From: Cyclobacterium sp.
GTDB taxonomy: Bacteria; Bacteroidota; Bacteroidia; Cytophagales; Cyclobacteriaceae
NCBI RefSeq assembly: GCF_014762705.1
Contig: NZ_JABURL010000050.1
Coordinates: forward strand, 1-64,000
Direction of reading: 5' to 3'
DNA: 64,000 nt
Positions 1 through 64,000 of the stretch are shown piece after piece; position 1 is the first letter of the stretch, and every line of letters begins with the position of its first letter. The position numbers and the translations under genes are program-made. The notes under the pieces are model-generated. The model was not told the DNA's origin, searched no databases, and was given only the letters and a program-made list of their open reading frames with translations.

Positions 1-323
1 GAAAGGTTTTGCTATTTTTTACTTTTTGGTTTGGTATGAACTAAAAAAATTATTTCAAAGATAATAGGGTTGTTTGGGAAATAAATTATTCCTAATATTA
101 GCCTCAAAATCCCCCAAACTAACCAACCTAACGGGCTATTTAAGAATAGGAATGACTTGATAACGTATTTCAAAAGTTTGATTTCATAAACAAAATGAAG
201 CGAATTCTTAATTTGGTTGCTCCGGAATAATTCGGAAGGTACTGTTGATTTCCGACAGTGATGGTTAAAATTAAACATTGGAAAAAACTCCAAAATCCAA
301 TCCATTAAATTGTTGATTTACTT
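1..323. other. Intergenic region upstream of the SusC gene
   Basis: AT-rich leader of the SusC/SusD transcription unit. A minus-strand open frame covers most of it, but its composition looks like translated non-coding DNA and it has no recognisable domain. I could not find a convincing TTTG-N19-21-TAnnTTTG promoter. I see no tRNA or riboswitch here. The SusC promoter may lie here in a non-canonical form or upstream of the window. Confidence 0.5.
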
Positions 324-3300
324 ATGAAAAAAAGTTTACTAATTTTATTCCTGGCTCTATTTGCCTTTCAAGGCATGGCACAGGAAAGAACGGTTACGGG
401 CACCGTGACCGATGAAGACGCTGATTCTCCCTTACCGGGTGTCAGTATTTTGATTAAAGGGACCAATACAGGTACCATCACGGATATTGATGGGCAATAT
501 AGTATTAGTGTTCCCGATGCGCAATCAGTGCTGGTATTTTCTTATTTGGGATATGCCTCGCAGGAAAGGGTTGTTGGCAACAACAGTGAGATTAATATTA
601 CCCTTTCTTCCGAATTGGAGGCACTCTCTGAAGTAGTGGTTACTGCTTTTGGATTGGAAAGGGAGAAAAAAGCCCTTACCTACACTGTACAGGATGTGAG
701 CACAAGGGAGCTTTCTGAAGCCAGAGAGCTTAATGTGATGAACTCGCTTTCCGGTAAAGTGGCCGGTTTGTCCATTAACCGCTCAGGCAGTGGTGTTGGT
801 GGAGGCACTCGCGTAGTATTGAGAGGCAATCGTTCCATCAGTGGAGACAGCCAGCCTTTGTATATCGTGGATGGTGTACCTGCAAATGGAATCGAAAACC
901 TGAATCCCGATGATATAGAGAGCATCAACGTACTTAAGGGGCCAAATGCGGCCGCACTTTACGGAAGCAGGGCAAACAATGGTGCGATTGTGGTGAACAC
1001 TAAAAGAGGACGCGAAGGTGGTTTTCAGGTTAGTGTGAATACATCGTATATGTTTGATCAGCCCCTGATTCTGGCCAATTTTCAAAATGTATATGGTCAG
1101 GGAAGTAACGGCAACTATGCACCGGGATCGGAATTCTCCTGGGGTCCCAGAATGGATGGTTCTTCCGTAGCACATTGGTCTCCGGACCCTAACAGGCCGA
1201 ATGACACCTATTCATTTGCTCCACAACCTGACAACATCAATGATTTTTATCAGACCGGACACAATCTGGCGACCACCCTGGCCATCACCGGAGGGAATGA
1301 GAGAAATCAAACCTATTTCTCCTATACCTACACAGATGCTGCAGGTGTAGTACCAGGCAATGCTTTGGGCAGGCATAGTATCAACCTGAGGTTGACGAAT
1401 AAATTGTCAGAAAAGTTGACACTTGACTCTAAAGTCAATTATATCCGGCAGGACATAGATAACCAATTGGCTCAGGGAGAAAACTTCTCCAATCCCAACA
1501 GGCATATCATGCGCTTGCCCAGGAACATCACAACTGAGGATATTTCAGATTTTGAATTTATAAATCAGAATGGATTGCTTCGTCAGAATTATTTCAATCC
1601 GGGATCAAACGGTGGGGCCAATCCTTATTGGACCATCAACCGAAACCTGAGAAAGAACACTTCTGATAGGATTGTGGCCTTTACCTCCTTAAGCTACCAG
1701 CTGGCGGAAGGTCTGACCGTTCTGGGTAGGGCTGCTCTGGACCGCTCTTTTGGTAACAGTGAAGAGAAGTTGTACAACGACAGTTATATCATCGCCCAAA
1801 ATGGAAGGTATTCCATTGGCCAATCTGAAAACATGGAGATCAATACGGACTTCCTGATTAGCTATGAGAAGACCTTAAGCCAGGATTGGTATTTTAATAT
1901 CAATGCGGGAGGTAACAGCCGGATCAACAGGAACTCATCTTTGAATTCCAATACGGGTCAAAACATGGTTGTTCCTAATTTCTTTGCACTGACAAACACC
2001 CAACAGGTAGTATCAACTCATGGAGTGGGAGCACCAAAGGATGTAAATTCACTTTATTCCTTTGCCCAACTGGCTTGGAAAAATGCCATCTTCCTGGACA
2101 TTACTGCCAGAAATGACTGGTCTTCTACTTTACCCAAAGACAATTGGTCCTTCTTTTACCCCTCCGTAGGGTTGAACGCCGTGGTATCTGATCTGGTGCA
2201 ATTTCCAGAATGGTTCACTTTTGCCAAAGTAAGGGGATCTTTTGCAGAGGTAGGTAATGATACAAGCCCTTATCAGCTCCAGAGAACAGCTGCCTTTGCA
2301 GCGGGAGGATTGGGAGGATATCTTTCCTTGAGTACCACCCTTCCGAACGAAAATTTGCTTCCTGAAACGACGCAATCGATTGAATTGGGTGGTGATTTCC
2401 GCTTTCTGGACAATCGTCTAGGGGTTGACTTCACCTATTACAAAACCAATTCATTCAACCAACTATTTACAGTTGCATTGCCGGTAGGTTCCGGAGCCTC
2501 CAGTTTCTTCACCAATGGTGGCGATGTGCAGAATGAGGGAATAGAGGTTGTGCTCAATATCACTCCGATCCGAAAAGCTAATTTTAACTGGAATATCACG
2601 GCAAACTTTGCCCGAAATATATCCATGGTCAATGAGATCAATGACCAACGTCCAAGCATCGTTGTTGGTAGTGATTTCCTGAGACAATTCAGGGTTGAGG
2701 AAGGCAAAATGTTTGGAGAAGTTTATTCCAGGGGATATCTTAGAGATGACCAGGGAAGGGTAATCGTTGGAGATAATGGGGTCCCAAGAACCACTCCAGG
2801 ATTTACTGTTCGCGTAGCCAATTACAATCCTATCTGGCTGGGAGGTATCCAAAATTCATTCAACTACAAAAACTTTCGGGCTAATTTCACCATTGATTTC
2901 CGTCAGGGAGGTAGCATTGCTTCATTGACCAATGCGATCATTTATGCAGACGGAATGACGGAAGAGACCTTGCAGGGAAGAGATGGCGGTCTGGTTTTTG
3001 GAGAGAATTTCATGGCACATGAAACCGCCGTAAGGGAAACAGAAGATGGTACTTTTGTTCCCAATGATATCGAGACCACTGCAGAACTATTTTGGGTAAA
3101 TATGGGAGGTAGAAATGCGCCAATCGGCGAGGTATTCTCCTATTCTGCTACCAATGTGAGGCTAAGAGAGGCAGTGATTGGTTATACCATTCCTGCAGCT
3201 AAACTAGAAGGCCTGCCTTTAAATAGCGTCAGCATCAACTTTGTGGCCAGGAACTTGTTTTTCTTCCTGAATGAAGCGAAGAACATCGATCCTGATGTAA

Positions 3301-3392
3301 CGGTAGGAACTTCTGCTGCTGCTCAGGGATTTGATTCCTTCGGGCCTCCAACGGCAAGATCCTTTGGTTTCAATGTTAATTTAGGATTTTAA
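324..3392 (+). CDS. SusC/RagA-family TonB-linked outer membrane transporter
   Basis: TonB-dependent outer-membrane channel that, with a SusD lipoprotein, imports oligomeric nutrients into the periplasm. The 1022-aa protein starts with a Sec signal peptide ending at about residue 20 (MKKSLLILF...GMAQ). A carboxypeptidase-D regulatory-like domain follows at about 22-95 (TVTGTVTDE, GVSILIKGT, FSYLGYASQE). Next come the SusC signature and plug (SEVVVTAFG near 103, then LYIVDGVPA), a long beta-barrel, and a terminal Phe as in outer-membrane barrels. No N-terminal STN domain is present, so there is no obvious FecR/sigma signalling input. The SusD gene starts 10 bp downstream. The substrate cannot be read from the sequence. 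Confidence 0.95.
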   Translation: MKKSLLILFLALFAFQGMAQERTVTGTVTDEDADSPLPGVSILIKGTNTGTITDIDGQYSISVPDAQSVLVFSYLGYASQERVVGNNSEINITLSSELEALSEVVVTAFGLEREKKALTYTVQDVSTRELSEARELNVMNSLSGKVAGLSINRSGSGVGGGTRVVLRGNRSISGDSQPLYIVDGVPANGIENLNPDDIESINVLKGPNAAALYGSRANNGAIVVNTKRGREGGFQVSVNTSYMFDQPLILANFQNVYGQGSNGNYAPGSEFSWGPRMDGSSVAHWSPDPNRPNDTYSFAPQPDNINDFYQTGHNLATTLAITGGNERNQTYFSYTYTDAAGVVPGNALGRHSINLRLTNKLSEKLTLDSKVNYIRQDIDNQLAQGENFSNPNRHIMRLPRNITTEDISDFEFINQNGLLRQNYFNPGSNGGANPYWTINRNLRKNTSDRIVAFTSLSYQLAEGLTVLGRAALDRSFGNSEEKLYNDSYIIAQNGRYSIGQSENMEINTDFLISYEKTLSQDWYFNINAGGNSRINRNSSLNSNTGQNMVVPNFFALTNTQQVVSTHGVGAPKDVNSLYSFAQLAWKNAIFLDITARNDWSSTLPKDNWSFFYPSVGLNAVVSDLVQFPEWFTFAKVRGSFAEVGNDTSPYQLQRTAAFAAGGLGGYLSLSTTLPNENLLPETTQSIELGGDFRFLDNRLGVDFTYYKTNSFNQLFTVALPVGSGASSFFTNGGDVQNEGIEVVLNITPIRKANFNWNITANFARNISMVNEINDQRPSIVVGSDFLRQFRVEEGKMFGEVYSRGYLRDDQGRVIVGDNGVPRTTPGFTVRVANYNPIWLGGIQNSFNYKNFRANFTIDFRQGGSIASLTNAIIYADGMTEETLQGRDGGLVFGENFMAHETAVRETEDGTFVPNDIETTAELFWVNMGGRNAPIGEVFSYSATNVRLREAVIGYTIPAAKLEGLPLNSVSINFVARNLFFFLNEAKNIDPDVTVGTSAAAQGFDSFGPPTARSFGFNVNLGF

Positions 3393-3402
3393 AAAAATTA
3401 AA

Positions 3403-5025
3403 ATGATGAAGATATCTAAAATAGCGATGGGTTTATCCCTTGCAGGCCTTTCTTTAGGTGCTTGTACGGAAAACTTTGAAGAGTTGAATACCCAGCCCAA
3501 TGCCATTGTAGCATCCAATTTGGATATTGGTTTGTTGGGTCAGGCGTTTGCCAATGCCCAGGGCAGAGCCATGTACCTTGCCCCGGGAGGTAGCACAGCA
3601 GGCTTTCAGACCGCCCAAAGTTTGTTTGCTGATTTGTATGCCCAATACTTTGCGACCACCCAGGTAAACTTTGACTCTGACCGGCACATTCAGGTTGGAG
3701 GTTGGTCCAATGGCGCATGGAATTACTTCTATGGACAAGCAGCTCCTGTCATACAGTTTGTGGAGGAGTTTACTGAAGAGAACGAACTGCCCCTGGAAAA
3801 CGCTTTTATCAAAGTATGGAAGGTGAATGCCTATCATAGGATTTCCGACTACTGGGGACCAATCATTTATTCCTCATTCGGAAACGGCGAGACCACGGTA
3901 CCCTATGATTCCCAGGAGGAGGTTTACAGGGATCTGTTTACCGTATTGGATGAAGCAGTGGCTGTGTTGAAGCAAAACACCGGAGGATCTGCCTTTGTGG
4001 GTCATGACCAGATTTTCGGTGGCTCGGCGGACAAGTGGCTGACCTATGCCAATTCTCTGAGATTGCGGTTGGCCATGCGCGTCAAGTATATTGATCCTGC
4101 CCTTTCCAAATCAGAAGCTGAAAAAGCAGTGGCTGATGGAGTGATGGAGTCCAATGATGACAGTGCTTTTATCAACACCACCGTTCAGTCCAGAAATCCT
4201 TACTGGATCATCACCAACTGGGGTGAATTCCGTATGAGTGCTTTGATGGAAAGTGTAATGGTAGGCTATGATGATCCCCGTACCGGCGTTTATTTCAGCG
4301 AAACCGTAAATTACCAAACTACCGGTGAAGGCGAGCCTTATCAGGGCCTACGAAATGGCCTTTCTCGTGAAGATTTGGGTCAGACAGGTTGGAACGATGC
4401 ACATTCTGATATGGGCGTTATCTTTCTGAATGAAGGACGAGGAGGTAGTGCTTCCGGAGAACCCTGGAGAGTGCTAAGTGCTGCTGAGGTTCAGTTTTTA
4501 CTGGCTGAAGGTGCCCTTGAAGGTTGGGCAATGGGTGGTACCGCACAGGAATTTTATGAAAAGGGAATTGAATTGTCCATGTCTGAGCCCAGAATTGGTG
4601 CTGAGCCTGCAGCCATACAGGCTTATATCAATAGTGACAATACCCCTAAGCCGGTAACATTTCCCGGGAATCCGGAATGGAATTTGGGACCAAATTCAAA
4701 TGTGCCTGTGGCATTTTTGACTGGAGGTACCAAAGAGCAGCAACTGGAGCAAATTTGTACCCAAAAGTGGGTTGCTATTTATCCTGACGGCTGGGAAGCA
4801 TGGGCTGAACTGAGAAGGACCAATTATCCAACTCCTTATCCCAGGTTGAATTCTGACAATGAAGATGTTCCTGCCGATGAAGTAATGCCCAGGTTGATAT
4901 TTGTACAAGGGGAATACGACAACAACAATGAGGCAGTGACGGCAGCAGAACAGTTACCTGAGTTGACAAGCAGGGGAGGCAATTCCAACGGCACCAAGCT
5001 TTGGTGGGATGCCAAACCTGAATAG
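3403..5025 (+). CDS. SusD/RagB-family nutrient-binding lipoprotein (SusD-like_2 type)
   Basis: Surface lipoprotein that caps the SusC channel and binds its substrate. The 540-aa protein has a lipobox LGAC with Cys21, followed by the typical SusD N-terminal segment (FEELNTQPNAI). Helical TPR-like stretches include YHRISDYWGPIIYS and WLTYANSLRLRLAMRV. The region AEVQFLLAEGAL is the conserved C-terminal helix of this family, and the PDGWEAWAELRRT segment is typical of the SusD-like_2 branch. It is co-transcribed with the SusC gene (10 bp gap), and a strong terminator lies 20-55 bp after its stop. Confidence 0.93.
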   Translation: MMKISKIAMGLSLAGLSLGACTENFEELNTQPNAIVASNLDIGLLGQAFANAQGRAMYLAPGGSTAGFQTAQSLFADLYAQYFATTQVNFDSDRHIQVGGWSNGAWNYFYGQAAPVIQFVEEFTEENELPLENAFIKVWKVNAYHRISDYWGPIIYSSFGNGETTVPYDSQEEVYRDLFTVLDEAVAVLKQNTGGSAFVGHDQIFGGSADKWLTYANSLRLRLAMRVKYIDPALSKSEAEKAVADGVMESNDDSAFINTTVQSRNPYWIITNWGEFRMSALMESVMVGYDDPRTGVYFSETVNYQTTGEGEPYQGLRNGLSREDLGQTGWNDAHSDMGVIFLNEGRGGSASGEPWRVLSAAEVQFLLAEGALEGWAMGGTAQEFYEKGIELSMSEPRIGAEPAAIQAYINSDNTPKPVTFPGNPEWNLGPNSNVPVAFLTGGTKEQQLEQICTQKWVAIYPDGWEAWAELRRTNYPTPYPRLNSDNEDVPADEVMPRLIFVQGEYDNNNEAVTAAEQLPELTSRGGNSNGTKLWWDAKPE

Positions 5026-5045
5026 AATCTCATTTTATTTCTTTT

Positions 5046-5079
5046 AAAAAAAAGTGCCGTCAATAGCGGCACTTTTTTT
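5046..5079 (+). terminator. Rho-independent terminator after the SusC/SusD unit
   Basis: Stem GTGCCG (5054-5059) / CGGCAC (5067-5072) with a 7-nt loop, preceded by eight A and followed by seven T, so it could work in both directions. It separates the SusC/SusD pair from the next plus-strand gene. Confidence 0.85.
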
Positions 5080-5103
5080 AGTTTTATATCAAATTGCCAA
5101 GTC

Positions 5104-8100
5104 ATGATCTATCTATCCCGGTTTTCCTTATTTCTATTTCTTTTGTTGATTGGATTTTCATGCAAAAGGGAAAACCCGGATGCCTTGTTTTCAGAATTGT
5201 CCTCCGGTACCACTGGAGTGGAATTCAAAAACCTGGTCCGGGAATCGGATGAATTCAATGTACTGACCTATGGTTATTTTTATCAGGGAGGGGGCCTGGC
5301 AGTAGGAGACATCAATAATGACAGTTTGCCGGATATTTACTTTACGGGAAACATGATGGCCAGCAAATTGTACCTGAACAAAGGTAATTTTAGATTTGAG
5401 GACATTACTGAAAAAGCCGGCGTTGCGGCAGCAGGCTTGTGGAATACCGGAACCACCATGGCAGATGTCAATGGGGATGGATTATTGGATATTTATGTTT
5501 GCCGATCTGCCGCCAATGACCCCGATAACCGGAAAAATCTGCTATTCATCAATCAGGGAGACCTGACTTTTAAAGAAGCCGCGGCGGAATTTGGCCTGGA
5601 TGATCCTGGTTATTCTACCCAGGCTTCTTTTTTTGACTATGACAATGATGGAGATCTGGATATGTTTCTATTGAACCACTCCACCCAGGAATATGCAGGA
5701 TTCAGCAGAATTGATGGCTCTTATAAAAAGAGAACCGGAGCTTTTTTGGGGGATAAATTATACCGTAATGATCAGAACCGCTTCACGGATGTCACCAGGG
5801 AGAGCGGGATTATTGACAATGTTCTTGGATTTGGGCTTGCCGTTACGGTAAGTGATTTTAATGATGATGGCTGGTTGGATATTTATGTAAGCAATGATTA
5901 TAATGAAGAGGATTACCTGTATTTCAACCAACAGGATGGAACATTTGAAGAAGAAGTAAGAGAGCACATGGGACATGTTTCTCTTTTTTCCATGGGTGCC
6001 GATGCCGCCGACCTGAACAATGATTTGCTTCCAGATCTGCTTACTATGGACATGATGCCTGAATACAATTTTAACCAGAAATCAATACTTGGTCCTGAAA
6101 ATTATGACAAATACAGGGAACTTTTGAATAAGGGTTTTCATGCTCAATCCATGCGCAACATGTTCCAACTTAATAAGGGGGAGGGAGATTTTATTGAATT
6201 GGGCCATTACAGTGGTATTGCCCATTCTGATTGGAGTTGGGCAGTGCTGGCTGCTGATTTTGACAATGATGGTTGGAAAGATGTATTTATAAGTAATGGC
6301 TATGCCAGAAATTACCTGGACATGGATTTTTTGAATTATATGGTCAGCGAAAGGATCAAATCCAATCAGTCCGGCAAGGAGGAGGCACTGACCGAATTGA
6401 TTGACAAAATGCCACCTATTTATGTCAGAAATTACCTGTACCACAATCAGGGTGACCTTACCTTTAAAAATAAGGCCCAGGAGTGGGGGCTGGATAAGGA
6501 AACGGTTTCTAACGCATCCGCTTACGCAGATTTGGATGGGGATGGAGACCTGGACCTGATCGTTTGTCATACCAATGACCCGGTAAGTATTTACCGAAAC
6601 AATAGTGAAAGGCTTTTTGACCATGCCTACCTTAAAGTCAGACTTGATGGAATGGGCAACAACACATCCGGTATTGGAAGTAAGGTGGTGGTTCATGCCG
6701 GAGGGCAAAGTTTCCTACAGGAAATGATACCTGTCAGGGGTTATCAATCTTCTGTAGACCATGAATTGGTTTTTGGTTTAGGAAACCAGAATCGGGTCGA
6801 TAGTCTGGAAGTCTGGTGGCCAGGTGCTGGGTACCAGGTGCTTCGTGATCTTGAAGTTAACCAAACCATACTATTGGACCAGCGGGAAGCTGAAGCAAAA
6901 CCCTCTGACAGGCAGACAAATGAAAATTGGTTAGTTGAAGTTGATAATGCCCTGGGGCTGGATTTTATTCATCAGGAAAGTAATTTTCTGGATTTCACTC
7001 AAGACAGGCTGATGCCAAATACCATGGGCTCCATGGGTCCGAAAATGGCCATTGCAGATGTGGATGGAGACGGACTTCAGGATCTGTTTATTGGAGGGGG
7101 AAAAGATCAGGCAGGCAAACTTTTTTTTCAGAATAGGAAGGGGTATTTTTCAGAATCCAGACAAATTGCCTTACAAGAAGACAGCCTTGCTACCGATACG
7201 GATGCTGTTTGGCTGGATGCCAATGGAGATAGTTTCCCTGATCTGTATGTTGTCAGCGGCGGCATTGACTTTTCTGAATATCACTCTGCTTACCAGGACC
7301 GGTTGTACCTGAATGACGGGAAAGGAAATTTAATTCGATCTGAGGATGCGCTTCCGGAAATGTTATTCAGCGGAAGTGCTGTAACAGTGGCTGATATCAA
7401 TGAGGATGGTTTTCCTGATTTATTTGTAGGAGGAAGATATTTGCCGGGAAGATATCCGGAAGCTCCACGTAGTTATTTGTTGTTAAATGATGGTAAGGGG
7501 CATTACCAGGATGTGACGGCCCAATACAGCAATGAGTTGCTTGCTCCTGGTCTGGTTAGTGATGCCTGTTTTGCAGACACCGACGGGGATGGTAAAGCAG
7601 AATTGGTCCTGGTCGGAGAATGGATGGGGATTCAGGTTTACAAACTGGAAGGGGACCGTTTCGAACTTACCCAAAAGGACCTTTCCGAACGGACCAAAGG
7701 CTGGTGGCTGAGCCTGCATGTGAAGGATATGGATAGAGATGGGGATGTGGATATTCTGGCGGGGAATTACGGAAAGAATACGGTTTACCAGGCAAGTCAT
7801 GAACAACCCATGCAGGTAATTTACAAGGATTTTGACAACAATGGGCGAAACGATCCCATATTGACCTACTATAAGGCGGATACAAATGCTTTTGCATTCA
7901 GCAGGGATGAAATGATAGGACAATTGCCAATGATGAAAGGGAAATTCCCCGACTACCGCTCATTTGCCCAGGCTGATGTGAGTGAAATTTTGGAAGCCTT
8001 GGGTATGGTCGAAGCAGATACTTTGGCGGCCTATAGATTGAAATCCTTGTTTTTGGAAAATGACGGCGAGGGTAATTTTACCGAAAAGCTGCTGCCTGAA

Positions 8101-8409
8101 TCGATTCAATTTTCTCCCCTTTATGCCGTGGAAAAAGCCAGGGTTCCGGGCCAGGCCAATCCTGTATTATTTACAGGTGGAAACCTGAGCAAGACCAGGG
8201 TCAGCACGGGCAGATTGGATGCCAATCCTGGTTTTGTATATGCGATGGATGATTCTGAAACCTGGAGGCTATTGCCGCATATCAACAGCGGTCTGCATAT
8301 TCCCGGAGAAGTCAGGGATATAAAAGAAATTCAGGTGCAGGGAAAACAATATTATGTATTTGCACAAAATGATGGTAAAATAAGGGTCTTTACTCCCAAA
8401 AATGATTAA
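5104..8409 (+). CDS. FG-GAP/VCBS-repeat lipoprotein with ASPIC/UnbV domain
   Basis: Large (1101 aa) probable surface lipoprotein with lipobox GFSC (Cys20). It carries many FG-GAP/VCBS repeats with DxDxDGxxD-type calcium-binding loops (such as DVNGDGLLD, DYDNDGDLD, DFNDDGWLD, DLDGDGDLD, DVDGDGLQD), forming one or two beta-propellers. An ASPIC/UnbV domain lies at about 520-595 (GIGSKVVV, RGYQSSVDHELVFGLG, VDSLEVWWPG). Such proteins are commonly encoded beside SusC/SusD pairs in marine Bacteroidota, where they are thought to bind glycans or help surface assembly; the exact role is unknown. A terminator upstream suggests expression partly independent of the SusC/SusD genes. Confidence 0.9.
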   Translation: MIYLSRFSLFLFLLLIGFSCKRENPDALFSELSSGTTGVEFKNLVRESDEFNVLTYGYFYQGGGLAVGDINNDSLPDIYFTGNMMASKLYLNKGNFRFEDITEKAGVAAAGLWNTGTTMADVNGDGLLDIYVCRSAANDPDNRKNLLFINQGDLTFKEAAAEFGLDDPGYSTQASFFDYDNDGDLDMFLLNHSTQEYAGFSRIDGSYKKRTGAFLGDKLYRNDQNRFTDVTRESGIIDNVLGFGLAVTVSDFNDDGWLDIYVSNDYNEEDYLYFNQQDGTFEEEVREHMGHVSLFSMGADAADLNNDLLPDLLTMDMMPEYNFNQKSILGPENYDKYRELLNKGFHAQSMRNMFQLNKGEGDFIELGHYSGIAHSDWSWAVLAADFDNDGWKDVFISNGYARNYLDMDFLNYMVSERIKSNQSGKEEALTELIDKMPPIYVRNYLYHNQGDLTFKNKAQEWGLDKETVSNASAYADLDGDGDLDLIVCHTNDPVSIYRNNSERLFDHAYLKVRLDGMGNNTSGIGSKVVVHAGGQSFLQEMIPVRGYQSSVDHELVFGLGNQNRVDSLEVWWPGAGYQVLRDLEVNQTILLDQREAEAKPSDRQTNENWLVEVDNALGLDFIHQESNFLDFTQDRLMPNTMGSMGPKMAIADVDGDGLQDLFIGGGKDQAGKLFFQNRKGYFSESRQIALQEDSLATDTDAVWLDANGDSFPDLYVVSGGIDFSEYHSAYQDRLYLNDGKGNLIRSEDALPEMLFSGSAVTVADINEDGFPDLFVGGRYLPGRYPEAPRSYLLLNDGKGHYQDVTAQYSNELLAPGLVSDACFADTDGDGKAELVLVGEWMGIQVYKLEGDRFELTQKDLSERTKGWWLSLHVKDMDRDGDVDILAGNYGKNTVYQASHEQPMQVIYKDFDNNGRNDPILTYYKADTNAFAFSRDEMIGQLPMMKGKFPDYRSFAQADVSEILEALGMVEADTLAAYRLKSLFLENDGEGNFTEKLLPESIQFSPLYAVEKARVPGQANPVLFTGGNLSKTRVSTGRLDANPGFVYAMDDSETWRLLPHINSGLHIPGEVRDIKEIQVQGKQYYVFAQNDGKIRVFTPKND

Positions 8410-8437
8410 GTTTATATTCTAAGTATTTCAAATTAAT

Positions 8438-8472
8438 AAACTCTTCCAAAGTTTTAAACCTTGGAAGAGTTT
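8438..8472. terminator. Bidirectional terminator between convergent genes
   Basis: Perfect 12-bp inverted repeat AAACTCTTCCAA (8438-8449) / TTGGAAGAGTTT (8461-8472) with an 11-nt loop. It sits between the end of the VCBS gene (plus) and the end of the symporter gene (minus). Confidence 0.75.
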
Positions 8473-8475
8473 GGT

Positions 8476-9564
8476 TTATTCTTTTGGTGGTTTTCTGTGC
8501 CAATAGGAGGCCAGCACGGAACCTGTAATGTTCATTAAAGGTCCAAAAACAGCTGGGGCCAGGCCTACGGTGGCGATTTTACCCATTTCCTTGGCCAGGC
8601 CTGAGGCCAATCCCCCATTTTGCATGCCTACTTCCAGGGCCACGGTACGGGCATCTTTTTCGGAAAGTCCAAGCCATTTGCTGACCCAGAAACCCAGGTT
8701 ATAGCCCATGACATTATGGATGAAAACCAGGATGATCAACAAACCTCCGATATCCAGTAAACTGTCCCGGCCTGCAGCTGTAATGATGACGATAATGACG
8801 CCGATTCCGATCATAGACACCAAAGGCATGGCATCATCCAGCCACTTGGCTTTACCGCTTAAAAATCGATTGAATAACAATCCGGCCCCAATGGGGATAA
8901 TGACCATTTTGATAATGCTCCACATCATGTCCAGCACGTCTATTTCCACAAATTCTCCCGCCAGAAGTTTCATCAGAAGCGGTGTCATAAATGGAGCAAG
9001 CAGGGTAGAGATTGCGGTAATGGTAATGGAAAGTGCCAGGTTGGCTTTTGCCAGGTAGCTCATCACGTTTGAAGCCAGCCCACTTGGTGAACAGCCAATC
9101 AGTACCAATCCGGCAGCTATTTCTGCAGGGAAATTGCTCAGGCTGGCAAGGATAAAACCCAAAACGGGCATGATGGTAAACTGAGATAGCAAACCGATAA
9201 ATACTCCTCTGGGCATTTTGGCCACTCCGGCAAAGTCCTTTATGGACATGGAAGTACCCATCCCAAACATTATGATCTGAATCAGTGGAGTTATCAGATT
9301 GCTATAGGAATAGCCCTTGTATTCCACAAAATATTCCGGGTAGTACATGGCTGCTGTCACCCCGGCAAAAATCATGGTAGTGTAGGTAAAACCTTTAAGC
9401 TTTTGAAAACCACGGAAACCAATACCCAGGAATACAAAAAACAAGATAAGAATCGGACCAGCAGCAGCAATCATTCCTGAAATGATCATAATGAAAGCAA
9501 GGAGCAGGCACAATAGTCCTGCTCCAATGATGGTTTTGAAAAGTTTTTCTTTTTTCAAGGTCAA
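8476..9564 (-). CDS. Bile acid:sodium symporter (BASS) family transporter
   Basis: Inner-membrane sodium-coupled transporter of the BASS family, 362 aa, with about ten hydrophobic helices. Family features include the GCSPSGLASNVMSYLAKANLALSI region (crossover helix with the small-residue motif) and the C-terminal EVGMQNGGLASGLA segment, which matches the second crossover helix. It lies 44 bp downstream of an exported RidA-like gene on the same strand, so the two are probably co-transcribed. Substrates of bacterial BASS proteins include bile acids, pantoate and other organic anions; here an organic acid made by the neighbouring periplasmic enzymes is possible but unproven. Confidence 0.9.
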   Translation of the reverse strand: MTLKKEKLFKTIIGAGLLCLLLAFIMIISGMIAAAGPILILFFVFLGIGFRGFQKLKGFTYTTMIFAGVTAAMYYPEYFVEYKGYSYSNLITPLIQIIMFGMGTSMSIKDFAGVAKMPRGVFIGLLSQFTIMPVLGFILASLSNFPAEIAAGLVLIGCSPSGLASNVMSYLAKANLALSITITAISTLLAPFMTPLLMKLLAGEFVEIDVLDMMWSIIKMVIIPIGAGLLFNRFLSGKAKWLDDAMPLVSMIGIGVIIVIITAAGRDSLLDIGGLLIILVFIHNVMGYNLGFWVSKWLGLSEKDARTVALEVGMQNGGLASGLAKEMGKIATVGLAPAVFGPLMNITGSVLASYWHRKPPKE

Positions 9565-9608
9565 ATGGGTTTAAAGGGTCGGGATTTAAAAGCGGAATAA
9601 AATGGCGT

Positions 9609-10070
9609 TTATATATAGGCTATGCAGTCCATTTCCACCAGAGAATCACCTGGTACACCCCCATAGGTAGCTACAGTGGTACGAACGGGTGGTTTGCTTC
9701 CAAATCTTCCCCTAAATACCTCATTCATGCCCTTATAATCGCTTAAATCGTGCAGGTAAACATTAACTTTCAGTACTTTCTCCATGGAACTACCTGCCTT
9801 GACCAGCTCTTTCTCCAGCTCCTTGAGCACATGGTCGGTGTGGGCTTTGATGTCCCCTTCAAAATGAGCACCTTTTCCTGCAATGTATACGGTATTTCCC
9901 AACTTCGTTGCCCCGGAAAACAGAGGCACATCCTGCTCCTCCTGAATATTAAAAGCTTCCTTTTCAGGTGCCCCATCAGTACTGGCATGGGCTACCGATC
10001 CAACTCCCGCTATTCCTGCAAGGCTGGCAAATAATTTTTTGATGGTACTTCTTCTTTTCATCTTTTCCAT
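9609..10070 (-). CDS. Exported RidA-family protein with Tat-like signal
   Basis: RidA (YjgF/YER057c/UK114) proteins hydrolyse reactive enamine/imine intermediates released by PLP enzymes. This 153-aa protein has an N-terminal export signal with twin arginines (KRRSTIKK, then a hydrophobic stretch ending near AHA), which is unusual because RidA is normally cytosolic. The catalytic Arg is kept in PPVRTTV and the following conserved acidic residue in LVEMD. I chose the start at 10070 (alternative 10061) because the open frame further upstream would put about 31 non-signal-like residues before the twin-arginine motif. A second exported RidA lies at 19469-19999. It precedes the symporter gene in one unit. 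Confidence 0.82.
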   Translation of the reverse strand: MEKMKRRSTIKKLFASLAGIAGVGSVAHASTDGAPEKEAFNIQEEQDVPLFSGATKLGNTVYIAGKGAHFEGDIKAHTDHVLKELEKELVKAGSSMEKVLKVNVYLHDLSDYKGMNEVFRGRFGSKPPVRTTVATYGGVPGDSLVEMDCIAYI

Positions 10071-10336
10071 TATTGTAGGTGTCGATTTATGGTAAGCATT
10101 AAAACCATTGAATATATGGGAATAAATTTTTTTCTCCAAATACTTCCGGTACAATGCCCCCAAGTCTTGTCCAAACGGAGAATCTATAGCTTGGAATTTA
10201 TGGTCTGACTCGGACCAATGAAATTTTTGGATATCAAAAAATTTTTAATTCTTATTTTTGTGTAAATTCACTCTATGCCAGAAGGCGTATTGCTGCTATT
10301 TTTGGTTAAATTTGATATGATGAATTTTGTTTATTA

Positions 10337-11281
10337 ATGCCATTCAATATGTTACTTACGAAAGAAAAACCCTGGACTGCACTACTTTTATTTTTGGTGT
10401 TGGGTGCTTGTGCCGGGAAAAACGAAAAAGCCAATTCCGTAGATATGAAGGACCAGGAAGAATTTTATACAAGTGAGCCGTTTACCAGGAATAGTGAATT
10501 TACTACCGGCATTGAAGGACCGGCGGTGGATAAAGAAGGAAATGTTTATGTGGTAAATTTTGGTGAGGCAGGTACTATTGGTAAGGTTACGCCGGAGGGT
10601 GAAGCCAGCCTGTTTGTTAACCTGCCGGAGGGAAGCACAGGAAACGGGATTCGTTTCAACAGCAAGGGAGAGATGCTAATTGCAGATTATACCGGTCACA
10701 ATGTATTAAAAGTAGACATGGCATCCCGGGAGGTTTCCGTATACGCCCACCATGATGAACTGAACCAGCCAAATGACCTGGCCATAATGGATAATGATAT
10801 CTTATTTGCCAGTGATCCCAACTGGGCCGAAAGTACAGGACAGATTTGGAGGGTAGGCCTGGATGGTCAGTTTGTACTTTTGGAAGCTGATATGGGTACC
10901 ACGAATGGCATTGAAGTTAGTCCCGATAACAGCACCCTGTATGTTAATGAATCAGTACAGCGGAAGGTCTGGGCTTACGACCTCGATGAAAAGGGGGATA
11001 TTTCCAATAAACGACTGATTCATTCTTTTGATGATTTTGGAATGGATGGCATGCGTGTAGATGTGCAAGGTAACCTGTTCATCACAAGGCATGGAAAGGG
11101 TACTATAGTGAAATTGTCCCCTGATGGGGAATTGTTGAAAGAATTTGCCGTATCCGGGAAAAAACCTTCCAACATTGCCTTCGGAGGGGCAGATGGAAAA
11201 ACAGCTTATATCACCCTCCAGGATAATGGCAACATAGACCGTTTTAGATCAGAAGAAGCAGGAAGAGCTTTTGATAAATAA
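10337..11281 (+). CDS. SMP-30/gluconolactonase-like beta-propeller lipoprotein
   Basis: Member of the SMP-30/gluconolactonase/LRE group, six-bladed propeller hydrolases that use a divalent metal to open sugar lactones. The 314-aa protein has a lipobox LGAC (Cys25), so it is membrane anchored and outside the cytoplasm. Family features include EGPAVDKEGNVYVVNF, the NGIRFNSKGEMLIADY blade, the LNQPNDLAIM segment and TNGIEVSPDNSTLYVNES. It is divergent from the RidA/symporter unit. A TATTTTTG -7-like box lies at 10253-10260 with a loosely spaced TTTG at 10226. A lactonase would fit after a sugar-oxidising dehydrogenase such as the one at 20813-22573; this link is inference. Confidence 0.85.
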   Translation: MPFNMLLTKEKPWTALLLFLVLGACAGKNEKANSVDMKDQEEFYTSEPFTRNSEFTTGIEGPAVDKEGNVYVVNFGEAGTIGKVTPEGEASLFVNLPEGSTGNGIRFNSKGEMLIADYTGHNVLKVDMASREVSVYAHHDELNQPNDLAIMDNDILFASDPNWAESTGQIWRVGLDGQFVLLEADMGTTNGIEVSPDNSTLYVNESVQRKVWAYDLDEKGDISNKRLIHSFDDFGMDGMRVDVQGNLFITRHGKGTIVKLSPDGELLKEFAVSGKKPSNIAFGGADGKTAYITLQDNGNIDRFRSEEAGRAFDK

Positions 11282-11319
11282 GTTGGGAATAGTGCCCTCA
11301 TTCATTTTTTACTGAAATC

Positions 11320-13611
11320 ATGGTTAATCTAAAAAAAGGAGACAGGCATTGGTCCAAAGTATTAAAACTTAACGGAGTAGGGGCATGGGAAATAGATCCT
11401 GCCAATCAGTCCTTTAATTGCTGTGCCATTGGCAGGGAAATCCTTCAAATTTCTCAGGTTGCACCGGTATCAATATCCTCCTTAAAGGATAAATTCAAAC
11501 CCGATTTTTCTACTATGCTCACACATGCGCTTGGGAATTTCCTGAATGCCGGTCAGGCTTTTCTTGAGGTGCTGGAACTCCTATCGGGTTCCCGGGTTAT
11601 AGTCAGGGGCAGGCTTGTACAGGATGGTGATGCTATGCGCTATTGTGGTTCAATAGAATCGCTTGATGTTTCGGGCCTGACCCAACAGCCGGAGCTTTTT
11701 TCTGATAGAAGTGACCTCTACAAGATTCTGTTTCAAGACCATCCCATGCCCATGTTCATCTGGGAATTTGGAAGCCTCAATATTATCGATGTCAACCGGC
11801 AGGCCTTGTTGAAATATGGATACAGTAGGGAAGAATTTTTAAGCTTAAATATCAGGGATATCAGGCCTGTAGAAGACATTCCGCTGATTGAGAAGTTCAC
11901 CAAAGGTGGGGATATTTATGGTAATATTCACCAAAAAGTCTGGCGGCATTTAAACAAAGCGGGTGAATTGATGCTGGTGGAGATTACAGGGCACCTGGTA
12001 GAAGTAGCAGGAAGAAGTTGTTCTATGGTTTTGATCAATGACATTACCAATAGAGTAGAGGCAGAGGAGCAGCTTCTGGAAAGCCTTAAGGATTTGTCTG
12101 ATTATCGTTTTGCTTTGGATGAGTCTTGTTTGGTGATGATCCTGGATAGGGAAAGGAAGGTAGAATATGTCAACCTGAAATTTCAGGAAATTTCAGGTTT
12201 CGATAAATCCGCCCTGGACCAGCATTCACTCAAGGTGCTTTATGATGAAAGTGAGGAGCACCTGATCCAGGATTGCTGGGATGCGGTTTTTTCCGGAAAC
12301 ATCTGGAGTGGAGAACTTAAGGGTAAGACAAAATACGGCGGGATATTCTGGGTAGACACAGTAATGATCCCTTTTAAAGACAACCAAGACTTTGCCTATC
12401 AGTACATATGGGTAGGCTATGATATCACCGAGAAAAAGCTTGGAGATGAAGCATTGATAAAGGAGCGTTCTTTGTTGCGGGCCATTATAGACAATTTACC
12501 TATTCAGATATATGTAAAGGATACCGAAGGAAGGTATATTATCAACAACAGGTTTCAGTATGAAAACCTTTTAGGGAAGACAAGCGAGGAAGAGACCCTG
12601 GGTAAAACGGTTTACGATTATTTCCCCGAGGAAATTGCCTCGGGGATGGATGCTTATGACAGGCAGATTCTAAGTGATGGTGAGCCGATATTGAATGTGG
12701 AGGAATATTACCATGATCGCAATGGTAGACAGGTTTGGTTGTTGACCAATAAGGTACCTTTGAAGGACAGTTATGGAAAAGTGGTAGGCCTTGTTGGCAT
12801 GTCCAGGGACGTGACCGATACGAAACAGAAAGAAGAAAATCTGAAAAGCCTCAATGGTGCCCTTCAGGATAAGGCTTTGGAGCTGGAGCGTTCCAATCAG
12901 GAGCTGGAGCAGTTTGCATATATTGCTTCTCATGATTTGCAGGAACCCTTGCGGATGATCACCGGATTTTTGGGATTATTAGAGAGAAAATACCAGGCCT
13001 TACTGGATGAAAAAGGAAAACAGTATATTCATTTTGCGGTGGATGGAGCCAGTCGCATGAAAAACATTATCATGGACCTTCTGACCTATTCCAGGGCAGG
13101 AAGAATAGAAGAAAAGGTAAAAGAAGTGGCCATTGATGAACTGGTTTCCAATATTCTCCAGCTTCATAAGGAATTGATCCAGCAAAAAAATGCCCGCATC
13201 AGTCTCGGAAAATTACCGAGGTTGATAATTCCCGTTGCCCCTATCCATCAGGTATTTCAGAATCTGATCAATAATGCCTTGAAATATCAAAATGAAGGTC
13301 ACATACCTGAGGTTGATATTCAAGCGGAAGAAAATGAAGATTATTGGATGTTTATTGTAAAGGATAATGGTATAGGTATTCCGGAAGGCCTGCATGACCA
13401 GGTATTTATATTGTTTTCCAGATTACATGAGAAACAAAAATTTACCGGCTCGGGGATCGGGTTGGCAATGTGTAAAAAAATAATTGAAAACCTTGGTGGT
13501 ACCATAGGGTTTAGGTCTGCTGAGGGAATAGGAAGTACCTTTTTCTTTACCTTTCCTAAAACAATAAGTGATAAAAGGCTTACAGGTTTGACCAATGATT
13601 TTGAGAACTAG
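11320..13611 (+). CDS. Multi-PAS sensor histidine kinase (complete HK)
   Basis: Soluble sensor kinase of 763 aa with no clear membrane helix. Several PAS modules run from about residue 20 to 510; the clearest are at 135-245 (FIWEFGSLNIIDVNRQALLKYG region), 255-370 and 385-510 (IQIYVKDTEGRYIINN). A short coiled coil leads to the DHp domain with phospho-acceptor His538 (ASHDLQEPLRMI). The ATPase domain is complete: N-box (NLINNALKY), G1 (DNGIGIP) and G2 (GSGIGLAMCKKI). This is the only full kinase in the 11-17 kb signalling block. The downstream REC-PAS-DHp protein shares a very similar PAS module (NIRDIRP versus NLRDIRP), suggesting duplication. A 12-bp palindrome overlaps its stop codon. Confidence 0.93.
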   Translation: MVNLKKGDRHWSKVLKLNGVGAWEIDPANQSFNCCAIGREILQISQVAPVSISSLKDKFKPDFSTMLTHALGNFLNAGQAFLEVLELLSGSRVIVRGRLVQDGDAMRYCGSIESLDVSGLTQQPELFSDRSDLYKILFQDHPMPMFIWEFGSLNIIDVNRQALLKYGYSREEFLSLNIRDIRPVEDIPLIEKFTKGGDIYGNIHQKVWRHLNKAGELMLVEITGHLVEVAGRSCSMVLINDITNRVEAEEQLLESLKDLSDYRFALDESCLVMILDRERKVEYVNLKFQEISGFDKSALDQHSLKVLYDESEEHLIQDCWDAVFSGNIWSGELKGKTKYGGIFWVDTVMIPFKDNQDFAYQYIWVGYDITEKKLGDEALIKERSLLRAIIDNLPIQIYVKDTEGRYIINNRFQYENLLGKTSEEETLGKTVYDYFPEEIASGMDAYDRQILSDGEPILNVEEYYHDRNGRQVWLLTNKVPLKDSYGKVVGLVGMSRDVTDTKQKEENLKSLNGALQDKALELERSNQELEQFAYIASHDLQEPLRMITGFLGLLERKYQALLDEKGKQYIHFAVDGASRMKNIIMDLLTYSRAGRIEEKVKEVAIDELVSNILQLHKELIQQKNARISLGKLPRLIIPVAPIHQVFQNLINNALKYQNEGHIPEVDIQAEENEDYWMFIVKDNGIGIPEGLHDQVFILFSRLHEKQKFTGSGIGLAMCKKIIENLGGTIGFRSAEGIGSTFFFTFPKTISDKRLTGLTNDFEN

Positions 13612-13776
13612 TTCTTAGAAAATTCATGTATTGATTGGATTTAAATTAATTATTTTCTTAATTAAGGGGTTTTTGAAACATTAGTAAAAATTCGAGAAAA
13701 ATAACAGCAACCGAACAAACGATTATTTACACATAATTTTAAGGACATAACCAAGTTTGTTTTTTAGTAGATTGTA

Positions 13777-14799
13777 ATGGTGAAAGATCAGGAAGGGTAT
13801 CATTTATTGTTGGTTGAAGATAACCTGGGAGATATTTTACTGATTGAGGAATATCTTCATGAGAAAATCCTTAATTTGGATCTGTCCGTGGTTAATACTT
13901 TTGAAGAGGCAAGGGAAAAATTAATTGATCCGACGATCTATTTTGATGCGATCATTCTGGATTTAACTTTACCTGATTTACAAGGAGAATCCCTGATTTT
14001 GAAGGTCAAGGAACTTGCTGGAGATTTGAGTATTTTGGTATTGACGGGCTATTCCAACATAGAATTCGGGATGAAATCCCTTACTTTGGGTGTTTCTGAT
14101 TATTTGCTGAAGGATAACCTGTCACCTACCTCATTGTACAAAAGCATTGTTTATAGCATAGGTAGGAATGAAATCTCCGCTCAGTTACAGGACTCCGAAA
14201 AGCGCTACAAAGAGCTTTTTCAGCTCAGTCCCCAGCCCATGTATTTGTATGATATGGATACCCTGGACTTTCTGGATGTAAACAAGGCCGCCATAGACCA
14301 TTATGGCTATTCGGAGGAAGAGTTTTTGAATATGAATCTCAGGGATATTCGACCCAGGGAAGAAATTTCCAAGCTGGAAATGGTGATCGCCGGCATAAGG
14401 GAAGGAAAAACCATAACCGGACCGAAAATATTCAAACACCGAAAGAAAAACGGGGAAATCATTACCGTAGAAATAAAAAGCAACGTGATTGATTACCAGG
14501 GAGTAAAGGCTGAGGTCGTGCTTGCCAATGACATTACCGAAAGGGTGCAATACATCCATGCCATTGAGGACCAAAACAAACGTTTACAGGAAATCGCCTG
14601 GATGCAATCTCATGTAGTCAGGGCACCTTTGGCCCGTTTGATGAGCCTGGTGATGGCCATGGATAGTTTGGAAAAAGATTTTGGCAAGGAAAATTTTCGT
14701 AAAATGATAATGGATTCCGCAGAGGAACTGGATGATATCATCAGAGATATTGTAAACAAAACCGATAAGGTAAGCCTGAAAGAAAAAGACAGCAACTAA
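13777..14799 (+). CDS. REC-PAS-DHp protein lacking an ATPase domain
   Basis: 340-aa protein with an N-terminal receiver domain (acidic VEDN motif, phospho-acceptor Asp62 in ILDLTLPD, conserved Lys in LLKDN). A PAS domain follows at about 140-255, then a DHp-like helix with His279 (QSHVVRAPLARL). It stops at about residue 340 with no N, G1 or G2 boxes, so it has no kinase catalytic domain. In Bacteroidota the same QSHVVRAPLAR box occurs in full-length kinases. It may accept phosphate on Asp62 and pass it through His279, or act as a phosphate sink. The likely donor is the kinase encoded 165 bp upstream. I see no frameshift that would restore an ATPase domain. Confidence 0.88.
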   Translation: MVKDQEGYHLLLVEDNLGDILLIEEYLHEKILNLDLSVVNTFEEAREKLIDPTIYFDAIILDLTLPDLQGESLILKVKELAGDLSILVLTGYSNIEFGMKSLTLGVSDYLLKDNLSPTSLYKSIVYSIGRNEISAQLQDSEKRYKELFQLSPQPMYLYDMDTLDFLDVNKAAIDHYGYSEEEFLNMNLRDIRPREEISKLEMVIAGIREGKTITGPKIFKHRKKNGEIITVEIKSNVIDYQGVKAEVVLANDITERVQYIHAIEDQNKRLQEIAWMQSHVVRAPLARLMSLVMAMDSLEKDFGKENFRKMIMDSAEELDDIIRDIVNKTDKVSLKEKDSN

Positions 14800-14825
14800 T
14801 CGTTTTATTTCCTGTTGATTTATTT

Positions 14826-15209
14826 TTAAGTTGGTTTATATTCATCCAGAAGGTAATATCCCTGAAGCAATTCTGTAAAACCACTTTTGGTCAGTGGCTT
14901 AAGTTGAAAAGAAAAAACATTGTGAAACAAGTTGGCCTTTTCTCTGTCCTGCTGACTGCTTGAAGAAGTCAGAATTATCACCGGAATTTCAATTTTTCTT
15001 TTGCGCATGAATAAAAGAATGTCCCATCCACTGACTATGGGCATGTTTAAATCCAAAAAGATCAGTGCTGGTTTCTCCTTTTCCAATGCGTCCATGGCTA
15101 ATTCCGGATCATCAAAATCAAAAATTTCAAGGTCCTCCCGGATCATGGATAAATACTTCCGGTTCAGTACATTTGTAATTTTCTGGTCATCAATTAAAAA
15201 CACTTTCAT
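14826..15209 (-). CDS. Single-domain response regulator (CheY-like)
   Basis: 127-aa stand-alone receiver domain. It has the acidic pocket (LIDDQ), phospho-acceptor Asp53 (FLDLNMP), the conserved Thr/Ser patch (ILTSSSS) and conserved Lys in the QLKPL segment. No output domain is present, so it acts by protein contact or as a relay step. It is the last gene of a minus-strand operon (AhpD-like, GAF-like/DHp-only protein, this regulator) with a 17-bp gap. It converges with the REC-PAS-DHp gene. Confidence 0.92.
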   Translation of the reverse strand: MKVFLIDDQKITNVLNRKYLSMIREDLEIFDFDDPELAMDALEKEKPALIFLDLNMPIVSGWDILLFMRKRKIEIPVIILTSSSSQQDREKANLFHNVFSFQLKPLTKSGFTELLQGYYLLDEYKPT

Positions 15210-15226
15210 AATCTTACTATTCGTTT

Positions 15227-16045
15227 TTACTTCTCTTCTTTATCAAAAAATTCAGACCTTTCTATCACTTCGATAATTGCCCGATCCAGATCCATGACCG
15301 ATTCGGATAGCAAGGGTAAAATATCACTGATGTATTCTTCAACCAGAAGGTCTTCTTTAATAGCTACCAAGCTGATTACCCTGGTAAGGGGCTCTCTAAG
15401 TTGGTGTGAATTAAACTGGATCAACCCCCTTAATTTTTTATTGGAATCCTTTAATCGGGTAGTTTTTTCGATAATGATGGATTCCTGCTGATTGTTTAAT
15501 GCCTGGATTTCAGTATTCTTAGATTGTAATACAGTTGTCAGGCTTTCCAATTCCTGGTTTTGCAAATGGATCAACTGTATCATTTTCAGGTTCTCTATCC
15601 GGGCAGATAGCATTTTATTTACCACCTTGATAATTGGAATGCTTTTTTCATTAAATGGATTATCTATATGAGATCTGATGCTGAGTAGACTGAAATGGTT
15701 GTTCTCATTAAAGAATTTCCAGGCGTGGGTGCTGGTGTTGCTTTTCTCACAATAGTTATATTCTGGTATCCCACTCTCGAATACCTGTTTATGGATAGGG
15801 TCCAGTTGATCCAGATGGCAGGTATGGTAGCGGGTTTTACCCATTTGATTTACCCAGAAGCAATCAACCTCCTGTCCTGCGATAAAGAAATAATTAAAGT
15901 CCTGGAAATTCAACAGGTATTTTAAATGTAAACTGACTTCCAAAGATATTTCCTCTAGCTTTTTGGCCATGGATATACCTGCAGAAAATTTCACCATGGC
16001 CTCAAAAAGGATTTTGTACCCCAAATAAGGATTGGATACTTCCAT
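15227..16045 (-). CDS. GAF-like sensor with DHp domain but no ATPase domain
   Basis: 272-aa protein. Residues 10-150 look like a GAF-type sensory domain (KKLEEISLEV..., NYFFIAGQEV). A coiled coil follows at 155-205 (QNQELESL, EIQALNNQQ), then a DHp-like segment with His214 (NSHQLREPLTRVISLV) and about 50 more residues. The chain ends at EEK with no ATP-binding motifs. The start codon lies one base after the stop of the AhpD-like gene, and the response regulator follows after 17 bp, so all three are co-expressed. A histidine phosphotransfer or scaffold role is inferred; it cannot autophosphorylate alone. Confidence 0.8.
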   Translation of the reverse strand: MEVSNPYLGYKILFEAMVKFSAGISMAKKLEEISLEVSLHLKYLLNFQDFNYFFIAGQEVDCFWVNQMGKTRYHTCHLDQLDPIHKQVFESGIPEYNYCEKSNTSTHAWKFFNENNHFSLLSIRSHIDNPFNEKSIPIIKVVNKMLSARIENLKMIQLIHLQNQELESLTTVLQSKNTEIQALNNQQESIIIEKTTRLKDSNKKLRGLIQFNSHQLREPLTRVISLVAIKEDLLVEEYISDILPLLSESVMDLDRAIIEVIERSEFFDKEEK

Positions 16046-16046
16046 T

Positions 16047-16619
16047 TTAAAGGGAATAACTTAACTCCACAATTTCATTATCTATTTTAATACCGGAGAT
16101 GTTGGCAATGGTATTGAGCATGTTAACCAGGTCCGCCTGAGCAAAAAGTTCCTGAATTTCATCTTCATTAAATCCTGCCTTCATCAGGGCATCAAAATCT
16201 TTTTCTTCCACATGTCCATCAGAAAGTGCCGCGTTTGCTACAGTCCTTACGGCCACTTTATAGCTGTTTGGCACCAAGTCACTGTCCATGTTTTCAGATA
16301 TTAAAAAATCCGGATCCGAACTTAGGGATTTTCCCATCATATCGGCAAATAACTTGTGAGCTTCCGCACAATAGCTACACTGCCTCTCGGCAGAAACGGT
16401 GTAGATAATCAATTGCTTGATGATGTTGGGTACATTCCCCTCACAAAGGGTGGACTTTAACTTGATCCAATTTCCTTTTAATAGTGCAGGGTTTCCTGCC
16501 TGACATTTAAACCAGTTTAAAACAAATGGAATGCCTAGTGTTTTTTTGGTGTCGTCATAGATTTCTTTGATATCCTGACTAGCCTCCTGATACTCGATGA
16601 TTGAAAAACTTTTTTTCAT
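16047..16619 (-). CDS. AhpD-like carboxymuconolactone decarboxylase family protein
   Basis: 190-aa all-helical protein of the AhpD/CMD superfamily, with the redox motif CSYCAEAH (CxxC followed by His) typical of peroxidase-related alkylhydroperoxidase-like members. FVLNWFKCQ and NIIKQLIIYTVS are typical of this subgroup. I chose the start at 16619 rather than 16646 because MKKSFSIIEYQ matches the usual beginning of the family. It heads an operon with a DHp-only sensor and a response regulator, suggesting a redox or stress link; this is inference. A good promoter lies about 50-80 bp upstream. Confidence 0.85.
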   Translation of the reverse strand: MKKSFSIIEYQEASQDIKEIYDDTKKTLGIPFVLNWFKCQAGNPALLKGNWIKLKSTLCEGNVPNIIKQLIIYTVSAERQCSYCAEAHKLFADMMGKSLSSDPDFLISENMDSDLVPNSYKVAVRTVANAALSDGHVEEKDFDALMKAGFNEDEIQELFAQADLVNMLNTIANISGIKIDNEIVELSYSL

Positions 16620-16667
16620 AAGTGCGTTAAGATAAAAAATGAACATTTTAACTTTAGTAACCTAGAG

Positions 16668-16700
16668 CAAAATTAAATTTATTTTTTATATAAATACAAA
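16668..16700 (-). promoter_or_regulatory. Bacteroidota-type promoter for the AhpD-sensor-regulator operon
   Basis: On the minus strand, TTTG (16697-16700), 21-nt spacer, then TAATTTTG (16668-16675). This fits the phylum consensus TTTG/TTG-N19-21-TAnnTTTG. The predicted leader to the ATG at 16619 is about 40 nt. Confidence 0.55.
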
Positions 16701-16876
16701 GAATTAAATATATATTTTTTAATAAAAAATAGAATTACATTTTTTTCTGTTTGAAATTAAATTAATTGTATGTAACCCGAAGGCGAGTTTGCCAACTGCT
16801 TATCAAGCTTTACTAAACAGTAAATAAGATTGTCAGCAAATTCAGGGACTTTTTAATGCATAGTGGTTGTAAATGA

Positions 16877-16906
16877 AAAATGCCCTCCCTGAAGGGAAGG
16901 CATTTT
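16877..16906 (-). terminator. Terminator of the five-gene exported-enzyme operon
   Basis: Stem 16877-16889 / 16894-16906 with a TGAA loop (as read on plus) and a single C/A mismatch. On the minus strand it is followed by a T-rich run. It lies about 25 bp after the stop of the amidohydrolase gene and marks the end of the minus-strand operon. Confidence 0.7.
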
Positions 16907-16930
16907 GACAATTTTTTCTATCTTTTGACT

Positions 16931-18184
16931 TTATTGAATGATTTCCTGTGCGGCCATTCCATTGAAGTCGTATACGATATTGCCATCTTTGATGGTCATT
17001 TCACATTCCAATCTTTGGTTTGTCTCTACTTTTTGACCTGTGCGGTCCCAGACCCCAAAGTCTCCCTCTCTCACCCTTAATATGGCCAGATCGGCTATGG
17101 CTCCTTCAGACAAGTGGCCCAACTCGGTCCTTTGGATGACTTGTGCCGGTTCCCAGGTGCTGGCACTGATCACTTTGGGAAGTTCCATATCAAGTGCCAT
17201 AAAGGTGGTCATGACATTCAGCATATTCTTCATGGCTGCATTCATACTTCCTGCATGCAGGTCCGTACTGATGGTATTGGGATAGAGGCCTGCAGCTATG
17301 GCCGGAATGGCCTGACGGAGTTCAAAACTGGCACCTCCATAGCCCACGTCAAAAATAATCCCCCTTTTTTGTGCTTCCAGTACAAATGGTTGGAATTGTC
17401 TTGTTTCCCTGTCCACTATGGTTTCTCGGGCACCGTTAAGTTCTGCATAAGTATGGGTATATATGTCCCCGGGCCTCAACCTTTCAAAGAAGAGCTCGCG
17501 GATGGAAAGAGGTTCAAACTGTGTAGAACCTCCAAAGTCCACAATCACAGGCATTTTGGCGATGTTTCCCGCTTCCACCGCACGATCAATAGGAATCCAA
17601 TCCCTACTGCCATAATGGGCAACCTTAAAGCCCACAACATGCTGGCGGTTTTGCTGGGCCACCATGGCGCTCAATTTGGCGTCCATGTCCCCGGTATTTT
17701 GCTCCCAGGCACCTCCTCGCATTCCTTCTCCCACTATATTCATAAAGGCCAGTACACGGGTCTTGCTTGCATCAATGATATTCTTCTTGAAAGTATCAAA
17801 GTTTTTCCAGCCGGGACCTCCGCAGTCCACAATGGTAGTCACTCCAACCCTGAACGTAAACCCATCCGGTGGAACGGCTATCAAACCATCACTTAAATAA
17901 TGGTTTGGCTGTGTTCCGTGAAAAACATGACCATGGATGTCTATCAGTCCTGGGGTTACCAAAAGTCCCTGAGCCGGAATCGTTTTCCTGGCATCAGAAG
18001 CGTTAATGGAACTGGCTACCCGGGCAATTTTGCCATCAGTTATGGCAATGTCCATTACCCCGTCAATATTGTTTTTTGGATCAATCAACCTGCCCCCTTT
18101 GATGAGCAGATCATAGGTTTGGGCAGGTAACAGTCCACTGGAAAAAACCAGCAGGAATAAGAGAAAAAGATTTTTGATTTTCAT
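16931..18184 (-). CDS. Exported amidohydrolase/deacetylase-family metallohydrolase
   Basis: 417-aa TIM-barrel amidohydrolase with a Sec signal peptide (MKIKNLFLLF...LPAQ), so it is periplasmic. Metal-site candidates are His84/His86 (DIHGH), Lys187 (GFKVAH), His244 (IYTHTY) and Asp308 (STDLH). Where EF_0837-type deacetylases have His in a VHIG segment, this protein has Asp216 (VIVDFGG), apparently a trait of this subgroup. The family is thought to remove acyl groups from amino compounds and is often encoded with a SelA-like PLP enzyme. That is the case here: the PLP gene lies 3 bp upstream. It is the last gene of the operon, before a terminator. Confidence 0.87.
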   Translation of the reverse strand: MKIKNLFLLFLLVFSSGLLPAQTYDLLIKGGRLIDPKNNIDGVMDIAITDGKIARVASSINASDARKTIPAQGLLVTPGLIDIHGHVFHGTQPNHYLSDGLIAVPPDGFTFRVGVTTIVDCGGPGWKNFDTFKKNIIDASKTRVLAFMNIVGEGMRGGAWEQNTGDMDAKLSAMVAQQNRQHVVGFKVAHYGSRDWIPIDRAVEAGNIAKMPVIVDFGGSTQFEPLSIRELFFERLRPGDIYTHTYAELNGARETIVDRETRQFQPFVLEAQKRGIIFDVGYGGASFELRQAIPAIAAGLYPNTISTDLHAGSMNAAMKNMLNVMTTFMALDMELPKVISASTWEPAQVIQRTELGHLSEGAIADLAILRVREGDFGVWDRTGQKVETNQRLECEMTIKDGNIVYDFNGMAAQEIIQ

Positions 18185-18187
18185 GGT

Positions 18188-19411
18188 TTAAACTTTAGCA
18201 ATGTTTAATTCTTCAGCGATTCTTTTGGCGACAATTTTTTCTTCTTTGGGCCTGAGCATAAAAACGGTCATGCTTATTGCATGGTCACCACCACTGATTA
18301 CTTCAATGGAGGGATTGCCCTGCCTGAGTTTTTCCTGTAATTGAGCCCGGCTGAGCTGGATTTTATCCGGATCCCAGCCAATTTTGAGATAAGGGGTGTG
18401 GTTGGCAATTTCGGGAACCGATACTTCCGTAGTCACGCTATCGATTTTTTCCACCACGCTGGCCACATAAGCCACCTTATCTTCCCATTCCTGCCATTCC
18501 TTATCGTGGTCTTTTTTAATGTATTCATCCAAAGCCACATACATGCCCAGGATTTCTTCTTTATTCACCTTCATGCCCCTGCCAATGGTGCCTCCTCTGG
18601 GGGGGGCGCTCAACCTCGCTGCTTCGATAAGATCCTTCCTCCCCATAAGAATTCCGGCACTTTGCGGACCTCTCATGGCTTTGCCTCCTGAAATGCATAC
18701 CAGATCAAAACCCATGTCATTGTACTTCCAAAGGTTCTCCACCGGAGGTACATCTGCTGCCATATCGATCATGGTGGGAATCCCGTGTTTTTTGCCTAAA
18801 GCCACCCACTCTTCATGCTTGATCTTTCCATCAGGTGCCTGATAATTTAAAAACCACATCATTGCCGTTTTTCCATTAATGGCGCGATCTACATCAGCAG
18901 CTGTCTCTACTTCTACCACGCTGACCCCGGTATTGGTGATGGCGTGTACGTATCCTACATTGTGTGATTTTTGTACGATGACTTCTGACTTCATCCCTTC
19001 AAGGTTAGGCAGTTGCCTGATTTTATCCCGGTCTGTTCCTGTCAGCACACCCGCAGTCCCCAAGACCATGGCAGACCAACATCCGGCAGTAACCGTTGCG
19101 GCTTCGGCATGACAAAGGGCTGCAATTTTCTCTCCCACTTTGTCCTGTACCTCGTCCAGCATGATATAGTGACGGGAAGAGAAATTAATGGTTTCCATCA
19201 CTTCTTTTGGCATCAGGGAAGCAGTCATGGCCGTGTAAGTTCCAGCTGCATTGATGAAGCTCCTCAATCCCAATTCCTTAACGATATCTCTTTTTGGGCT
19301 TGTTTCAGCATTTGCAGCCATGGTTCCTGATAAAGGAATGCCTCTGCCTATCACCCCACCTACCAATGGTAAGGCACCCAGTCTTTTTAGTAATTTTCTT
19401 CTGCTTATCAT
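18188..19411 (-). CDS. Tat-exported SelA-like PLP-dependent enzyme (ammonia-lyase type)
   Basis: 407-aa fold-type I PLP enzyme related to SelA and to D-glucosaminate-6-phosphate ammonia-lyase (DgaE). PLP Lys is Lys244 (SGGKAMRGPQSAG) and the Asp contacting the pyridine is Asp217 (MIDMAAD). The start at 19411 gives a textbook Tat signal (SRRKLLKRLG followed by a hydrophobic stretch). The longer open frame from 19450 adds only unlikely residues. Export by Tat would let the enzyme fold with PLP before translocation. It sits between an exported RidA and an exported amidohydrolase. The probable reaction is beta-elimination of ammonia from an amino acid or amino sugar acid. A cysteine-sulfur or SelA role is unlikely given the neighbours. 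Confidence 0.87.
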   Translation of the reverse strand: MISRRKLLKRLGALPLVGGVIGRGIPLSGTMAANAETSPKRDIVKELGLRSFINAAGTYTAMTASLMPKEVMETINFSSRHYIMLDEVQDKVGEKIAALCHAEAATVTAGCWSAMVLGTAGVLTGTDRDKIRQLPNLEGMKSEVIVQKSHNVGYVHAITNTGVSVVEVETAADVDRAINGKTAMMWFLNYQAPDGKIKHEEWVALGKKHGIPTMIDMAADVPPVENLWKYNDMGFDLVCISGGKAMRGPQSAGILMGRKDLIEAARLSAPPRGGTIGRGMKVNKEEILGMYVALDEYIKKDHDKEWQEWEDKVAYVASVVEKIDSVTTEVSVPEIANHTPYLKIGWDPDKIQLSRAQLQEKLRQGNPSIEVISGGDHAISMTVFMLRPKEEKIVAKRIAEELNIAKV

Positions 19412-19468
19412 AATTATATTTGTTTTAGCATGTCCCGCTCTGGCTGCCAATTATCGGTGTTCCTGAGC

Positions 19469-19999
19469 TCAGTCTTCTATTTCCACTATCATTTCTATTT
19501 CTATGGCAATATTGTTGGGTAAAGAACCCATACCTACAGCGGAACGGGCATGCTTGCCTTTTTCTCCAAAAACCTCAACCATAAAGTCCGAAAAACCATT
19601 CATGACACGTGGTTGTTGGGTAAAATCCGGGCTGGCATTGACCATTCCCAATACTTTAACGATTCTTTTTACCTTGTTCAAATTTCCGATTTCAGCTTTC
19701 AATGAGGAAAGTAAGGCAATTCCGGTAAGCCTGGCAGCCTCTTGTCCTTCAGTTACCGTAAGTTCAGTGCCCAACTTCCCCTGAACACTGGTTCCGTCTT
19801 CCCGTGCAGGACCATGCCCGGAAAGGAACACCAGGTTTCCCGTTCTTACCGCCCTGACAAAATTGGCAGTAGGAGGAGCTGGTGTTTTTAAAGTGATTCC
19901 CATGGATTTTAATTTTTCCTCCGGATCCTGTTGGGCATGGCCCACAATAGATATGGAAAGAAAACCGATTACCAGTAAAATTTGAAGTGGTTTAAGCAT
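19469..19999 (-). CDS. Exported RidA-family protein (second copy)
   Basis: 176-aa RidA-superfamily protein with a Sec signal peptide (MLKPLQILLV...GHAQ). The core is complete: LVFLSGHGP, the KVKRIVKVLGMVN strand, catalytic Arg in KHARSAVG and IAIEIE at the end. It belongs to a different branch from the copy at 9609-10070. Its gene lies 57 bp upstream of the SelA-like PLP gene. This suits removal of the enamine/imine formed by that enzyme, in the same compartment. Confidence 0.88.
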   Translation of the reverse strand: MLKPLQILLVIGFLSISIVGHAQQDPEEKLKSMGITLKTPAPPTANFVRAVRTGNLVFLSGHGPAREDGTSVQGKLGTELTVTEGQEAARLTGIALLSSLKAEIGNLNKVKRIVKVLGMVNASPDFTQQPRVMNGFSDFMVEVFGEKGKHARSAVGMGSLPNNIAIEIEMIVEIED

Positions 20000-20023
20000 A
20001 TTTATTAAGTTTGAATTAGACTA

Positions 20024-20773
20024 TTATTGAAAGGTGATATTACCAAAATACCTGGGTAGGTGAAAGTCTGGTCTGTCATTAATTACTTCGTTCCAGGTAA
20101 AATAGTGAGGATTGCTGGTTTTACTGCCCGTCTTATAAAAGTTGGCTTTCCAGGTAACCCCCGGAGCAGGCGTTGATATGTTGCGATGCTCCTTCAAAAT
20201 ACTAACAGGCATTTTGAATTCTATGTACCAGGTCGTATCCTCCCGGATTTCCGGATCAACCTTGTCCGGCATGCTATGTGCGATCTCTATTTGTCTGATA
20301 TCTTCCGGGTCCAGTACCTTATACTCTTTTCTGGGACTGGTGACATAGTGAAGGAGAGGAACCCCGGAGCAGTTGATTTCCAGATTAAAATATTCCAGTG
20401 GCGCAGCGACATCGGGAGAAAAGAAAAATTCCACACAGGAATCTGTCGAAACCGGGCCGTTTATTTCCTGAACCAGACATTGTACATAGCGATCTTGCAC
20501 CTTAAAAATGCCATAAATATTGTCTTTGTCATACCTCAGTTTTACTTCGGTTTTTGGAGAAAATGAAGGTGTTTCTCCCATATGAAAGGCAATCTCAATG
20601 GCAGGAACTTCCTTCCACTCTTTCTTTTCCCAATTTCCATCGATAAGGATGGGTTTTGAAACTGGATGTACCATGTATGTGGATGGGTCTGCTGCAGAAT
20701 GGCTCATGGTATTTGTAAAATGGCTATTAAAAAAGCCAAGTGTTAGCATTAAGATGAATAGTCCAACTTTCAT
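20024..20773 (-). CDS. Exported carbohydrate-binding family 9-like protein
   Basis: 249-aa protein with a Sec-type N-terminus (MKVGLFILMLTLGFF) and a single CBM9-like beta-sandwich. Typical family segments are ILIDGNWEKKEW, VKLRYDKDNIYGIFKVQD, SCVEFFFSP and YFNLEINCSG. In CBM9 domains such aromatic- and acid-lined surfaces bind sugar ends, but many stand-alone homologues have no proven ligand. It is the second gene of the five-gene operon, 39 bp after the dehydrogenase/cytochrome gene and 24 bp before the RidA gene. Confidence 0.82.
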   Translation of the reverse strand: MKVGLFILMLTLGFFNSHFTNTMSHSAADPSTYMVHPVSKPILIDGNWEKKEWKEVPAIEIAFHMGETPSFSPKTEVKLRYDKDNIYGIFKVQDRYVQCLVQEINGPVSTDSCVEFFFSPDVAAPLEYFNLEINCSGVPLLHYVTSPRKEYKVLDPEDIRQIEIAHSMPDKVDPEIREDTTWYIEFKMPVSILKEHRNISTPAPGVTWKANFYKTGSKTSNPHYFTWNEVINDRPDFHLPRYFGNITFQ

Positions 20774-20812
20774 TGATGTTTGAATTTAGGGAATAAAGGC
20801 AGCGAACGCAAG

Positions 20813-22573
20813 TTATTGCAATTCATTCCTGACTTTAGCTACCTCGGTTGCTGAAATACTGGAAGAATTATTGCCAAAGTTTTTCCTTATATAGGTCAAA
20901 ACTCCAGCCACTTCCACATCACTTAAAAAGGAGTGTGCAGGCATGATACCATTATACTCCACCTCATTGACCTCAATTTGCCCTTCCATTCCATTCAATA
21001 CCAGGCTGATCAATCTTTTGTTATTTCGGGTTACCCATTCTGTTTCGGACAGGGGAGGGAAGCGGGTGCCATCACCTTTACCATTGGCTTGATGACAAGT
21101 AGCACAATATATATTGTAGGTTTGTGCACCAGTTTCAAGGAGTCCCTTCTCCAGGTTATCGGCTTCCTCATCTGGGTTTTTGATGTTTGTTCTGGTATTT
21201 TTTCGTTCTTCCAATTCAGCGAGGGCTTCCTCTCCAAAATCTTCCTTTTCACCAGTATACATCACCCTCCAAATCTTCCCCTGTACGCTTTCTGTGATAT
21301 AAAGTGAACCATCAGGGCCCATGGAGATGCCCATAGGTCTTGCTGCTGCATCCCCGGTATTTACTATGGTATCCAACTGTGCAAAGCCATCTGCAAAGAC
21401 CTCCCAGGGTCCGGAAGGTTTGCCGTTTTCAAAAGGGACAAAGCCGACAAAATAGCCCCCTTGTGGATAGGGACCTCTAATGGTACTGCCATGGAAAGCC
21501 ACAAAGGCTCCGTTTTTATACCTTTCCGGAAACTGCTCACCTTGGTAGAAATATAGATCATTTGGGGCAAAATGGCCTGGAAAACCCAAAAGGGGAGATT
21601 CCACATTTTCAGCACCTGTGGCTAAAGTTTTATCGCCGCCATATTCCGGATTAAGTAATTTCTTCTCCTGTAAGTGGTCGTAATAATAATAGGGCCATCC
21701 TCCATCTGTGCCATCTTCTACTTTAAAAAATTCTTCAGAAGGAAGAAGCGCTGACTCCCATCTTGAAAATAAATCCGGCCAGGTACGGTGAAGGTTATCC
21801 CTGCCATGTTGCACCACATAGAGGCTGTTTTCGTCTTTATTCCAGTCCATGGCCACTACACTGCGGATGCCGGTAGCATACCTGTACCCATCCTGCTGGG
21901 TTTGGTTGAGCTTGTTGGCATCAAACCGCCAAATTCCCCCATGCCATTCCAGTTCGGGGCAAGGGTCCATTCCCGGTGCACCTGGTCTTCTGTTGAACTC
22001 CTGACATACATCACCGGGAGAGCCAAAAGGCACGTACATGTTTCCTTCCTGATCAAAAGCCAGGGGTTTGGCTATGTGTTCATATCCATGAACTGCATTC
22101 TTATAATCATCTTTCATGATTAATTCTACTTCTCCTTCAGGTACCAATTTTTCCGGATCAATCTTTGTCCGGTAAACCTCCCCAGCCGTACTGAAATAAA
22201 GGTAGCCATTATAAATTTCCATTCCAGTACCGTAATTGCCTGTGTCGGAGTATGCTCCAAAAGTTTCCACCCTATCTGCTTTCCCGTCTCCGTTGCTGTC
22301 TCTTAAGGCAACAATTCCTTGTCCTTCCTCATTAGGAACTCTCAGTTTTACATAAATGTCCCCATTTTCGTTTACGGTCAGGTGCCTTGCCCGACCAATG
22401 CTGTCTACGACCACAATTGCTTCAAAACCATCTGGAAGAAACAGCCCCCCATTATCCAGATCAGCAGGAGGAAGATTGTTGTCGGACTGACAAGATGTAA
22501 AAAAAATCAAAATCAATGAAGTGAGTAGCCCAGTAGTCAAGTAATGGCGGGTGCTCCAAATTCTTTGTAACAT
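20813..22573 (-). CDS. PQQ-type sugar dehydrogenase/cytochrome c lipoprotein
   Basis: 586-aa lipoprotein (lipobox FTSC, Cys28). Residues about 40-440 form a beta-propeller of the glucose/sorbosone dehydrogenase or NHL type (ATGIRSVVAMDW, YVVQHGRDNL, RPMGISMGPDGSLYI). A C-terminal monohaem cytochrome c domain has CATCH at 490-494 and a probable axial Met544 (NGIMPAH). Electrons from substrate oxidation would pass to the attached haem and then to the respiratory chain. The propeller may bind PQQ, but the cofactor cannot be proven from sequence. It is the first gene of the operon ending with the deacetylase; a 15-bp palindrome lies about 105 bp upstream. Confidence 0.85.
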   Translation of the reverse strand: MLQRIWSTRHYLTTGLLTSLILIFFTSCQSDNNLPPADLDNGGLFLPDGFEAIVVVDSIGRARHLTVNENGDIYVKLRVPNEEGQGIVALRDSNGDGKADRVETFGAYSDTGNYGTGMEIYNGYLYFSTAGEVYRTKIDPEKLVPEGEVELIMKDDYKNAVHGYEHIAKPLAFDQEGNMYVPFGSPGDVCQEFNRRPGAPGMDPCPELEWHGGIWRFDANKLNQTQQDGYRYATGIRSVVAMDWNKDENSLYVVQHGRDNLHRTWPDLFSRWESALLPSEEFFKVEDGTDGGWPYYYYDHLQEKKLLNPEYGGDKTLATGAENVESPLLGFPGHFAPNDLYFYQGEQFPERYKNGAFVAFHGSTIRGPYPQGGYFVGFVPFENGKPSGPWEVFADGFAQLDTIVNTGDAAARPMGISMGPDGSLYITESVQGKIWRVMYTGEKEDFGEEALAELEERKNTRTNIKNPDEEADNLEKGLLETGAQTYNIYCATCHQANGKGDGTRFPPLSETEWVTRNNKRLISLVLNGMEGQIEVNEVEYNGIMPAHSFLSDVEVAGVLTYIRKNFGNNSSSISATEVAKVRNELQ

Positions 22574-22989
22574 GTCTTGATCAATTGAAAGTAGAAATAG
22601 CTAATATGTGGGTAATTTGTACTGGGTGCCTATTTGGTAAGTAATATAAAGTGAATTCGTAAATTTTCCACAAAATAAATGGTGATTCACCATAAAAAAT
22701 TACCTAAATGGAGGATAGTGTATGATAGCGGTGATTGATTATCTGGGAATGAAAGGCAGGACCTCAATAAAGCTGCTGAAATAGCAATGGGTTGTGAAAA
22801 AGTCACCTTCGAATTTTTATTTGGAAAATTAATGGTGCTTATTTTATCAGTCAGTAAAGAAAGTTGTCCCCAAATTCATTTTGTAGATGATCACAAAGTC
22901 AATATAGCCAGACTGACTCTTTTCTGGTTGAGATTTTCGGAAGTTTTGCAGGTTAAGCATTGAAAAGGTTGGTGCAACAGGCCATAGGA
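22574..22989. other. 416-bp region between the MerR gene and the exported-enzyme operon
   Basis: Contains the presumed promoter of the minus-strand operon starting at 22573 and the tail of the carotenoid/MerR operon. A perfect 15-bp palindrome is at 22679-22693. A plus-strand frame of 58 codons (22787-22963) begins with ATG, but it has no recognisable domain and lies opposite the direction of both flanking genes; I do not call it a gene. I see no structured RNA or terminator with a T-run. Confidence 0.5.
22679..22693. promoter_or_regulatory. Perfect palindrome, possible operator
   Basis: ATGGTGATTCACCAT is a perfect inverted repeat (7-bp arms, single central T). It lies about 105 bp upstream of the first gene of the exported-enzyme operon. 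It has the size and symmetry of a dimeric-regulator site, but no regulator can be assigned. Confidence 0.3.
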
Positions 22990-23877
22990 TCAGGCTACAT
23001 GGGTGAGAGACACCAAATAATCCTTAATATCTTTTAAGTATTGCATGACGTGAACATTGGCAGGAATATTCAGGTCCTGCCCGATAATTTGATATCCTGA
23101 AATTAAAATTTCAGAAGCTGCAAACCTTTCGCTCAGTGAATTCAGGTATTTTTGTACTTCTTCTCCTGATGGAGAGGTGGTAATGACAGTGACTAAAAAA
23201 TCGGGCTTGTGCGCATTATACACGCTATTCAGGTCTTCGTCAGGTGTGTTTTGCCCTAAATAGATGACTTTATGACCACTTGATTTGAGTAAGTAACAAG
23301 AAAAAAGCAAGGAGATTTCATGCAACTCACCTTCTGGCAAGAATAAGAGGAATTTCTTCCCTCCTCCAGTATACATTTGTCCGTCAATAGCTACTATTAA
23401 TTTTTGCCTGACCAGATTGCTAATGAAATGTTCCTGACCAGGGTGAATGCTACCGGTCTGCCACAGAATCCCGATTTTGGATAAAAACGGATAAATGATG
23501 TGAAGCATGGTTAGTTCAAATCCTATTTTAAGGATATTGGTTGAAATTATCTTTTCAAAACGTTCTTCATCTAATTCTACCATGGTGATGATCAGGGAAT
23601 GGATCTGATCGTCATAGGCAAATGATCTTTCCGTTAATTTAAGAATCTCTGATTTCATGTTTTCCAGAGTCATCCTGGCAATCTTACTGATTTTATATCC
23701 ATTGTCATTCAACAAGGCTACGTTAAGAATCAACTTCAAGTCTTCATCATCATAGAAGCGGATATTGGTATCTGTCCTTTTGGGTTTTAGCAAATTGTAC
23801 CTTTGTTCCCAAACCCTAAGTGTATGGGCTTTAATGCCTGAAAGCTGCTCTAAATCCTTTATTGAATAATTACTCAT
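22990..23877 (-). CDS. MerR-family B12-binding regulator, CarH/LitR-like photoreceptor
   Basis: 295-aa regulator. N-terminal MerR helix-turn-helix domain at 1-70 (YSIKDLEQLSGIKAHTLRVWEQRYNLL). A four-helix cobalamin-capping domain follows with the CarH signature W139-x9-E149-H150. The C-terminal Rossmann B12-binding domain has EGELHE (His186, possible lower axial ligand) and YLGQNTPDEDL. In CarH, the tetramer bound to adenosylcobalamin represses carotenoid genes in the dark and falls apart in light. I chose the start at 23877 because it begins exactly at the MerR domain. Its start overlaps the end of the crtZ-like gene by 8 bp, so it is co-transcribed with carotenoid genes. Confidence 0.88.
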   Translation of the reverse strand: MSNYSIKDLEQLSGIKAHTLRVWEQRYNLLKPKRTDTNIRFYDDEDLKLILNVALLNDNGYKISKIARMTLENMKSEILKLTERSFAYDDQIHSLIITMVELDEERFEKIISTNILKIGFELTMLHIIYPFLSKIGILWQTGSIHPGQEHFISNLVRQKLIVAIDGQMYTGGGKKFLLFLPEGELHEISLLFSCYLLKSSGHKVIYLGQNTPDEDLNSVYNAHKPDFLVTVITTSPSGEEVQKYLNSLSERFAASEILISGYQIIGQDLNIPANVHVMQYLKDIKDYLVSLTHVA

Positions 23878-24319
23878 CTCTATTTTTTTTAAAGTACTTA
23901 AAAGGAACAAAAAACAAACCGAAAGATACAGATCCATCCCTGTACCTGCTGGCATGGTGGGCCTGATGGGCTTTAAAGATGGCGGCAAGGAATCTGTTTT
24001 TCGGTTTTCCAAAAAACTTCAACCGGCGGTGAATAAGTACATCATGTAAAAAGAAATAACTCATTCCGTAAATACTTATTCCCATGCCCATCCAAAATCT
24101 GTAATCATAATTTTCGAGCCCTAAGAAAATTAATGATATGGCAATACCTCCAAAAAGTAATGAAAACAAATCATTCAGCTCAAAATAGCCTTTGGAATGT
24201 TGGTGGTGGGTTTTATGAATTTTCCATAAAATGCCATGCATGAGGTACTTATGAATAAACCATCCAGATACCTCCATGGCCAAAAATCCTACCATTATAT
24301 ATAATAAAGCATAAATCAT
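23870..24319 (-). CDS. crtZ: CrtZ-type beta-carotene hydroxylase
   Basis: 149-aa membrane di-iron hydroxylase of the fatty-acid hydroxylase superfamily, adding hydroxyl groups to the C3 of beta-ionone rings. The histidine clusters are present in order: HKYLMHG, HKTHHQH, HDVLIH and HQAHHAS. Hydrophobic helices lie between them, and length and layout match bacterial CrtZ. It lies 36 bp downstream of the CruF-like gene and overlaps the MerR gene by 8 bp. The pairing suggests synthesis of a 3-hydroxylated, 1'-hydroxylated carotenoid such as flexixanthin or a myxol type; the phytoene and desaturase genes are not in this window. Confidence 0.87.
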   Translation of the reverse strand: MIYALLYIMVGFLAMEVSGWFIHKYLMHGILWKIHKTHHQHSKGYFELNDLFSLLFGGIAISLIFLGLENYDYRFWMGMGISIYGMSYFFLHDVLIHRRLKFFGKPKNRFLAAIFKAHQAHHASRYRDGSVSFGLFFVPFKYFKKNRDE

Positions 24320-24355
24320 CTTTAGGGTAACTTTAGAAGAAATAAAATGTTTTAC

Positions 24356-25021
24356 TTATTCAAGGATAATTGCCAAAATGGAAAAAAACAAGATCAGGTT
24401 GATGAAAATGAACAAGTTAAGCTGATTTCTTTTGTCAAATGTTGTCTTCCTGTATGTCAGTTGAATGATAAAAGCAATTAGAAACCAACCTGCAAAATTC
24501 GATAAGGGAATGTGATCGAGTTCCCATTGCCAAAAATCAAGTTTGACGGCTACCGGTTCGAGAACCACATCCATCAATACCATGAGAATGGAACTACAAA
24601 TAGCAGCTAAAATATCGTTTTTAATGCGTTTGTTTAGGATACCTCCCGTGAGATAGACCAATAAAAACCAATTTATCCCAATGATCAATGGGACTCCAAG
24701 CACTTGAAAACCAAGCACCTGTCCGTAGGCGTATTCACCAAATATCAACCCCGTTTTTACACCAATGATTTCCGATACCATCCCTACGGTAAAAGCAAAA
24801 ATACCAAATAACCAAAACCCCAAATTGAAATCTTTATGAAAAGAAATCAATATTCCGGTCACAACAAGTAGATGAACAGGGGTTAAGGTTTGAAATATGG
24901 GCCTGCTTATTGAGAAATAAAGCCCCAGCAAGCCAACCAAATGGAGGATTAATAGGGCTGTTTTAGCTGTAACCAGCTTATTTCTTTTTAAAAAAGACAG
25001 CATTTCTCTGAAACTCCTCAT
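24356..25021 (-). CDS. CruF-like carotenoid biosynthesis membrane protein (DUF422)
   Basis: 221-aa polytopic membrane protein with about seven hydrophobic helices. The motif region EIIGVKTGLIFGEYAYG and the later MDVVLEPVAVKLDFWQW match the carotenoid 1,2-hydratase CruF/DUF422 family, which adds water to the psi-end of the carotenoid chain. It starts the minus-strand operon with crtZ and the MerR photoreceptor gene. Assignment to the hydratase rather than a cyclase rests on this family pattern; the exact substrate is inferred. Confidence 0.8.
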   Translation of the reverse strand: MRSFREMLSFLKRNKLVTAKTALLILHLVGLLGLYFSISRPIFQTLTPVHLLVVTGILISFHKDFNLGFWLFGIFAFTVGMVSEIIGVKTGLIFGEYAYGQVLGFQVLGVPLIIGINWFLLVYLTGGILNKRIKNDILAAICSSILMVLMDVVLEPVAVKLDFWQWELDHIPLSNFAGWFLIAFIIQLTYRKTTFDKRNQLNLFIFINLILFFSILAIILE

Positions 25022-25157
25022 GGCCGGGTAAAATGGTTTGGTTTTCGGTACAATTTTGGTACTGTCTATTGTTAATTGATTTTTTATACTTTTGTTTCTA
25101 AATTGTTAAGTAGGGCCGTGAAATGCGAGCCAAAATTAAAAAAAAATAGTTAAACCA

Positions 25158-25463
25158 ATGATACTTTATAATATTACCATCAATATTGACAAGGAAAGAG
25201 AATTTGAGTTTGTTGAGTGGATGAAGTTTGAGTATTTGCCAAAAGTGATGCAGACAGGCTTGTTCTTTGAAAAACGTTTCTTCAGACTTCTTCAGGAGGA
25301 CAATGGTGATGGGGTGAATTTTTCTGCCCAATTTTTTACTGAGGGAATGGAGGACCTGGAATTTTTCCAACAGAAGTATGCGCCGGTATTGAGGGAAGAA
25401 ATTGTAGAAAAATTTGGAAGTCAATTTGTATCCTTCAGATCGGTTTTAGAATCTGTGGATTGA
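25158..25463 (+). CDS. DUF4286 family protein
   Basis: 101-aa small soluble protein of a family common in Bacteroidota, with a dimeric alpha-beta barrel-like pattern (MILYNITINID, VEWMKFEYLPKVMQTG, NFSAQFF, YAPVLREEIVEKFG). Function is unknown. It is divergent from the carotenoid operon; a TACTTTTG -7-like box lies at 25087-25094, though I find no well-spaced -33 element. Confidence 0.85.
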   Translation: MILYNITINIDKEREFEFVEWMKFEYLPKVMQTGLFFEKRFFRLLQEDNGDGVNFSAQFFTEGMEDLEFFQQKYAPVLREEIVEKFGSQFVSFRSVLESVD

Positions 25464-25475
25464 CTGCTCTTGTCA

Positions 25476-25982
25476 TCAAGTTCCGGTTTTCATCAAAAGG
25501 TCTCCTTTTCTTTTTACTATCGAAAGCCCAAAGTATTCGTTAATGATTGATTTACACCTATTTTCAGCAAAACCAGCCCGGGAAGGGTTATCATAAAGGA
25601 GGGTCATTCGGAGCATGGTTTTCACATATGCTTCCTGCTGCCCTAATGCACACAGCCATTTTTTTAAGCAAAGGGCCCAATCTTCCTGGTATTTTTCAAA
25701 GTGAGATTTACCATCAAATAGAATTTCCAATTGATTTGACCCGTATCTGAAGCGGTATATTCCCGCCAATTGTCTGTATATGAGGGAAAGGTGATTTGGA
25801 GGAAACTCCTGCTGTTGGAGAATTTGCAGGTAGGTGTCATCCCTTAGCTGCAAGGGGTTGAAAAGACAAATGAAAGATTGCTTTAATTCAATTAAAATCA
25901 AGGCCATCATTTCCTTTTCCATAGCCAACTGAGCTTGTTGGAGAATGTAATTCTTGTCTAAAGGAAAGAGTTTTTTAGCCAT
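25476..25982 (-). CDS. Hypothetical protein, 168 aa
   Basis: No family recognised. The chain is soluble, rich in Leu, Gln and aromatic residues, probably all-helical (YILQQAQLAMEKEMMALILIEL, LSLIYRQLAGIYRFR), with no signal peptide or metal motif. It ends 12 bp from the convergent DUF4286 gene. A TAGTTTTG -7-like box lies just upstream on the minus strand (26010-26017), which supports transcription. Codon use looks ordinary. Confidence 0.6.
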   Translation of the reverse strand: MAKKLFPLDKNYILQQAQLAMEKEMMALILIELKQSFICLFNPLQLRDDTYLQILQQQEFPPNHLSLIYRQLAGIYRFRYGSNQLEILFDGKSHFEKYQEDWALCLKKWLCALGQQEAYVKTMLRMTLLYDNPSRAGFAENRCKSIINEYFGLSIVKRKGDLLMKTGT

Positions 25983-26102
25983 ACTTTATACTTGAGATAG
26001 TAAAATAAGCAAAACTATGCCAAAATATAAAGTAGCTTATTAAAAATAATCCTTTAGGAGTGTTTTTAAACAGGATAAATGTATTTCCAATAAGTAAAAA
26101 TG

Positions 26103-26132
26103 CAGGAGTAGCACTGGTTTGTACTACTCCTG
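26103..26132 (-). terminator. Terminator after the M14 peptidase gene
   Basis: Stem CAGGAGTAG (26103-26111) / CTACTCCTG (26124-26132), 12-nt loop. On the minus strand it is followed by CATTTTTACTT. It lies just after the stop of the minus-strand peptidase gene. Confidence 0.65.
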
Positions 26133-26139
26133 GATTATA

Positions 26140-28689
26140 TTATCTTGCTGAGGCACCGCTTATGGTTTGCCCAAAGAACACTGCATTCAGAAATAGTTTA
26201 TTGGTTCCAAACCAAAAAGCCCTGAAATTCGGATTGTCTACAAAGCCTATTGTTCTTCCGCTTCCCATGGCGGAAACCTGAATGACGCCGTTGTTCTTTA
26301 TCATTTCCAAATTTTCCGGATGAACGTACCCACTGGCCAAAGGCTCGGCTGTGTAGATCAGGGGATTGGCATAAGGATTTTTTGCCGGTTTGAGAAACTG
26401 ATTTCCCGATTTGAACACGTGGATTTCTTCGGAAGAATACCCATAAGCTACTGGATGAGTGATGTCCAACTTCGCTTTAAAAATGGCACCTCCGGTAACT
26501 TTGGCTCCCCGCTCGTTATCCATATCGGCATATTGTTTTTGAGAAAAAGCAGTAGAATCTTCCCGGGACTGAAAATTAAATGAGGCAAGTTCCTCCTTTG
26601 CCAACCAGTTCATAGCTGACCCGCGGGCAATAAGTGTACCGCCATTCCTGATCCAGGAATCTAATTTGTCGATTCCATTTTTGCCGATGGAACCATAGCT
26701 TCCGGATGGCATAACAAGGACATTGTACCGGTTCAGGTCAGCAGAGGACATCCTTCCTGTAGGTATCAGGGTTATGGGGATATTCATGCGTTGGTCAAAC
26801 AGGTGCCAGATTTCTCCTGCATCGCTACTGCTTACTCCCTCATCAACCAAAACGGCGATTGATGGCTTTTCAAGCACGTCTATACTTGGTGATCCCAGGT
26901 TTATGCCAGAAGTGTATCCGGTTGTCAATGCATGAATCGTGATTCCCGTGCCCCTCGCTAACTCGCTTAGGTCATCAAAAAATGCCGTGTCGCTTTTTTC
27001 AGAATTTCCTTTTTCTACCAGTATAGTGCCTCTGGAAAATATTTTCCCCAGCTGGTTTTGGAAAGGTTTGTGTGCCAGTCTCAACTGATAACCTTTATCC
27101 ATTAGCTGATACAATGCCTTTGGCGCATAATATTCCTGCCATTCGAATGCATAGCTATATGCCCCTGCAGCTCCAAGTACCCTTCCTTCCTTAAAAGTCA
27201 GGCCCCCACTCACATCTTCCACTTTCGCCAGGTTAAGGATTTTGCTGCTGAGTGCCATAAAATCTACATTGAAAGCCATTGGCATGTTCCAGGTGGAAAC
27301 ATCATAAAAAAGGCTATCCGTAAAAGTAGAACGCGTTTCAAACATCGTTTTTATCAGCTTGTACTGCGGTTGGTCCAAGGGAACAATAAAGGACTTCCCA
27401 GATTCAAACGGTACTCCATTGAGGGTAACATCTTCTTCCAGACTGTATAACTGAATGTCATGCTGAAGAAGAATATCAGCAAAATGATAGGTCCGGCCAT
27501 AGTCTTCCTGGGCACCAAAAATATAGGCCTTGTCATCATCCTCGGTGTACGCTTGCTTCGATTCCTGATAAAAATCCACCATGTATTGGTTCAGCTCTTG
27601 TCTCATGTCCCGTGCAGCCTCGAATGAGGAAAGGGCTGTAGTGAACTGATTTCTTATGGTGAAAGGAAATGAAATTTCACCGAAGGCATTTTCCTGCAAG
27701 TGTCCCCTGGAGGAGGCTTGCTCAAATAAAATCCCAACTGCACCCTGAATATCCGGATAGGTAGAACCTTTACCATAGTAGTAATCATCAAAACTTTCTT
27801 TTGTATAGTACAAAGATCCAATTTCATCCAAATACCTGGCATGGTATTGAGCAATTTTCTCAGTCAGTTCGAAATTTTTTTCAGGGGTTAAAGGGTTGTT
27901 CCTGCTGGGTATCCCGGGCTGAAAGAAGAAAGTATTGTTTGTTCCCATCTCATGAAAATCCAGCACGATGTTGGGCAGCCATTCCTGAAGCTGTCCTATT
28001 CTGCCACGGGACTCAGGATGTTGTACGGGCAGCCAATCCCGGTTTAAGTCAAACCAATAATGGTTGGTCCGTCCTCTTGGCCATGGCTCATTGAGTTCTC
28101 TGTTATTGGGGTCTCCGCTGGGGAAGTAGCTTTTGTGGCTGTTTACCCAGGAGGCAAAGCGGTTGATGCCATCAGGGTTAATTGCAGGATCAATCAAAAG
28201 CACCATATTTTCCAGATCCTCTTTCAGCTCTATGGCTGCGGTAAAGTGGTAGGCAGAGAGAAGAGACGCATTGACTCCAGAGGGTTCATTACCATGGACA
28301 GAGTGGCCCATGTACATGACCACAGGCATGTTTGCCGGAGCGGCATTCGAATTTCTCAAAGCTGCCCTTTGCGTTTTAATGCTTTCCAGGTTTTCAATGT
28401 TTTCAGGAGAGGATACGGCCAACATTATCAGAGGCCGCTTTTCATAGGTGCTGCCATAGTTGATCAAGGTTGCACGAGGTGAACTTGCTGCAATTGCGGT
28501 AAAATATTGAACTACCTGAGAATGGTTGGCATGCCATTCCCCCACCTCAAAACCCAATACAGCAGAAGGCTCGGGAATATTTGCCTCATAGGTGAAATCT
28601 TCGGGCAGGTAGTAATCCAGACTTGCCTCCTGGGCCCTTGCCACAAAAATTATCAGCAAAAAAAAGCTGCTTAGCAATTTGATTTTCAT
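26140..28689 (-). CDS. Exported M14-family zinc carboxypeptidase with C-terminal GATase-like domain
   Basis: 849-aa secreted metallopeptidase with a Sec signal peptide (ends FVARAQ, residue 20). The M14 domain has zinc ligands His132 and Glu135 (HGNEPSG) and His246 (DFHEMG), and the catalytic Glu323 (GILFEQAS), so it should be active. A class I glutamine amidotransferase-like domain without obvious catalytic Cys occupies roughly 600-730 (IAVLVDEG, YNVLVMPSGSYGS, WIRNGGTLIARG). It would trim peptides in the periplasm or outside. Two inverted repeats lie upstream, and a terminator follows the gene. Confidence 0.92.
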   Translation of the reverse strand: MKIKLLSSFFLLIIFVARAQEASLDYYLPEDFTYEANIPEPSAVLGFEVGEWHANHSQVVQYFTAIAASSPRATLINYGSTYEKRPLIMLAVSSPENIENLESIKTQRAALRNSNAAPANMPVVMYMGHSVHGNEPSGVNASLLSAYHFTAAIELKEDLENMVLLIDPAINPDGINRFASWVNSHKSYFPSGDPNNRELNEPWPRGRTNHYWFDLNRDWLPVQHPESRGRIGQLQEWLPNIVLDFHEMGTNNTFFFQPGIPSRNNPLTPEKNFELTEKIAQYHARYLDEIGSLYYTKESFDDYYYGKGSTYPDIQGAVGILFEQASSRGHLQENAFGEISFPFTIRNQFTTALSSFEAARDMRQELNQYMVDFYQESKQAYTEDDDKAYIFGAQEDYGRTYHFADILLQHDIQLYSLEEDVTLNGVPFESGKSFIVPLDQPQYKLIKTMFETRSTFTDSLFYDVSTWNMPMAFNVDFMALSSKILNLAKVEDVSGGLTFKEGRVLGAAGAYSYAFEWQEYYAPKALYQLMDKGYQLRLAHKPFQNQLGKIFSRGTILVEKGNSEKSDTAFFDDLSELARGTGITIHALTTGYTSGINLGSPSIDVLEKPSIAVLVDEGVSSSDAGEIWHLFDQRMNIPITLIPTGRMSSADLNRYNVLVMPSGSYGSIGKNGIDKLDSWIRNGGTLIARGSAMNWLAKEELASFNFQSREDSTAFSQKQYADMDNERGAKVTGGAIFKAKLDITHPVAYGYSSEEIHVFKSGNQFLKPAKNPYANPLIYTAEPLASGYVHPENLEMIKNNGVIQVSAMGSGRTIGFVDNPNFRAFWFGTNKLFLNAVFFGQTISGASAR

Positions 28690-28708
28690 ACATATAGGAT
28701 TTAGTGAC

Positions 28709-28721
28709 GCAATGTCATTGC
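28709..28721. repeat. Palindrome upstream of the M14 peptidase gene
   Basis: GCAATGTCATTGC is a perfect 13-bp palindrome (6-bp arms around T) beginning 20 bp upstream of the peptidase start. Its position suits an operator overlapping the promoter. Confidence 0.35.
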
Positions 28722-28749
28722 ACTTTTACAATTAGCCATGAAGTCAACG

Positions 28750-28795
28750 CGATTAAAATAATCATTAAAATAAAGGGGAATGATTATTTTAATCG
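28750..28795. repeat. Perfect 17-bp inverted repeat with 12-nt loop
   Basis: Left arm 28750-28766 (CGATTAAAATAATCATT) is exactly complementary to the right arm 28779-28795. Neither side is followed by a T-run, so it is not a classical terminator. It lies between the TIGR01777 gene and the M14 peptidase gene, both on the minus strand. A second short hairpin, CCCCGA-CTAA-TCGGGG, is at 28815-28830. Confidence 0.6.
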
Positions 28796-28904
28796 TCAAA
28801 GATTTCATGTCCTGCCCCGACTAATCGGGGTGAGCATTAGGAATCAATTATAAACACATGAAAGTATTAAGTTAAATTAGAAAAGGAACAACCATTTATC
28901 AAAA

Positions 28905-29798
28905 CTAGTGAAATATTTGTTGAAGTGCCTGATTCAGGTCTCCGTAGTTGAATTTGAATCCTGTGCCTTCTATTTTTTCAGAGCTAACCCGGTTTCCGCC
29001 CAGCACCATTTGCGCCATTTCTCCCAAAAGTAGCTTTAATGCAAATCCTGGAACACCAATTTTAACGAAAGGTTTGCCTTTGAAGCTTGCTGCCCGCTCA
29101 GTTAGCACGCTGTTGGTCACCGGCACAGGTCCTACAGCATTGTAAATACCCGAAAGCCCATGATTTTCTAAGGCAAAAATAAACATTCTGGCCAAATCCT
29201 GTAAATGTATCCAACTCATGTACTGCCTTCCCGAGCCAAGAGGAGCGGCTACCGGGGGTTTAAGCATTTCTTTTAATGCTCCTCCATCTTTTGCAAGAAC
29301 AATTCCTGTTCTGAAAATGACCGTTCGAATCTTTATTTCTTGAATTTTTTCAATTTCCGACTCCCATTCTTTCACCACTTTTGCAAGAAAATCCTTGCCG
29401 GGGGGCTCCCCCTCATAGATCAGTTTGTCGCCGGTATCGAATCCATAGTATCCTACGGCACTGGAACTAACAAATGCCTTGGGTTTATCCTTGACTTTTT
29501 CAAGTTCCTCAAAAAGAAGCTTGCTGCTTTTAACCCGGCTCTCCAGGATGTCCTTTTTCCGGGATTCGGTCCAGCGCTTATCCGCAACACCTTCTCCGGC
29601 AAGGTGAATGATGCCTTCCGCCCAGTATAGCGAGTCCTGGTCTATTTTATACTGTACAGGATCCCAAAAATAAGCTTTTTGTGCGTATTTTTCCGGATTT
29701 CTGCTCAGCCATGCGACTTCCTTGCCTTGCTCCTCAAGCAATTGGGTGATGGCTTTCCCAATTAATCCCGAACCACCTGTTATCAGTATCTTTTGCAT
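28905..29798 (-). CDS. TIGR01777 family NAD(P)-binding oxidoreductase (YfcH-like)
   Basis: 297-aa epimerase-like short-chain dehydrogenase. It has the N-terminal Rossmann motif ITGGSGLIGKAI, the IIHLAGEGVADKRW segment, the SSSAVGYYG active-site region and the C-terminal DUF1731 part (VKIGVPGFALKLLLGEMA, LGGNRV). The family has no established substrate. No functional partner is visible next to it. Confidence 0.9.
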   Translation of the reverse strand: MQKILITGGSGLIGKAITQLLEEQGKEVAWLSRNPEKYAQKAYFWDPVQYKIDQDSLYWAEGIIHLAGEGVADKRWTESRKKDILESRVKSSKLLFEELEKVKDKPKAFVSSSAVGYYGFDTGDKLIYEGEPPGKDFLAKVVKEWESEIEKIQEIKIRTVIFRTGIVLAKDGGALKEMLKPPVAAPLGSGRQYMSWIHLQDLARMFIFALENHGLSGIYNAVGPVPVTNSVLTERAASFKGKPFVKIGVPGFALKLLLGEMAQMVLGGNRVSSEKIEGTGFKFNYGDLNQALQQIFH

Positions 29799-30011
29799 AA
29801 TCGACCTTCAAAATATTACAGTTATATAATCTGAATGATTATCCTATCAAAAAGCATTCCATCTAAACTTTTGTTTTGGTTTCAAATTTTTTTTTGATGT
29901 TCCTTATTTTGGGTAGCCTTTTTCCTGTTAAGATCAAATGTGTCGATTTGCCCGGCTTTATTCATTCTCTGCCTGAAAAAATTAATTTGTTTGCTTACAT
30001 TTGTCGCATCT

Positions 30012-30107
30012 GGTGATGGGGTTCCACCAAATTTCCTGATTTCCCCTTTCTTTTGGATAGGTTTTTCAGGTTTAAACCGCTGAATTTCTTCAGCTGATGA
30101 CTCCTGC
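30012..30107 (+). ncRNA. Fluoride riboswitch (crcB motif)
   Basis: The 5' part GGTGATGGGGTTCCACC (30012-30028) and the 3' part beginning AAACCGCTGA (30074) and ending in CAGCTGATGACTCCTGC (up to 30107) match the crcB consensus. P2 pairs GGTG with CACC. The 3' hairpin is GCTGAA-TTTC-TTCAGC (30079-30094). The pseudoknot pairs GGGGT (30018-30022) with ACTCC (30100-30104). Between P2 and the 3' hairpin lies an insertion of about 45 nt, longer than usual, which can form CCTGA (30035-30039) / TCAGG (30066-30070). It is followed by a terminator hairpin and then a CLC-F-type gene, the expected target. Confidence 0.88.
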
Positions 30108-30117
30108 TTCAACTTCT

Positions 30118-30140
30118 AACCTGTACTTCAGGTTTGTTTT
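30118..30140 (+). terminator. Expression-platform terminator of the fluoride riboswitch
   Basis: Hairpin AACCTG (30118-30123) / CAGGTT (30129-30134) with a 5-nt loop, followed by TTGTTTT. It lies between the aptamer and the start codon at 30167. This suits transcriptional control: fluoride binding would favour readthrough into the antiporter gene. Confidence 0.65.
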
Positions 30141-30166
30141 ATGCGTAGCGTTTAAAAACCACTTTC

Positions 30167-31462
30167 ATGTTGAAGAGGACCAGGATTTTATTGCCCCTTA
30201 GAAAATTTATATTTCAGGAGTTTGCACCCAACATTGCCTACACTTTTCGATGGCTGCTACTATCTATCGTAATTGGCTTACTGGCAGGTTCCGCTTCGGC
30301 AGTCTTTTTGATCAGCCTCAATTGGGCCACTCAATTTCGGGAAGCAAATATTTATGTCATTTTATTCCTTCCTTTGGGCGGATTTGTCATTGGCTGGGTA
30401 TACCACAGGTATGGCAATTCCGTAGTAAAGGGCAACAATCAATTACTGGAAGAGTTTTATAATCCTTTAAAAATCATACCATTAAGAATGGTTCCATTGG
30501 TGCTGTTCGGTACGGTCATGACCCATTTTTTTGGCGGATCAGCAGGGCGGGAGGGTACGGCCGTGCAGATGGGTGGAGCGATATCCGATCAATTTACAAA
30601 ATGGTTTAAGCTTCCCAATACCGATAGAAAAACGGTTATCACCATAGGAGTGGCAGCAGGTTTTGCATCTGTATTTGGCACACCGCTGGCAGGAGCGGTA
30701 TTTGCCCTGGAATGGCTGGTGATAGGCAGACTGCGGTACGAATCGATTTTGCCGGCGTTTCTTGCGGCCTTTATTGCGGATTATGCCTGTGCGGACCTTT
30801 GGGGGGTGGCTCATACCCATTATACCATTCCAATAGTGCCTGAATTAGACCTAATCCTGTTATTATGGATCATTCCAGCTGGAATTTGTTTTGGACTTGC
30901 AGGGAGGCTGTTTGCCTTTTCTACTCATTTTTGGGCTGGGTTTTTTTCCAGGAAAATCAAATATCCGCCGTTCAGACCAGTGGTGGGTGGTGTAATGATT
31001 GCCGCTTCTGTTTTTATAATGGGAGATACCAAATATATTGGTCTGGGTATTCCGACTATTGTGGATGCGTTTTCGGTAGATTTGCCTTGGTATGATTTTT
31101 TGATCAAAACGGCAAAGACCTCTCTTACCCTGGGGGCAGGATTTAAGGGAGGTGAGGTAACACCCTTATTTTATGTGGGAGCTACACTGGGGAATGCAAT
31201 GGCTGAATGGACCCCTTTACCGGTGGCTTTATTGGCTGGGATGGGCTTTGTCGGGGTTTTTTCTGGCGCTACAAATACGCCGATGGCCTGTACCTTTATG
31301 GGGATAGAGCTTTTTGGCTCAGCACCTGGAATGTACATAGGTCTCGCATGCGTATTGGCCTACCTTTTTAGCGGCCATTCCGGCATTTATGGGTCACAGG
31401 TAATTGGTTCGCCCAAGCATGTTAACCTGTTGAAAAAGAAGGGAAGGCGTATTGGTAAATGA
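30167..31462 (+). CDS. CLC-F-type fluoride/proton antiporter
   Basis: 431-aa CLC-family membrane protein with 10 or more hydrophobic helices. The motifs are those of the fluoride branch and not of chloride channels. GNN (89-91, KGNNQLLEE) replaces the usual GSGIP. GREGTAVQMGG has gating Glu129 and Thr instead of Pro. GGEVTP (328-333) replaces GGxFxP, bringing Glu330 and Thr332, residue types linked to fluoride export in CLC-F proteins. It would pump fluoride out of the cell in exchange for protons. A fluoride riboswitch and terminator in its leader support the assignment. No crcB/fluc gene is seen nearby. Confidence 0.9.
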   Translation: MLKRTRILLPLRKFIFQEFAPNIAYTFRWLLLSIVIGLLAGSASAVFLISLNWATQFREANIYVILFLPLGGFVIGWVYHRYGNSVVKGNNQLLEEFYNPLKIIPLRMVPLVLFGTVMTHFFGGSAGREGTAVQMGGAISDQFTKWFKLPNTDRKTVITIGVAAGFASVFGTPLAGAVFALEWLVIGRLRYESILPAFLAAFIADYACADLWGVAHTHYTIPIVPELDLILLLWIIPAGICFGLAGRLFAFSTHFWAGFFSRKIKYPPFRPVVGGVMIAASVFIMGDTKYIGLGIPTIVDAFSVDLPWYDFLIKTAKTSLTLGAGFKGGEVTPLFYVGATLGNAMAEWTPLPVALLAGMGFVGVFSGATNTPMACTFMGIELFGSAPGMYIGLACVLAYLFSGHSGIYGSQVIGSPKHVNLLKKKGRRIGK

Positions 31463-31610
31463 TCCTATTTTTGTTTTTTTGAAATTATATAAGGCTTGGC
31501 TGCTTTTCAGACAGCGATTAACAAATTTTAATTAAAAAAATCTATTTATCCCACAACAAATCCATAAGATATGTCGTCTTAAGTTTGAGTTAAATTTTAT
31601 TTATGTAAAA

Positions 31611-31847
31611 ATGAAAAACATCACAGCAATGCGCAAAGCTATTGGCGTATTTCAGTCTTACGGCATTCCGCTTACAGGCAAAAAGAAAGCCGCAAATTTT
31701 TATAATGATTTGAGAATGGACAAAATTTTTGTGGCCGGGCTGATCTTCGAGCTGGAGTATGAGCTTAAAAGAGAGCTTGAAGAGGAAAAGGTAGCACATA
31801 TTCAAACACCTTCTGAATTGATTACCACATTGCTTAAGGCTTCCTGA
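31611..31847 (+). CDS. Acyl-carrier-protein-like small protein lacking the carrier serine
   Basis: 78-aa protein. The segment FYNDLRMDKIFVAGLIFELEYEL lines up with the ACP core (F..DLGxDSLxxVELxxxLE..F). Here the phosphopantetheine Ser is Lys38 (DLRMDKI). The tail (ELEEEKVAHIQTPSELITTLLKAS) also fits helices 3-4 of ACP. It therefore cannot carry a pantetheine arm at the usual site. A TAAGTTTG -7-like box lies at 31580-31587. No acyltransferase genes are adjacent. It could be a regulatory or structural ACP mimic; function unknown. Confidence 0.65.
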   Translation: MKNITAMRKAIGVFQSYGIPLTGKKKAANFYNDLRMDKIFVAGLIFELEYELKRELEEEKVAHIQTPSELITTLLKAS

Positions 31848-32437
31848 TTTCACCTCATTTTTTTATGTATAGTAATTGAACAGTGATTTATTAGCTTAAT
31901 TTTTAGAAGCTAGTGGAGTTGGTAAATCATACTCGCCCGGATGAGGCTTTGGGAATACCAATCATTTTTCTGGCATTTCTTCATTTCAAGCCTACTGAGG
32001 GTGTTCAAGTGAATCTCAAGAACCGCCTATTGGTTAATTAACAAACAGTTTCATTTTTCATGTGCGGGTTTCCAAAAGCCAATAATATACCGGCTGGACA
32101 TCATTCCTTAAACATCCGTTGTAAATTTATATCACACAAAGGTGCAGATATCAGGGGTCGCGCTGTTCTATTTTCTCAATAGAAATTGGTCTTATGGAAT
32201 AAGCCTCAGTGAAGTTGTCTTTGGAATTTTGATCCGGTAGATGCATTAGTGCGGCCCCTCCTTCAAAGGAGTTAAACCCGGTTTCAATGGCATTGGTTGA
32301 AAGCTATAATTTCAAAATCAAAATTCCGTTCGAGGACAAAAATTGCAAAAGGAAGGAAATATTATTTGATTCCTAAAAGTATTTTCTTTTATTTATAAGG
32401 TTACTTATTCAAATTATCCTTAAAATAAACCCAAAAA
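31848..32437. other. 590-bp region with little coding content
   Basis: No complete gene seen. Apart from a possible transposase remnant (31907-32041), the stretch is low in coding signal and has stops in all frames. It contains the promoter region of the Gfo/Idh gene starting at 32438. I find no tRNA, riboswitch or terminator with a clear T-run. Confidence 0.5.
31907..32041 (+). pseudogene. Possible relic of an rve-type transposase C-terminus
   Basis: A 44-codon frame with no start, between two stops, reads VNHTRPDEALGIP in its first third. This resembles the conserved end of DDE/rve integrase cores in IS3/IS481-type transposases (N..RPHEALG). The rest does not match and no terminal inverted repeats were found. 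If real, it is an old, decayed insertion. Confidence 0.3.
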
Positions 32438-33907
32438 ATGAAAGAAAGAAGGGAGTTTATCAAGAAATCCATTTTTGGTGCCGGTGGTCTGACCATTGGA
32501 GCCATGAGTTTCAGTGCCAAATCTTATGCATCTATTATGGGAGCGAATGAAAGGCTTAGGATTGCGGTATGTGGTGTCAATGGCAGGGGAAAAACCCATA
32601 TCAGGGAATTTTCAGAACACCAGGATTCTGAGATTGCGTACCTTGTAGATCCAGACAGTCGCGTTCTTGGCGAGAGGGTTCAGGGACTTCGGGATGGAAA
32701 GACCAATAGCAATAAGGTAAAGGGAGAAAAAGATGTGCGGAGGGTTCTGGAAGACAAAAACATAGATGCCATCAGTGTGGCCACTCCCAATAACTGGCAT
32801 TCATTGATGGTGGTATGGGCAGCCCAGGCAGGGAAGCATTGCTATGTGGAAAAACCCGCCAGCCATGACGTTCATGAGGGGCGAATTGCCCTCGCTGCAG
32901 CCCAGAAATATGGTATTGTGGTACAGCATGGTACCCAAAGGAGGAGCAGTGATGACTGGGCCAAACAAATTGGTGAAATCAAATCTGGAAAATATGGAAA
33001 GATGAAGGTTTCTCATGGTTTTGCCTGTAAACCGAGGGAAGGAATTGGATACAGTCCAGTTACCAATCCTCCAAATCACCTGGATTGGAATTTGTGGAAA
33101 GGGCCTTCTGTCATTGATGGTTATCATGAAAACCTGGTTCATTATAATTGGCATTGGTTTTGGCAGGTAGGTAATGGTGAACTGAATAATCAGGGTACAC
33201 ACCAACTTGACGTGGCCTATTGGGCACTTGATGACGAAGTGGCCAATACCCATCCCAAAAGAGTCATGGCACTGGGAGGAAGGTTCCGCTGGGATGATCA
33301 GGGTGAAACCCCGAATACCATGTTTGCCCTTGCGGAGTTTGCCAATGGGCAATATGTCTTTTTCAATGTCAGAAATGTGAATCACGAAGGTTACGAAAGG
33401 GAGGTGACCAATCGCTTTTATTTTGAAGACGGTGGGAGATTGATGGAGGGAGGAGAATACCAATCCCATAACGGTAGTCAGCCCAGAGATGTAGCATCAA
33501 AACCTGTGGCCATCACACCCGGAGGTGCATTTGGGAGCTTTATTGCTGCTTGTAAAGCCAATGATCCCATGATGGCCAATGGCAACATGTATGATGCCCA
33601 TTACAGTTGTACCATGGGACACCTGATGAATATTTCTTACAGATTAGGAGAGAAAGTGCCATTTAACGCAAAGGCCGGCAGGTTTGGAGACAATCAGCTG
33701 GCTTTTGAGGAATTTATGAAAATCCACGAGACTGCCAGAGACGGAATGGGTGTACCTGTGGATCAGGCAGATTATATTGTTGGTCCCTGGCTGGAGTTTG
33801 ACGGAGAGGCAGAACACTTTGTCGGAGACAGGTCCATTGAAGCCAACCGGTTGCTGTATGATCCCAGAAGAGCGGAATTTGACCTGCCTTCGCCTGGCTC
33901 AGTCTGA
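32438..33907 (+). CDS. Tat-exported Gfo/Idh/MocA family oxidoreductase
   Basis: 489-aa NAD(P)-dependent oxidoreductase with a strong Tat signal (ERREFIKKSIFGAGGLTIGAM). The Rossmann motif is AVCGVNGRGKTH, with the conserved EKP (YVEKPASHD) and a C-terminal Gfo/Idh domain of the larger Bacteroidota/Planctomycete type (HWFWQVGNGELNNQGTHQLDVAYWAL). Substrates are probably sugars or inositols; not predictable. Export by Tat is usual when cofactor is bound before translocation. A second Tat-exported Gfo/Idh gene lies 0.6 kb downstream. Confidence 0.92.
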   Translation: MKERREFIKKSIFGAGGLTIGAMSFSAKSYASIMGANERLRIAVCGVNGRGKTHIREFSEHQDSEIAYLVDPDSRVLGERVQGLRDGKTNSNKVKGEKDVRRVLEDKNIDAISVATPNNWHSLMVVWAAQAGKHCYVEKPASHDVHEGRIALAAAQKYGIVVQHGTQRRSSDDWAKQIGEIKSGKYGKMKVSHGFACKPREGIGYSPVTNPPNHLDWNLWKGPSVIDGYHENLVHYNWHWFWQVGNGELNNQGTHQLDVAYWALDDEVANTHPKRVMALGGRFRWDDQGETPNTMFALAEFANGQYVFFNVRNVNHEGYEREVTNRFYFEDGGRLMEGGEYQSHNGSQPRDVASKPVAITPGGAFGSFIAACKANDPMMANGNMYDAHYSCTMGHLMNISYRLGEKVPFNAKAGRFGDNQLAFEEFMKIHETARDGMGVPVDQADYIVGPWLEFDGEAEHFVGDRSIEANRLLYDPRRAEFDLPSPGSV

Positions 33908-33969
33908 TGGGTCGATTATGGCTGTATAATACCGAAAACACAACTACTGGAGGGCCGCGTCTGATTGGA

Positions 33970-34386
33970 TCAGCTTAACTTATCCAAATCCTCAAGATAA
34001 TAACAGTTGTCATGTTTGCTCATGCCTATTTTGGGGTAATAACCAGTGGCTTTTGGAGCAGATAAAAGAATAAGCTTGGCCTGGGGATAAGCAGCTTTGG
34101 TTTTTTGGATCAAAGTTTTGCCTATCCCCTGCTTTTGAAACTCCCGATGGACAGCCAAATCAGACAGGTAGGTACAAAAAGTGGTATCCGTAAGCGATCG
34201 GGCTATACCGATTAGTTTTCCATCCTTTCTGGCGGTAATGATGAGGTTGGCATTACGGAGCATGTCCTCCAGTCTTGCTGAATTCTCCACAGGCCTTCTT
34301 TCTCCCAGGCTGGAGGCGATCAGGATTTCCCGAAATTCAGCCATGGATAGGTGACTTTCTTTTTGGTAGGTAATGTTTGATTTCAT
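33970..34386 (-). CDS. GNAT family N-acetyltransferase
   Basis: 138-aa GNAT protein. Acetyl-CoA-binding region: LAVHREFQKQGIGKTLIQK (R/Q-x-x-G-x-G/A type), preceded by IARSLTD and TYLSDL. The ending is KATGYYPKIGMSKHDN. The start at 34386 gives MKSNITYQKE, normal for the family; the open frame further upstream reads as non-coding. Substrate unknown. It is divergent from the second Gfo/Idh gene. Confidence 0.85.
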   Translation of the reverse strand: MKSNITYQKESHLSMAEFREILIASSLGERRPVENSARLEDMLRNANLIITARKDGKLIGIARSLTDTTFCTYLSDLAVHREFQKQGIGKTLIQKTKAAYPQAKLILLSAPKATGYYPKIGMSKHDNCYYLEDLDKLS

Positions 34387-34499
34387 GAACAACGGATGGA
34401 AATGTTTCCTATGGAAGATAGTTAAAATTTTACAATTATAGATAAAACCAATATCTTGCAGTAACCTCTTCAAAAAAAACCAAAAAACCTTTATTTCCC

Positions 34500-35621
34500 A
34501 TGTCAAGTAGAAGAAATTTTTTGCAAAAATTGACGCTCTCCGCAGTGTCTATTCCCTTTATTCCCGGATTTGAAACCAAATCAATGAATGTGATGAACCA
34601 AAAACCCGATCAAAGCACCCTATTACGTGTTGCCATCATGGGCTTGGGCAGCTATGGTACCAGAGTGGCTGAGGCCATGGTGGATAGTAAAAAAGCAAAA
34701 TTGGTAGGACTAATTAGTGGCACCCCCTCCAAAATTACTGCCTGGCAGGCCAAATACAATATCCCTGAAAAAAACTGCTACAATTACGAAAATTTTGATG
34801 CCATCAAGGATAATCCGGACATTGATGCCGTATATATTATTACTCCAAATGCTTTGCACCATCCCCAGACATTGAGGGTAGCAGCAGCAGGAAAGCATGT
34901 GATCTGTGAAAAACCTATGGCCCTGAATGCCCGGGAAGGAAGAGAGATGGTGGAAGCTTGTAAAAATGCAGGTGTGAAGCTTTTGGTTGGTTACCGCATG
35001 CATTTTGAGGGTAATACCCTTGAAGTTATCCGGATGCGGGAGGCTGGCGCCTTTGGAGAAGTTAAATTTTTTCAGGGTTTGAGTGGGTTTAAAATCGGAG
35101 ACCCTACCCAATGGAGATTGAACAAGGAGTTGGCGGGAGGCGGTGCCATGATGGACATAGGTATCTATTCCGTTAATGGTGCCAGGTATATGGTAGGGGA
35201 AGAGCCGGAATGGGTTACAGCCCAGGAAACCAAAACCGACCCCGTGAAATTTAAAGAAGGAGTCGATGAGACCATCATGTTTCAATTTGGTTTTCCCAGT
35301 GGAGTAGTTGCCTCCTGTTTGTCTACTTACAGTATGAGTAACCTGGACAGGTTTTTTCTGAATGGCACTGAGGGATATGCAGAAATGCAGCCTTCGACCG
35401 GTTATGGACCTATCAAGGGAAAAACGCATAAGGGGCCTTTAGATAAACCCCACATTACCCATCAGACGGTACAAATGGATCGAATGGCAGAAATTATCCT
35501 GGAGGGCGATACAGCTCAGGTTCCTGTAGATGGAGAAGAGGGCCTTAAGGATTTGATCATAATCGACACCATTTATAAAGCGGTGAAAACAGGGAAAAAA
35601 GAAAGGATCAAATTGGGTTAG
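34500..35621 (+). CDS. Tat-exported Gfo/Idh/MocA family oxidoreductase (second)
   Basis: 373-aa NAD(P)-dependent oxidoreductase with Tat signal (SSRRNFLQKLTLSAVSIPF). Rossmann motif GLGSYGTRVAEAM, EKP motif (VICEKPMALNAREG) and catalytic-domain GGGAMMDIGIYSVNGARY. This pattern matches the glucose-fructose oxidoreductase-like branch, in which NADP is tightly bound. It differs clearly in sequence from the copy at 32438-33907, so it is not a recent duplicate. Confidence 0.92.
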   Translation: MSSRRNFLQKLTLSAVSIPFIPGFETKSMNVMNQKPDQSTLLRVAIMGLGSYGTRVAEAMVDSKKAKLVGLISGTPSKITAWQAKYNIPEKNCYNYENFDAIKDNPDIDAVYIITPNALHHPQTLRVAAAGKHVICEKPMALNAREGREMVEACKNAGVKLLVGYRMHFEGNTLEVIRMREAGAFGEVKFFQGLSGFKIGDPTQWRLNKELAGGGAMMDIGIYSVNGARYMVGEEPEWVTAQETKTDPVKFKEGVDETIMFQFGFPSGVVASCLSTYSMSNLDRFFLNGTEGYAEMQPSTGYGPIKGKTHKGPLDKPHITHQTVQMDRMAEIILEGDTAQVPVDGEEGLKDLIIIDTIYKAVKTGKKERIKLG

Positions 35622-35948
35622 GGGAAGTGGTGCCCGCGCTTAATTATTTATTCAAAAATCCGCTAAACTTTCTGCTTTTGTGAAAATTTGCTGATGGTTT
35701 TCAGCAAAGCGGCGAAGCTCGGTTGTTTTTCAAAAAAAGACGCTGATTCTGGTATTGTCCATTGGATTTAATCATCAAACATTTTTTATGAGACTGCTTG
35801 GTATTCAGTGGGCATCCTTTTTGGTGTCTCAGTTCATCTCAATTGGCAGTATTTCCGGTCCTGGGCATTATCTTTCATTTTGTGTGGCGGGGACGGGGCA
35901 TTGTCAGAGAATTGGATTAATTTTGTGATTAGCCAAAATATTTTCGCC
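35622..35948. other. 327-bp region upstream of pyrD
   Basis: An ATG-initiated frame from 35808 runs into pyrD, but its first 47 codons do not match the family and read as non-coding. A perfect hairpin, TTTGCTGA (35687-35694) / TCAGCAAA (35701-35708), with a 6-nt loop is present without a T-run. I could not assign a known riboswitch or promoter. Confidence 0.4.
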
Positions 35949-36992
35949 GTGTACAAGCATTTCATCAAGCCTTTACTGTTTACCAAAAACCCTGAATCAG
36001 CGCATTATTTCACCTTTTCCTGGATCAAAAAATTATTTAACTTACCTATCCTGCGTTCGGTGATCAAATCCGCATTTGCCTTTGAGCACAAGGACCTGGA
36101 GCGGGAGGTGTTTGGGTTAACTTTCAAAAATCCTATAGGCCTGGCAGCGGGATTTGACAAGGATGCCAAACTGATCGATGAAATGTCCATGTTGGGATTT
36201 GGTTTTATTGAGATTGGTACGCTGACCCCCAAGCCTCAGGAGGGAAATCCGAAGCCGAGGCTTTTTCGCTTGCCCAAGGATCAGGCATTGATCAATAGGA
36301 TGGGTTTTAATAATGAGGGGGTATTGGCAGCAGTAGAAAGATTAAAGAAAAGGAAGTCGGGCGTATTGGTGGGCGGTAATATTGGCAAGAATAAAACTAC
36401 ACCAAATGAGCTGGCCCTGGACGATTATTTGTACAGCCTGCACGCCTTGCATCCTCATGTGGATTATTTCGTTATCAATGTGAGTTCTCCCAATACGCCG
36501 AATTTAAGGGCCCTTCAGGAGAAAGAGCCACTCAAACGGCTTTTGCAGGCGGTAAAATCAGCCACTGACCATTACCCTCAAAAACGTCCGGTTTTGCTTA
36601 AAATCGCCCCGGATCTTACCAATACGCAATTGGATGATATCATAGCTATCGTCAGGGAGACGAATATAGATGGAGTAATAGCCACCAATACCACTGTGGT
36701 AAGAGATGGATTGAAGACTTCTTCAAATCTTGTTCAGGAGATAGGGGCAGGAGGCCTGAGTGGAAAAATGCTTAAAGACAGAAGCACCGAAGTCATTCGC
36801 TATTTGACCAGTCAATCCGGCAATGCCTTTCCAGTGATAGGCGTGGGAGGAATATTTTCTGTAGAGGATGTCATGGAAAAGTTAGCGGCGGGGGCCAGTT
36901 TGGTTCAGATATATACTGGTATGATTTATGAGGGCCCCGCAATGGTTAAGCGATTGAAGATGGGTATGGTAGATTGGTCCGATAAATCGTAA
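35949..36992 (+). CDS. pyrD: Dihydroorotate dehydrogenase (quinone), class 2
   Basis: Fourth enzyme of pyrimidine synthesis, oxidising dihydroorotate to orotate with FMN and passing electrons to quinone at the inner membrane. Motifs: N-terminal membrane-associating helix ([22 protein letters not shown]), [34 protein letters not shown] with the catalytic-loop Ser, LLKIAPDLT, and [11 protein letters not shown] prefer a GTG start at 35949, giving 347 aa with the usual beginning of class 2 enzymes; the ATG at 35808 would add 47 atypical residues. pyrF lies 3.2 kb downstream but is separated by ftsK and the lolA-like gene. Confidence 0.95.
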
Positions 36993-37054
36993 ATCTTTTT
37001 TATTTCTAAAGCAAGCGTTAAATTACACCCCGATAGTGGAGGAAAGGAATTATC

Positions 37055-39505
37055 ATGGCTGCAAATACGTACAAGAAGAATACTTTTAAAAAGAAAGCTG
37101 CACCGGCAAAAGGAAAAGAGAAAACCAAAAGCACAATCAACTGGGCTGTTTTTAAGGACAAGCGATGGGGATTGTCATTTGGTATTTTCTTTATGATGTT
37201 TTCCGTATTTATGCTATTGGCCTTTTTAAGCTACCTTTTTGCAGGGCAGGCAGATCAAAGCCTGGTAAGTGATTCGGGAGTTCCACTAAGAACCAAGGCT
37301 GGCGAAACCCAAAACCTTTTGGGCTATACAGGTGCAGTGATGTCCCACTACATGATTTATCGTTGGTTTGGACTGGCCGCATTATTATTTCCACCTTTTT
37401 TGTTTTTATGGGGACTCAGGCTTTCTTTTAAAAATACTTCTGTTTCATTAACCAGATATGCGGCTTTTTCCTTGTTTTTCCTTGTTTGGTTGGGTTTACT
37501 ACTGGGCTATTTGGTTCATTTGTTGGATGGTTTTCAGTACCTTGCTTTTTTAAGTGGGGGATTTGGGTATGAACTGGCATTGATCACTGATGAATTTTTG
37601 GGTTGGGGTACCTTTATTTTGATTTTTGGATCCTTATTGATCTTTGTGGTTATCTTTTTTAATGTAGATCAGATCCGATGGTTTACATCTGAAGAAAAGG
37701 ACGCTGCTTCTGAAGAATATGGTAATGAAACTGAAATAGACCCCAGTCCCCTATCGGAAAATGAGGATTCGGAAGATGATTCGGCCATTCAGGATGATGT
37801 GGATGATGAAACAGAATTGGGCAGTTGGAAGCTTTCCGATAAAGAAAGTTTGGTGTCTGGAAAAGACAACAGGCAGGAGCCTGCATTTAAGGTGGAGGAC
37901 CGGACGGAGGAACAATACGATGAGCCTGAGGAAAAAGCCGATGGTTTTTTTGTCCAGGAGCAGAAAGTGGAAGAAAAAACAGCGGATACGGTGGAAAATC
38001 TTGATCCTTATGATCCTACACTGGATTTGCCCAGCTACAGGTATCCCACGTTAGACCTTCTGAATGAATACGACCAGCAAAAGGTGACAGTTACCCGGCA
38101 GGAACTGGAAGAAAACAAAAATAAAATTGTAGAAACGCTGGTTAATTTTAAGATCGGTATTCAGGAAATAAAAGCTACTATCGGGCCAACGGTAACCTTG
38201 TATGAGATCATTCCAGACCCGGGAGTGAAAATCAGCAAAATCAAAAATCTTGAGGATGACATTGCGCTTAGCCTGGCAGCATTGGGCATCCGGATCATTG
38301 CCCCGATACCGGGAAAGGGAACGATAGGGATAGAAGTTCCCAATAAAAACAGGGAATTGGTCGCTGCACGATCCGTCCTGGGAACGGAAAAGTTTATGAA
38401 AAGTGACAAGGACCTGCCTGTAGCCCTTGGCAAAACCATATCTAATGAAGTTTTTGTTGTGGATTTATCCAAGATGCCGCATTTACTGATGGCAGGAGCC
38501 ACAGGTCAGGGTAAATCTGTGGGGCTGAACATGATTCTGGCTTCTCTGATCTATAAGAAACATCCATCTCAGCTCAAATTAATTCTGGTGGATCCGAAAA
38601 AAGTGGAACTAACGCTTTTTAATAAAATTGAAAGACATTTTCTGGCCAAACTTCCAAATTCTGAGGAGGCCATCATCACGGATACCAAGAAAGTTATTTA
38701 TACACTGAACTCCCTTTGTATAGAAATGGATAACCGGTATGACTTGCTTAAAGATGCGGGGTGCCGGAACCTGAAAGAGTACAATGCAAAATTTGTGGCC
38801 AGAAAGTTAAACCCTGAGAAAGGGCATCAATTTATGCCCTACATCGTATTGGTGATAGATGAGCTGGCTGACCTGATGATGACGGCAGGGAAAGAAATCG
38901 AAGGTCCCATTGCCAGGCTGGCCCAATTGGCCAGAGCTATCGGCATTCATTTGGTGTTGGCCACCCAGCGGCCATCTGTCAATGTAATAACAGGAATCAT
39001 CAAAGCCAATTTTCCGGCAAGACTCTCTTTCAGGGTGACAAGTAAAATTGACAGCCGAACGATTTTAGATGCGGGAGGGGCAGAGCAGCTGATAGGAATG
39101 GGTGACATGTTGCTGTCAATGGGCTCGGATGTGATCAGATTACAATGTGCTTTCCTCGATACACCGGAAGTGGATTCCATTTGTGAATGGATCGGAGATC
39201 AGCGCGGTTACCCTGATGCCTACCTGCTTCCTGAATTTGTGGGAGAGGACGATGGAGGAATTGGAGATGTAGACCTATCTGATAGAGACCCTTTATTTGA
39301 TGATGCAGCAAGATTGATTGTGATGCATCAGCAAGGTAGTACATCACTGATACAGAGGAAACTAAAATTGGGATACAACCGCGCCGGCAGGATTATTGAC
39401 CAGCTTGAAGCAGCTGGTATAGTCGGGGCTTTTGAAGGAAGTAAGGCCAGAGAAGTTTTGGTTCAGGATGAAAATAGTTTGGAACAATTATTGAACAATC
39501 TTTAA
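37055..39505 (+). CDS. ftsK: DNA translocase FtsK
   Basis: 816-aa septal DNA pump that clears the chromosome from the closing septum and activates XerCD recombination. The N-terminus has about four membrane helices (residues 35-215). An acidic linker (220-330) precedes the motor: Walker A GATGQGKSVG, Walker B IVLVIDELADLMM, and LVLATQRPSVNVITG. The gamma winged-helix end (STSLIQRKLKLGYNRAGRIID) reads KOPS. A purine-rich ribosome-binding-like stretch (GGAGGAAAGGA) precedes the start. The lolA-like gene follows after 19 bp, a common arrangement in Bacteroidota. Confidence 0.97.
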   Translation: MAANTYKKNTFKKKAAPAKGKEKTKSTINWAVFKDKRWGLSFGIFFMMFSVFMLLAFLSYLFAGQADQSLVSDSGVPLRTKAGETQNLLGYTGAVMSHYMIYRWFGLAALLFPPFLFLWGLRLSFKNTSVSLTRYAAFSLFFLVWLGLLLGYLVHLLDGFQYLAFLSGGFGYELALITDEFLGWGTFILIFGSLLIFVVIFFNVDQIRWFTSEEKDAASEEYGNETEIDPSPLSENEDSEDDSAIQDDVDDETELGSWKLSDKESLVSGKDNRQEPAFKVEDRTEEQYDEPEEKADGFFVQEQKVEEKTADTVENLDPYDPTLDLPSYRYPTLDLLNEYDQQKVTVTRQELEENKNKIVETLVNFKIGIQEIKATIGPTVTLYEIIPDPGVKISKIKNLEDDIALSLAALGIRIIAPIPGKGTIGIEVPNKNRELVAARSVLGTEKFMKSDKDLPVALGKTISNEVFVVDLSKMPHLLMAGATGQGKSVGLNMILASLIYKKHPSQLKLILVDPKKVELTLFNKIERHFLAKLPNSEEAIITDTKKVIYTLNSLCIEMDNRYDLLKDAGCRNLKEYNAKFVARKLNPEKGHQFMPYIVLVIDELADLMMTAGKEIEGPIARLAQLARAIGIHLVLATQRPSVNVITGIIKANFPARLSFRVTSKIDSRTILDAGGAEQLIGMGDMLLSMGSDVIRLQCAFLDTPEVDSICEWIGDQRGYPDAYLLPEFVGEDDGGIGDVDLSDRDPLFDDAARLIVMHQQGSTSLIQRKLKLGYNRAGRIIDQLEAAGIVGAFEGSKAREVLVQDENSLEQLLNNL

Positions 39506-39524
39506 AAATATTGATCTAAATAAA

Positions 39525-40181
39525 ATGAAAGGCAAAAAAACGATCATCGCAAGTCTTATTTTCCTTTGCTTTTTTCAGGTATCCTTTGGGCAAAACGACC
39601 CAAAAGCCGTGGAAATACTTGATAAAGTAAGTGACAATTACCAAAAATTAAACGGCTTCTCTGCTATTTTTGAATACACCTACTCCACAGAGGATGAAGG
39701 ACTGATACAAACCAATACGGGTGAAGTCACTGTTAAGGGCGAGAAATACCGGCTTACCTTGAATGATCAGGAAATATTTAATAATGGGAATACCGTTTGG
39801 ACGCTGATCAAATCAAGTAAGTACAAAGAAGTTACCATCAATGATGTAGAGGAAGACACTGAAGAACTTACCCCGTCAAACATCTACAGTATTTACAAAA
39901 AAGGCTATGAGGCAAAGCTTGAAGGCAGCAGTGTAATGAACGGGGTGCCGGTTCATGAAATCATGCTTACCGCTGAAAAGCCCAATGCCCAATTCGAAAA
40001 GATCAAGTTGTACGTTGATAAATCAAGATTTGATTTACTGGCTTGGGAAATTCAGGATGATGTTGGAGGTACTTTTAAATATACTTTTAAAGACCTGGAT
40101 AGCAATATCAACATCATGGATGATTATTTTGTATTTAATACCAGTGAAAATCAGGATGTTGAAATCATTGACCTCCGTTAA
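39525..40181 (+). CDS. LolA-like outer-membrane lipoprotein carrier protein
   Basis: 218-aa periplasmic protein of the LolA/LolB fold, thought to carry lipoproteins towards the outer membrane. Sec signal peptide ends at about residue 22 (FFQVSFGQ). Core pattern: ILDKVSDNYQKLNGFSAIFEYTY, GEVTVKGEKYRLTL, FNNGNTVWTLIK and a C-terminal half-barrel. The 19-bp gap after ftsK indicates co-transcription. Confidence 0.88.
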   Translation: MKGKKTIIASLIFLCFFQVSFGQNDPKAVEILDKVSDNYQKLNGFSAIFEYTYSTEDEGLIQTNTGEVTVKGEKYRLTLNDQEIFNNGNTVWTLIKSSKYKEVTINDVEEDTEELTPSNIYSIYKKGYEAKLEGSSVMNGVPVHEIMLTAEKPNAQFEKIKLYVDKSRFDLLAWEIQDDVGGTFKYTFKDLDSNINIMDDYFVFNTSENQDVEIIDLR

Positions 40182-40230
40182 ACAGGTGGATACCATGTTA
40201 TTTTGAAGTTGTTTTATTTACTTTTGTCCC

Positions 40231-41046
40231 ATGACTTCAAAGGAAATATTTGCAGAGATCAAAAAGAAACGGTCTTTTTTATGTGTAGGGCTGGATCCTG
40301 TGCTGGAGAAGCTTCCAAGGCACCTGCAGAAGGAAAAAGACCCGGTATATGTTTTCAATAAAATCATCATTGATCATACCATAGACCAGGCGGTGGCCTA
40401 TAAACCAAATCTGGCCTTTTATGAAGCAATGGGCTCCAAAGGCCTGGAAATATTGGAAAAGACCCTGGAATACCTGCCTGCAGAGGTCTTTACCATAGCC
40501 GACGCCAAAAGGGGGGACATAGGCAATACCTCAAGTCTTTATGCCAGGGCATTTTTTGAGAAGATGAATTTCGATGCCATTACCGTGGCTCCGTATATGG
40601 GGGAAGACAGTGTTACCCCTTTTTTGAAGATTGAAGGTAAATGGGTGATTCTGTTGGCTTTGACCTCGAATCAGGGAAGTCAGGATTTTCAGATGATAAC
40701 CGATGAAAAGCAAAAACCGCTTTTTGTTACAGTATTGGAGAAAAGCAAGGCCTGGGGAAATTCCGAAAACATGATGTATGTCGTTGGTGCCACACGTGTT
40801 AGCCATATAGAGACTGTCCGGCAGCTTGTTCCCAATCATTTTTTATTAGTGCCCGGGGTAGGAGCACAGGGCGGAAGCCTGGAGGAAGTGGCAAGGGCGG
40901 GAATGAATGCCCAGTGTGGCTTACTGGTCAATTCTTCCAGGGGCATTATTTATGCTTCCTCAGGCGAAGATTTTGGTTTGGCGGCAAAGAAGGAAGCAGA
41001 AAGCTTACAGGTTGCTATGGAAGAACTACTGAATACCTACTGTTAA
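40231..41046 (+). CDS. pyrF: Orotidine 5'-phosphate decarboxylase (type 2)
   Basis: 271-aa enzyme converting OMP to UMP, the last step of pyrimidine synthesis. The longer type 2 form is usual in this phylum. Motifs: [14 protein letters not shown] (start of the barrel), catalytic [15 protein letters not shown], and C-terminal phosphate-binding [10 protein letters not shown] / VNSSRGI. A TACTTTTG -7-like box ends only 4 nt before the ATG (40219-40226), suggesting a very short leader, but no well-placed -33 element was found. Confidence 0.95.
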
Positions 41047-41121
41047 AGAAAATTCTACCGACTCATCTTTGGTTTTTTTATTTTTATAGCTATATTAATA
41101 AGGTTTTTCAATGAATTTTTC

Positions 41122-42426
41122 ATGGTTCAATTTCAGGAAGATTTTCTTCATCTGGTGTGGAAATACCAGTATTTTGATAAAAAGGGATTGGAAACCACCT
41201 CAGGAATTCCTTTGTTTATTCCAAAAATTGGATGGCACAACCAACACGAAGGCCCCGATTTCAAGGAAGCAGAGATAATCTTGGGAGGCATCAAGAATTA
41301 TGGCCATGTGGAAATTCATTTGAAAGCTTCAGACTGGAAAGCACACCAGCACCAAAATGATCCTGCTTACAATAGCGTTGTATTGCATGTGGTTTGGGAA
41401 CATGACGAAGAAGTTTTTAGGGCAGACGGAACCATTATTCCTACCTTATCCCTGTTTGGGAAGGTTCCACTGGACGTAATCAGAAACTATGAAAAATTGC
41501 TTTTTTCCCCTAATAAGCTTTTATGTAGCGAAGCTTTGGTAAAAGTCCCTGACATTTTAAAATTCTCCATGCTGGAAAAAGCCCTGGTGGAAAGATTGCA
41601 GGAAAAGAGTAGGATGGTGCTGACTTTATTGGAAGAAAACAAGCAGGATTGGGAAGAGACTGCTTACCAGTGGCTCTTTTACGCCTTTGGTTTCAAAACC
41701 AATGCTAATCCCATGCTTAAACTGGCCAAAAGCCTTCCCTATAAATTGATCAAGAAAAATGCAGGTACCCAGTCTTTGGTTGAGGCCATGGTTTTTGGTC
41801 AGGCAGGAATGATTCCAGCTACCCTGGGTTTGGATCAGAAGTACGAGAAAAAACTGGAAGCTGATTATGATTTCCTTCAAAGGAAATATAACTTGAAAAA
41901 CGAATTATTCGGATCGGAATGGAAATTCATGAAAGTTAGACCGGGTAATTTTCCTTCATTGCGGCTTGCCCAATTGGCGGCTTTATTGAACAAGACACCA
42001 AACTTATTCTCAAATGTGCTTTATGAGCTTGACAATAAACTGGCTTTCAGGGAAATTTTTGAAATAAAAGTAAGCGAATATTGGCAACAGCATTACCATT
42101 TTGGCAAACCCATGAAACATAAATCAAGGGGAGGGTTAAGTTCCGGTATCCTGGATTTGTTGGCCATTAATTATGTGGTGCCGCTGTGGTATGCTTATGG
42201 TCAATATTCCGATTTGGGGCACTGGCAGGAAAAATGTTTCAATTTTCTGCAGGAGGTCTCTGAGGAAAAAAACAGGTTGACGGAGATTTATCTGGCTGCC
42301 GGCTGGTCACCCGTAAATGCTTTTGACAGCCAGGGGATGTTAGGCCTTTATCATGGGTATTGCTCCAAAAGAAGGTGTCTTTATTGCAAAATTGGCCAAA
42401 ACCTGCTCAGGCCGAATCTGAAATGA
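41122..42426 (+). CDS. DUF2851 family protein
   Basis: 434-aa protein of a family restricted mostly to Bacteroidota. Visible features: an N-terminal EDFLHLVWKYQYFDKKGLETTSG, GWHNQHEGPDFKEAEI, and HVEIHLKASDWKAHQHQND, a region recalling nuclease-like E-x-H folds. Near the C-terminus there are several Cys (YCSKRRCLYCKIG). No signal peptide or membrane helix. Function unknown. It is followed by the acetyltransferase gene, which has its own promoter. Confidence 0.87.
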   Translation: MVQFQEDFLHLVWKYQYFDKKGLETTSGIPLFIPKIGWHNQHEGPDFKEAEIILGGIKNYGHVEIHLKASDWKAHQHQNDPAYNSVVLHVVWEHDEEVFRADGTIIPTLSLFGKVPLDVIRNYEKLLFSPNKLLCSEALVKVPDILKFSMLEKALVERLQEKSRMVLTLLEENKQDWEETAYQWLFYAFGFKTNANPMLKLAKSLPYKLIKKNAGTQSLVEAMVFGQAGMIPATLGLDQKYEKKLEADYDFLQRKYNLKNELFGSEWKFMKVRPGNFPSLRLAQLAALLNKTPNLFSNVLYELDNKLAFREIFEIKVSEYWQQHYHFGKPMKHKSRGGLSSGILDLLAINYVVPLWYAYGQYSDLGHWQEKCFNFLQEVSEEKNRLTEIYLAAGWSPVNAFDSQGMLGLYHGYCSKRRCLYCKIGQNLLRPNLK

Positions 42427-42428
42427 CC

Positions 42429-42460
42429 TTTGCATGGGATGGTAATTTCAATTAATTTTG
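42429..42460 (+). promoter_or_regulatory. Bacteroidota-type promoter upstream of the acetyltransferase gene
   Basis: TTTG (42429-42432), 20-nt spacer, TAATTTTG (42453-42460), then 19 nt to the ATG at 42480. This is the best match to the phylum consensus in the window. It partly overlaps the end of the upstream gene. Confidence 0.6.
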
Positions 42461-42479
42461 CACTTCTAAATCAAAAACC

Positions 42480-43118
42480 ATGGAAAAACCCATCATTATA
42501 TTTGGGGCTAAGGGAATAGCCCATCCAGCTCTGGAAATTTTTAACAGCCATGATCTGGTGGTCTTTGGTTTTTTGGATGAGGATGAAAGCCTTCACAAAA
42601 AGGAAATCAATAACATCACCGTATTGGGAGGTCCCGAGGATGATGGATTTCTTAAATTGATCGGCAAGAAATGCGAAGCATTCGTGGCCATTGATGATGC
42701 AAAATATAGGGAGTCATTGGTGAAAATGCTCAATGAAAAAAGGAAAGTCCAACCTGTAAACGCCCTGCACCGGATGGCCTACATTTCTACAGATGCAGCC
42801 ATAGGGCATGGGAATTTTATCAATGCCAAGGTAACCATAGGGGCAGCAGCCGAGATCGGTAATCATTGTATTTTACATACCAACGCCACCATAGAGCACC
42901 AGGCCAGGCTTGGTGATTTCGTGCAGGTAGGAGCAGGGGCAGTGGTGAACTCCGGAGTGACCATAGAAGATGGGGCATTCCTTGGCTCAGGAGTGACGGT
43001 AGTTGCGGGGGTCAAAATTGGGAAGAATGCCAGAATAGGAGCAGGTTCAGTCGTCATTGCAGATGTAGCTGCCAAACAGACTGTTTTTGGCAATCCTGCC
43101 AAGGTCATTGAAAAATAA
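42480..43118 (+). CDS. NeuD-family hexapeptide-repeat acetyltransferase
   Basis: 212-aa sugar O-acyltransferase of the NeuD/PglD type. The N-terminal Rossmann-like part (IIIFGAKGIAHPALEIF) is followed at about 100-212 by left-handed beta-helix hexapeptide repeats (IGHGNFINAKVTIGAAAEIG, GAVVNSGVTIEDGAFLGSGVTV), ending in AKQTVFGNPAKVIEK. The catalytic His is probably in ATIEHQA. Acceptor sugar unknown. It stands alone, not inside a polysaccharide cluster. Confidence 0.85.
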   Translation: MEKPIIIFGAKGIAHPALEIFNSHDLVVFGFLDEDESLHKKEINNITVLGGPEDDGFLKLIGKKCEAFVAIDDAKYRESLVKMLNEKRKVQPVNALHRMAYISTDAAIGHGNFINAKVTIGAAAEIGNHCILHTNATIEHQARLGDFVQVGAGAVVNSGVTIEDGAFLGSGVTVVAGVKIGKNARIGAGSVVIADVAAKQTVFGNPAKVIEK

Positions 43119-43175
43119 CCAGTAGAAGTATACTATTTATTCAAATAACACCCTGCCTGAAACAGGGCTTAAGTT

Positions 43176-44162
43176 ATGGATTACAACATTTTATTGTATT
43201 ATTGTTATGCCCAAATCGAGGATTTGGAAGCCTACAGGGATGAACATCACCTGTTTTGTATTGAAAACAATATCAGGGGAAGGATCATCGTTTCTTCTGA
43301 GGGCCTAAATGGGACAGTCTCCGGGTTAAAGGAAGACTGTGAAAAATACATGGCCTATGTTAGGGCTGATCCCAGATTCGCAGATACCGAATTTAAAATT
43401 GACACCCACCATGAACATGCCTTTGCCAAGATCAATGTTCGGGCAAAGGATGAAATCGTTCATTCCGGTTTGAAACATATCAACCCCAGGGTCAGGACCG
43501 GAAAACATCTGGAGCCTGATGAATTTAAAGCTTTGAAAGACCAGGAGGATGTGGTCATCCTTGATGTACGCTCCAACTATGAACATGAATTGGGGCATTT
43601 CAAAAATGCAGTGAGGTTGGATATGGATAACTTTCGGGATTTTCCGGAGAAAGTCAGGGAACTGGAGCACCTAAAGGAAAAGAAGGTGCTGACCTATTGC
43701 ACCGGTGGCATTAAATGCGAAAAGGCCTCTGCTTTTCTGCTTGAACAGGGATTCAAAGATGTGTATCAGCTCCACGGAGGAATTATCAAATACGGAATGG
43801 AAGCCGGAGGAGAGGATTTTGAAGGAAAATGTTACGTGTTTGACAATCGCCTTGCAGTAGCGGTCAATCAGGTCAACCCTAAGATTGTGTCTAAATGTTT
43901 TGTTTGCGGAACAGCTTCAGACCGCATGGTCAACTGCGCCAATCCGGAATGTAACGAGCATGTGCCTATTTGTGAATCTTGTGGTTGGGAAATGGAAGGA
44001 GCTTGCTCTGAGGCCTGTAAAGCGCATCCCCAAAAGAGGCCATATAATGGTACCGGGTACTATCAAAAAAACACAAATGGGTACAATCCCTATAAAGGGT
44101 TTTATCAAAAACCTGACGCATCTAAAATAAAATCTGTTTTGCATGGTAAAACCCATACCTGA
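43176..44162 (+). CDS. Rhodanese-related tRNA uridine hydroxylase (TrhO-like)
   Basis: 328-aa protein of the TrhO/YceA family, whose members introduce 5-hydroxyuridine in tRNA position 34. N-terminal ferredoxin-like domain (NIRGRIIVSSEGLNGTVSG), rhodanese domain with active-site Cys in YCTGGIKCEKA, then a Cys-rich tail (CFVCGTASDRMVNCANPECN, CESCGWEMEGACSEAC) that probably binds zinc. Its end overlaps the start of the nucleoside phosphorylase gene by 20 bp, so both are co-translated. Confidence 0.9.
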   Translation: MDYNILLYYCYAQIEDLEAYRDEHHLFCIENNIRGRIIVSSEGLNGTVSGLKEDCEKYMAYVRADPRFADTEFKIDTHHEHAFAKINVRAKDEIVHSGLKHINPRVRTGKHLEPDEFKALKDQEDVVILDVRSNYEHELGHFKNAVRLDMDNFRDFPEKVRELEHLKEKKVLTYCTGGIKCEKASAFLLEQGFKDVYQLHGGIIKYGMEAGGEDFEGKCYVFDNRLAVAVNQVNPKIVSKCFVCGTASDRMVNCANPECNEHVPICESCGWEMEGACSEACKAHPQKRPYNGTGYYQKNTNGYNPYKGFYQKPDASKIKSVLHGKTHT

Positions 44163-45003
44163 ATCGGAACTCCTCATTAATCCTGATGGAAGTATTTACC
44201 ATTTGAACCTCAAACCCGGGCAAGTGGCAGATACGGTGATCGCTGTAGGAGATCCCGATAGGGTAGGAAAGATTTCCAGGTACTTTGATACCGTGGAGTT
44301 AAAGGTTCGCAAAAGGGAGTTTGTTACCCACACTGGAACATACCAGGGTAAAAGACTGAGTGTCATCAGTACTGGTATGGGTACAGATAATGTGGAGATT
44401 TTTATGACCGAACTGGATGCTTTGTTTAATGTGGACTTTGCAACCAGGCTTCCAAAGCCCAATCCCCAAAGACTGACTATTATACGTGTGGGAACCTCCG
44501 GAAGCATGCGTGCCGAAATCCCCGAAGACAGTCTTTTGCTGTCCGATTATGCATTGGGGCTTGATACACTGATGGCTTTTTATAAGCTTCCACAAACCGA
44601 TCTGGAACAGGACCTATCTTTTCAGGTAAAATCTGGTCTAAAATTGCCATTTATGCCTTATTGCGTACAGGGTTCAGCGGTGTTGAGGGCAAAGTTTAGT
44701 GAATTGCCTTCAGGTATAACAGTCACTTGTCCGGGTTTTTTTGGACCACAAGGTAGAAAAGTTAGGTTAAATCCTGTTTTAACTGATATTTTTGATCAAT
44801 TGGCAAAGATAAATGTCCATGGACTTCAATGCTCCAATTTTGAAATGGAGACCGCAGGGTATTATGCCATGGGCAGGCTACTGGGGCATGAAACCCTTAG
44901 CCTAAATGCCATTATTGCCAACCGCATCACCAAAAACTTTTCAAGTTCCCCAGAGGAGCTAATAGAAAGATTAATTGCCGTCGTTCTGGAAAAAACAGGC
45001 TGA
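44143..45003 (+). CDS. Nucleoside phosphorylase (uridine phosphorylase-like)
   Basis: 286-aa member of the NP-I family, splitting a nucleoside with phosphate into base and ribose-1-phosphate. Motifs: DTVIAVGDPDRVGKI, GMGTDNVEIF, RVGTSGSMRAEIP, and the ribose-binding NFEMETAGYYAMG. The pattern is closest to the uridine-phosphorylase-like proteins common in Bacteroidota. The start overlaps the TrhO-like gene by 20 bp in another frame, which points to coupled expression, both acting on RNA or pyrimidine metabolism. Confidence 0.9.
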   Translation: MVKPIPESELLINPDGSIYHLNLKPGQVADTVIAVGDPDRVGKISRYFDTVELKVRKREFVTHTGTYQGKRLSVISTGMGTDNVEIFMTELDALFNVDFATRLPKPNPQRLTIIRVGTSGSMRAEIPEDSLLLSDYALGLDTLMAFYKLPQTDLEQDLSFQVKSGLKLPFMPYCVQGSAVLRAKFSELPSGITVTCPGFFGPQGRKVRLNPVLTDIFDQLAKINVHGLQCSNFEMETAGYYAMGRLLGHETLSLNAIIANRITKNFSSSPEELIERLIAVVLEKTG

Positions 45004-45241
45004 ATCAAAAAGAAAGCATAAGTCTAAAAGTAAGCGATATTTTTACACCAGTGTATTATAAATCAGAACGGGTATGTACTGTTTCGTCCTGGACAGGTTT
45101 ACAACAGATGAAACTCAAATTGTACAACTGACTTTGTTATTCATACTTTGGGATTATAAGACAAAATAGGTCAAGGAAACAATAACAGCGAATCAGCTGG
45201 AGAAGGCAATGACTTTTAATAAGTCATCAGGTATCGGGATA

Positions 45242-47125
45242 TCAAGCGATGCCATCCAATTCGCTTAGTTCTAGCCAGCGCATTTCCAGGTCTGCGGTCT
45301 CTTTTTCAATGTTTTCTATTTCCATAGACCATTCTATCAGGGTCTGGTGGTTTTCTGTTCCCTCATTGATTTTGTTGATGTAGGACTCCTTTTTCTTGGC
45401 CAGATTTTCCAGGTCCTGAGAAATGGTTTCAAATTCTTTCTTGTCTTTGAAACTGGCTTTATTGGTGTTTTTGTCCTGATCCTTGCTATTGCCGGATTTT
45501 TTTTCCTCTGTTTTTTTTGTGGGACTGGTTTTTATGCGTTTCAAATTTTCACGGTAGTCTGTATAATTTCCGGGAAAATCACTGATTTTCCCCTCACCGT
45601 CAAATACAAACAGGTGTTCCACCAGTCTGTCCATAAAATACCTGTCATGAGAAACGATGACCAGGCAACCCGGAAAATTATCCAAAAAATCTTCCAGTGT
45701 ATTCAGGGTGACAATATCCAGGTCATTGGTAGGTTCATCGAGGATCAGGAAATTTGGACTTTTTACCAGTACCATAAGGAGTTGTAGTCTCCTTCTTTCT
45801 CCCCCACTTAATTTTGAAACAGGGGTATGTTGCTGCTTGGGTGGAAACCCGAATTGATTGAGAAATTGGCTGACGGTAATGGTACTGCCACCCGCTACTG
45901 TTACCACTTCTGCCACCTCCTTGACAATATCAATCAAGCGCTTTGTTTCATCGAAACTATCCTCCTCTTGCCTGTAATAGCCAAAAGCGGTGGTTTGACC
46001 GATGGTGACCGTGCCTTTATCCGGGGATATCATTCCGGTGAGCATGTTGAGGAAGGTAGTTTTACCTGCTCCATTGGGGCCTATGATGCCAATTTTATCA
46101 CCTTTTTTGAAAACATAACTAAAATCATTTATCAAGTTCAAATCGCCGTAGGATTTGTGGATTTTTTCGATTTCCACGATCTTTTTGCCCAGGCGTTGGG
46201 CAGTAACTTCCAGACTGATATCCCGCTCCTCCGATTTATTGAAAGCTTTTTCTTTGGTTTCCTCAAATGCATCAACCCTGTATTTGGCTTTGGTACCCCG
46301 GGCTTTAGGTTGCCTCCTGATCCAATCAAGCTCTTTTTTATAAAGGCTTTTGGCCTTTTCCTGTTCGGTGGCCTGAGCAGCTTTTCTATCAGCTTTTTTT
46401 TCCAGAAAGTATCCGTAATTTCCTGCATACCGATAAAGGTTGCCTTGCTCCAATTCCAGAATCTGGTTTGTTACTTTATCCAGAAAATATCGGTCGTGAG
46501 TTACCATTAGCAGGGAAAGGTTGGCTTTTGAAAGATATTCTTCCAGCCATTCGATAGTTTCCAGGTCCAGGTGATTGGTAGGTTCATCCAATAACAAGAG
46601 GTCGGGAAAATTTAATATTGCTTTGGCCAGGGCCACTCGTTTTCTTTGCCCTCCGCTGAGTGCTGATACCTGAATGCTGGTATCATGAAGGCCTAATTTA
46701 CCCAAAACTTCATTGATCTGGTATTCAAAATCCCAGGCCTGCAACTGGTCCATTTTTTCGAACAGGGGCTGCAGCTTATCATTGTTTCCGTCTTTTTCTG
46801 CCTGCAATAGGGCCTTTTGATAGGCCTGAATTACTTGTATGGTTTCATTGTCCGGATCGTCAAAAATGGTTTGATAGATGCTTTTTTCTCCAGAAAAAAC
46901 AGGGTTTTGGTGCACATAGGCTATCCTGGCTTCCAGGTTGATCACCACTTGCCCTTCGTCAGGGATCTCTTCACCCATGATAATTTTCATCAAAGTTGAT
47001 TTTCCGGCACCATTAATACCTACAAGGGCTGTCTTTTGTCCCTGATCTATGCCAAAAGAAATCCTGGAAAAAAGCACACGCTCTCCAAAGGACTTACTCA
47101 AATTTTCTACGGATAGGTGATTCAT
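45242..47125 (-). CDS. ABC-F family ATPase (Uup-like)
   Basis: 627-aa soluble protein with two ABC domains and no membrane part. Walker A: GINGAGKST and GPNGAGKTTF. Signatures: LSGGQRKRVALAKA and LSGGERRRLQLL. Walker B: LLLLDEPTNHLDL and FLILDEPTNDLDI. The C-terminal coiled coil (about 535-625, rich in Lys/Glu) is typical of Uup. ABC-F proteins act on ribosomes; Uup has also been linked to DNA-structure stability. A promoter box sits only 4 nt before the start codon. Confidence 0.92.
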   Translation of the reverse strand: MNHLSVENLSKSFGERVLFSRISFGIDQGQKTALVGINGAGKSTLMKIIMGEEIPDEGQVVINLEARIAYVHQNPVFSGEKSIYQTIFDDPDNETIQVIQAYQKALLQAEKDGNNDKLQPLFEKMDQLQAWDFEYQINEVLGKLGLHDTSIQVSALSGGQRKRVALAKAILNFPDLLLLDEPTNHLDLETIEWLEEYLSKANLSLLMVTHDRYFLDKVTNQILELEQGNLYRYAGNYGYFLEKKADRKAAQATEQEKAKSLYKKELDWIRRQPKARGTKAKYRVDAFEETKEKAFNKSEERDISLEVTAQRLGKKIVEIEKIHKSYGDLNLINDFSYVFKKGDKIGIIGPNGAGKTTFLNMLTGMISPDKGTVTIGQTTAFGYYRQEEDSFDETKRLIDIVKEVAEVVTVAGGSTITVSQFLNQFGFPPKQQHTPVSKLSGGERRRLQLLMVLVKSPNFLILDEPTNDLDIVTLNTLEDFLDNFPGCLVIVSHDRYFMDRLVEHLFVFDGEGKISDFPGNYTDYRENLKRIKTSPTKKTEEKKSGNSKDQDKNTNKASFKDKKEFETISQDLENLAKKKESYINKINEGTENHQTLIEWSMEIENIEKETADLEMRWLELSELDGIA

Positions 47126-47129
47126 AAGG

Positions 47130-47160
47130 CAAAATTACGATGGTATTTCGGATAATTCAA
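47130..47160 (-). promoter_or_regulatory. Promoter of the ABC-F gene with almost no leader
   Basis: On the minus strand: TTG (47158-47160), 20-nt spacer, TAATTTTG (47130-47137), CCTT, then ATG at 47125. Spacing fits the phylum consensus. Transcription would begin at or next to the start codon, implying a leaderless or nearly leaderless mRNA. Confidence 0.5.
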
Positions 47161-47186
47161 TTTTTGCGGTCAGCCCGCACATGATT

Positions 47187-47381
47187 TTATTCCTTAGCGG
47201 CAATATTGAAGGGATCAGGTGGAAAATTATCAGGTGGTGAATGTGCAAATGCGAGTGTTAAACCAGTGCTAACTTCCAAATCCTCTGAACTATTCTGTTT
47301 GAATGAATAGCCTACTGCCTGATCCAATAAAAAAATGTATTCCTCGGGTTTTACATCAAAAATGCCAGGGCTTAAAAGCAA
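47187..47381 (-). CDS. Possible small hypothetical protein, 64 aa
   Basis: No family recognised. The chain reads as plausible protein (DVKPEEYIFLLDQAVGYSF...) with an acidic, Pro-rich end. It lies between the coiled-coil gene and the ABC-F promoter, on the same strand as both. No terminator, promoter or clear ribosome-binding site supports it. It could be a chance open frame. Confidence 0.3.
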   Translation of the reverse strand: MLLSPGIFDVKPEEYIFLLDQAVGYSFKQNSSEDLEVSTGLTLAFAHSPPDNFPPDPFNIAAKE

Positions 47382-47440
47382 TCTATACAGATCTTTAATT
47401 ATTAAGTGAAAGTTGGTTTCCCAGAGCTTTTCTTTGCGGA

Positions 47441-47752
47441 TTATTTCAATAGCTCATTGACGGCGTTGATTAAAGAACGGACGCTTTGTTTAAGATGAAA
47501 GAATGATTCTTCAAGGAAAGGTTTCGCATTTCCTCTATTGCTTTTGTATTTTTCTTCGAACTTTGCCTTTTTTTCATGGAGTTCTTTTTCGAGTTTTTCT
47601 TTGTTCTTGCGCAGTTCCTTAATTTTCTTCTCGATCTCTTCGCTGGCTTCTCCGGTTGCCTTTGTTCCTTTTTCGATCAGTACTTCGATTTTGCTACCGA
47701 TTTCCTGAAGCATTTTTTCAATCTCTTCAAATCCTGATTTTTTCTTTTCCAT
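47441..47752 (-). CDS. Small coiled-coil protein, 103 aa
   Basis: Highly charged (Lys/Glu-rich) helical protein with heptad-like coiled coil from about residue 5 to 70 (EEIEKMLQEIGSKIEVLIEKG, KKIKELRKNKEKLEKEL). It ends in an amphipathic segment (HLKQSVRSLINAVNELL). Start chosen at 47752 (MEKKKSGFE); the frame upstream of that start is not protein-like. No signal peptide. It resembles phasin- or apolipoprotein-like small helical proteins, but no function can be assigned. Confidence 0.7.
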   Translation of the reverse strand: MEKKKSGFEEIEKMLQEIGSKIEVLIEKGTKATGEASEEIEKKIKELRKNKEKLEKELHEKKAKFEEKYKSNRGNAKPFLEESFFHLKQSVRSLINAVNELLK

Positions 47753-47852
47753 GTCTTTTTTCTTTATTACGTTAAAAGTAACTAAAATTCTGTACAAAAC
47801 ATCAGAAAAAATGAAGCCGGGAGCGTAATGAAGGATAGTATCGGGAAAAAAA

Positions 47853-47874
47853 ATGCCCCAGTTTTCAGGGGCAT
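47853..47874 (-). terminator. Terminator after the 63-aa gene
   Basis: Stem ATGCCCC (47853-47859) / GGGGCAT (47868-47874), 8-nt loop. On the minus strand it is followed by eight T. It comes 13 bp after the stop of the small gene at 47887-48078, supporting that gene as a separate transcript. Confidence 0.8.
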
Positions 47875-47886
47875 AAGATAGATGGT

Positions 47887-48078
47887 TTAACCGGCCAGTT
47901 TGATAAAGTATTTGTTCAAAATGGGCTCGTATAATTTGGAAAATGTCTTATAACACCAAACCCTGAACTCTTCCAGTTCTGTGGGAACCAGAAGGTTCAG
48001 TCCCTTGCGCAACTCCTTTTCAAAGAGTTTGCTGTCAAAACTTACCTTCAATAAAATAGTTTTAACATATTCCATCAT
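47887..48078 (-). CDS. Small hypothetical protein, 63 aa
   Basis: No known domain. MMEYVKTILLKVSFDSKLFEKELRKG and the C-terminal FSKLYEPILNKYFIKLAG suggest a compact helical protein. A strong intrinsic terminator directly after the stop, on the same strand, argues that this is a real transcribed gene. It is divergent from batD. Confidence 0.6.
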   Translation of the reverse strand: MMEYVKTILLKVSFDSKLFEKELRKGLNLLVPTELEEFRVWCYKTFSKLYEPILNKYFIKLAG

Positions 48079-48213
48079 GGGTCATGTTATTTTAAGTTAG
48101 TTTTAGGAAAAAGAATACTATTATTACTCCATACGGTAATAGATTTGATTTGTTACGTATAAAATATACTTGTTTATTTGCAGTTATATTTAAAGATAAT
48201 ACAATCATCTTAT

Positions 48214-49659
48214 ATGTGTTTAACGACGAAGCATTTTCTTTTCGTATTTCTCCTGGGCCTTTTTTCCAATCAGGCGATGGCTCAGGATATCAAAATTGAA
48301 TTGGGAGAAAGTGAAGTTGCATTGAATGAAACTTTTACCATAAAAGTAACAGTCTCCGGGGAAAAGATACGGTCTTATGATCAGTTACCCGAAATTCCCG
48401 GATTTCAGAAGCAGGGAGTATCCCAAAGCTCATCCATGAATATCATCAATGGCCAAATGAGTAGTACCAATAGCATCATCCAATATTATAAACCCTTGAG
48501 AAAGGGCCAATTCACAGTGCCTGATTTTACGCTTTCTGTAAATGGGGAAGCTGTATCGACGCCCGGAAAGACCATCACTGTAATAGATGCACGGGCCAGT
48601 ACCAGAAACAACCGTGCCTTAGACCCTTTGGATGATCTTTTTGGGAGAAGGGATGCCGAAGAGCCAGAGTATGTAGAGGTGGAGGATGATGCGTTCTTTT
48701 CTCTTTCGGTAGACAAAGAGGAAGTCTTTGTCGGAGAAGGATTTAACGTAAGTCTTGCTTTTTATATGTCTGAAGCCAATCAGGCTCCTTTCAATTTTCA
48801 TGAGCCTGGAAAACAGCTTGAGCGGATTATCAATGAGATCAAACCGGGGAATGCCTGGGAGGAAAATTTTAACATCACCAGTATTCAACCGGAGAAAGTG
48901 GAATTTGGAGGAAAAATATGGACCAAATATAAGGTTTACGAAGCAAGTTTTTTTCCGTTTAATTCTGGAACCGTTGATTTTCCTCAGGTGGGCTGGGAAA
49001 TGATCAAATACAGATTGGCAAAAAACCCAAGTTTTTTTGGAAGTAACCGCCTTCAGGATTTTAAAACCTTCTACTCACAACCCAAATCCATAAAGGTAAA
49101 ACCGCTCCCCCCTCACCCCCTGAAAAATGAGGTGAGTGTAGGCAACTACCGATTGAGGGAAAGTTTTGAAGAACTTGAGGCACGGACCGGAGAAGGATTT
49201 ACCTATGATTTTACCATTTTGGGTGAGGGGAATATCAGTTCCATTCGCCCACCGGTTGTAAAAAGAGGACAAAAACTCAATACTTTTGATCCAAATGAAC
49301 AAGTGCAGATCAACAGGGGAAGGGGAAAAGTGACAGGTATGAAAGAGTTCAGTTATTTTATGACATTAAATGAACAGGAAAGGGTGGCTTTGAAAGATCA
49401 TTTTGAATGGATTTATTTTAATCCGGATTTGGCCCAATACGACACCTTGCAACCAAAGGCGGTAGTCAATGTCACTGGGGAGAGCAGGATAAACCAGGCC
49501 ATCTCTTCTTCACGTTTGGGAGGATTGTATGATCTGATAGAAGTTGAGGACAATAAGCTTTTAAACCAGGGATTTAAATATTATTTTTCCATCCTGATAA
49601 ATGTTTTGCTCTTCATGGCACTGATTTTATTGGGGTTTTTGATTATAAAGAAAAATTAG
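48214..49659 (+). CDS. BatD-family protein
   Basis: 481-aa protein with a Sec signal peptide (MCLTTKHFLFVFLLGLF...AMAQ), several Ig-like domains and one C-terminal membrane helix (about 455-478). N-terminal segment IKIELGESEVALNETFTIKVTVSG and QYYKPLRKGQFTVPDFTLSVNG are typical of BatD (aerotolerance/oxygen-tolerance family). The start at 48214 gives a better signal peptide than 48178. Usually batD sits with batA, batB, batC and batE; here it stands alone, next to aroC, so it may be a second copy. A TAGATTTG -7-like box lies at 48140-48147. Confidence 0.87.
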   Translation: MCLTTKHFLFVFLLGLFSNQAMAQDIKIELGESEVALNETFTIKVTVSGEKIRSYDQLPEIPGFQKQGVSQSSSMNIINGQMSSTNSIIQYYKPLRKGQFTVPDFTLSVNGEAVSTPGKTITVIDARASTRNNRALDPLDDLFGRRDAEEPEYVEVEDDAFFSLSVDKEEVFVGEGFNVSLAFYMSEANQAPFNFHEPGKQLERIINEIKPGNAWEENFNITSIQPEKVEFGGKIWTKYKVYEASFFPFNSGTVDFPQVGWEMIKYRLAKNPSFFGSNRLQDFKTFYSQPKSIKVKPLPPHPLKNEVSVGNYRLRESFEELEARTGEGFTYDFTILGEGNISSIRPPVVKRGQKLNTFDPNEQVQINRGRGKVTGMKEFSYFMTLNEQERVALKDHFEWIYFNPDLAQYDTLQPKAVVNVTGESRINQAISSSRLGGLYDLIEVEDNKLLNQGFKYYFSILINVLLFMALILLGFLIIKKN

Positions 49660-49662
49660 TTC

Positions 49663-50739
49663 ATGCGCAATACATTTGGTAATGTTTTCACTATCACCAC
49701 CTTTGGTGAATCTCATGGTAAGGGGCTTGGCGTCATCATAGATGGTTGTCCGGCAGGAATAGCCATATCGGAAGAATTTATCAGAAAAGAGCTTCAACGC
49801 AGGAAGCCCGGACAATCAAAAATTACCACCCAGCGAAAGGAAGAAGATGAATTTGAAATCTTGTCCGGTGTGTTTGAGGGCCAGAGTACAGGTACGCCAA
49901 TAGCTATAGTCATCTACAATACCGATCAAAAAAGCAAGGATTATTCGCATATTGCGGATAAATTCCGTCCCTCTCATGCTGATTTCACCTACCATGAAAA
50001 ATATGGAGTTCGGGATTACCGTGGGGGCGGGAGGAGTAGTGCCAGGGAAACTGCCGCGAGGGTGGCTGCCGGGGCTGTTGCAAAATTAATGCTTGCCCAA
50101 TATGGCATTACCATCAATGCTTACGTAAGCCAGGCTGGTCACATTCGTCTTGAAAAACCCTATGCTGAATTGGATTTTGGCCAAATTGAATCCAATATGG
50201 TTCGCTGTCCGGATTCAACAACGGCAGAGCAAATGATTGCCCTGATAGATGAGACCCGAAAAAACCGGGATACCATTGGTGGTGTGGTCAGTTGTGTGGC
50301 TCAGGGCGTACCTACGGCATTGGGTGAACCGGTTTTTGATCGTTTACATGCTGTTTTAGGCCATGCCATGCTTAGTATCAATGCGGTTAAGGGGTTTGAA
50401 TATGGAAGTGGTTTTGAGGGGGTGAGCATGAAGGGATCCGAGCATAACGATGTTTTTTACAAAGAAGAAGGCAAAATAAAAACAAAAACTAACCATTCCG
50501 GCGGTATTCAGGGTGGTATTTCCAATGGAGAAGATATTTATTTTCGGGTAGCTTTTAAGCCTGTTGCTACCATCATGCAGGATCAGGAAAGCATCAATTC
50601 CGAGGGAGAAGCTACCACTGTCACTGGCAAAGGCCGCCACGACCCCTGTGTGGTGCCAAGGGCAGTGCCCATAGTCGAAGCCATGTGCGCTTTGGTAATT
50701 GCAGATTTTATCCTATTGAATCGTTCCAGCAAAATATAA
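49663..50739 (+). CDS. aroC: Chorismate synthase
   Basis: 358-aa enzyme making chorismate from EPSP, using reduced FMN, the last shared step of aromatic amino acid synthesis. Motifs: [19 protein letters not shown] (His-containing N-terminus), [30 protein letters not shown], and C-terminal [18 protein letters not shown]. Length is normal. The gene begins 3 bp after batD stops, so they share a transcript. Confidence 0.97.
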
Positions 50740-50761
50740 CCACCACAACCACTAATCACAC

Positions 50762-52087
50762 ATGAAAAAAAGAATACCCCTTCACACCCAAATTATCATC
50801 GGCCTGGTCCTGGGACTAATGGTAGGCCTGGGAGTAGTCAAATTGGGAATTTCGCCGGATTTTACCTTAAATTATATCAAACCTGTAGGGACCATTTTCA
50901 TTAACGGACTGAAAATGATAGCTGTACCGCTGGTACTGGCCTCCCTGATTGTAGGGGTCTCTAACTTAGGTGACATCACCAAACTCAGCCGTATCGGTGG
51001 GAAAACCATTCTTACTTATATTTTTACCACCGCTCTTTCCGTGACCATAGGTTTAGTGATTGTAAATATTTTCAATCCGGGTAAAAGTTTGCCTACAGAT
51101 ACCAGGGACAACCTGATGAGTTTGTATGATGAAACTGCAGATAGTAAATCCCTTCAAGCCGAAGAATTAAAGCAACAAAGTCCCTTGCAGCCTTTGGTGG
51201 ACATGGTGCCTGAAAATGTTTTCCTGGCAGCTACAGATAATGCCAGCATGCTACAGGTCGTGTTTTTTGCCATTATTGTCGGCATTGCACTGATTCAGAT
51301 TCCCAAGAGTAAGGCCGAACCTGTAATTGCTTTTTTTGAAGGATTGAATGATGTCATAATCAAGATTGTCGGGTTCATCATGATACTTGCACCATATGGT
51401 GTTTTTGCCCTGATGGCTTCCCTCATAGTAGAAATAACGGGTGATAATCCGGATTCTGCCCTGGAATTACTCCTTGCGTTGCTAAAGTACAGCCTGGTAG
51501 TTTTGGGAGGCCTGTTTTTTATGATTTTATTCATTTACCCCATGATCCTGAAACTTTTCACCAAAGTCAGGTACCTTGATTTTTTCAAAGCGATCAGACC
51601 AGCGCAATTACTTGCTTTCACGACCAGCTCCAGTTCTGCCACTCTTCCTGTCACCATGAAGCAGGTGGAGGAGGAAATTGGTGTTTCTGAGGAGGTAAGT
51701 AGTTTTGTGTTGCCTCTGGGTGCCACCATTAATATGGACGGAACAAGCCTCTATCAGGGAGTAGCAGCTGTATTTATTGCCCAGGCCCTGGGAATGGACT
51801 TGACTTTAAGTCAGCAGTTGTTGATCGTGATGACCGCTACACTTGCCTCAATTGGAACGGCAGGGGTACCTGGCGCGGGAATAATCATGCTGATTATTGT
51901 TTTGGAGTCCATAGGCGTACCAGCAGCAGGGATTGCTTTGATACTCGCCCCTGATCGTATTTTGGATATGTTCAGGACAATTGTAAATGTAACAGGAGAT
52001 GCAATGGTATGCACCGTGGTCGCCTCTACTGAGGGGGAATTGCCAGAAGGTCTGGTGCGCAAAGCAAACCCATTGACGGCATCCTGA
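50762..52087 (+). CDS. Dicarboxylate/amino acid:cation symporter (DAACS family)
   Basis: 441-aa inner-membrane transporter of the GltP/DctA family. Family motifs: serine-rich hairpin TTSSSSATLPVT, the NMDGTSLYQG motif in TM7, and GVPGAGIIMLIIVLESIG. It imports glutamate, aspartate or C4-dicarboxylates with Na+ or H+. It follows aroC by 22 bp and could be co-transcribed. Confidence 0.93.
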   Translation: MKKRIPLHTQIIIGLVLGLMVGLGVVKLGISPDFTLNYIKPVGTIFINGLKMIAVPLVLASLIVGVSNLGDITKLSRIGGKTILTYIFTTALSVTIGLVIVNIFNPGKSLPTDTRDNLMSLYDETADSKSLQAEELKQQSPLQPLVDMVPENVFLAATDNASMLQVVFFAIIVGIALIQIPKSKAEPVIAFFEGLNDVIIKIVGFIMILAPYGVFALMASLIVEITGDNPDSALELLLALLKYSLVVLGGLFFMILFIYPMILKLFTKVRYLDFFKAIRPAQLLAFTTSSSSATLPVTMKQVEEEIGVSEEVSSFVLPLGATINMDGTSLYQGVAAVFIAQALGMDLTLSQQLLIVMTATLASIGTAGVPGAGIIMLIIVLESIGVPAAGIALILAPDRILDMFRTIVNVTGDAMVCTVVASTEGELPEGLVRKANPLTAS

Positions 52088-52184
52088 AAATCAATAATCG
52101 CAGGAAATATACCTTTTCCGAACCATCATTGATTCCCTGGCGTTTCAGTGGTAGAAAATATAGCGTACTTAAATATTGTGATCA

Positions 52185-52766
52185 ATGTTAGAAGCAGAGA
52201 AAAAGCCGGTTCATCTTTACATGGAAGCCAACCCCAATCCCAATTCTTTAAAGTTTGTTGCCAACTTCATGTTGGCAGATGATGGGGTGAGTTTTGATTT
52301 TCCGGATGAAAAAAGTGCAGAGAATGCACCTTTGGCCAAAGAGCTATTCAATTTTGCAGCTGTAGAAAGGGTATTTATCGCATCCAATTTTGTTACCGTA
52401 ACAAAAAAAGCCGATATACCATGGGAAACCATTCAAGATCATATCCGAAATCATATCAAGGAGTTTTTATCTTCCGGGAAGCAACCTGTAACGACTCAAT
52501 TTGAGCAAGATCCACTTTTCGATGAAAATGATAGCGAAACGGTAAAAAAAATCAAAGGCATCCTGGATGAATACATTCGACCTGCAGTGGAACAAGATGG
52601 AGGAGCCATTGTCTTTCATAGTTTTCAGGATGGTATCGTTAAGGTGTTGCTGCAGGGCGCATGTTCAGGCTGTCCCTCAAGTACCATTACCTTAAAAGCA
52701 GGAATTGAAAACTTACTCACCGGAATGTTGGAAGAGGTCAAAGGTGTGGAAGCCGAAGGAGTATAG
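52185..52766 (+). CDS. NifU-like Fe-S scaffold protein (Nfu type)
   Basis: 193-aa protein with an N-terminal Nfu_N domain (ANPNPNSLKFVANFMLAD) and a C-terminal NifU domain with the cluster-binding CxxC in GACSGCPSSTITLKAGIENLL. It carries a 4Fe-4S cluster to target proteins such as IspH or Nqr-type enzymes. Cysteines are intact. Confidence 0.93.
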   Translation: MLEAEKKPVHLYMEANPNPNSLKFVANFMLADDGVSFDFPDEKSAENAPLAKELFNFAAVERVFIASNFVTVTKKADIPWETIQDHIRNHIKEFLSSGKQPVTTQFEQDPLFDENDSETVKKIKGILDEYIRPAVEQDGGAIVFHSFQDGIVKVLLQGACSGCPSSTITLKAGIENLLTGMLEEVKGVEAEGV

Positions 52767-52791
52767 TTTGTAGCTTTTCATTAGCAGATCA

Positions 52792-53871
52792 ATGGTCCTT
52801 GGAAGGTGGATTGGAGGGATTTTGGGTCTATTTTCAGTCCTTATAAGACTTGTTTCTCAAAACTACCCCAGCTTCACTGAAGTATGGTATGCCAGGGGTC
52901 TTTATCCTGCCATTAGAGGTATACTCGATTATTCCATTACGCTTCTTCCTATTCCAGCATTTTACCTGCTGCTAGCAGGGCTGCTCTGGCTGGGATGGGT
53001 TTTTTTTAAAGGATTGATCAAAGAAATCAAGGGTTTCAGGTCGAGATTGTATTTTTGCTTCAGGAGATTGATAAACTTTTCCGGTTGGATCGTATTTTTT
53101 TTCCTTTTTCTCTGGGGCTATAATTATTACAGGATCCCGCTTTACCAGCATTTATCCTTGCAGCCAGCACCATTGAACACGGAATTGTTGCTACAGGAAA
53201 TGGCAGCTACTCAGGCTGGTCTGTTTCACCTTAGAGGACGCCTTCAACAGGATAGCGATACTATTGTCAATTTTTGGGATTTTAAGGATCACAGGGAATT
53301 GCTTAGAAGAGAAATGAAAATCATTTTGTCAGATATGGGTTATTCCTGGCGGGGAATGCCTACGGTGAAACAGTTTTATCCTTCAGGAATGATGAGAAGA
53401 ATGGGTATTTTCGGTATTTATTTCCCTTTTACAGGCGAAGGCTATCTTGATCCTTCCCTACATCCATTGGAAAAAAGCTTTACACTTGCCCATGAATTGG
53501 CTCATGGTTTTGGGATTACAGATGAGGGAGAAGCCAACTTCATCGCCTGGCTGGTTTGTGCTGAAAGCAGTGATCCTTTTCTGAAATATGCGGGAGAACT
53601 CAAACTTTTCAGGTACCAGTTGAACGATTTGCATAGAATGGACCGGGAATCGTACAGTCAGTTTACAGAAAATATTCCCATAGCCATTAAATCGGATATA
53701 GTGGAAATCCAAAAAGCCAACCTGGAAATCAGACCTTATTCGCTTGAATTAAGCCGGAAATCCAACGATTTGTACCTGAAATCTCAGGGGATTAAAGCAG
53801 GGGTAAAGAGTTATGCCCAACTCCCCATGCTGGCTTTTGCATGGAGATCAAAATCCGGAAATTCTTATTGA
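52792..53871 (+). CDS. DUF3810 family membrane protein with HExxH motif
   Basis: 359-aa protein with about three N-terminal membrane helices (residues 5-120). A soluble part carries LAHELAHGFGITDEGEANFIAW: HExxH plus a downstream Glu, the layout of a zincin metalloprotease. The family is common in Bacteroidota; protease activity is likely but unproven. It is 25 bp after the Nfu gene. Confidence 0.87.
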   Translation: MVLGRWIGGILGLFSVLIRLVSQNYPSFTEVWYARGLYPAIRGILDYSITLLPIPAFYLLLAGLLWLGWVFFKGLIKEIKGFRSRLYFCFRRLINFSGWIVFFFLFLWGYNYYRIPLYQHLSLQPAPLNTELLLQEMAATQAGLFHLRGRLQQDSDTIVNFWDFKDHRELLRREMKIILSDMGYSWRGMPTVKQFYPSGMMRRMGIFGIYFPFTGEGYLDPSLHPLEKSFTLAHELAHGFGITDEGEANFIAWLVCAESSDPFLKYAGELKLFRYQLNDLHRMDRESYSQFTENIPIAIKSDIVEIQKANLEIRPYSLELSRKSNDLYLKSQGIKAGVKSYAQLPMLAFAWRSKSGNSY

Positions 53872-53958
53872 AGCGGAAATAGCACCTGGGAATCTTCCTG
53901 TAGCCTTTCCCCTCGCAGAGAAAGCTTATACCGGAACCAGGGTAAAAGACCTATAATA

Positions 53959-55275
53959 TTAAGCCAAGCCGTCAGGAAAAGTCAAAATAAAAACTGAACC
54001 ATTTCCTTCCACACTTTTTACGTCTATTTTACCTCCAAGCCTGTGTGCATTCTGAAAGCAGAGGTGTAATCCCATTCCGGTACCTTTTTCCTGCTCGGTT
54101 CCATAAGTGGATTTGATGTCCTGATCAAATATCTTTTTCTGGCGTTCTTCAGAAATACCTACTCCATCATCCTGAATGGAAATGCTCACTGATCTGCCTT
54201 TGGCATTTATTTCAACCTTTACTTTACCCCCTATAGGTGTAAATTTAATGGCATTTTGCACAAGGTTCCTGTAAATAAGCAGTAGTCGGTCCGTTTCAAT
54301 TTTAACCAAAGGGTTTTTTTTGTACTCCAGGAGAAGAGCTATTTGTTTTTGCTTGGCCATTACTTTAAAAATCTCTGTTGTATCTTCAATCAGCGCTTTT
54401 AATTTGATTTCCCTGACCCGTACGGTTTTGTTTTTTAGTTCGAATGAAGACCAATCCAGGATATTTTCCATCATATTATAGGTCCTGCTGGTTATTTTTG
54501 ACAATTCTTCGTGAAGAAACGCAACCTCTTCGGGTGGCAGATCTCCGTTTTTCATCAACTCCATGGTTTGCATGATGGATTGAAGTGGGTTTTTTAGGTC
54601 ATGTGAAATAATGGTGATGATTTTATCTTTTTGGGCACTGGTCTTAGTTAAACTTCGGTTTAGCTGCATCAATTCATTGGTTTTTTCTTTTACCTTGTTT
54701 TTCTGAACCCGGTAAAATTTTTTTAATGTCAGCACCAAAAAAGTGATTCCTGCCAGGCAGGCAGCATAAGTGAGCGTGTGGTCCACAAAAATAATATCCT
54801 TGCTGTTATACATTTTTGGTATCCACACTTCATGAAATACACCTATATAATAAAGGATAAAAAAGAATGTTCCATTGACCAGGGTCCAGAAAACATATCC
54901 ACCATGAGTGGATACACTGAGAATAACAAGGTGGGAAAGAAGAAAAATGTAAAAAATGGGCCCCTGAATACCATCATTATAAAAAAAGCTAATTGCTAAA
55001 AAAGGATAGATGGACAGCCCGAAAATATAATAAGCCAACTTGTATTTGTTTTTTTTTCTTAGCAGGTTAAAGCAAACTAAAAGTCCTGCAATCACAAATA
55101 GAGTCAGCCCGATTAAAACAAAATTTCCAATAATCAGATTGAAAAAAGCCATGGCAATCATGAAGAAAAAAGCAATAACCAGCGTGGCATTGAATATTTG
55201 TTTCTCCATGACCGGGTTCTTTTCCCAGTAGAACAAATGCTTAGTGTATGTCTTTATGTCTTTCCAAAAATTCAC
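53959..55275 (-). CDS. Membrane-bound sensor histidine kinase
   Basis: 438-aa kinase with about six hydrophobic helices (residues 28-185), then a coiled coil and DHp domain with His225 (ISHDLKNPLQSIMQ). The ATPase domain is complete: N-box LVQNAIKFTP, G1 QDDGVGISEE, G2 KGTGMGLHLC. No periplasmic sensor domain is obvious, so the membrane part may sense directly. No response regulator gene is adjacent. It starts 23 bp after the adenine deaminase gene ends on the same strand. Confidence 0.92.
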   Translation of the reverse strand: MNFWKDIKTYTKHLFYWEKNPVMEKQIFNATLVIAFFFMIAMAFFNLIIGNFVLIGLTLFVIAGLLVCFNLLRKKNKYKLAYYIFGLSIYPFLAISFFYNDGIQGPIFYIFLLSHLVILSVSTHGGYVFWTLVNGTFFFILYYIGVFHEVWIPKMYNSKDIIFVDHTLTYAACLAGITFLVLTLKKFYRVQKNKVKEKTNELMQLNRSLTKTSAQKDKIITIISHDLKNPLQSIMQTMELMKNGDLPPEEVAFLHEELSKITSRTYNMMENILDWSSFELKNKTVRVREIKLKALIEDTTEIFKVMAKQKQIALLLEYKKNPLVKIETDRLLLIYRNLVQNAIKFTPIGGKVKVEINAKGRSVSISIQDDGVGISEERQKKIFDQDIKSTYGTEQEKGTGMGLHLCFQNAHRLGGKIDVKSVEGNGSVFILTFPDGLA

Positions 55276-55298
55276 TTTCCACCGTTGAGGTTAGGTTT

Positions 55299-56948
55299 TT
55301 ACGCTTCCTTCTTTTTTTCGAAAACGGAAATAAATTCAAACATCTCGCCATCAAAAAGACCCTGATCGCTTATTTTAATCTGAGGGATAACCAATAATGC
55401 CATAAAGCTTAACGACATGAATGGAGATTGAAGTGAAGATCCCATGTTTTTGGCCATTTTATCCAACAGGGTGTATTGTTCCGCCACTTTAAAAGCATCC
55501 TGATGGCTCATCAGGCCTGCTACAGGCAAGGGTAGCACACTTTCCTTTTCATTTGCAACTGCGGATAATCCTCCCTGATGGGTAATGATAAGGTTAGCTG
55601 CTTGTATCATGGCTTCATCAGTGCAGCCCACAACGATGATATTATGGGAATCGTGGGCTACGGAGGAAGCGATGGCCCCTTCTTTTAACCCAAAACCTTT
55701 CACCAAAGCTACCTGAGGCTTACTGTTAATGGCATACCGGTTGATCACGGCAATTTTTAAAATATCTTTTTCTGGATCTGAGATCACTTTTCCTCTCTCA
55801 GCCCTCACTTTTGCCACAATGGTTTTTGTAATCAGTTGCCGGTCGAGCACCTGTATGATTTTTGCCGGGCCTTCTTCTTTAATTAAATCAAAGACATTCC
55901 CTGAAAGGGGCTTTGCCTTGAAATGGTTGATGGGAATGCAGCTTAAACTTGAAATTTCGGATATCCCATTATTGGCGACCATTTGCCCATTGATGTAGGT
56001 TTGCCTGGGAATAAAATCAACCAGGTTTTCTACCACAATAAAATCGGCCGGATCACCTTCCTTACACAAGCCTACATCCAATCCATAATGGGCTACTGGT
56101 GTGATGCAGGCAGCCCTCAGAACGTCAAACAAGTCCTTTCCCAATGCCACTGCCCGGGCCACAAGTTGATTGATATGGCCATCCAATAAGCTGTCGGGAT
56201 GTTTGTCATCTGAGCAAAACATCAGTTGTTTAGGGGTTTCATCCATTAAGTCAATCAAGGCATCAAAATTTTTTGCCGCACTGCCTTCGCGGATAGCTAC
56301 TTTCATGCCATAGCTGATTTTGTCTCTCGCTTCTTCTATCGTAAAACATTCATGGTCAGTGGATATACCTGCCGCCGCATATTTTGCCGCATTTTCTCCC
56401 ATTAGGCCTGGAGCATGACCGTCAACGGGTTTTCCATATTTTTTGGCCAGCTTTATTTTTTCTTGTACCAAAACATCCCCTGATAGCACTCCCGGCCAAT
56501 TCATCATTTCTGCGAGATAAAGCAGGTTTTTCTCCCGGAACAGTTGATCAATTTCGTCCGGGGTGATAGCTGCACCTGCAGTTTCAAAAGATGTGGCAGG
56601 AACGCAGGAAGGTGCGCCAAAAAAAAATTTAAACGGCGTATCATGGCCATTGTCAATCATAAAACTTATTCCATCCATGCCGCAGACATTGGCAATTTCG
56701 TGGGGGTCAGAGACGGTGGCTACGGTGCCATGCAAAACTGCCAATCTGGCAAACTCCGAAGGAACAAGTAATGAAGATTCAATATGCACATGAGCATCTA
56801 CAAAGCCCGGAAGCAGGTATTGTTCGGGAGCGTCAGCAATTCTCTTTATGGCTTTGATTTTTTTGCCGCTTACTTGTATTTCAGCGGGATAAATGTCTTG
56901 GTTTTGAATATCTACAAAATGTCCTGTTACACTGAAAGCTGTCGTCAT
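55299..56948 (-). CDS. ade: Adenine deaminase
   Basis: 549-aa amidohydrolase-superfamily enzyme that deaminates adenine to hypoxanthine for purine salvage. Motifs: LLPGFVDAHVHIESSLL (metal HxH), HGTVATVSDPHEIANVCG, PVDGHAPGLMG, and ISTDHECFT; the C-terminal Adenine_deam_C domain ends with FMSLSFMALLVIPQIKISDQG. The start at 56948 (MTTAFSVTG) is used because the 47 codons upstream do not resemble the family. It is divergent from cmk. Confidence 0.94.
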   Translation of the reverse strand: MTTAFSVTGHFVDIQNQDIYPAEIQVSGKKIKAIKRIADAPEQYLLPGFVDAHVHIESSLLVPSEFARLAVLHGTVATVSDPHEIANVCGMDGISFMIDNGHDTPFKFFFGAPSCVPATSFETAGAAITPDEIDQLFREKNLLYLAEMMNWPGVLSGDVLVQEKIKLAKKYGKPVDGHAPGLMGENAAKYAAAGISTDHECFTIEEARDKISYGMKVAIREGSAAKNFDALIDLMDETPKQLMFCSDDKHPDSLLDGHINQLVARAVALGKDLFDVLRAACITPVAHYGLDVGLCKEGDPADFIVVENLVDFIPRQTYINGQMVANNGISEISSLSCIPINHFKAKPLSGNVFDLIKEEGPAKIIQVLDRQLITKTIVAKVRAERGKVISDPEKDILKIAVINRYAINSKPQVALVKGFGLKEGAIASSVAHDSHNIIVVGCTDEAMIQAANLIITHQGGLSAVANEKESVLPLPVAGLMSHQDAFKVAEQYTLLDKMAKNMGSSLQSPFMSLSFMALLVIPQIKISDQGLFDGEMFEFISVFEKKKEA

Positions 56949-57055
56949 TCTATTGTGAAAAGTTAAAATAGTGCTTATGCTGCTGTTTCCTTTACCTGAG
57001 CTGGATAAATACCAATACAAAATAGGTCTGCTGCCCAGAATAGTCATAAATATAC

Positions 57056-57063
57056 TATATTTG
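57056..57063 (+). promoter_or_regulatory. Possible -7 box for cmk-ispH
   Basis: TATATTTG (57056-57063) matches TAnnTTTG and lies 38 nt upstream of the cmk ATG at 57102. No well-spaced TTTG at -33 was found, so the call rests on the -7 box and position. Confidence 0.4.
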
Positions 57064-57101
57064 CATTTGAAAAGGAAAGCAGTTAACAACTCATTTTTTT
57101 G

Positions 57102-57779
57102 ATGAAGAGAATAATTATTGCCATTGACGGTTATTCCGGGTGTGGAAAGAGTACCACGGCCAAAGCAGTAGCCAGGGCTTTAGGGTATACCTATCTGGAT
57201 TCAGGTGCCATGTATAGGGCGGTTACTTTGTTTTTTATAGAAAATTACATTAACCCGGATATTCCAAAAGAAGTAAGCAAGGGTTTGCAAGAACTTGATA
57301 TCTCATTTCATCAGGATGCTCCAAGCGGAGTCCAACAAGTTTACCTTAACGGTGTTAATGTAGAAGAGGAAATCAGAGGAATGCAGGTGTCTTCCAGGGT
57401 TAGTGAAATCAGTAAATTAGAAGAAGTCCGAAGAGCCATGGTTGAAAAACAAAGGAAACTGGGAAAAAAGAAGGGAATTGTGATGGATGGCAGGGATATT
57501 GGTACAGTTGTATTTCCAAAAGCCGAATTAAAGGTATTTATGAAAGCGGATACAGGCATAAGAGCAGCCCGAAGGCAAAAGGAGCTTTTGGAAAAGGGAG
57601 AAATGCTTAGTTTGGATAAAGTAAAAGAAAATCTTGAAAACAGAGATGCCATTGATACCACAAGGGCTATAAGTCCATTAGTTAAAGCGGACGATGCAAT
57701 CGAATTGGATACCAGTTATCTGGATTTTGAAGAGCAGGTTTCCAGGATAATTGAATTGGCTAAAAAGAGAATGAATTGA
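57102..57779 (+). CDS. cmk: Cytidylate kinase
   Basis: 225-aa P-loop kinase turning CMP/dCMP into the diphosphates. Motifs: Walker A AIDGYSGCGKSTTAKA, YLDSGAMYRAVTLFF, VMDGRDIGTVVFP, and a C-terminal lid (RRQKELLEKGE). Start is the ATG at 57102; the preceding in-frame TTG is less likely. ispH follows 4 bp later, so both form one operon. Confidence 0.96.
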   Translation: MKRIIIAIDGYSGCGKSTTAKAVARALGYTYLDSGAMYRAVTLFFIENYINPDIPKEVSKGLQELDISFHQDAPSGVQQVYLNGVNVEEEIRGMQVSSRVSEISKLEEVRRAMVEKQRKLGKKKGIVMDGRDIGTVVFPKAELKVFMKADTGIRAARRQKELLEKGEMLSLDKVKENLENRDAIDTTRAISPLVKADDAIELDTSYLDFEEQVSRIIELAKKRMN

Positions 57780-57783
57780 ATTT

Positions 57784-58683
57784 ATGGAAGTTACAATAGA
57801 TAAGAATTCGGGATATTGTTTTGGTGTGGAATATGCCATTAAAATGGCTGAAGATGAAATGGCTGATAATCAAAAGCTCTATTGTCTTGGAGATATCGTT
57901 CATAATGACATGGAAGTGAGGAGGTTAAGTGATAAGGGTCTGGTGGTAATTGACCGGGAAGATTTGCAGTGCCTGCGTGATTGCAAGGTATTGATCCGTG
58001 CCCATGGTGAGCCTCCTGAAACTTATCGTACAGCGATAAAGAACAATATTGAGTTGATTGATGCCTCCTGTCCGGTAGTTTTGAAACTGCAGCACAGGGT
58101 AAAGACTGCCTTTGATAAAATGGAAAAACAGGAGGGTCAAATTGTGATTTACGGTAAAAAAGGGCATGCCGAAGTAATTGGCCTTACAGGACAGACACTG
58201 GAGAAAGCCATTATTGTAATGGAGGATAAAGATCTGGATCAAATTGATTTTTCCAGGCCGGTTACCCTGTTCAGCCAGACAACCAAGAGTACCAGAGGGT
58301 TTTATGAACTAAAGGAAAAGATTGAAGAAAGGATTAGATCAGAAAAGGGGAGCCTGGAAGAGATGGATTTCAACGCCAACGATTCTATATGCAGGCAAGT
58401 TTCAAACAGGGAGCCTCAATTATTGAAATTTTCCGAAGAAAAAGACGTCATCTTTTTTGTTTCCGGCAAGAAAAGTTCAAATGGAAAAGCATTGTTTCAG
58501 GTATGCAAAGGAGTGAATCCCAGAAGCTATTTTGTCGAAAATGAGCAGGATATAAATCCGGACTGGATACGCCCCGAAGATAGTGTTGGAATATGCGGTG
58601 CCACTTCCACTCCCATGTGGTTGATGGAACAGGTAAAAGAATACCTTCTTTCCATGGATGAAAACCCGATAGAAGCAGGATAA
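57784..58683 (+). CDS. ispH: 4-hydroxy-3-methylbut-2-enyl diphosphate reductase
   Basis: 299-aa Fe-S enzyme of the last MEP-pathway step, producing IPP and DMAPP, precursors of the carotenoids and quinones whose genes are also in this window. Cluster Cys residues: SGYCFGVEYA, DASCPVVLKLQ and NDSICRQVSNREP. IRAHGEPPE and CGATSTPMWLMEQV are also typical. The 4-bp gap after cmk indicates co-transcription. Confidence 0.96.
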   Translation: MEVTIDKNSGYCFGVEYAIKMAEDEMADNQKLYCLGDIVHNDMEVRRLSDKGLVVIDREDLQCLRDCKVLIRAHGEPPETYRTAIKNNIELIDASCPVVLKLQHRVKTAFDKMEKQEGQIVIYGKKGHAEVIGLTGQTLEKAIIVMEDKDLDQIDFSRPVTLFSQTTKSTRGFYELKEKIEERIRSEKGSLEEMDFNANDSICRQVSNREPQLLKFSEEKDVIFFVSGKKSSNGKALFQVCKGVNPRSYFVENEQDINPDWIRPEDSVGICGATSTPMWLMEQVKEYLLSMDENPIEAG

Positions 58684-58767
58684 TAAAATCAAGGCTCTAC
58701 CAAAGGCTTTTGATGATAATTTGGCAAATAATCACAGATTTAGCTTCTTAAAACTAATGTAATTTAT

Positions 58768-58775
58768 TAGATTTG
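58768..58775 (+). promoter_or_regulatory. Possible -7 box for the nqr operon
   Basis: TAGATTTG matches TAnnTTTG and lies 40 nt upstream of the nqrA ATG (58816). No well-spaced -33 element was found. Confidence 0.35.
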
Positions 58776-58815
58776 AGGCGTTTTTCATAGGACCATATAG
58801 TTTCAAAAATCAAAT

Positions 58816-60177
58816 ATGTCAAAACAAATCAAGCTTAAGAAAGGGTTTGATATTCGCCTGGTAGGGAAAGCCGAGAAAAAAATTGGCAACTTCCAACCTG
58901 TCAAAACCTTTGCCATCAAGCCTACAGATTTCATCGGAATGCAAAGACCAAAGGTCCTTGTAAAGGAAGGTGATTCGGTGAAGGCAGGCACCCCCATATT
59001 ATTTGACAAGAAAATGGAAAAAGTGCAATACGTTGCACCTGTATCCGGAGAAATTGTTGAAATCAAACGTGGAGAAAAAAGGAAACTGCTTGAAATCAAA
59101 ATTCTTGCTGATACCGAGATTGATTTTGAAAGTTTCGAGAAATTTAACGAAGCCGACATTCAGGCAGCTAGCCGGGAAAAAATTGTAGATCATCTGGCTG
59201 TCACTGGTGTATGGCCCCAACTCATTCAGCGCCCCTACGGCATAGTAGCCAATCCTGAGGAGGAGCCGAAAGCCATTTTTATCTCGGGATTTGATACCCA
59301 TCCCCTGGCACCTGACTATGATTTTTTGCTTAAGGGCCAGTCCAACTATTTCCAGTTGGGCATCAATGTACTGCAAAAGCTGACCAAGGGAAAAGTCAAC
59401 CTGGGTTTATCCGCCGATCATAAATCAGAAGAGCTCTCCAATATTAAGGGAACCGAAATCAACCACTTTTCGGGTCCTCATCCTTCAGGGAATGTTGGAG
59501 TACATATCCACCACATTTCTCCGATCAACAAAGGTGAAGTGGTATGGACTATCAATCCTTACGGTGTGGTACAGATAGGTAAATTATTCGCCAATGGAAT
59601 CTATGATGCTTCCAAGCTCATTGCCATTGCAGGTTCGGAAACCAAATCACCACTTTATGCACAGACCTATATAGGAAGCTGTGTGGATAGTTTTGTGGCA
59701 GGGAATACAAAGACAGAAAAGGTCAGGGTGATTTCCGGCAATGTACTAACCGGAGAAAAAATTAACCGGGACGGGTATGTTGGTTTTTATCAGCATCAGA
59801 TAACCATTATTCCTGAAGGGGATTATTATGAGTTTCTGGGTTGGATGAAACCTACTGCCGAAAAACTGAGTTACCATAAAGCACTTGGGTTGCTTTCTTT
59901 TCTATTCCCTAAAAAGGAATATGCCTTGGATTCCAATGCCAGGGGTGAAGAAAGGGCATTTGTCCAGACCGGTGTATTCGAAAGTGTTACTCCCATGGAC
60001 ATTTATCCAGTATATTTGTTAAAGGCCATCATGGCTGAAGATTTTGATGAAATGGAGGAGTTGGGTATTTATGAAGTGGTAGAAGAAGATCTGGCTCTTT
60101 GTGAATTTGTGGATGTTTCAAAACACCCTGTCCAGGAAATAGTTAGGAAAGGTATAGAACTTATTCAATACAGTTAG
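58816..60177 (+). CDS. nqrA: Na+-translocating NADH:quinone reductase subunit A
   Basis: 453-aa peripheral subunit of the Nqr complex, which oxidises NADH, reduces quinone and pumps sodium. Typical NqrA features: KGFDIRLVGKAEKKI at the N-terminus, PRPKVLVKEGD-like IGMQRPKVLVKEGDSV, and NHFSGPHPSGNVGVHIHHI. No prosthetic group in this subunit. First gene of nqrABCDE; nqrB follows after 5 bp. Confidence 0.96.
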   Translation: MSKQIKLKKGFDIRLVGKAEKKIGNFQPVKTFAIKPTDFIGMQRPKVLVKEGDSVKAGTPILFDKKMEKVQYVAPVSGEIVEIKRGEKRKLLEIKILADTEIDFESFEKFNEADIQAASREKIVDHLAVTGVWPQLIQRPYGIVANPEEEPKAIFISGFDTHPLAPDYDFLLKGQSNYFQLGINVLQKLTKGKVNLGLSADHKSEELSNIKGTEINHFSGPHPSGNVGVHIHHISPINKGEVVWTINPYGVVQIGKLFANGIYDASKLIAIAGSETKSPLYAQTYIGSCVDSFVAGNTKTEKVRVISGNVLTGEKINRDGYVGFYQHQITIIPEGDYYEFLGWMKPTAEKLSYHKALGLLSFLFPKKEYALDSNARGEERAFVQTGVFESVTPMDIYPVYLLKAIMAEDFDEMEELGIYEVVEEDLALCEFVDVSKHPVQEIVRKGIELIQYS

Positions 60178-60182
60178 ACAAT

Positions 60183-61385
60183 ATGGAGTTTTTACGCAAT
60201 CTGTTGGATAAACAGAAACCCTTATTTCAAAAGGGAGGAAAATTGGAAAACCTTTATTACTTGTACGAGGCAGGTGAGACATTTTTGTTTTCACCCAAGC
60301 ATACCACAGGTCCCAGAGGTGCGCAGGTAAAGGATGCCATTGACTTAAAGAGAATGATGATCACCGTGGTGATTGCCATGATACCCTGTCTTTTGTTTGG
60401 TATTTATAATACGGGCCACATGCATTTCCTGGCAGTGGGTGAAGAGGCCAGTTTTGGGGATAAATTTATTTTGGGTTTGACCCTGGTTTTGCCGATAGTT
60501 ATCGTTTCTTATGCCGCAGGAGGATTAGTAGAAGCTACTTTTGCTGTTATTAGAAAACATCCGATCAATGAAGGCTTCCTTGTTACTGGAATGCTCATCC
60601 CCTTGGTTGTACCTGCCACTACCCCATTGTGGCAAGTGGCATTGGCAACGGTTTTCGCAGTTGTCATCGCCAAGGAGGTTTTTGGTGGAACGGGAATGAA
60701 TATCCTGAATGTAGCCATGACCGCAAGGGCATTTTTATATTTTGCCTATCCGGCACAGATTTCTGGTGATCAGGTCTGGACCTATTTAGGGGATAAAGTG
60801 CCGATTGACGGATTTTCCGGGGCTACTGCCTTGGCGGTTGCCTACCAGTCCGGACAAGAAGGAGTTAATGCTGTTTCCAATCTGGGGAGTCACAATTCTG
60901 CAGTAATGGAAGGGATGTTTAGTTTTTCAAACATGTTTCTTGGATTTATTCCAGGCTCTATTGGAGAGACCTCTACTCTCATGGTATTGTTGGGAGCCGC
61001 TATTTTGCTCTTTACAGGCGTTGCAAGCTGGAAAATTATGGTAAGTGCATTCGGAGGTGCTTATATCATGGCAGCGGTCATGCAACTACTGGCAGTAAAT
61101 GAATATATGGCCCTGCCAGCGCATTATCATCTAGTAATGGGGGGTATAGCCTTTGGGATCGTTTTTATGGCGACTGACCCCGTATCAGCAGCCCAAACCG
61201 AATCCGGAAAATGGGTTTACGGTCTTTTGATTGGTGTACTGACCATCATTATCCGGGTGACCAATCCGGCATATCCCGAAGGAATCATGTTGGCAGTGCT
61301 GTTTATGAATGTATTTGCCCCATTGATTGATCATTATGTAGTAAAAGCAAATAAGAAAAGGAGGTTACAACGTGCAACAGTCTAA
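60183..61385 (+). CDS. nqrB: Na+-translocating NADH:quinone reductase subunit B
   Basis: 400-aa membrane subunit with about ten helices. It carries covalent FMN on Thr in the SGAT motif (DGFSGATALAVA) and riboflavin, and forms part of the sodium path. KDAIDLKRMMITVVIAMIPC and GFLVTGMLIPLVVPATTPLW are family-typical. Its last 14 bp overlap the start of nqrC, and the ribosome-binding site of nqrC lies inside it. Confidence 0.96.
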   Translation: MEFLRNLLDKQKPLFQKGGKLENLYYLYEAGETFLFSPKHTTGPRGAQVKDAIDLKRMMITVVIAMIPCLLFGIYNTGHMHFLAVGEEASFGDKFILGLTLVLPIVIVSYAAGGLVEATFAVIRKHPINEGFLVTGMLIPLVVPATTPLWQVALATVFAVVIAKEVFGGTGMNILNVAMTARAFLYFAYPAQISGDQVWTYLGDKVPIDGFSGATALAVAYQSGQEGVNAVSNLGSHNSAVMEGMFSFSNMFLGFIPGSIGETSTLMVLLGAAILLFTGVASWKIMVSAFGGAYIMAAVMQLLAVNEYMALPAHYHLVMGGIAFGIVFMATDPVSAAQTESGKWVYGLLIGVLTIIIRVTNPAYPEGIMLAVLFMNVFAPLIDHYVVKANKKRRLQRATV

Positions 61386-62142
61386 CGGATACATTATCAC
61401 ATTTTCTATTATTCTTACTGTCGTTCTAGGTTTATTGCTTTCTGGTACAGCGGAAGTACTGAAACCTATTCAAAAAAAGGCAGAAGAATTGGATACTAAA
61501 AAGCAGATTTTGGGTGCTGTAATTTCTTCCGATGAAATCGGAGAAATGAAGCCTGAGGAAGTCAATACTTATTACGAAGAAAGGATAGCATCTAAGGTAG
61601 TAAATATAGAAGGGGAGGAAGTTGAAGAACAAGATGGTGCTACGGTAACCGCAGAATCGGTAGATATTGAGAGAAACTACAAAAAGGCCCCTGAAGACAG
61701 GCTTTATCCCGTTTTTATTTATCACGAGGAAGGAAGCGAGGATGATATTATTGCCTATATTTTCCCGGTTTATGGAAGCGGTTTATGGGACAGTATTTGG
61801 GGTTACCTGGCATTAAAGACTGATTTGGCGACAATAGAAGGCGTTACATTTTCTCATGCAGGGGAGACTCCTGGTCTGGGAGCAAGGATAACTTCTCCTG
61901 ATGTCCAGGAAAGGTTTAAGGAGAAGGCAGTATATGATGATGAAGGTAATCTTGTCTCGGTAAAGATGCAGAAAGGGGAAGGAAAAGATTATTCAGGAGA
62001 TCCGCATAAGGTTGATGGCTTATCAGGTGCTACTATTACTGCACAAGGAGTTAATAATATGTTGAGTAATTACCTGGAACATTACCAATCTTTTATTAAA
62101 AAGGAAAAAGGTGGTAATCCTGAATTGGCCGCTTTAAAATGA
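61372..62142 (+). CDS. nqrC: Na+-translocating NADH:quinone reductase subunit C
   Basis: 256-aa subunit with one N-terminal membrane helix and a periplasmic domain carrying covalent FMN on Thr in VDGLSGATITAQGV. GETPGLGARI is also typical. It starts at GTG (61372): no ATG lies near the family's normal beginning. The start is preceded, 6 nt away, by a full AAAGGAGGT Shine-Dalgarno sequence (61357-61365), which is rare in this phylum and probably offsets the weak start. Confidence 0.95.
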   Translation: MQQSNGYIITFSIILTVVLGLLLSGTAEVLKPIQKKAEELDTKKQILGAVISSDEIGEMKPEEVNTYYEERIASKVVNIEGEEVEEQDGATVTAESVDIERNYKKAPEDRLYPVFIYHEEGSEDDIIAYIFPVYGSGLWDSIWGYLALKTDLATIEGVTFSHAGETPGLGARITSPDVQERFKEKAVYDDEGNLVSVKMQKGEGKDYSGDPHKVDGLSGATITAQGVNNMLSNYLEHYQSFIKKEKGGNPELAALK

Positions 62143-62170
62143 TTTGGAACGTTTCATTACAGAAGATATT

Positions 62171-62854
62171 ATGAGTACAGAAACAGAAGAAAAGGAATTG
62201 GTAATAAAAGATTCCGAACCATTACTTTCAAAAAGAAGAAAAAAGCTCGTTACAGATCCACTTGTTGATGATAATCCTATAACCATACAGGTTTTAGGAA
62301 TTTGCTCGGCACTTGCGGTAACCACACAAATGCAGCCTACGCTGGTTATGGCTTTATCTGTAATTTTTGTTATCGTTATGTCAAATCTTACTATATCACT
62401 TTTAAGGAATACAATTCCAACCAGGGTGAGGATCATAGTACAGCTTGCCGTGGTTGCAACGTTGGTTACCTTGGTCAATGAAGTGCTTAAAGCCTTTGCT
62501 TATGACATGTACAAGGAGCTTTCAGTATTTGTTGGATTGATAATTACCAATTGTATTGTAATGGGTCGATTGGAAGCCTTTGCTTTGGGTAATAAACCTT
62601 ATGATTCCATATTGGATGGTTTCGGAAGTGCTTTGGGTTACTCATGGATTATCCTTACGGTTGCCTTTTTCCGGGAATTGTGGGGATCTGGATCTCTTTT
62701 CGGTATACCCATTTTTGATGGAATCTCCAGTTTGTTTGGAGAGGATTTTCAGCTTGCTACCAATGGGCTGATGGTTTCTCCAGTAGGAGCATTTATTATT
62801 TTGGGATTACTGATTTGGGTGCAACGCACCAAAACAGGATATGTAGAACATTAA
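62171..62854 (+). CDS. nqrD: Na+-translocating NADH:quinone reductase subunit D
   Basis: 227-aa membrane subunit with six helices of the RnfA/NqrD/NqrE fold. Typical: LVDDNPITIQVLGICSALAVTTQM with the Cys that helps bind the intramembrane Fe-S centre, and TNCIVMGRLEAFAL with a second Cys. The start is the ATG at 62171; the upstream TTG at 62144 would add nine residues and almost touch the nqrC stop. The N-terminal hydrophilic tail is slightly longer than usual. Confidence 0.95.
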   Translation: MSTETEEKELVIKDSEPLLSKRRKKLVTDPLVDDNPITIQVLGICSALAVTTQMQPTLVMALSVIFVIVMSNLTISLLRNTIPTRVRIIVQLAVVATLVTLVNEVLKAFAYDMYKELSVFVGLIITNCIVMGRLEAFALGNKPYDSILDGFGSALGYSWIILTVAFFRELWGSGSLFGIPIFDGISSLFGEDFQLATNGLMVSPVGAFIILGLLIWVQRTKTGYVEH

Positions 62855-62866
62855 TAAAGGGATAAT

Positions 62867-63478
62867 ATGGAATTATTTAATTTAGCTATACGGTCAATAT
62901 TTATTGATAACATGGTATTTGCCTACTTTCTTGGCATGTGTTCCTTTTTAGCAGTATCCAAAAAAGTAAGTACTGCTCTTGGACTTGGCGCAGCGGTTAT
63001 CTTTGTATTGACCATTACCGTGCCCCTCAACTGGCTTTTGAATGAATTTATTCTAAAAGAAGGAGCATTGTCCTTTTTAGGAGCCTCTTTTGCTACCATA
63101 GATCTTACCTTTCTCAGGTTTATCATGTTTATTGCCATTATTGCGGCCATGGTTCAGTTGGTAGAAATGGTGGTTGAAAAATTTGCCCCGGCACTTTATG
63201 GTGCTCTGGGTATATTTCTCCCTTTGATCGCTGTTAACTGTGCCATCCTCGGTGGTTCGCTATTCATGGCTCAAAGGGATTATACCCTGGCTGAATCAGC
63301 GGTGTATGGGTTCGGTTCAGGTACAGGTTTTTTTCTGGCCATAGTTGCTCTTGCTGCCATTAGGGAAAAATTAAAGTACTCAAATGTGCCCAATGGGCTA
63401 AAAGGATTGGGAATCACCATGCTGATAACAGGGCTAATGGGAGTTGCCTTCATGTCCTTTATGGGTATTGATTTGTAA
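62867..63478 (+). CDS. nqrE: Na+-translocating NADH:quinone reductase subunit E
   Basis: 203-aa membrane subunit, inverted-topology partner of NqrD. Typical: [21 protein letters not shown] with Cys and [13 protein letters not shown] with Cys, for the 2Fe-2S centre shared with NqrD. It is the last nqr gene here: a terminator follows within 35 bp. nqrF, normally next, is absent. Confidence 0.95.
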
Positions 63479-63510
63479 TTACTCGGTTTATATTCACTCT
63501 GAATAAGCAT

Positions 63511-63550
63511 AAAACCCTGTTCACAATCATTGTTGAACAGGTTTTTTTTT
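63511..63550 (+). terminator. Terminator at the end of nqrABCDE
   Basis: Stem AAAACC-C-TGTTCA / TGAACAGGTTTT (one bulged C) with a 10-nt loop, followed by a long T-run up to 63550. It ends the nqr operon 33 bp after nqrE and before the DUF502 gene. Confidence 0.85.
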
Positions 63551-63583
63551 GTGTTTATATTTACATTTTAACCCGTTACAGCA

Positions 63584-64000
63584 ATGTCTGATTTCACATC
63601 AAAAAGAATTCTTGGTTATTTCCTAAGAGGTTTGCTCTTTGTGGTGCCGTTTTTTCTTACGGCATATATTATCATTTTGACCGTAAGGTTTTTGGATAAT
63701 ATTATCCCGGTGAATATTCCCGGCTTGGGTATTTTGGTGATGTTGGTTTTCATCACCCTGGTAGGGTACCTGACCAGTATTTTTATTACCAAATCTATTT
63801 TTGAGCAATTGGAGAAACTTGTATTCAGGATTCCATTGGTCAATATTCTTTATACCAGTATCAAGGATTTGATGTCTGCTTTTGTTGGAGACAAAAAGAA
63901 GTTTAATACCCCTATAGTGGTGAAGCTATCCGAAAATATGTCCCGACTGGGATTCATGACCCAGGATGATTTATCGGTTTTGGATTTGGAAGATCTGGTA
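63584..64000 (+). CDS. DUF502 family membrane protein (partial, runs off the end)
   Basis: First 139 codons of a gene continuing beyond the window; no stop before 64000. Two hydrophobic helices (GYFLRGLLFVVPFFLTAYII and LGILVMLVFITLVGYL) are followed by FEQLEKLVFRIPLVNILYTSIKDL, characteristic of DUF502. Members are related to plant LCV/COV membrane proteins; function unknown in bacteria. The ATG at 63584 follows the nqr terminator, so it should have its own promoter. Confidence 0.88.
   Translation, partial: MSDFTSKRILGYFLRGLLFVVPFFLTAYIIILTVRFLDNIIPVNIPGLGILVMLVFITLVGYLTSIFITKSIFEQLEKLVFRIPLVNILYTSIKDLMSAFVGDKKKFNTPIVVKLSENMSRLGFMTQDDLSVLDLEDLV

Follow-up and report, generated by a model that had tools for sequence, protein, structure and literature searches.

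Five tightly spaced minus-strand genes, first described in a first-pass annotation, occupy positions 16931 to 22573 of the 64,000-nucleotide stretch of Cyclobacterium DNA analysed here (the window). On re-reading the window we find all five open reading frames as described there, with intergenic gaps of 3, 57, 24 and 39 bp once the SELA start is placed at the ATG at 19411 (MISRRKLLK), which we prefer over the TTG at 19450. GDHc (20813-22573) is a lipoprotein that joins a GSDH-type propeller, the fold of PQQ sugar dehydrogenases, to a C-terminal cytochrome c, and is predicted to oxidize an amino sugar at C1. It is followed by a CBM9_2 protein (20024-20773; PF16011, 3e-35), which has a weak signal and may bind sugar, and by RID (19469-19999), a RidA/YjgF protein with a Sec-type signal and a predicted role in enamine/imine hydrolysis. 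SELA (18188-19411), a SelA-like PLP enzyme of fold type I, bears a Tat-type signal and is predicted to be a 2-amino-aldonate ammonia-lyase; AMH (16931-18184), an NF006689/COG3964-type amidohydrolase, bears a Sec-type signal and is predicted to act as an N-deacetylase. A terminator had been placed after the operon at 16877-16906; a minus-strand hairpin with a T-rich tail does lie there (16900 to 16884), but the consensus scan behind it, which returns 19 such sites over 10 kb where 9.6 are expected, is weak evidence for termination.

Three further genes of the window belong with the operon in one module. They are SBF (8476-9564, minus strand; PF01758, 4e-43), a BASS/sodium-bile-acid-symporter family member and predicted importer of a keto-acid product; RID2 (9609-10070, minus strand), a second RidA whose start we place at the ATG at 10070 and which carries the Tat-type signal MEKMKRRSTIKKLFASLAG; and SGL (10337-11281, plus strand), a lipoprotein with an SMP-30/gluconolactonase-type propeller (PF08450, 1e-43) and predicted lactone hydrolase activity. 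SBF and RID2 had been missed by the first-pass annotation, while its suggestion that the lactonase-like lipoprotein fits the pathway is borne out by SGL lying close to SELA in 16 of the 36 genomes sampled. In the loci of relatives SBF lies near SGL, and often near RraA too; the module in the window has no RraA gene. A SusC outer-membrane transporter (324-3392, plus strand; TIGR04056) offers a possible entry route, and the lipoprotein gene after it (3403-5025, plus strand) is called SusD-like by position, an NCBIfam search having given no match.

Signals identified by eye in the window proteins are a lipobox in GDHc, Sec-type signals in AMH and RID, and a Tat-type signal in SELA. The claim that all five operon products carry an export signal is supported for these four and is less secure for the CBM9 protein, whose signal is weaker and of whose homologues only 11 of 22 are flagged by a crude export scan. 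The same scan flags 56/58 AMH, 30/30 GDHc, 13/13 SGL and 5/5 RraA proteins, but also 86 of 139 unclassified neighbours, some of which are surely truly exported or membrane proteins, and because it is so crude we rely on the Tat motif for the export argument. Of 61 SELA sequences longer than 330 aa, we left out one cut by the end of its locus (L027) and moved starts to the last Met ahead of the first RR where such a Met existed; a twin-arginine motif is then present in 59 of the 60 proteins whose start is intact, 57 by a rule requiring RR followed by an uncharged stretch and two by eye (L026, where MRRRDLLKG lies inside an over-extended ORF, and L043, with an RR but no upstream Met found). The SELA of L045 has RK instead of RR. 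With starts placed at the Met before RR, R4 and R5 are invariant in 31/31 class-A rows. In the export scan the motif occurs in 56/64 SELA-type genes versus 7/139 unclassified neighbours. Export signals are therefore conserved among homologues, and TatC is present in the Cyclobacterium genome itself. A periplasmic pathway using PLP had been called unusual; a periplasmic PLP enzyme is by itself not new, since the available text of one report describes PvdN and PtaA as Tat-exported PLP enzymes (PMC6206403).

The module recurs, rearranged, across Bacteroidota, and its conservation goes well beyond chance. Our linkage sample comprises 44 SELA loci from 36 genomes, with counts referring to genes in the DNA stretch around SELA; locus L063 apparently comes from the same genome as L022 and is not independent of the 36. 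Near SELA we find AMH in 32 of these genomes, RidA in 31 and GDHc in 27 (absent from that DNA in 4, 5 and 9, respectively), followed by SGL in 16, SBF in 10, SusC in 9 and RraA in 5. Recurrent partners among these are SGL, SBF and the RraA-family protein, which carries an export signal. Among 395 genomes of the phylum, our own included, SELA is found in 8, AMH in 12 and the closest GDHc (E<1e-240) in 9, the latter two sets each covering all 8 with SELA. In the 7 SELA genomes besides our own, AMH and RidA lie near SELA in 7 each, GDHc and SGL in 6 each, SBF in 5 and RraA in 4. This co-occurrence test is not fully independent: the profiles for AMH and GDHc derive from SELA loci, some of the genomes sampled overlap with these loci, and scoring was limited to 3-4 first-look candidates per genome. 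A survey of gene order gives a divided answer: membership is kept far beyond close relatives, but the strict order GDHc-CBM9-RID-SELA-AMH holds in close relatives only and other families rearrange it. An extra AMH sits inside the module in 8 of 9 Cyclobacterium loci, and some SELA copies lack the usual partners (L034 and L035, with a sulfatase and an unknown protein; L031, with that unknown protein alone; L037, alone). A GH20 hexosaminidase lies near SELA in 1 of the 36 genomes, and in L032 a GH20 ORF overlaps the SGL ORF by 13 bp.

SELA is related to SelA and TIGR01437 but scores below the cut-offs of these models (148.4 and 176.0 bits, the TIGR01437 cut-off being 385.3). The catalytic Lys (Lys-217 in published numbering), common to SELA and DGL, is K in 46/46 SELA rows, and the carboxylate position is R or K in 42/46. 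DGL is a related SelA-like lyase that yields a 2-keto-3-deoxyaldonate, but its substrate is PTS-phosphorylated, and it has a His162/163 pair and phosphate arginines, neither of which the window SELA has. No His occurs at that pair or within two columns of it in any of the 46 rows, in a loop whose alignment is uncertain. The three phosphate arginines are replaced by Y, I and F in the window SELA and are kept in 2, 3 and 0 of the 46 rows, never two in one row (5 rows have one). We rejected the idea that SELA is DGL proper, as the residue pattern and the model scores both fail. We also rejected, as a general rule, an explanation of the RidA partner by loss of the proton-donor His of DGL: among 10 regions drawn from 241 plasmid records with a match, for which the gene table is incomplete, RidA is annotated in 7, including 4/4 that keep the His pair. 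Since RidA stands beside all 4 His-keeping alphaproteobacterial enzymes, its presence is not due to His loss alone, though such a mechanism is possible for the window SELA itself.

AMH exceeds the NF006689 equivalog cut-off (425.1 vs 371 bits) and falls below the narrower TIGR03583 EF_0837 model (197.4 vs 432.15). The candidate metal ligands H84, H86, H244 and D308 are invariant in 31/31 rows and K187 is kept in at least 90%; Asp or Glu occupies, in 31/31 rows, the strand-5 position where the four nearest PDB relatives have His, a canonical ligand. GDHc passes PF07995 (GSDH; 33.7 bits over 25) and the Cytochrom_C gathering threshold, with a CATCH motif. A search of solved structures with the propeller alone gave weak repeats; the fold search was clearer, the nearest folds to the GDHc model being fungal AA12 PQQ pyranose dehydrogenases (TMt 0.71-0.73). 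A profile search of our genome found no PqqE over the cut-off, so GDHc would need either scavenged PQQ or a different cofactor. RidA passes PF14588 and PF01042, and an Arg within an AR[SCA] or [VA]RTT motif, presumably the RidA deaminase Arg, is present in 20/20 rows.

Clusters in other phyla appear to fill some of the module's steps with unrelated enzymes. In Granulicella we see RraA, SELA, RidA, a second SELA-type enzyme, AMH and a seven-bladed lactonase, with signals by eye, adjoined by a BBE-type oxidase with no clear signal; this acidobacterial cluster has a different lactonase from the Bacteroidota module and probably another sugar oxidase. In the haloarchaea Halorussus and Haladaptatus a glucose 1-dehydrogenase, a PIG-L protein and a Rid protein surround the SelA-like gene, and in Natrinema a GH20 lies near it. 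These clusters lend support to a chemistry of C1 oxidation, lactone opening, deacetylation and PLP deamination with RidA. Alphaproteobacterial clusters (L103-L105) share the trio of deacetylase, RidA and SelA-like enzyme, as annotated, but differ in that the SelA-like protein has no N-terminal signal by eye, ABC importer genes are near and the DGL His pair is kept. An FAD-binding oxidoreductase (Sagittula) and an iron-containing alcohol dehydrogenase (Martelella) are found nearby in such sets.

We favour, with moderate confidence, the view that the module is an exported accessory catabolic route leading from an N-acetyl-amino sugar through its lactone, N-acetylaldonate and amino-aldonate to a 2-keto-3-deoxy acid and ammonia, with import of the keto acid. 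The basis is gene content, conserved linkage, the pattern of export signals, predicted folds and the pattern of catalytic residues; from these we infer the substrate, step order, quinone use, transporter cargo and enamine handover. An N-acetylated amino sugar, or an oxidized form of it, would enter via SusC and its partner. GDHc would oxidize the anomeric carbon to a lactone, its own haem c handing the electrons on towards the respiratory chain; SGL would open the lactone to an N-acetyl-aminoaldonate, and AMH would take off the acetyl group. SELA, which would fold around its PLP in the cytoplasm before Tat exports it, would then eliminate the C3 hydroxyl to give an enamine/imine that the exported RidA proteins may convert to ammonia and the 2-keto-3-deoxy acid. 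Some relatives have an exported RraA-family enzyme that may split or further convert this acid, in keeping with the action of an RraA-family enzyme on a 2-keto-3-deoxyhexarate in the available part of one report (PMC8563752). The keto acid would be taken up by the BASS-type symporter; this is not a given, because a bacterial BASS protein bound pantoate and not ketopantoate, as far as the portion of the report drawn on goes (PMC10645422). The exported route proposed by the first-pass annotation is thus supported in its membership, export signals and lactonase but was incomplete, as the RraA-family protein and BASS-type transporter also recur. A bolder version, which we regard as tentative and would not yet lean towards, is that a whole nutrient pathway runs outside the cytoplasm: a Tat-exported PLP lyase hands its enamine to exported RidA, RraA splits the product, only a small keto acid is imported and electrons go straight to the respiratory chain, with a parallel exported sugar-acid route built from Tat-type MR_MLE proteins and the same type of RraA. 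Exported RraA proteins do sit amid Tat-type MR_MLE proteins in our own genome, and, if true, such a parallel route would point to a general strategy in Bacteroidota and Acidobacteriota.

A different substrate class seems unlikely, but has some evidence behind it. The module could degrade N-acyl D-amino acids or beta-hydroxy amino acids from peptidoglycan or lipopeptide remnants, with AMH deacylating, SELA deaminating and RidA finishing, while GDHc and SGL serve a separate sugar. GGT and M81/MlrC genes, found in 3 of 36 genomes, suggest that some species use peptide-like substrates; M81 also occurs in the Mesorhizobium region with the SelA-like gene, and the alphaproteobacterial AMH-RidA-SelA-like sets come with ABC importers, one annotated for peptide transport, and lack an annotated GDHc or lactonase within the stretches read. 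Such substrates would leave the frequency of GDHc (27/36) and SGL (16/36) unaccounted for, along with the probable sugar oxidase and lactonase of Granulicella and the glucose 1-dehydrogenase of two haloarchaea, and exported RraA would point to a 2-keto-3-deoxy acid and not a simple keto acid.

The chemistry of individual enzymes could also differ from what we propose. SELA might be an oxygen-dependent PLP enzyme like Cap15, in an exported set that oxidatively tailors or degrades a secreted compound: its predicted model fits Cap15 (8t7j, TMt 0.81-0.83) as well as DGL (7lc0, TMt 0.77) in a fold search, and PvdN is, in the text available, a Tat-exported oxygen-using PLP enzyme (PMC6206403, PMC7497351). 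We consider this improbable, as DGL is closer by profile score (207 vs 175 bits), a lyase would fit the RidA, deacetylase and RraA encoded alongside, and SusC and SBF would suit nutrient use. We give equally little credence to AMH being an acetyl-ester hydrolase that acts on O-acetylated hydroxy acids, so that the set would need no amide step to process acetylated sugar acids. The solved structures closest to AMH are of COG3964 type (8je0, 2ogj, 2ics), and one COG3964 relative is reportedly an acetyl-ester hydrolase, but ester chemistry would not explain why AMH is so often paired with RidA and a PLP enzyme, and in other clusters it is PIG-L or D-aminoacylase-type proteins that stand beside SelA-like genes.

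Turning back to the exported amino-sugar route that we favour, its nearest known parallel is the ong system of Pseudoalteromonas for oxidized chitin (GlcNAc1A), in which, according to the sections available, an N-acetyl-aminoaldonate is deacetylated, a PLP enzyme then deaminates the product to give KDG and ammonia, and a RidA-family protein, OngD, is co-encoded (PMC9537276, PMC12017989). As described there, GlcNAc1A catabolism is cytoplasmic, whereas AMH and SELA carry export signals; OngB is D-aminoacylase-like and OngC a fold-type III PLP enzyme, set apart by their described folds from the COG3964-like AMH and the SelA-like, fold-type I SELA; and GlcNAc1A arises by LPMO cleavage, whereas a propeller dehydrogenase and lactonase are predicted here. 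The complete ong pathway was reported, in the text at hand, from Gammaproteobacteria and one Betaproteobacterium (PMC9537276). Our literature search found no description of an exported amino-sugar breakdown module. PvdN and PtaA match what is predicted for SELA in being folded with their cofactor, exported by Tat and periplasmic, but in that account they tailor pyoverdine side chains and take no part in a catabolic pathway that also has a RidA, a deacetylase and an importer (PMC6206403). If our reading is true, exported RidA proteins and haem-propeller lipoproteins would gain a defined role, and substrates not taken up by inner-membrane transporters could become usable. The characterized routes for oxidized amino sugars, ong and dga, operate in the cytoplasm after uptake or phosphorylation, and an exported version with a PLP lyase and RidA would change the site at which nitrogen is released from amino sugars.

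The five minus-strand genes that the first-pass annotation had described at 16931-22573 are present at those coordinates, with intergenic gaps of 3, 57, 24 and 39 bp if the gene for the SelA-like PLP enzyme (SELA) starts at ATG 19411, and a consensus scan finds a terminator-like hairpin downstream. Family-model scans assign the products to GSDH plus cytochrome c (GDHc), CBM9_2, RidA/YjgF, SelA-related and NF006689 amidohydrolase/deacetylase (AMH) families. The PLP protein is 99% identical to that of Cyclobacterium plantarum, and a further cluster in the same genome runs AMH-AMH-SELA(B)-RidA, with GDHc close by. By eye, the region upstream of the operon (22990-25021, minus strand) carries a MerR-like regulator and carotenoid-type genes; homologues of these neighbors are also upstream in 16 Cyclobacterium or near-relative loci (L003-L018), and they are probably a separate unit. 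Elsewhere in the window, a fluoride riboswitch (RF01734, 30003-30113, plus strand) precedes a gene at 30167-31462 that by eye looks like a ClC-type channel, as in ordinary fluoride export.

The operon belongs to a recurrent module. In a collection limited to a single genome for each species, a pattern search returned 44 loci from 36 genomes, and the DNA examined around SELA contained AMH in 32/36 genomes (23/27 with nine Cyclobacterium genomes left out), RidA in 31/36 (22/27), GDHc in 27/36 (18/27) and CBM9 in 22/36 (13/27), where the RidA count relies on best-match labels and may take in a few ordinary RidA genes, e.g. minus-strand ones in L021 and L032. The lactonase lipoprotein at 10337-11281 (SGL), expected from the sequence to fit the pathway, is itself a recurrent module gene (16/36 genomes; 9/27 without Cyclobacterium), as are the BASS-type transporter SBF (10/36; 9/27) and the second exported RidA, encoded at 8476-10070; an exported RraA-family protein is rarer (5/36; 5/27). 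Module membership is conserved across genomes but a fixed gene order is not. Order differs between loci, although the genes mostly lie in co-directional runs; one locus, L063, reads RidA-SELA-GDHc-RidA-SELB-AMH-AMH-GDHc-SELA-AMH-SGL-RraA-SBF-SnoaL-CBM9.

In a second sample of 395 genomes spread evenly over the phylum, our own genome included, SELA occurs in 8. AMH occurs in 12, namely all 8 SELA genomes and four of one genus that have no SELA at the threshold used; in one of these four, AMH adjoins a seven-bladed-lactonase-like gene (L092, 8721-11323). The closest GDHc subfamily (E<1e-240) is found in 9 genomes, the 8 with SELA plus one, while GDHc-like proteins in general (E<=1e-60) are found in 52. 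Assuming independent genomes, the 8/8 overlap would arise by chance with a probability of ~4e-14, which overstates the case because genomes are not independent, the search profiles themselves derive from SELA loci, the two sets share at least one genome (G126, L022), and only 3-4 first-look candidates were scored per genome. Near SELA in the seven genomes other than our own we find AMH in 7, RidA in 7, GDHc in 6, SGL in 6, SBF in 5 and RraA in 4. The module thus emerges as real yet patchy in its distribution, an accessory trait.

The export signals initially proposed for all five operon products hold in homologues for AMH, GDHc, RidA and SELA, and are weak for CBM9 (only 11/22 flagged). A twin-arginine motif, typically MKRRDIIKGLSLLPLSGG, is present in 59/60 SELA-family proteins longer than 330 aa with an intact start (57 called by rule, 2 by eye), and both arginines are invariant in 31/31 class-A rows of the alignment. 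A crude signal scan flagged AMH in 56/58, GDHc in 30/30, SGL in 13/13, the first and second RidA in 23/24 and 14/15, and RraA in 5/5. The genome encodes TatC, and PvdN and PtaA are cited as precedents for Tat-exported PLP enzymes (PMC6206403).

Among solved structures, the predicted structure of SELA (mean pLDDT 77) is nearest to D-glucosaminate-6-phosphate ammonia-lyase (DGL, 7lc0) and Cap15 (8t7j). Mapped on DGL, with residue roles as reported in PMC9529869, the PLP lysine is conserved in 46/46 rows and the carboxylate-binding position is R or K in 42/46, while the His162/His163 pair is missing in all 46. At the positions of DGL's three phosphate arginines the window's SELA has Y, I and F; across the alignment these arginines are retained in 2, 3 and 0 of 46 rows, no row having two. 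Their loss suits a substrate that carries no phosphate, which is what a location outside the cytoplasm would lead one to expect. The DGL H163A mutant is reported to remain active but to release the enamine (PMC9529869), and an enamine from SELA, which lacks His163, might be dealt with by the co-exported RidA. The link is attractive, yet not a rule: alphaproteobacterial relatives that have the His pair also have RidA neighbors (4/4). After second SELA copies, L031 (1625-3445) encodes a Tat-type protein of ~600 aa with no Pfam match, and L034 and L035 also have a Tat-type ~600-aa protein, with a sulfatase-like gene ahead of it.

For the oxidation step, the predicted GDHc structure (mean pLDDT 80) has its nearest fold matches in the PQQ pyranose dehydrogenases of fungi (AA12), to which GDHc adds a haem domain; a search of the genome gave no PqqE above the cut-off. 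As for transport, plant BASS proteins are described as carrying pyruvate and chain-elongated 2-keto acids, and a bacterial one as binding pantoate but not ketopantoate (PMC10645422). The exported RraA protein (PF03737) also occurs among Tat-type enolase-superfamily proteins, on another contig of our genome (C108) and in L028, and a Flavobacterium RraA-family enzyme is reported to act on 2-keto-3-deoxyhexarate (PMC8563752); together these point to a 2-keto-3-deoxy acid as product. The window has no RraA, a PF03737 search of the genome giving three matches, all on other contigs; two genes of the KDPG-aldolase family are present in the genome as well. On contig C108 (L088, 5489-11759), an HpcH-type aldolase and a GntP permease are followed by three MR_MLE proteins, of which two are Tat type, with two exported RraA-family proteins scattered among them; this may be another exported pathway, one that acts on plain sugar acids.

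The simplest reading is that an N-acetylated amino sugar is broken down oxidatively outside the cytoplasm, as this would account jointly for oxidase, lactonase, deacylase, PLP lyase, RidA, RraA and importer; different stereoisomers may be the reason why an operon can have several SELA and AMH copies. Counting against this reading, GH20 is rare, the AMH metal site is altered, a COG3964 relative reportedly has ester activity, SELA copies in L031, L034, L035 and L037 lack these partners, and GGT and M81 genes occur in a few operons. In L036 (14328-15686) and L033 (6612-7979), operons that also carry M81/MlrC, a Tat-type protein of ~450 aa follows GGT; that of L036 has no Pfam match.

SelA-like genes also sit in clusters outside Bacteroidota. 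Among 10 plasmid records examined of 241 matching, that of the acidobacterium Granulicella tundricola encodes RraA, SELA, RidA, a second SELA-type enzyme, AMH, a seven-bladed lactonase and a BBE-domain oxidase, by eye with Tat or Sec type signals on all except the oxidase; here proteins from different families take the lactone step and probably the oxidation step too. In Halorussus (three partner proteins checked) and Haladaptatus (as annotated), the vicinity of a SelA-like gene includes a glucose 1-dehydrogenase, a PIG-L protein and a Rid protein, partly on the opposite strand. In Natrinema, a D-aminoacylase-type protein, PIG-L, a sulfatase and a GH20 hexosaminidase lie near the SelA-like gene, with no RidA among the annotated genes; those of the Haloarcula and Mesorhizobium stretches include no AMH or RidA. 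GH20 also turns up in L032, where its ORF and that of the lactonase share 13 bp.

A search of an open-access library, with few subscription papers and no bioRxiv preprints in it, found no description of this module. The closest parallels are two known pathways. The ong pathway for oxidized-chitin GlcNAc1A in marine Gammaproteobacteria, as outlined in PMC9537276 and PMC12017989, performs the same deacetylation and deamination, but in the cytoplasm and by enzymes of other kinds; a RidA protein is likewise encoded with it. In the dga pathway, the lyase is related to SELA but acts on a phosphorylated substrate. The present module works like both and is a member of neither.
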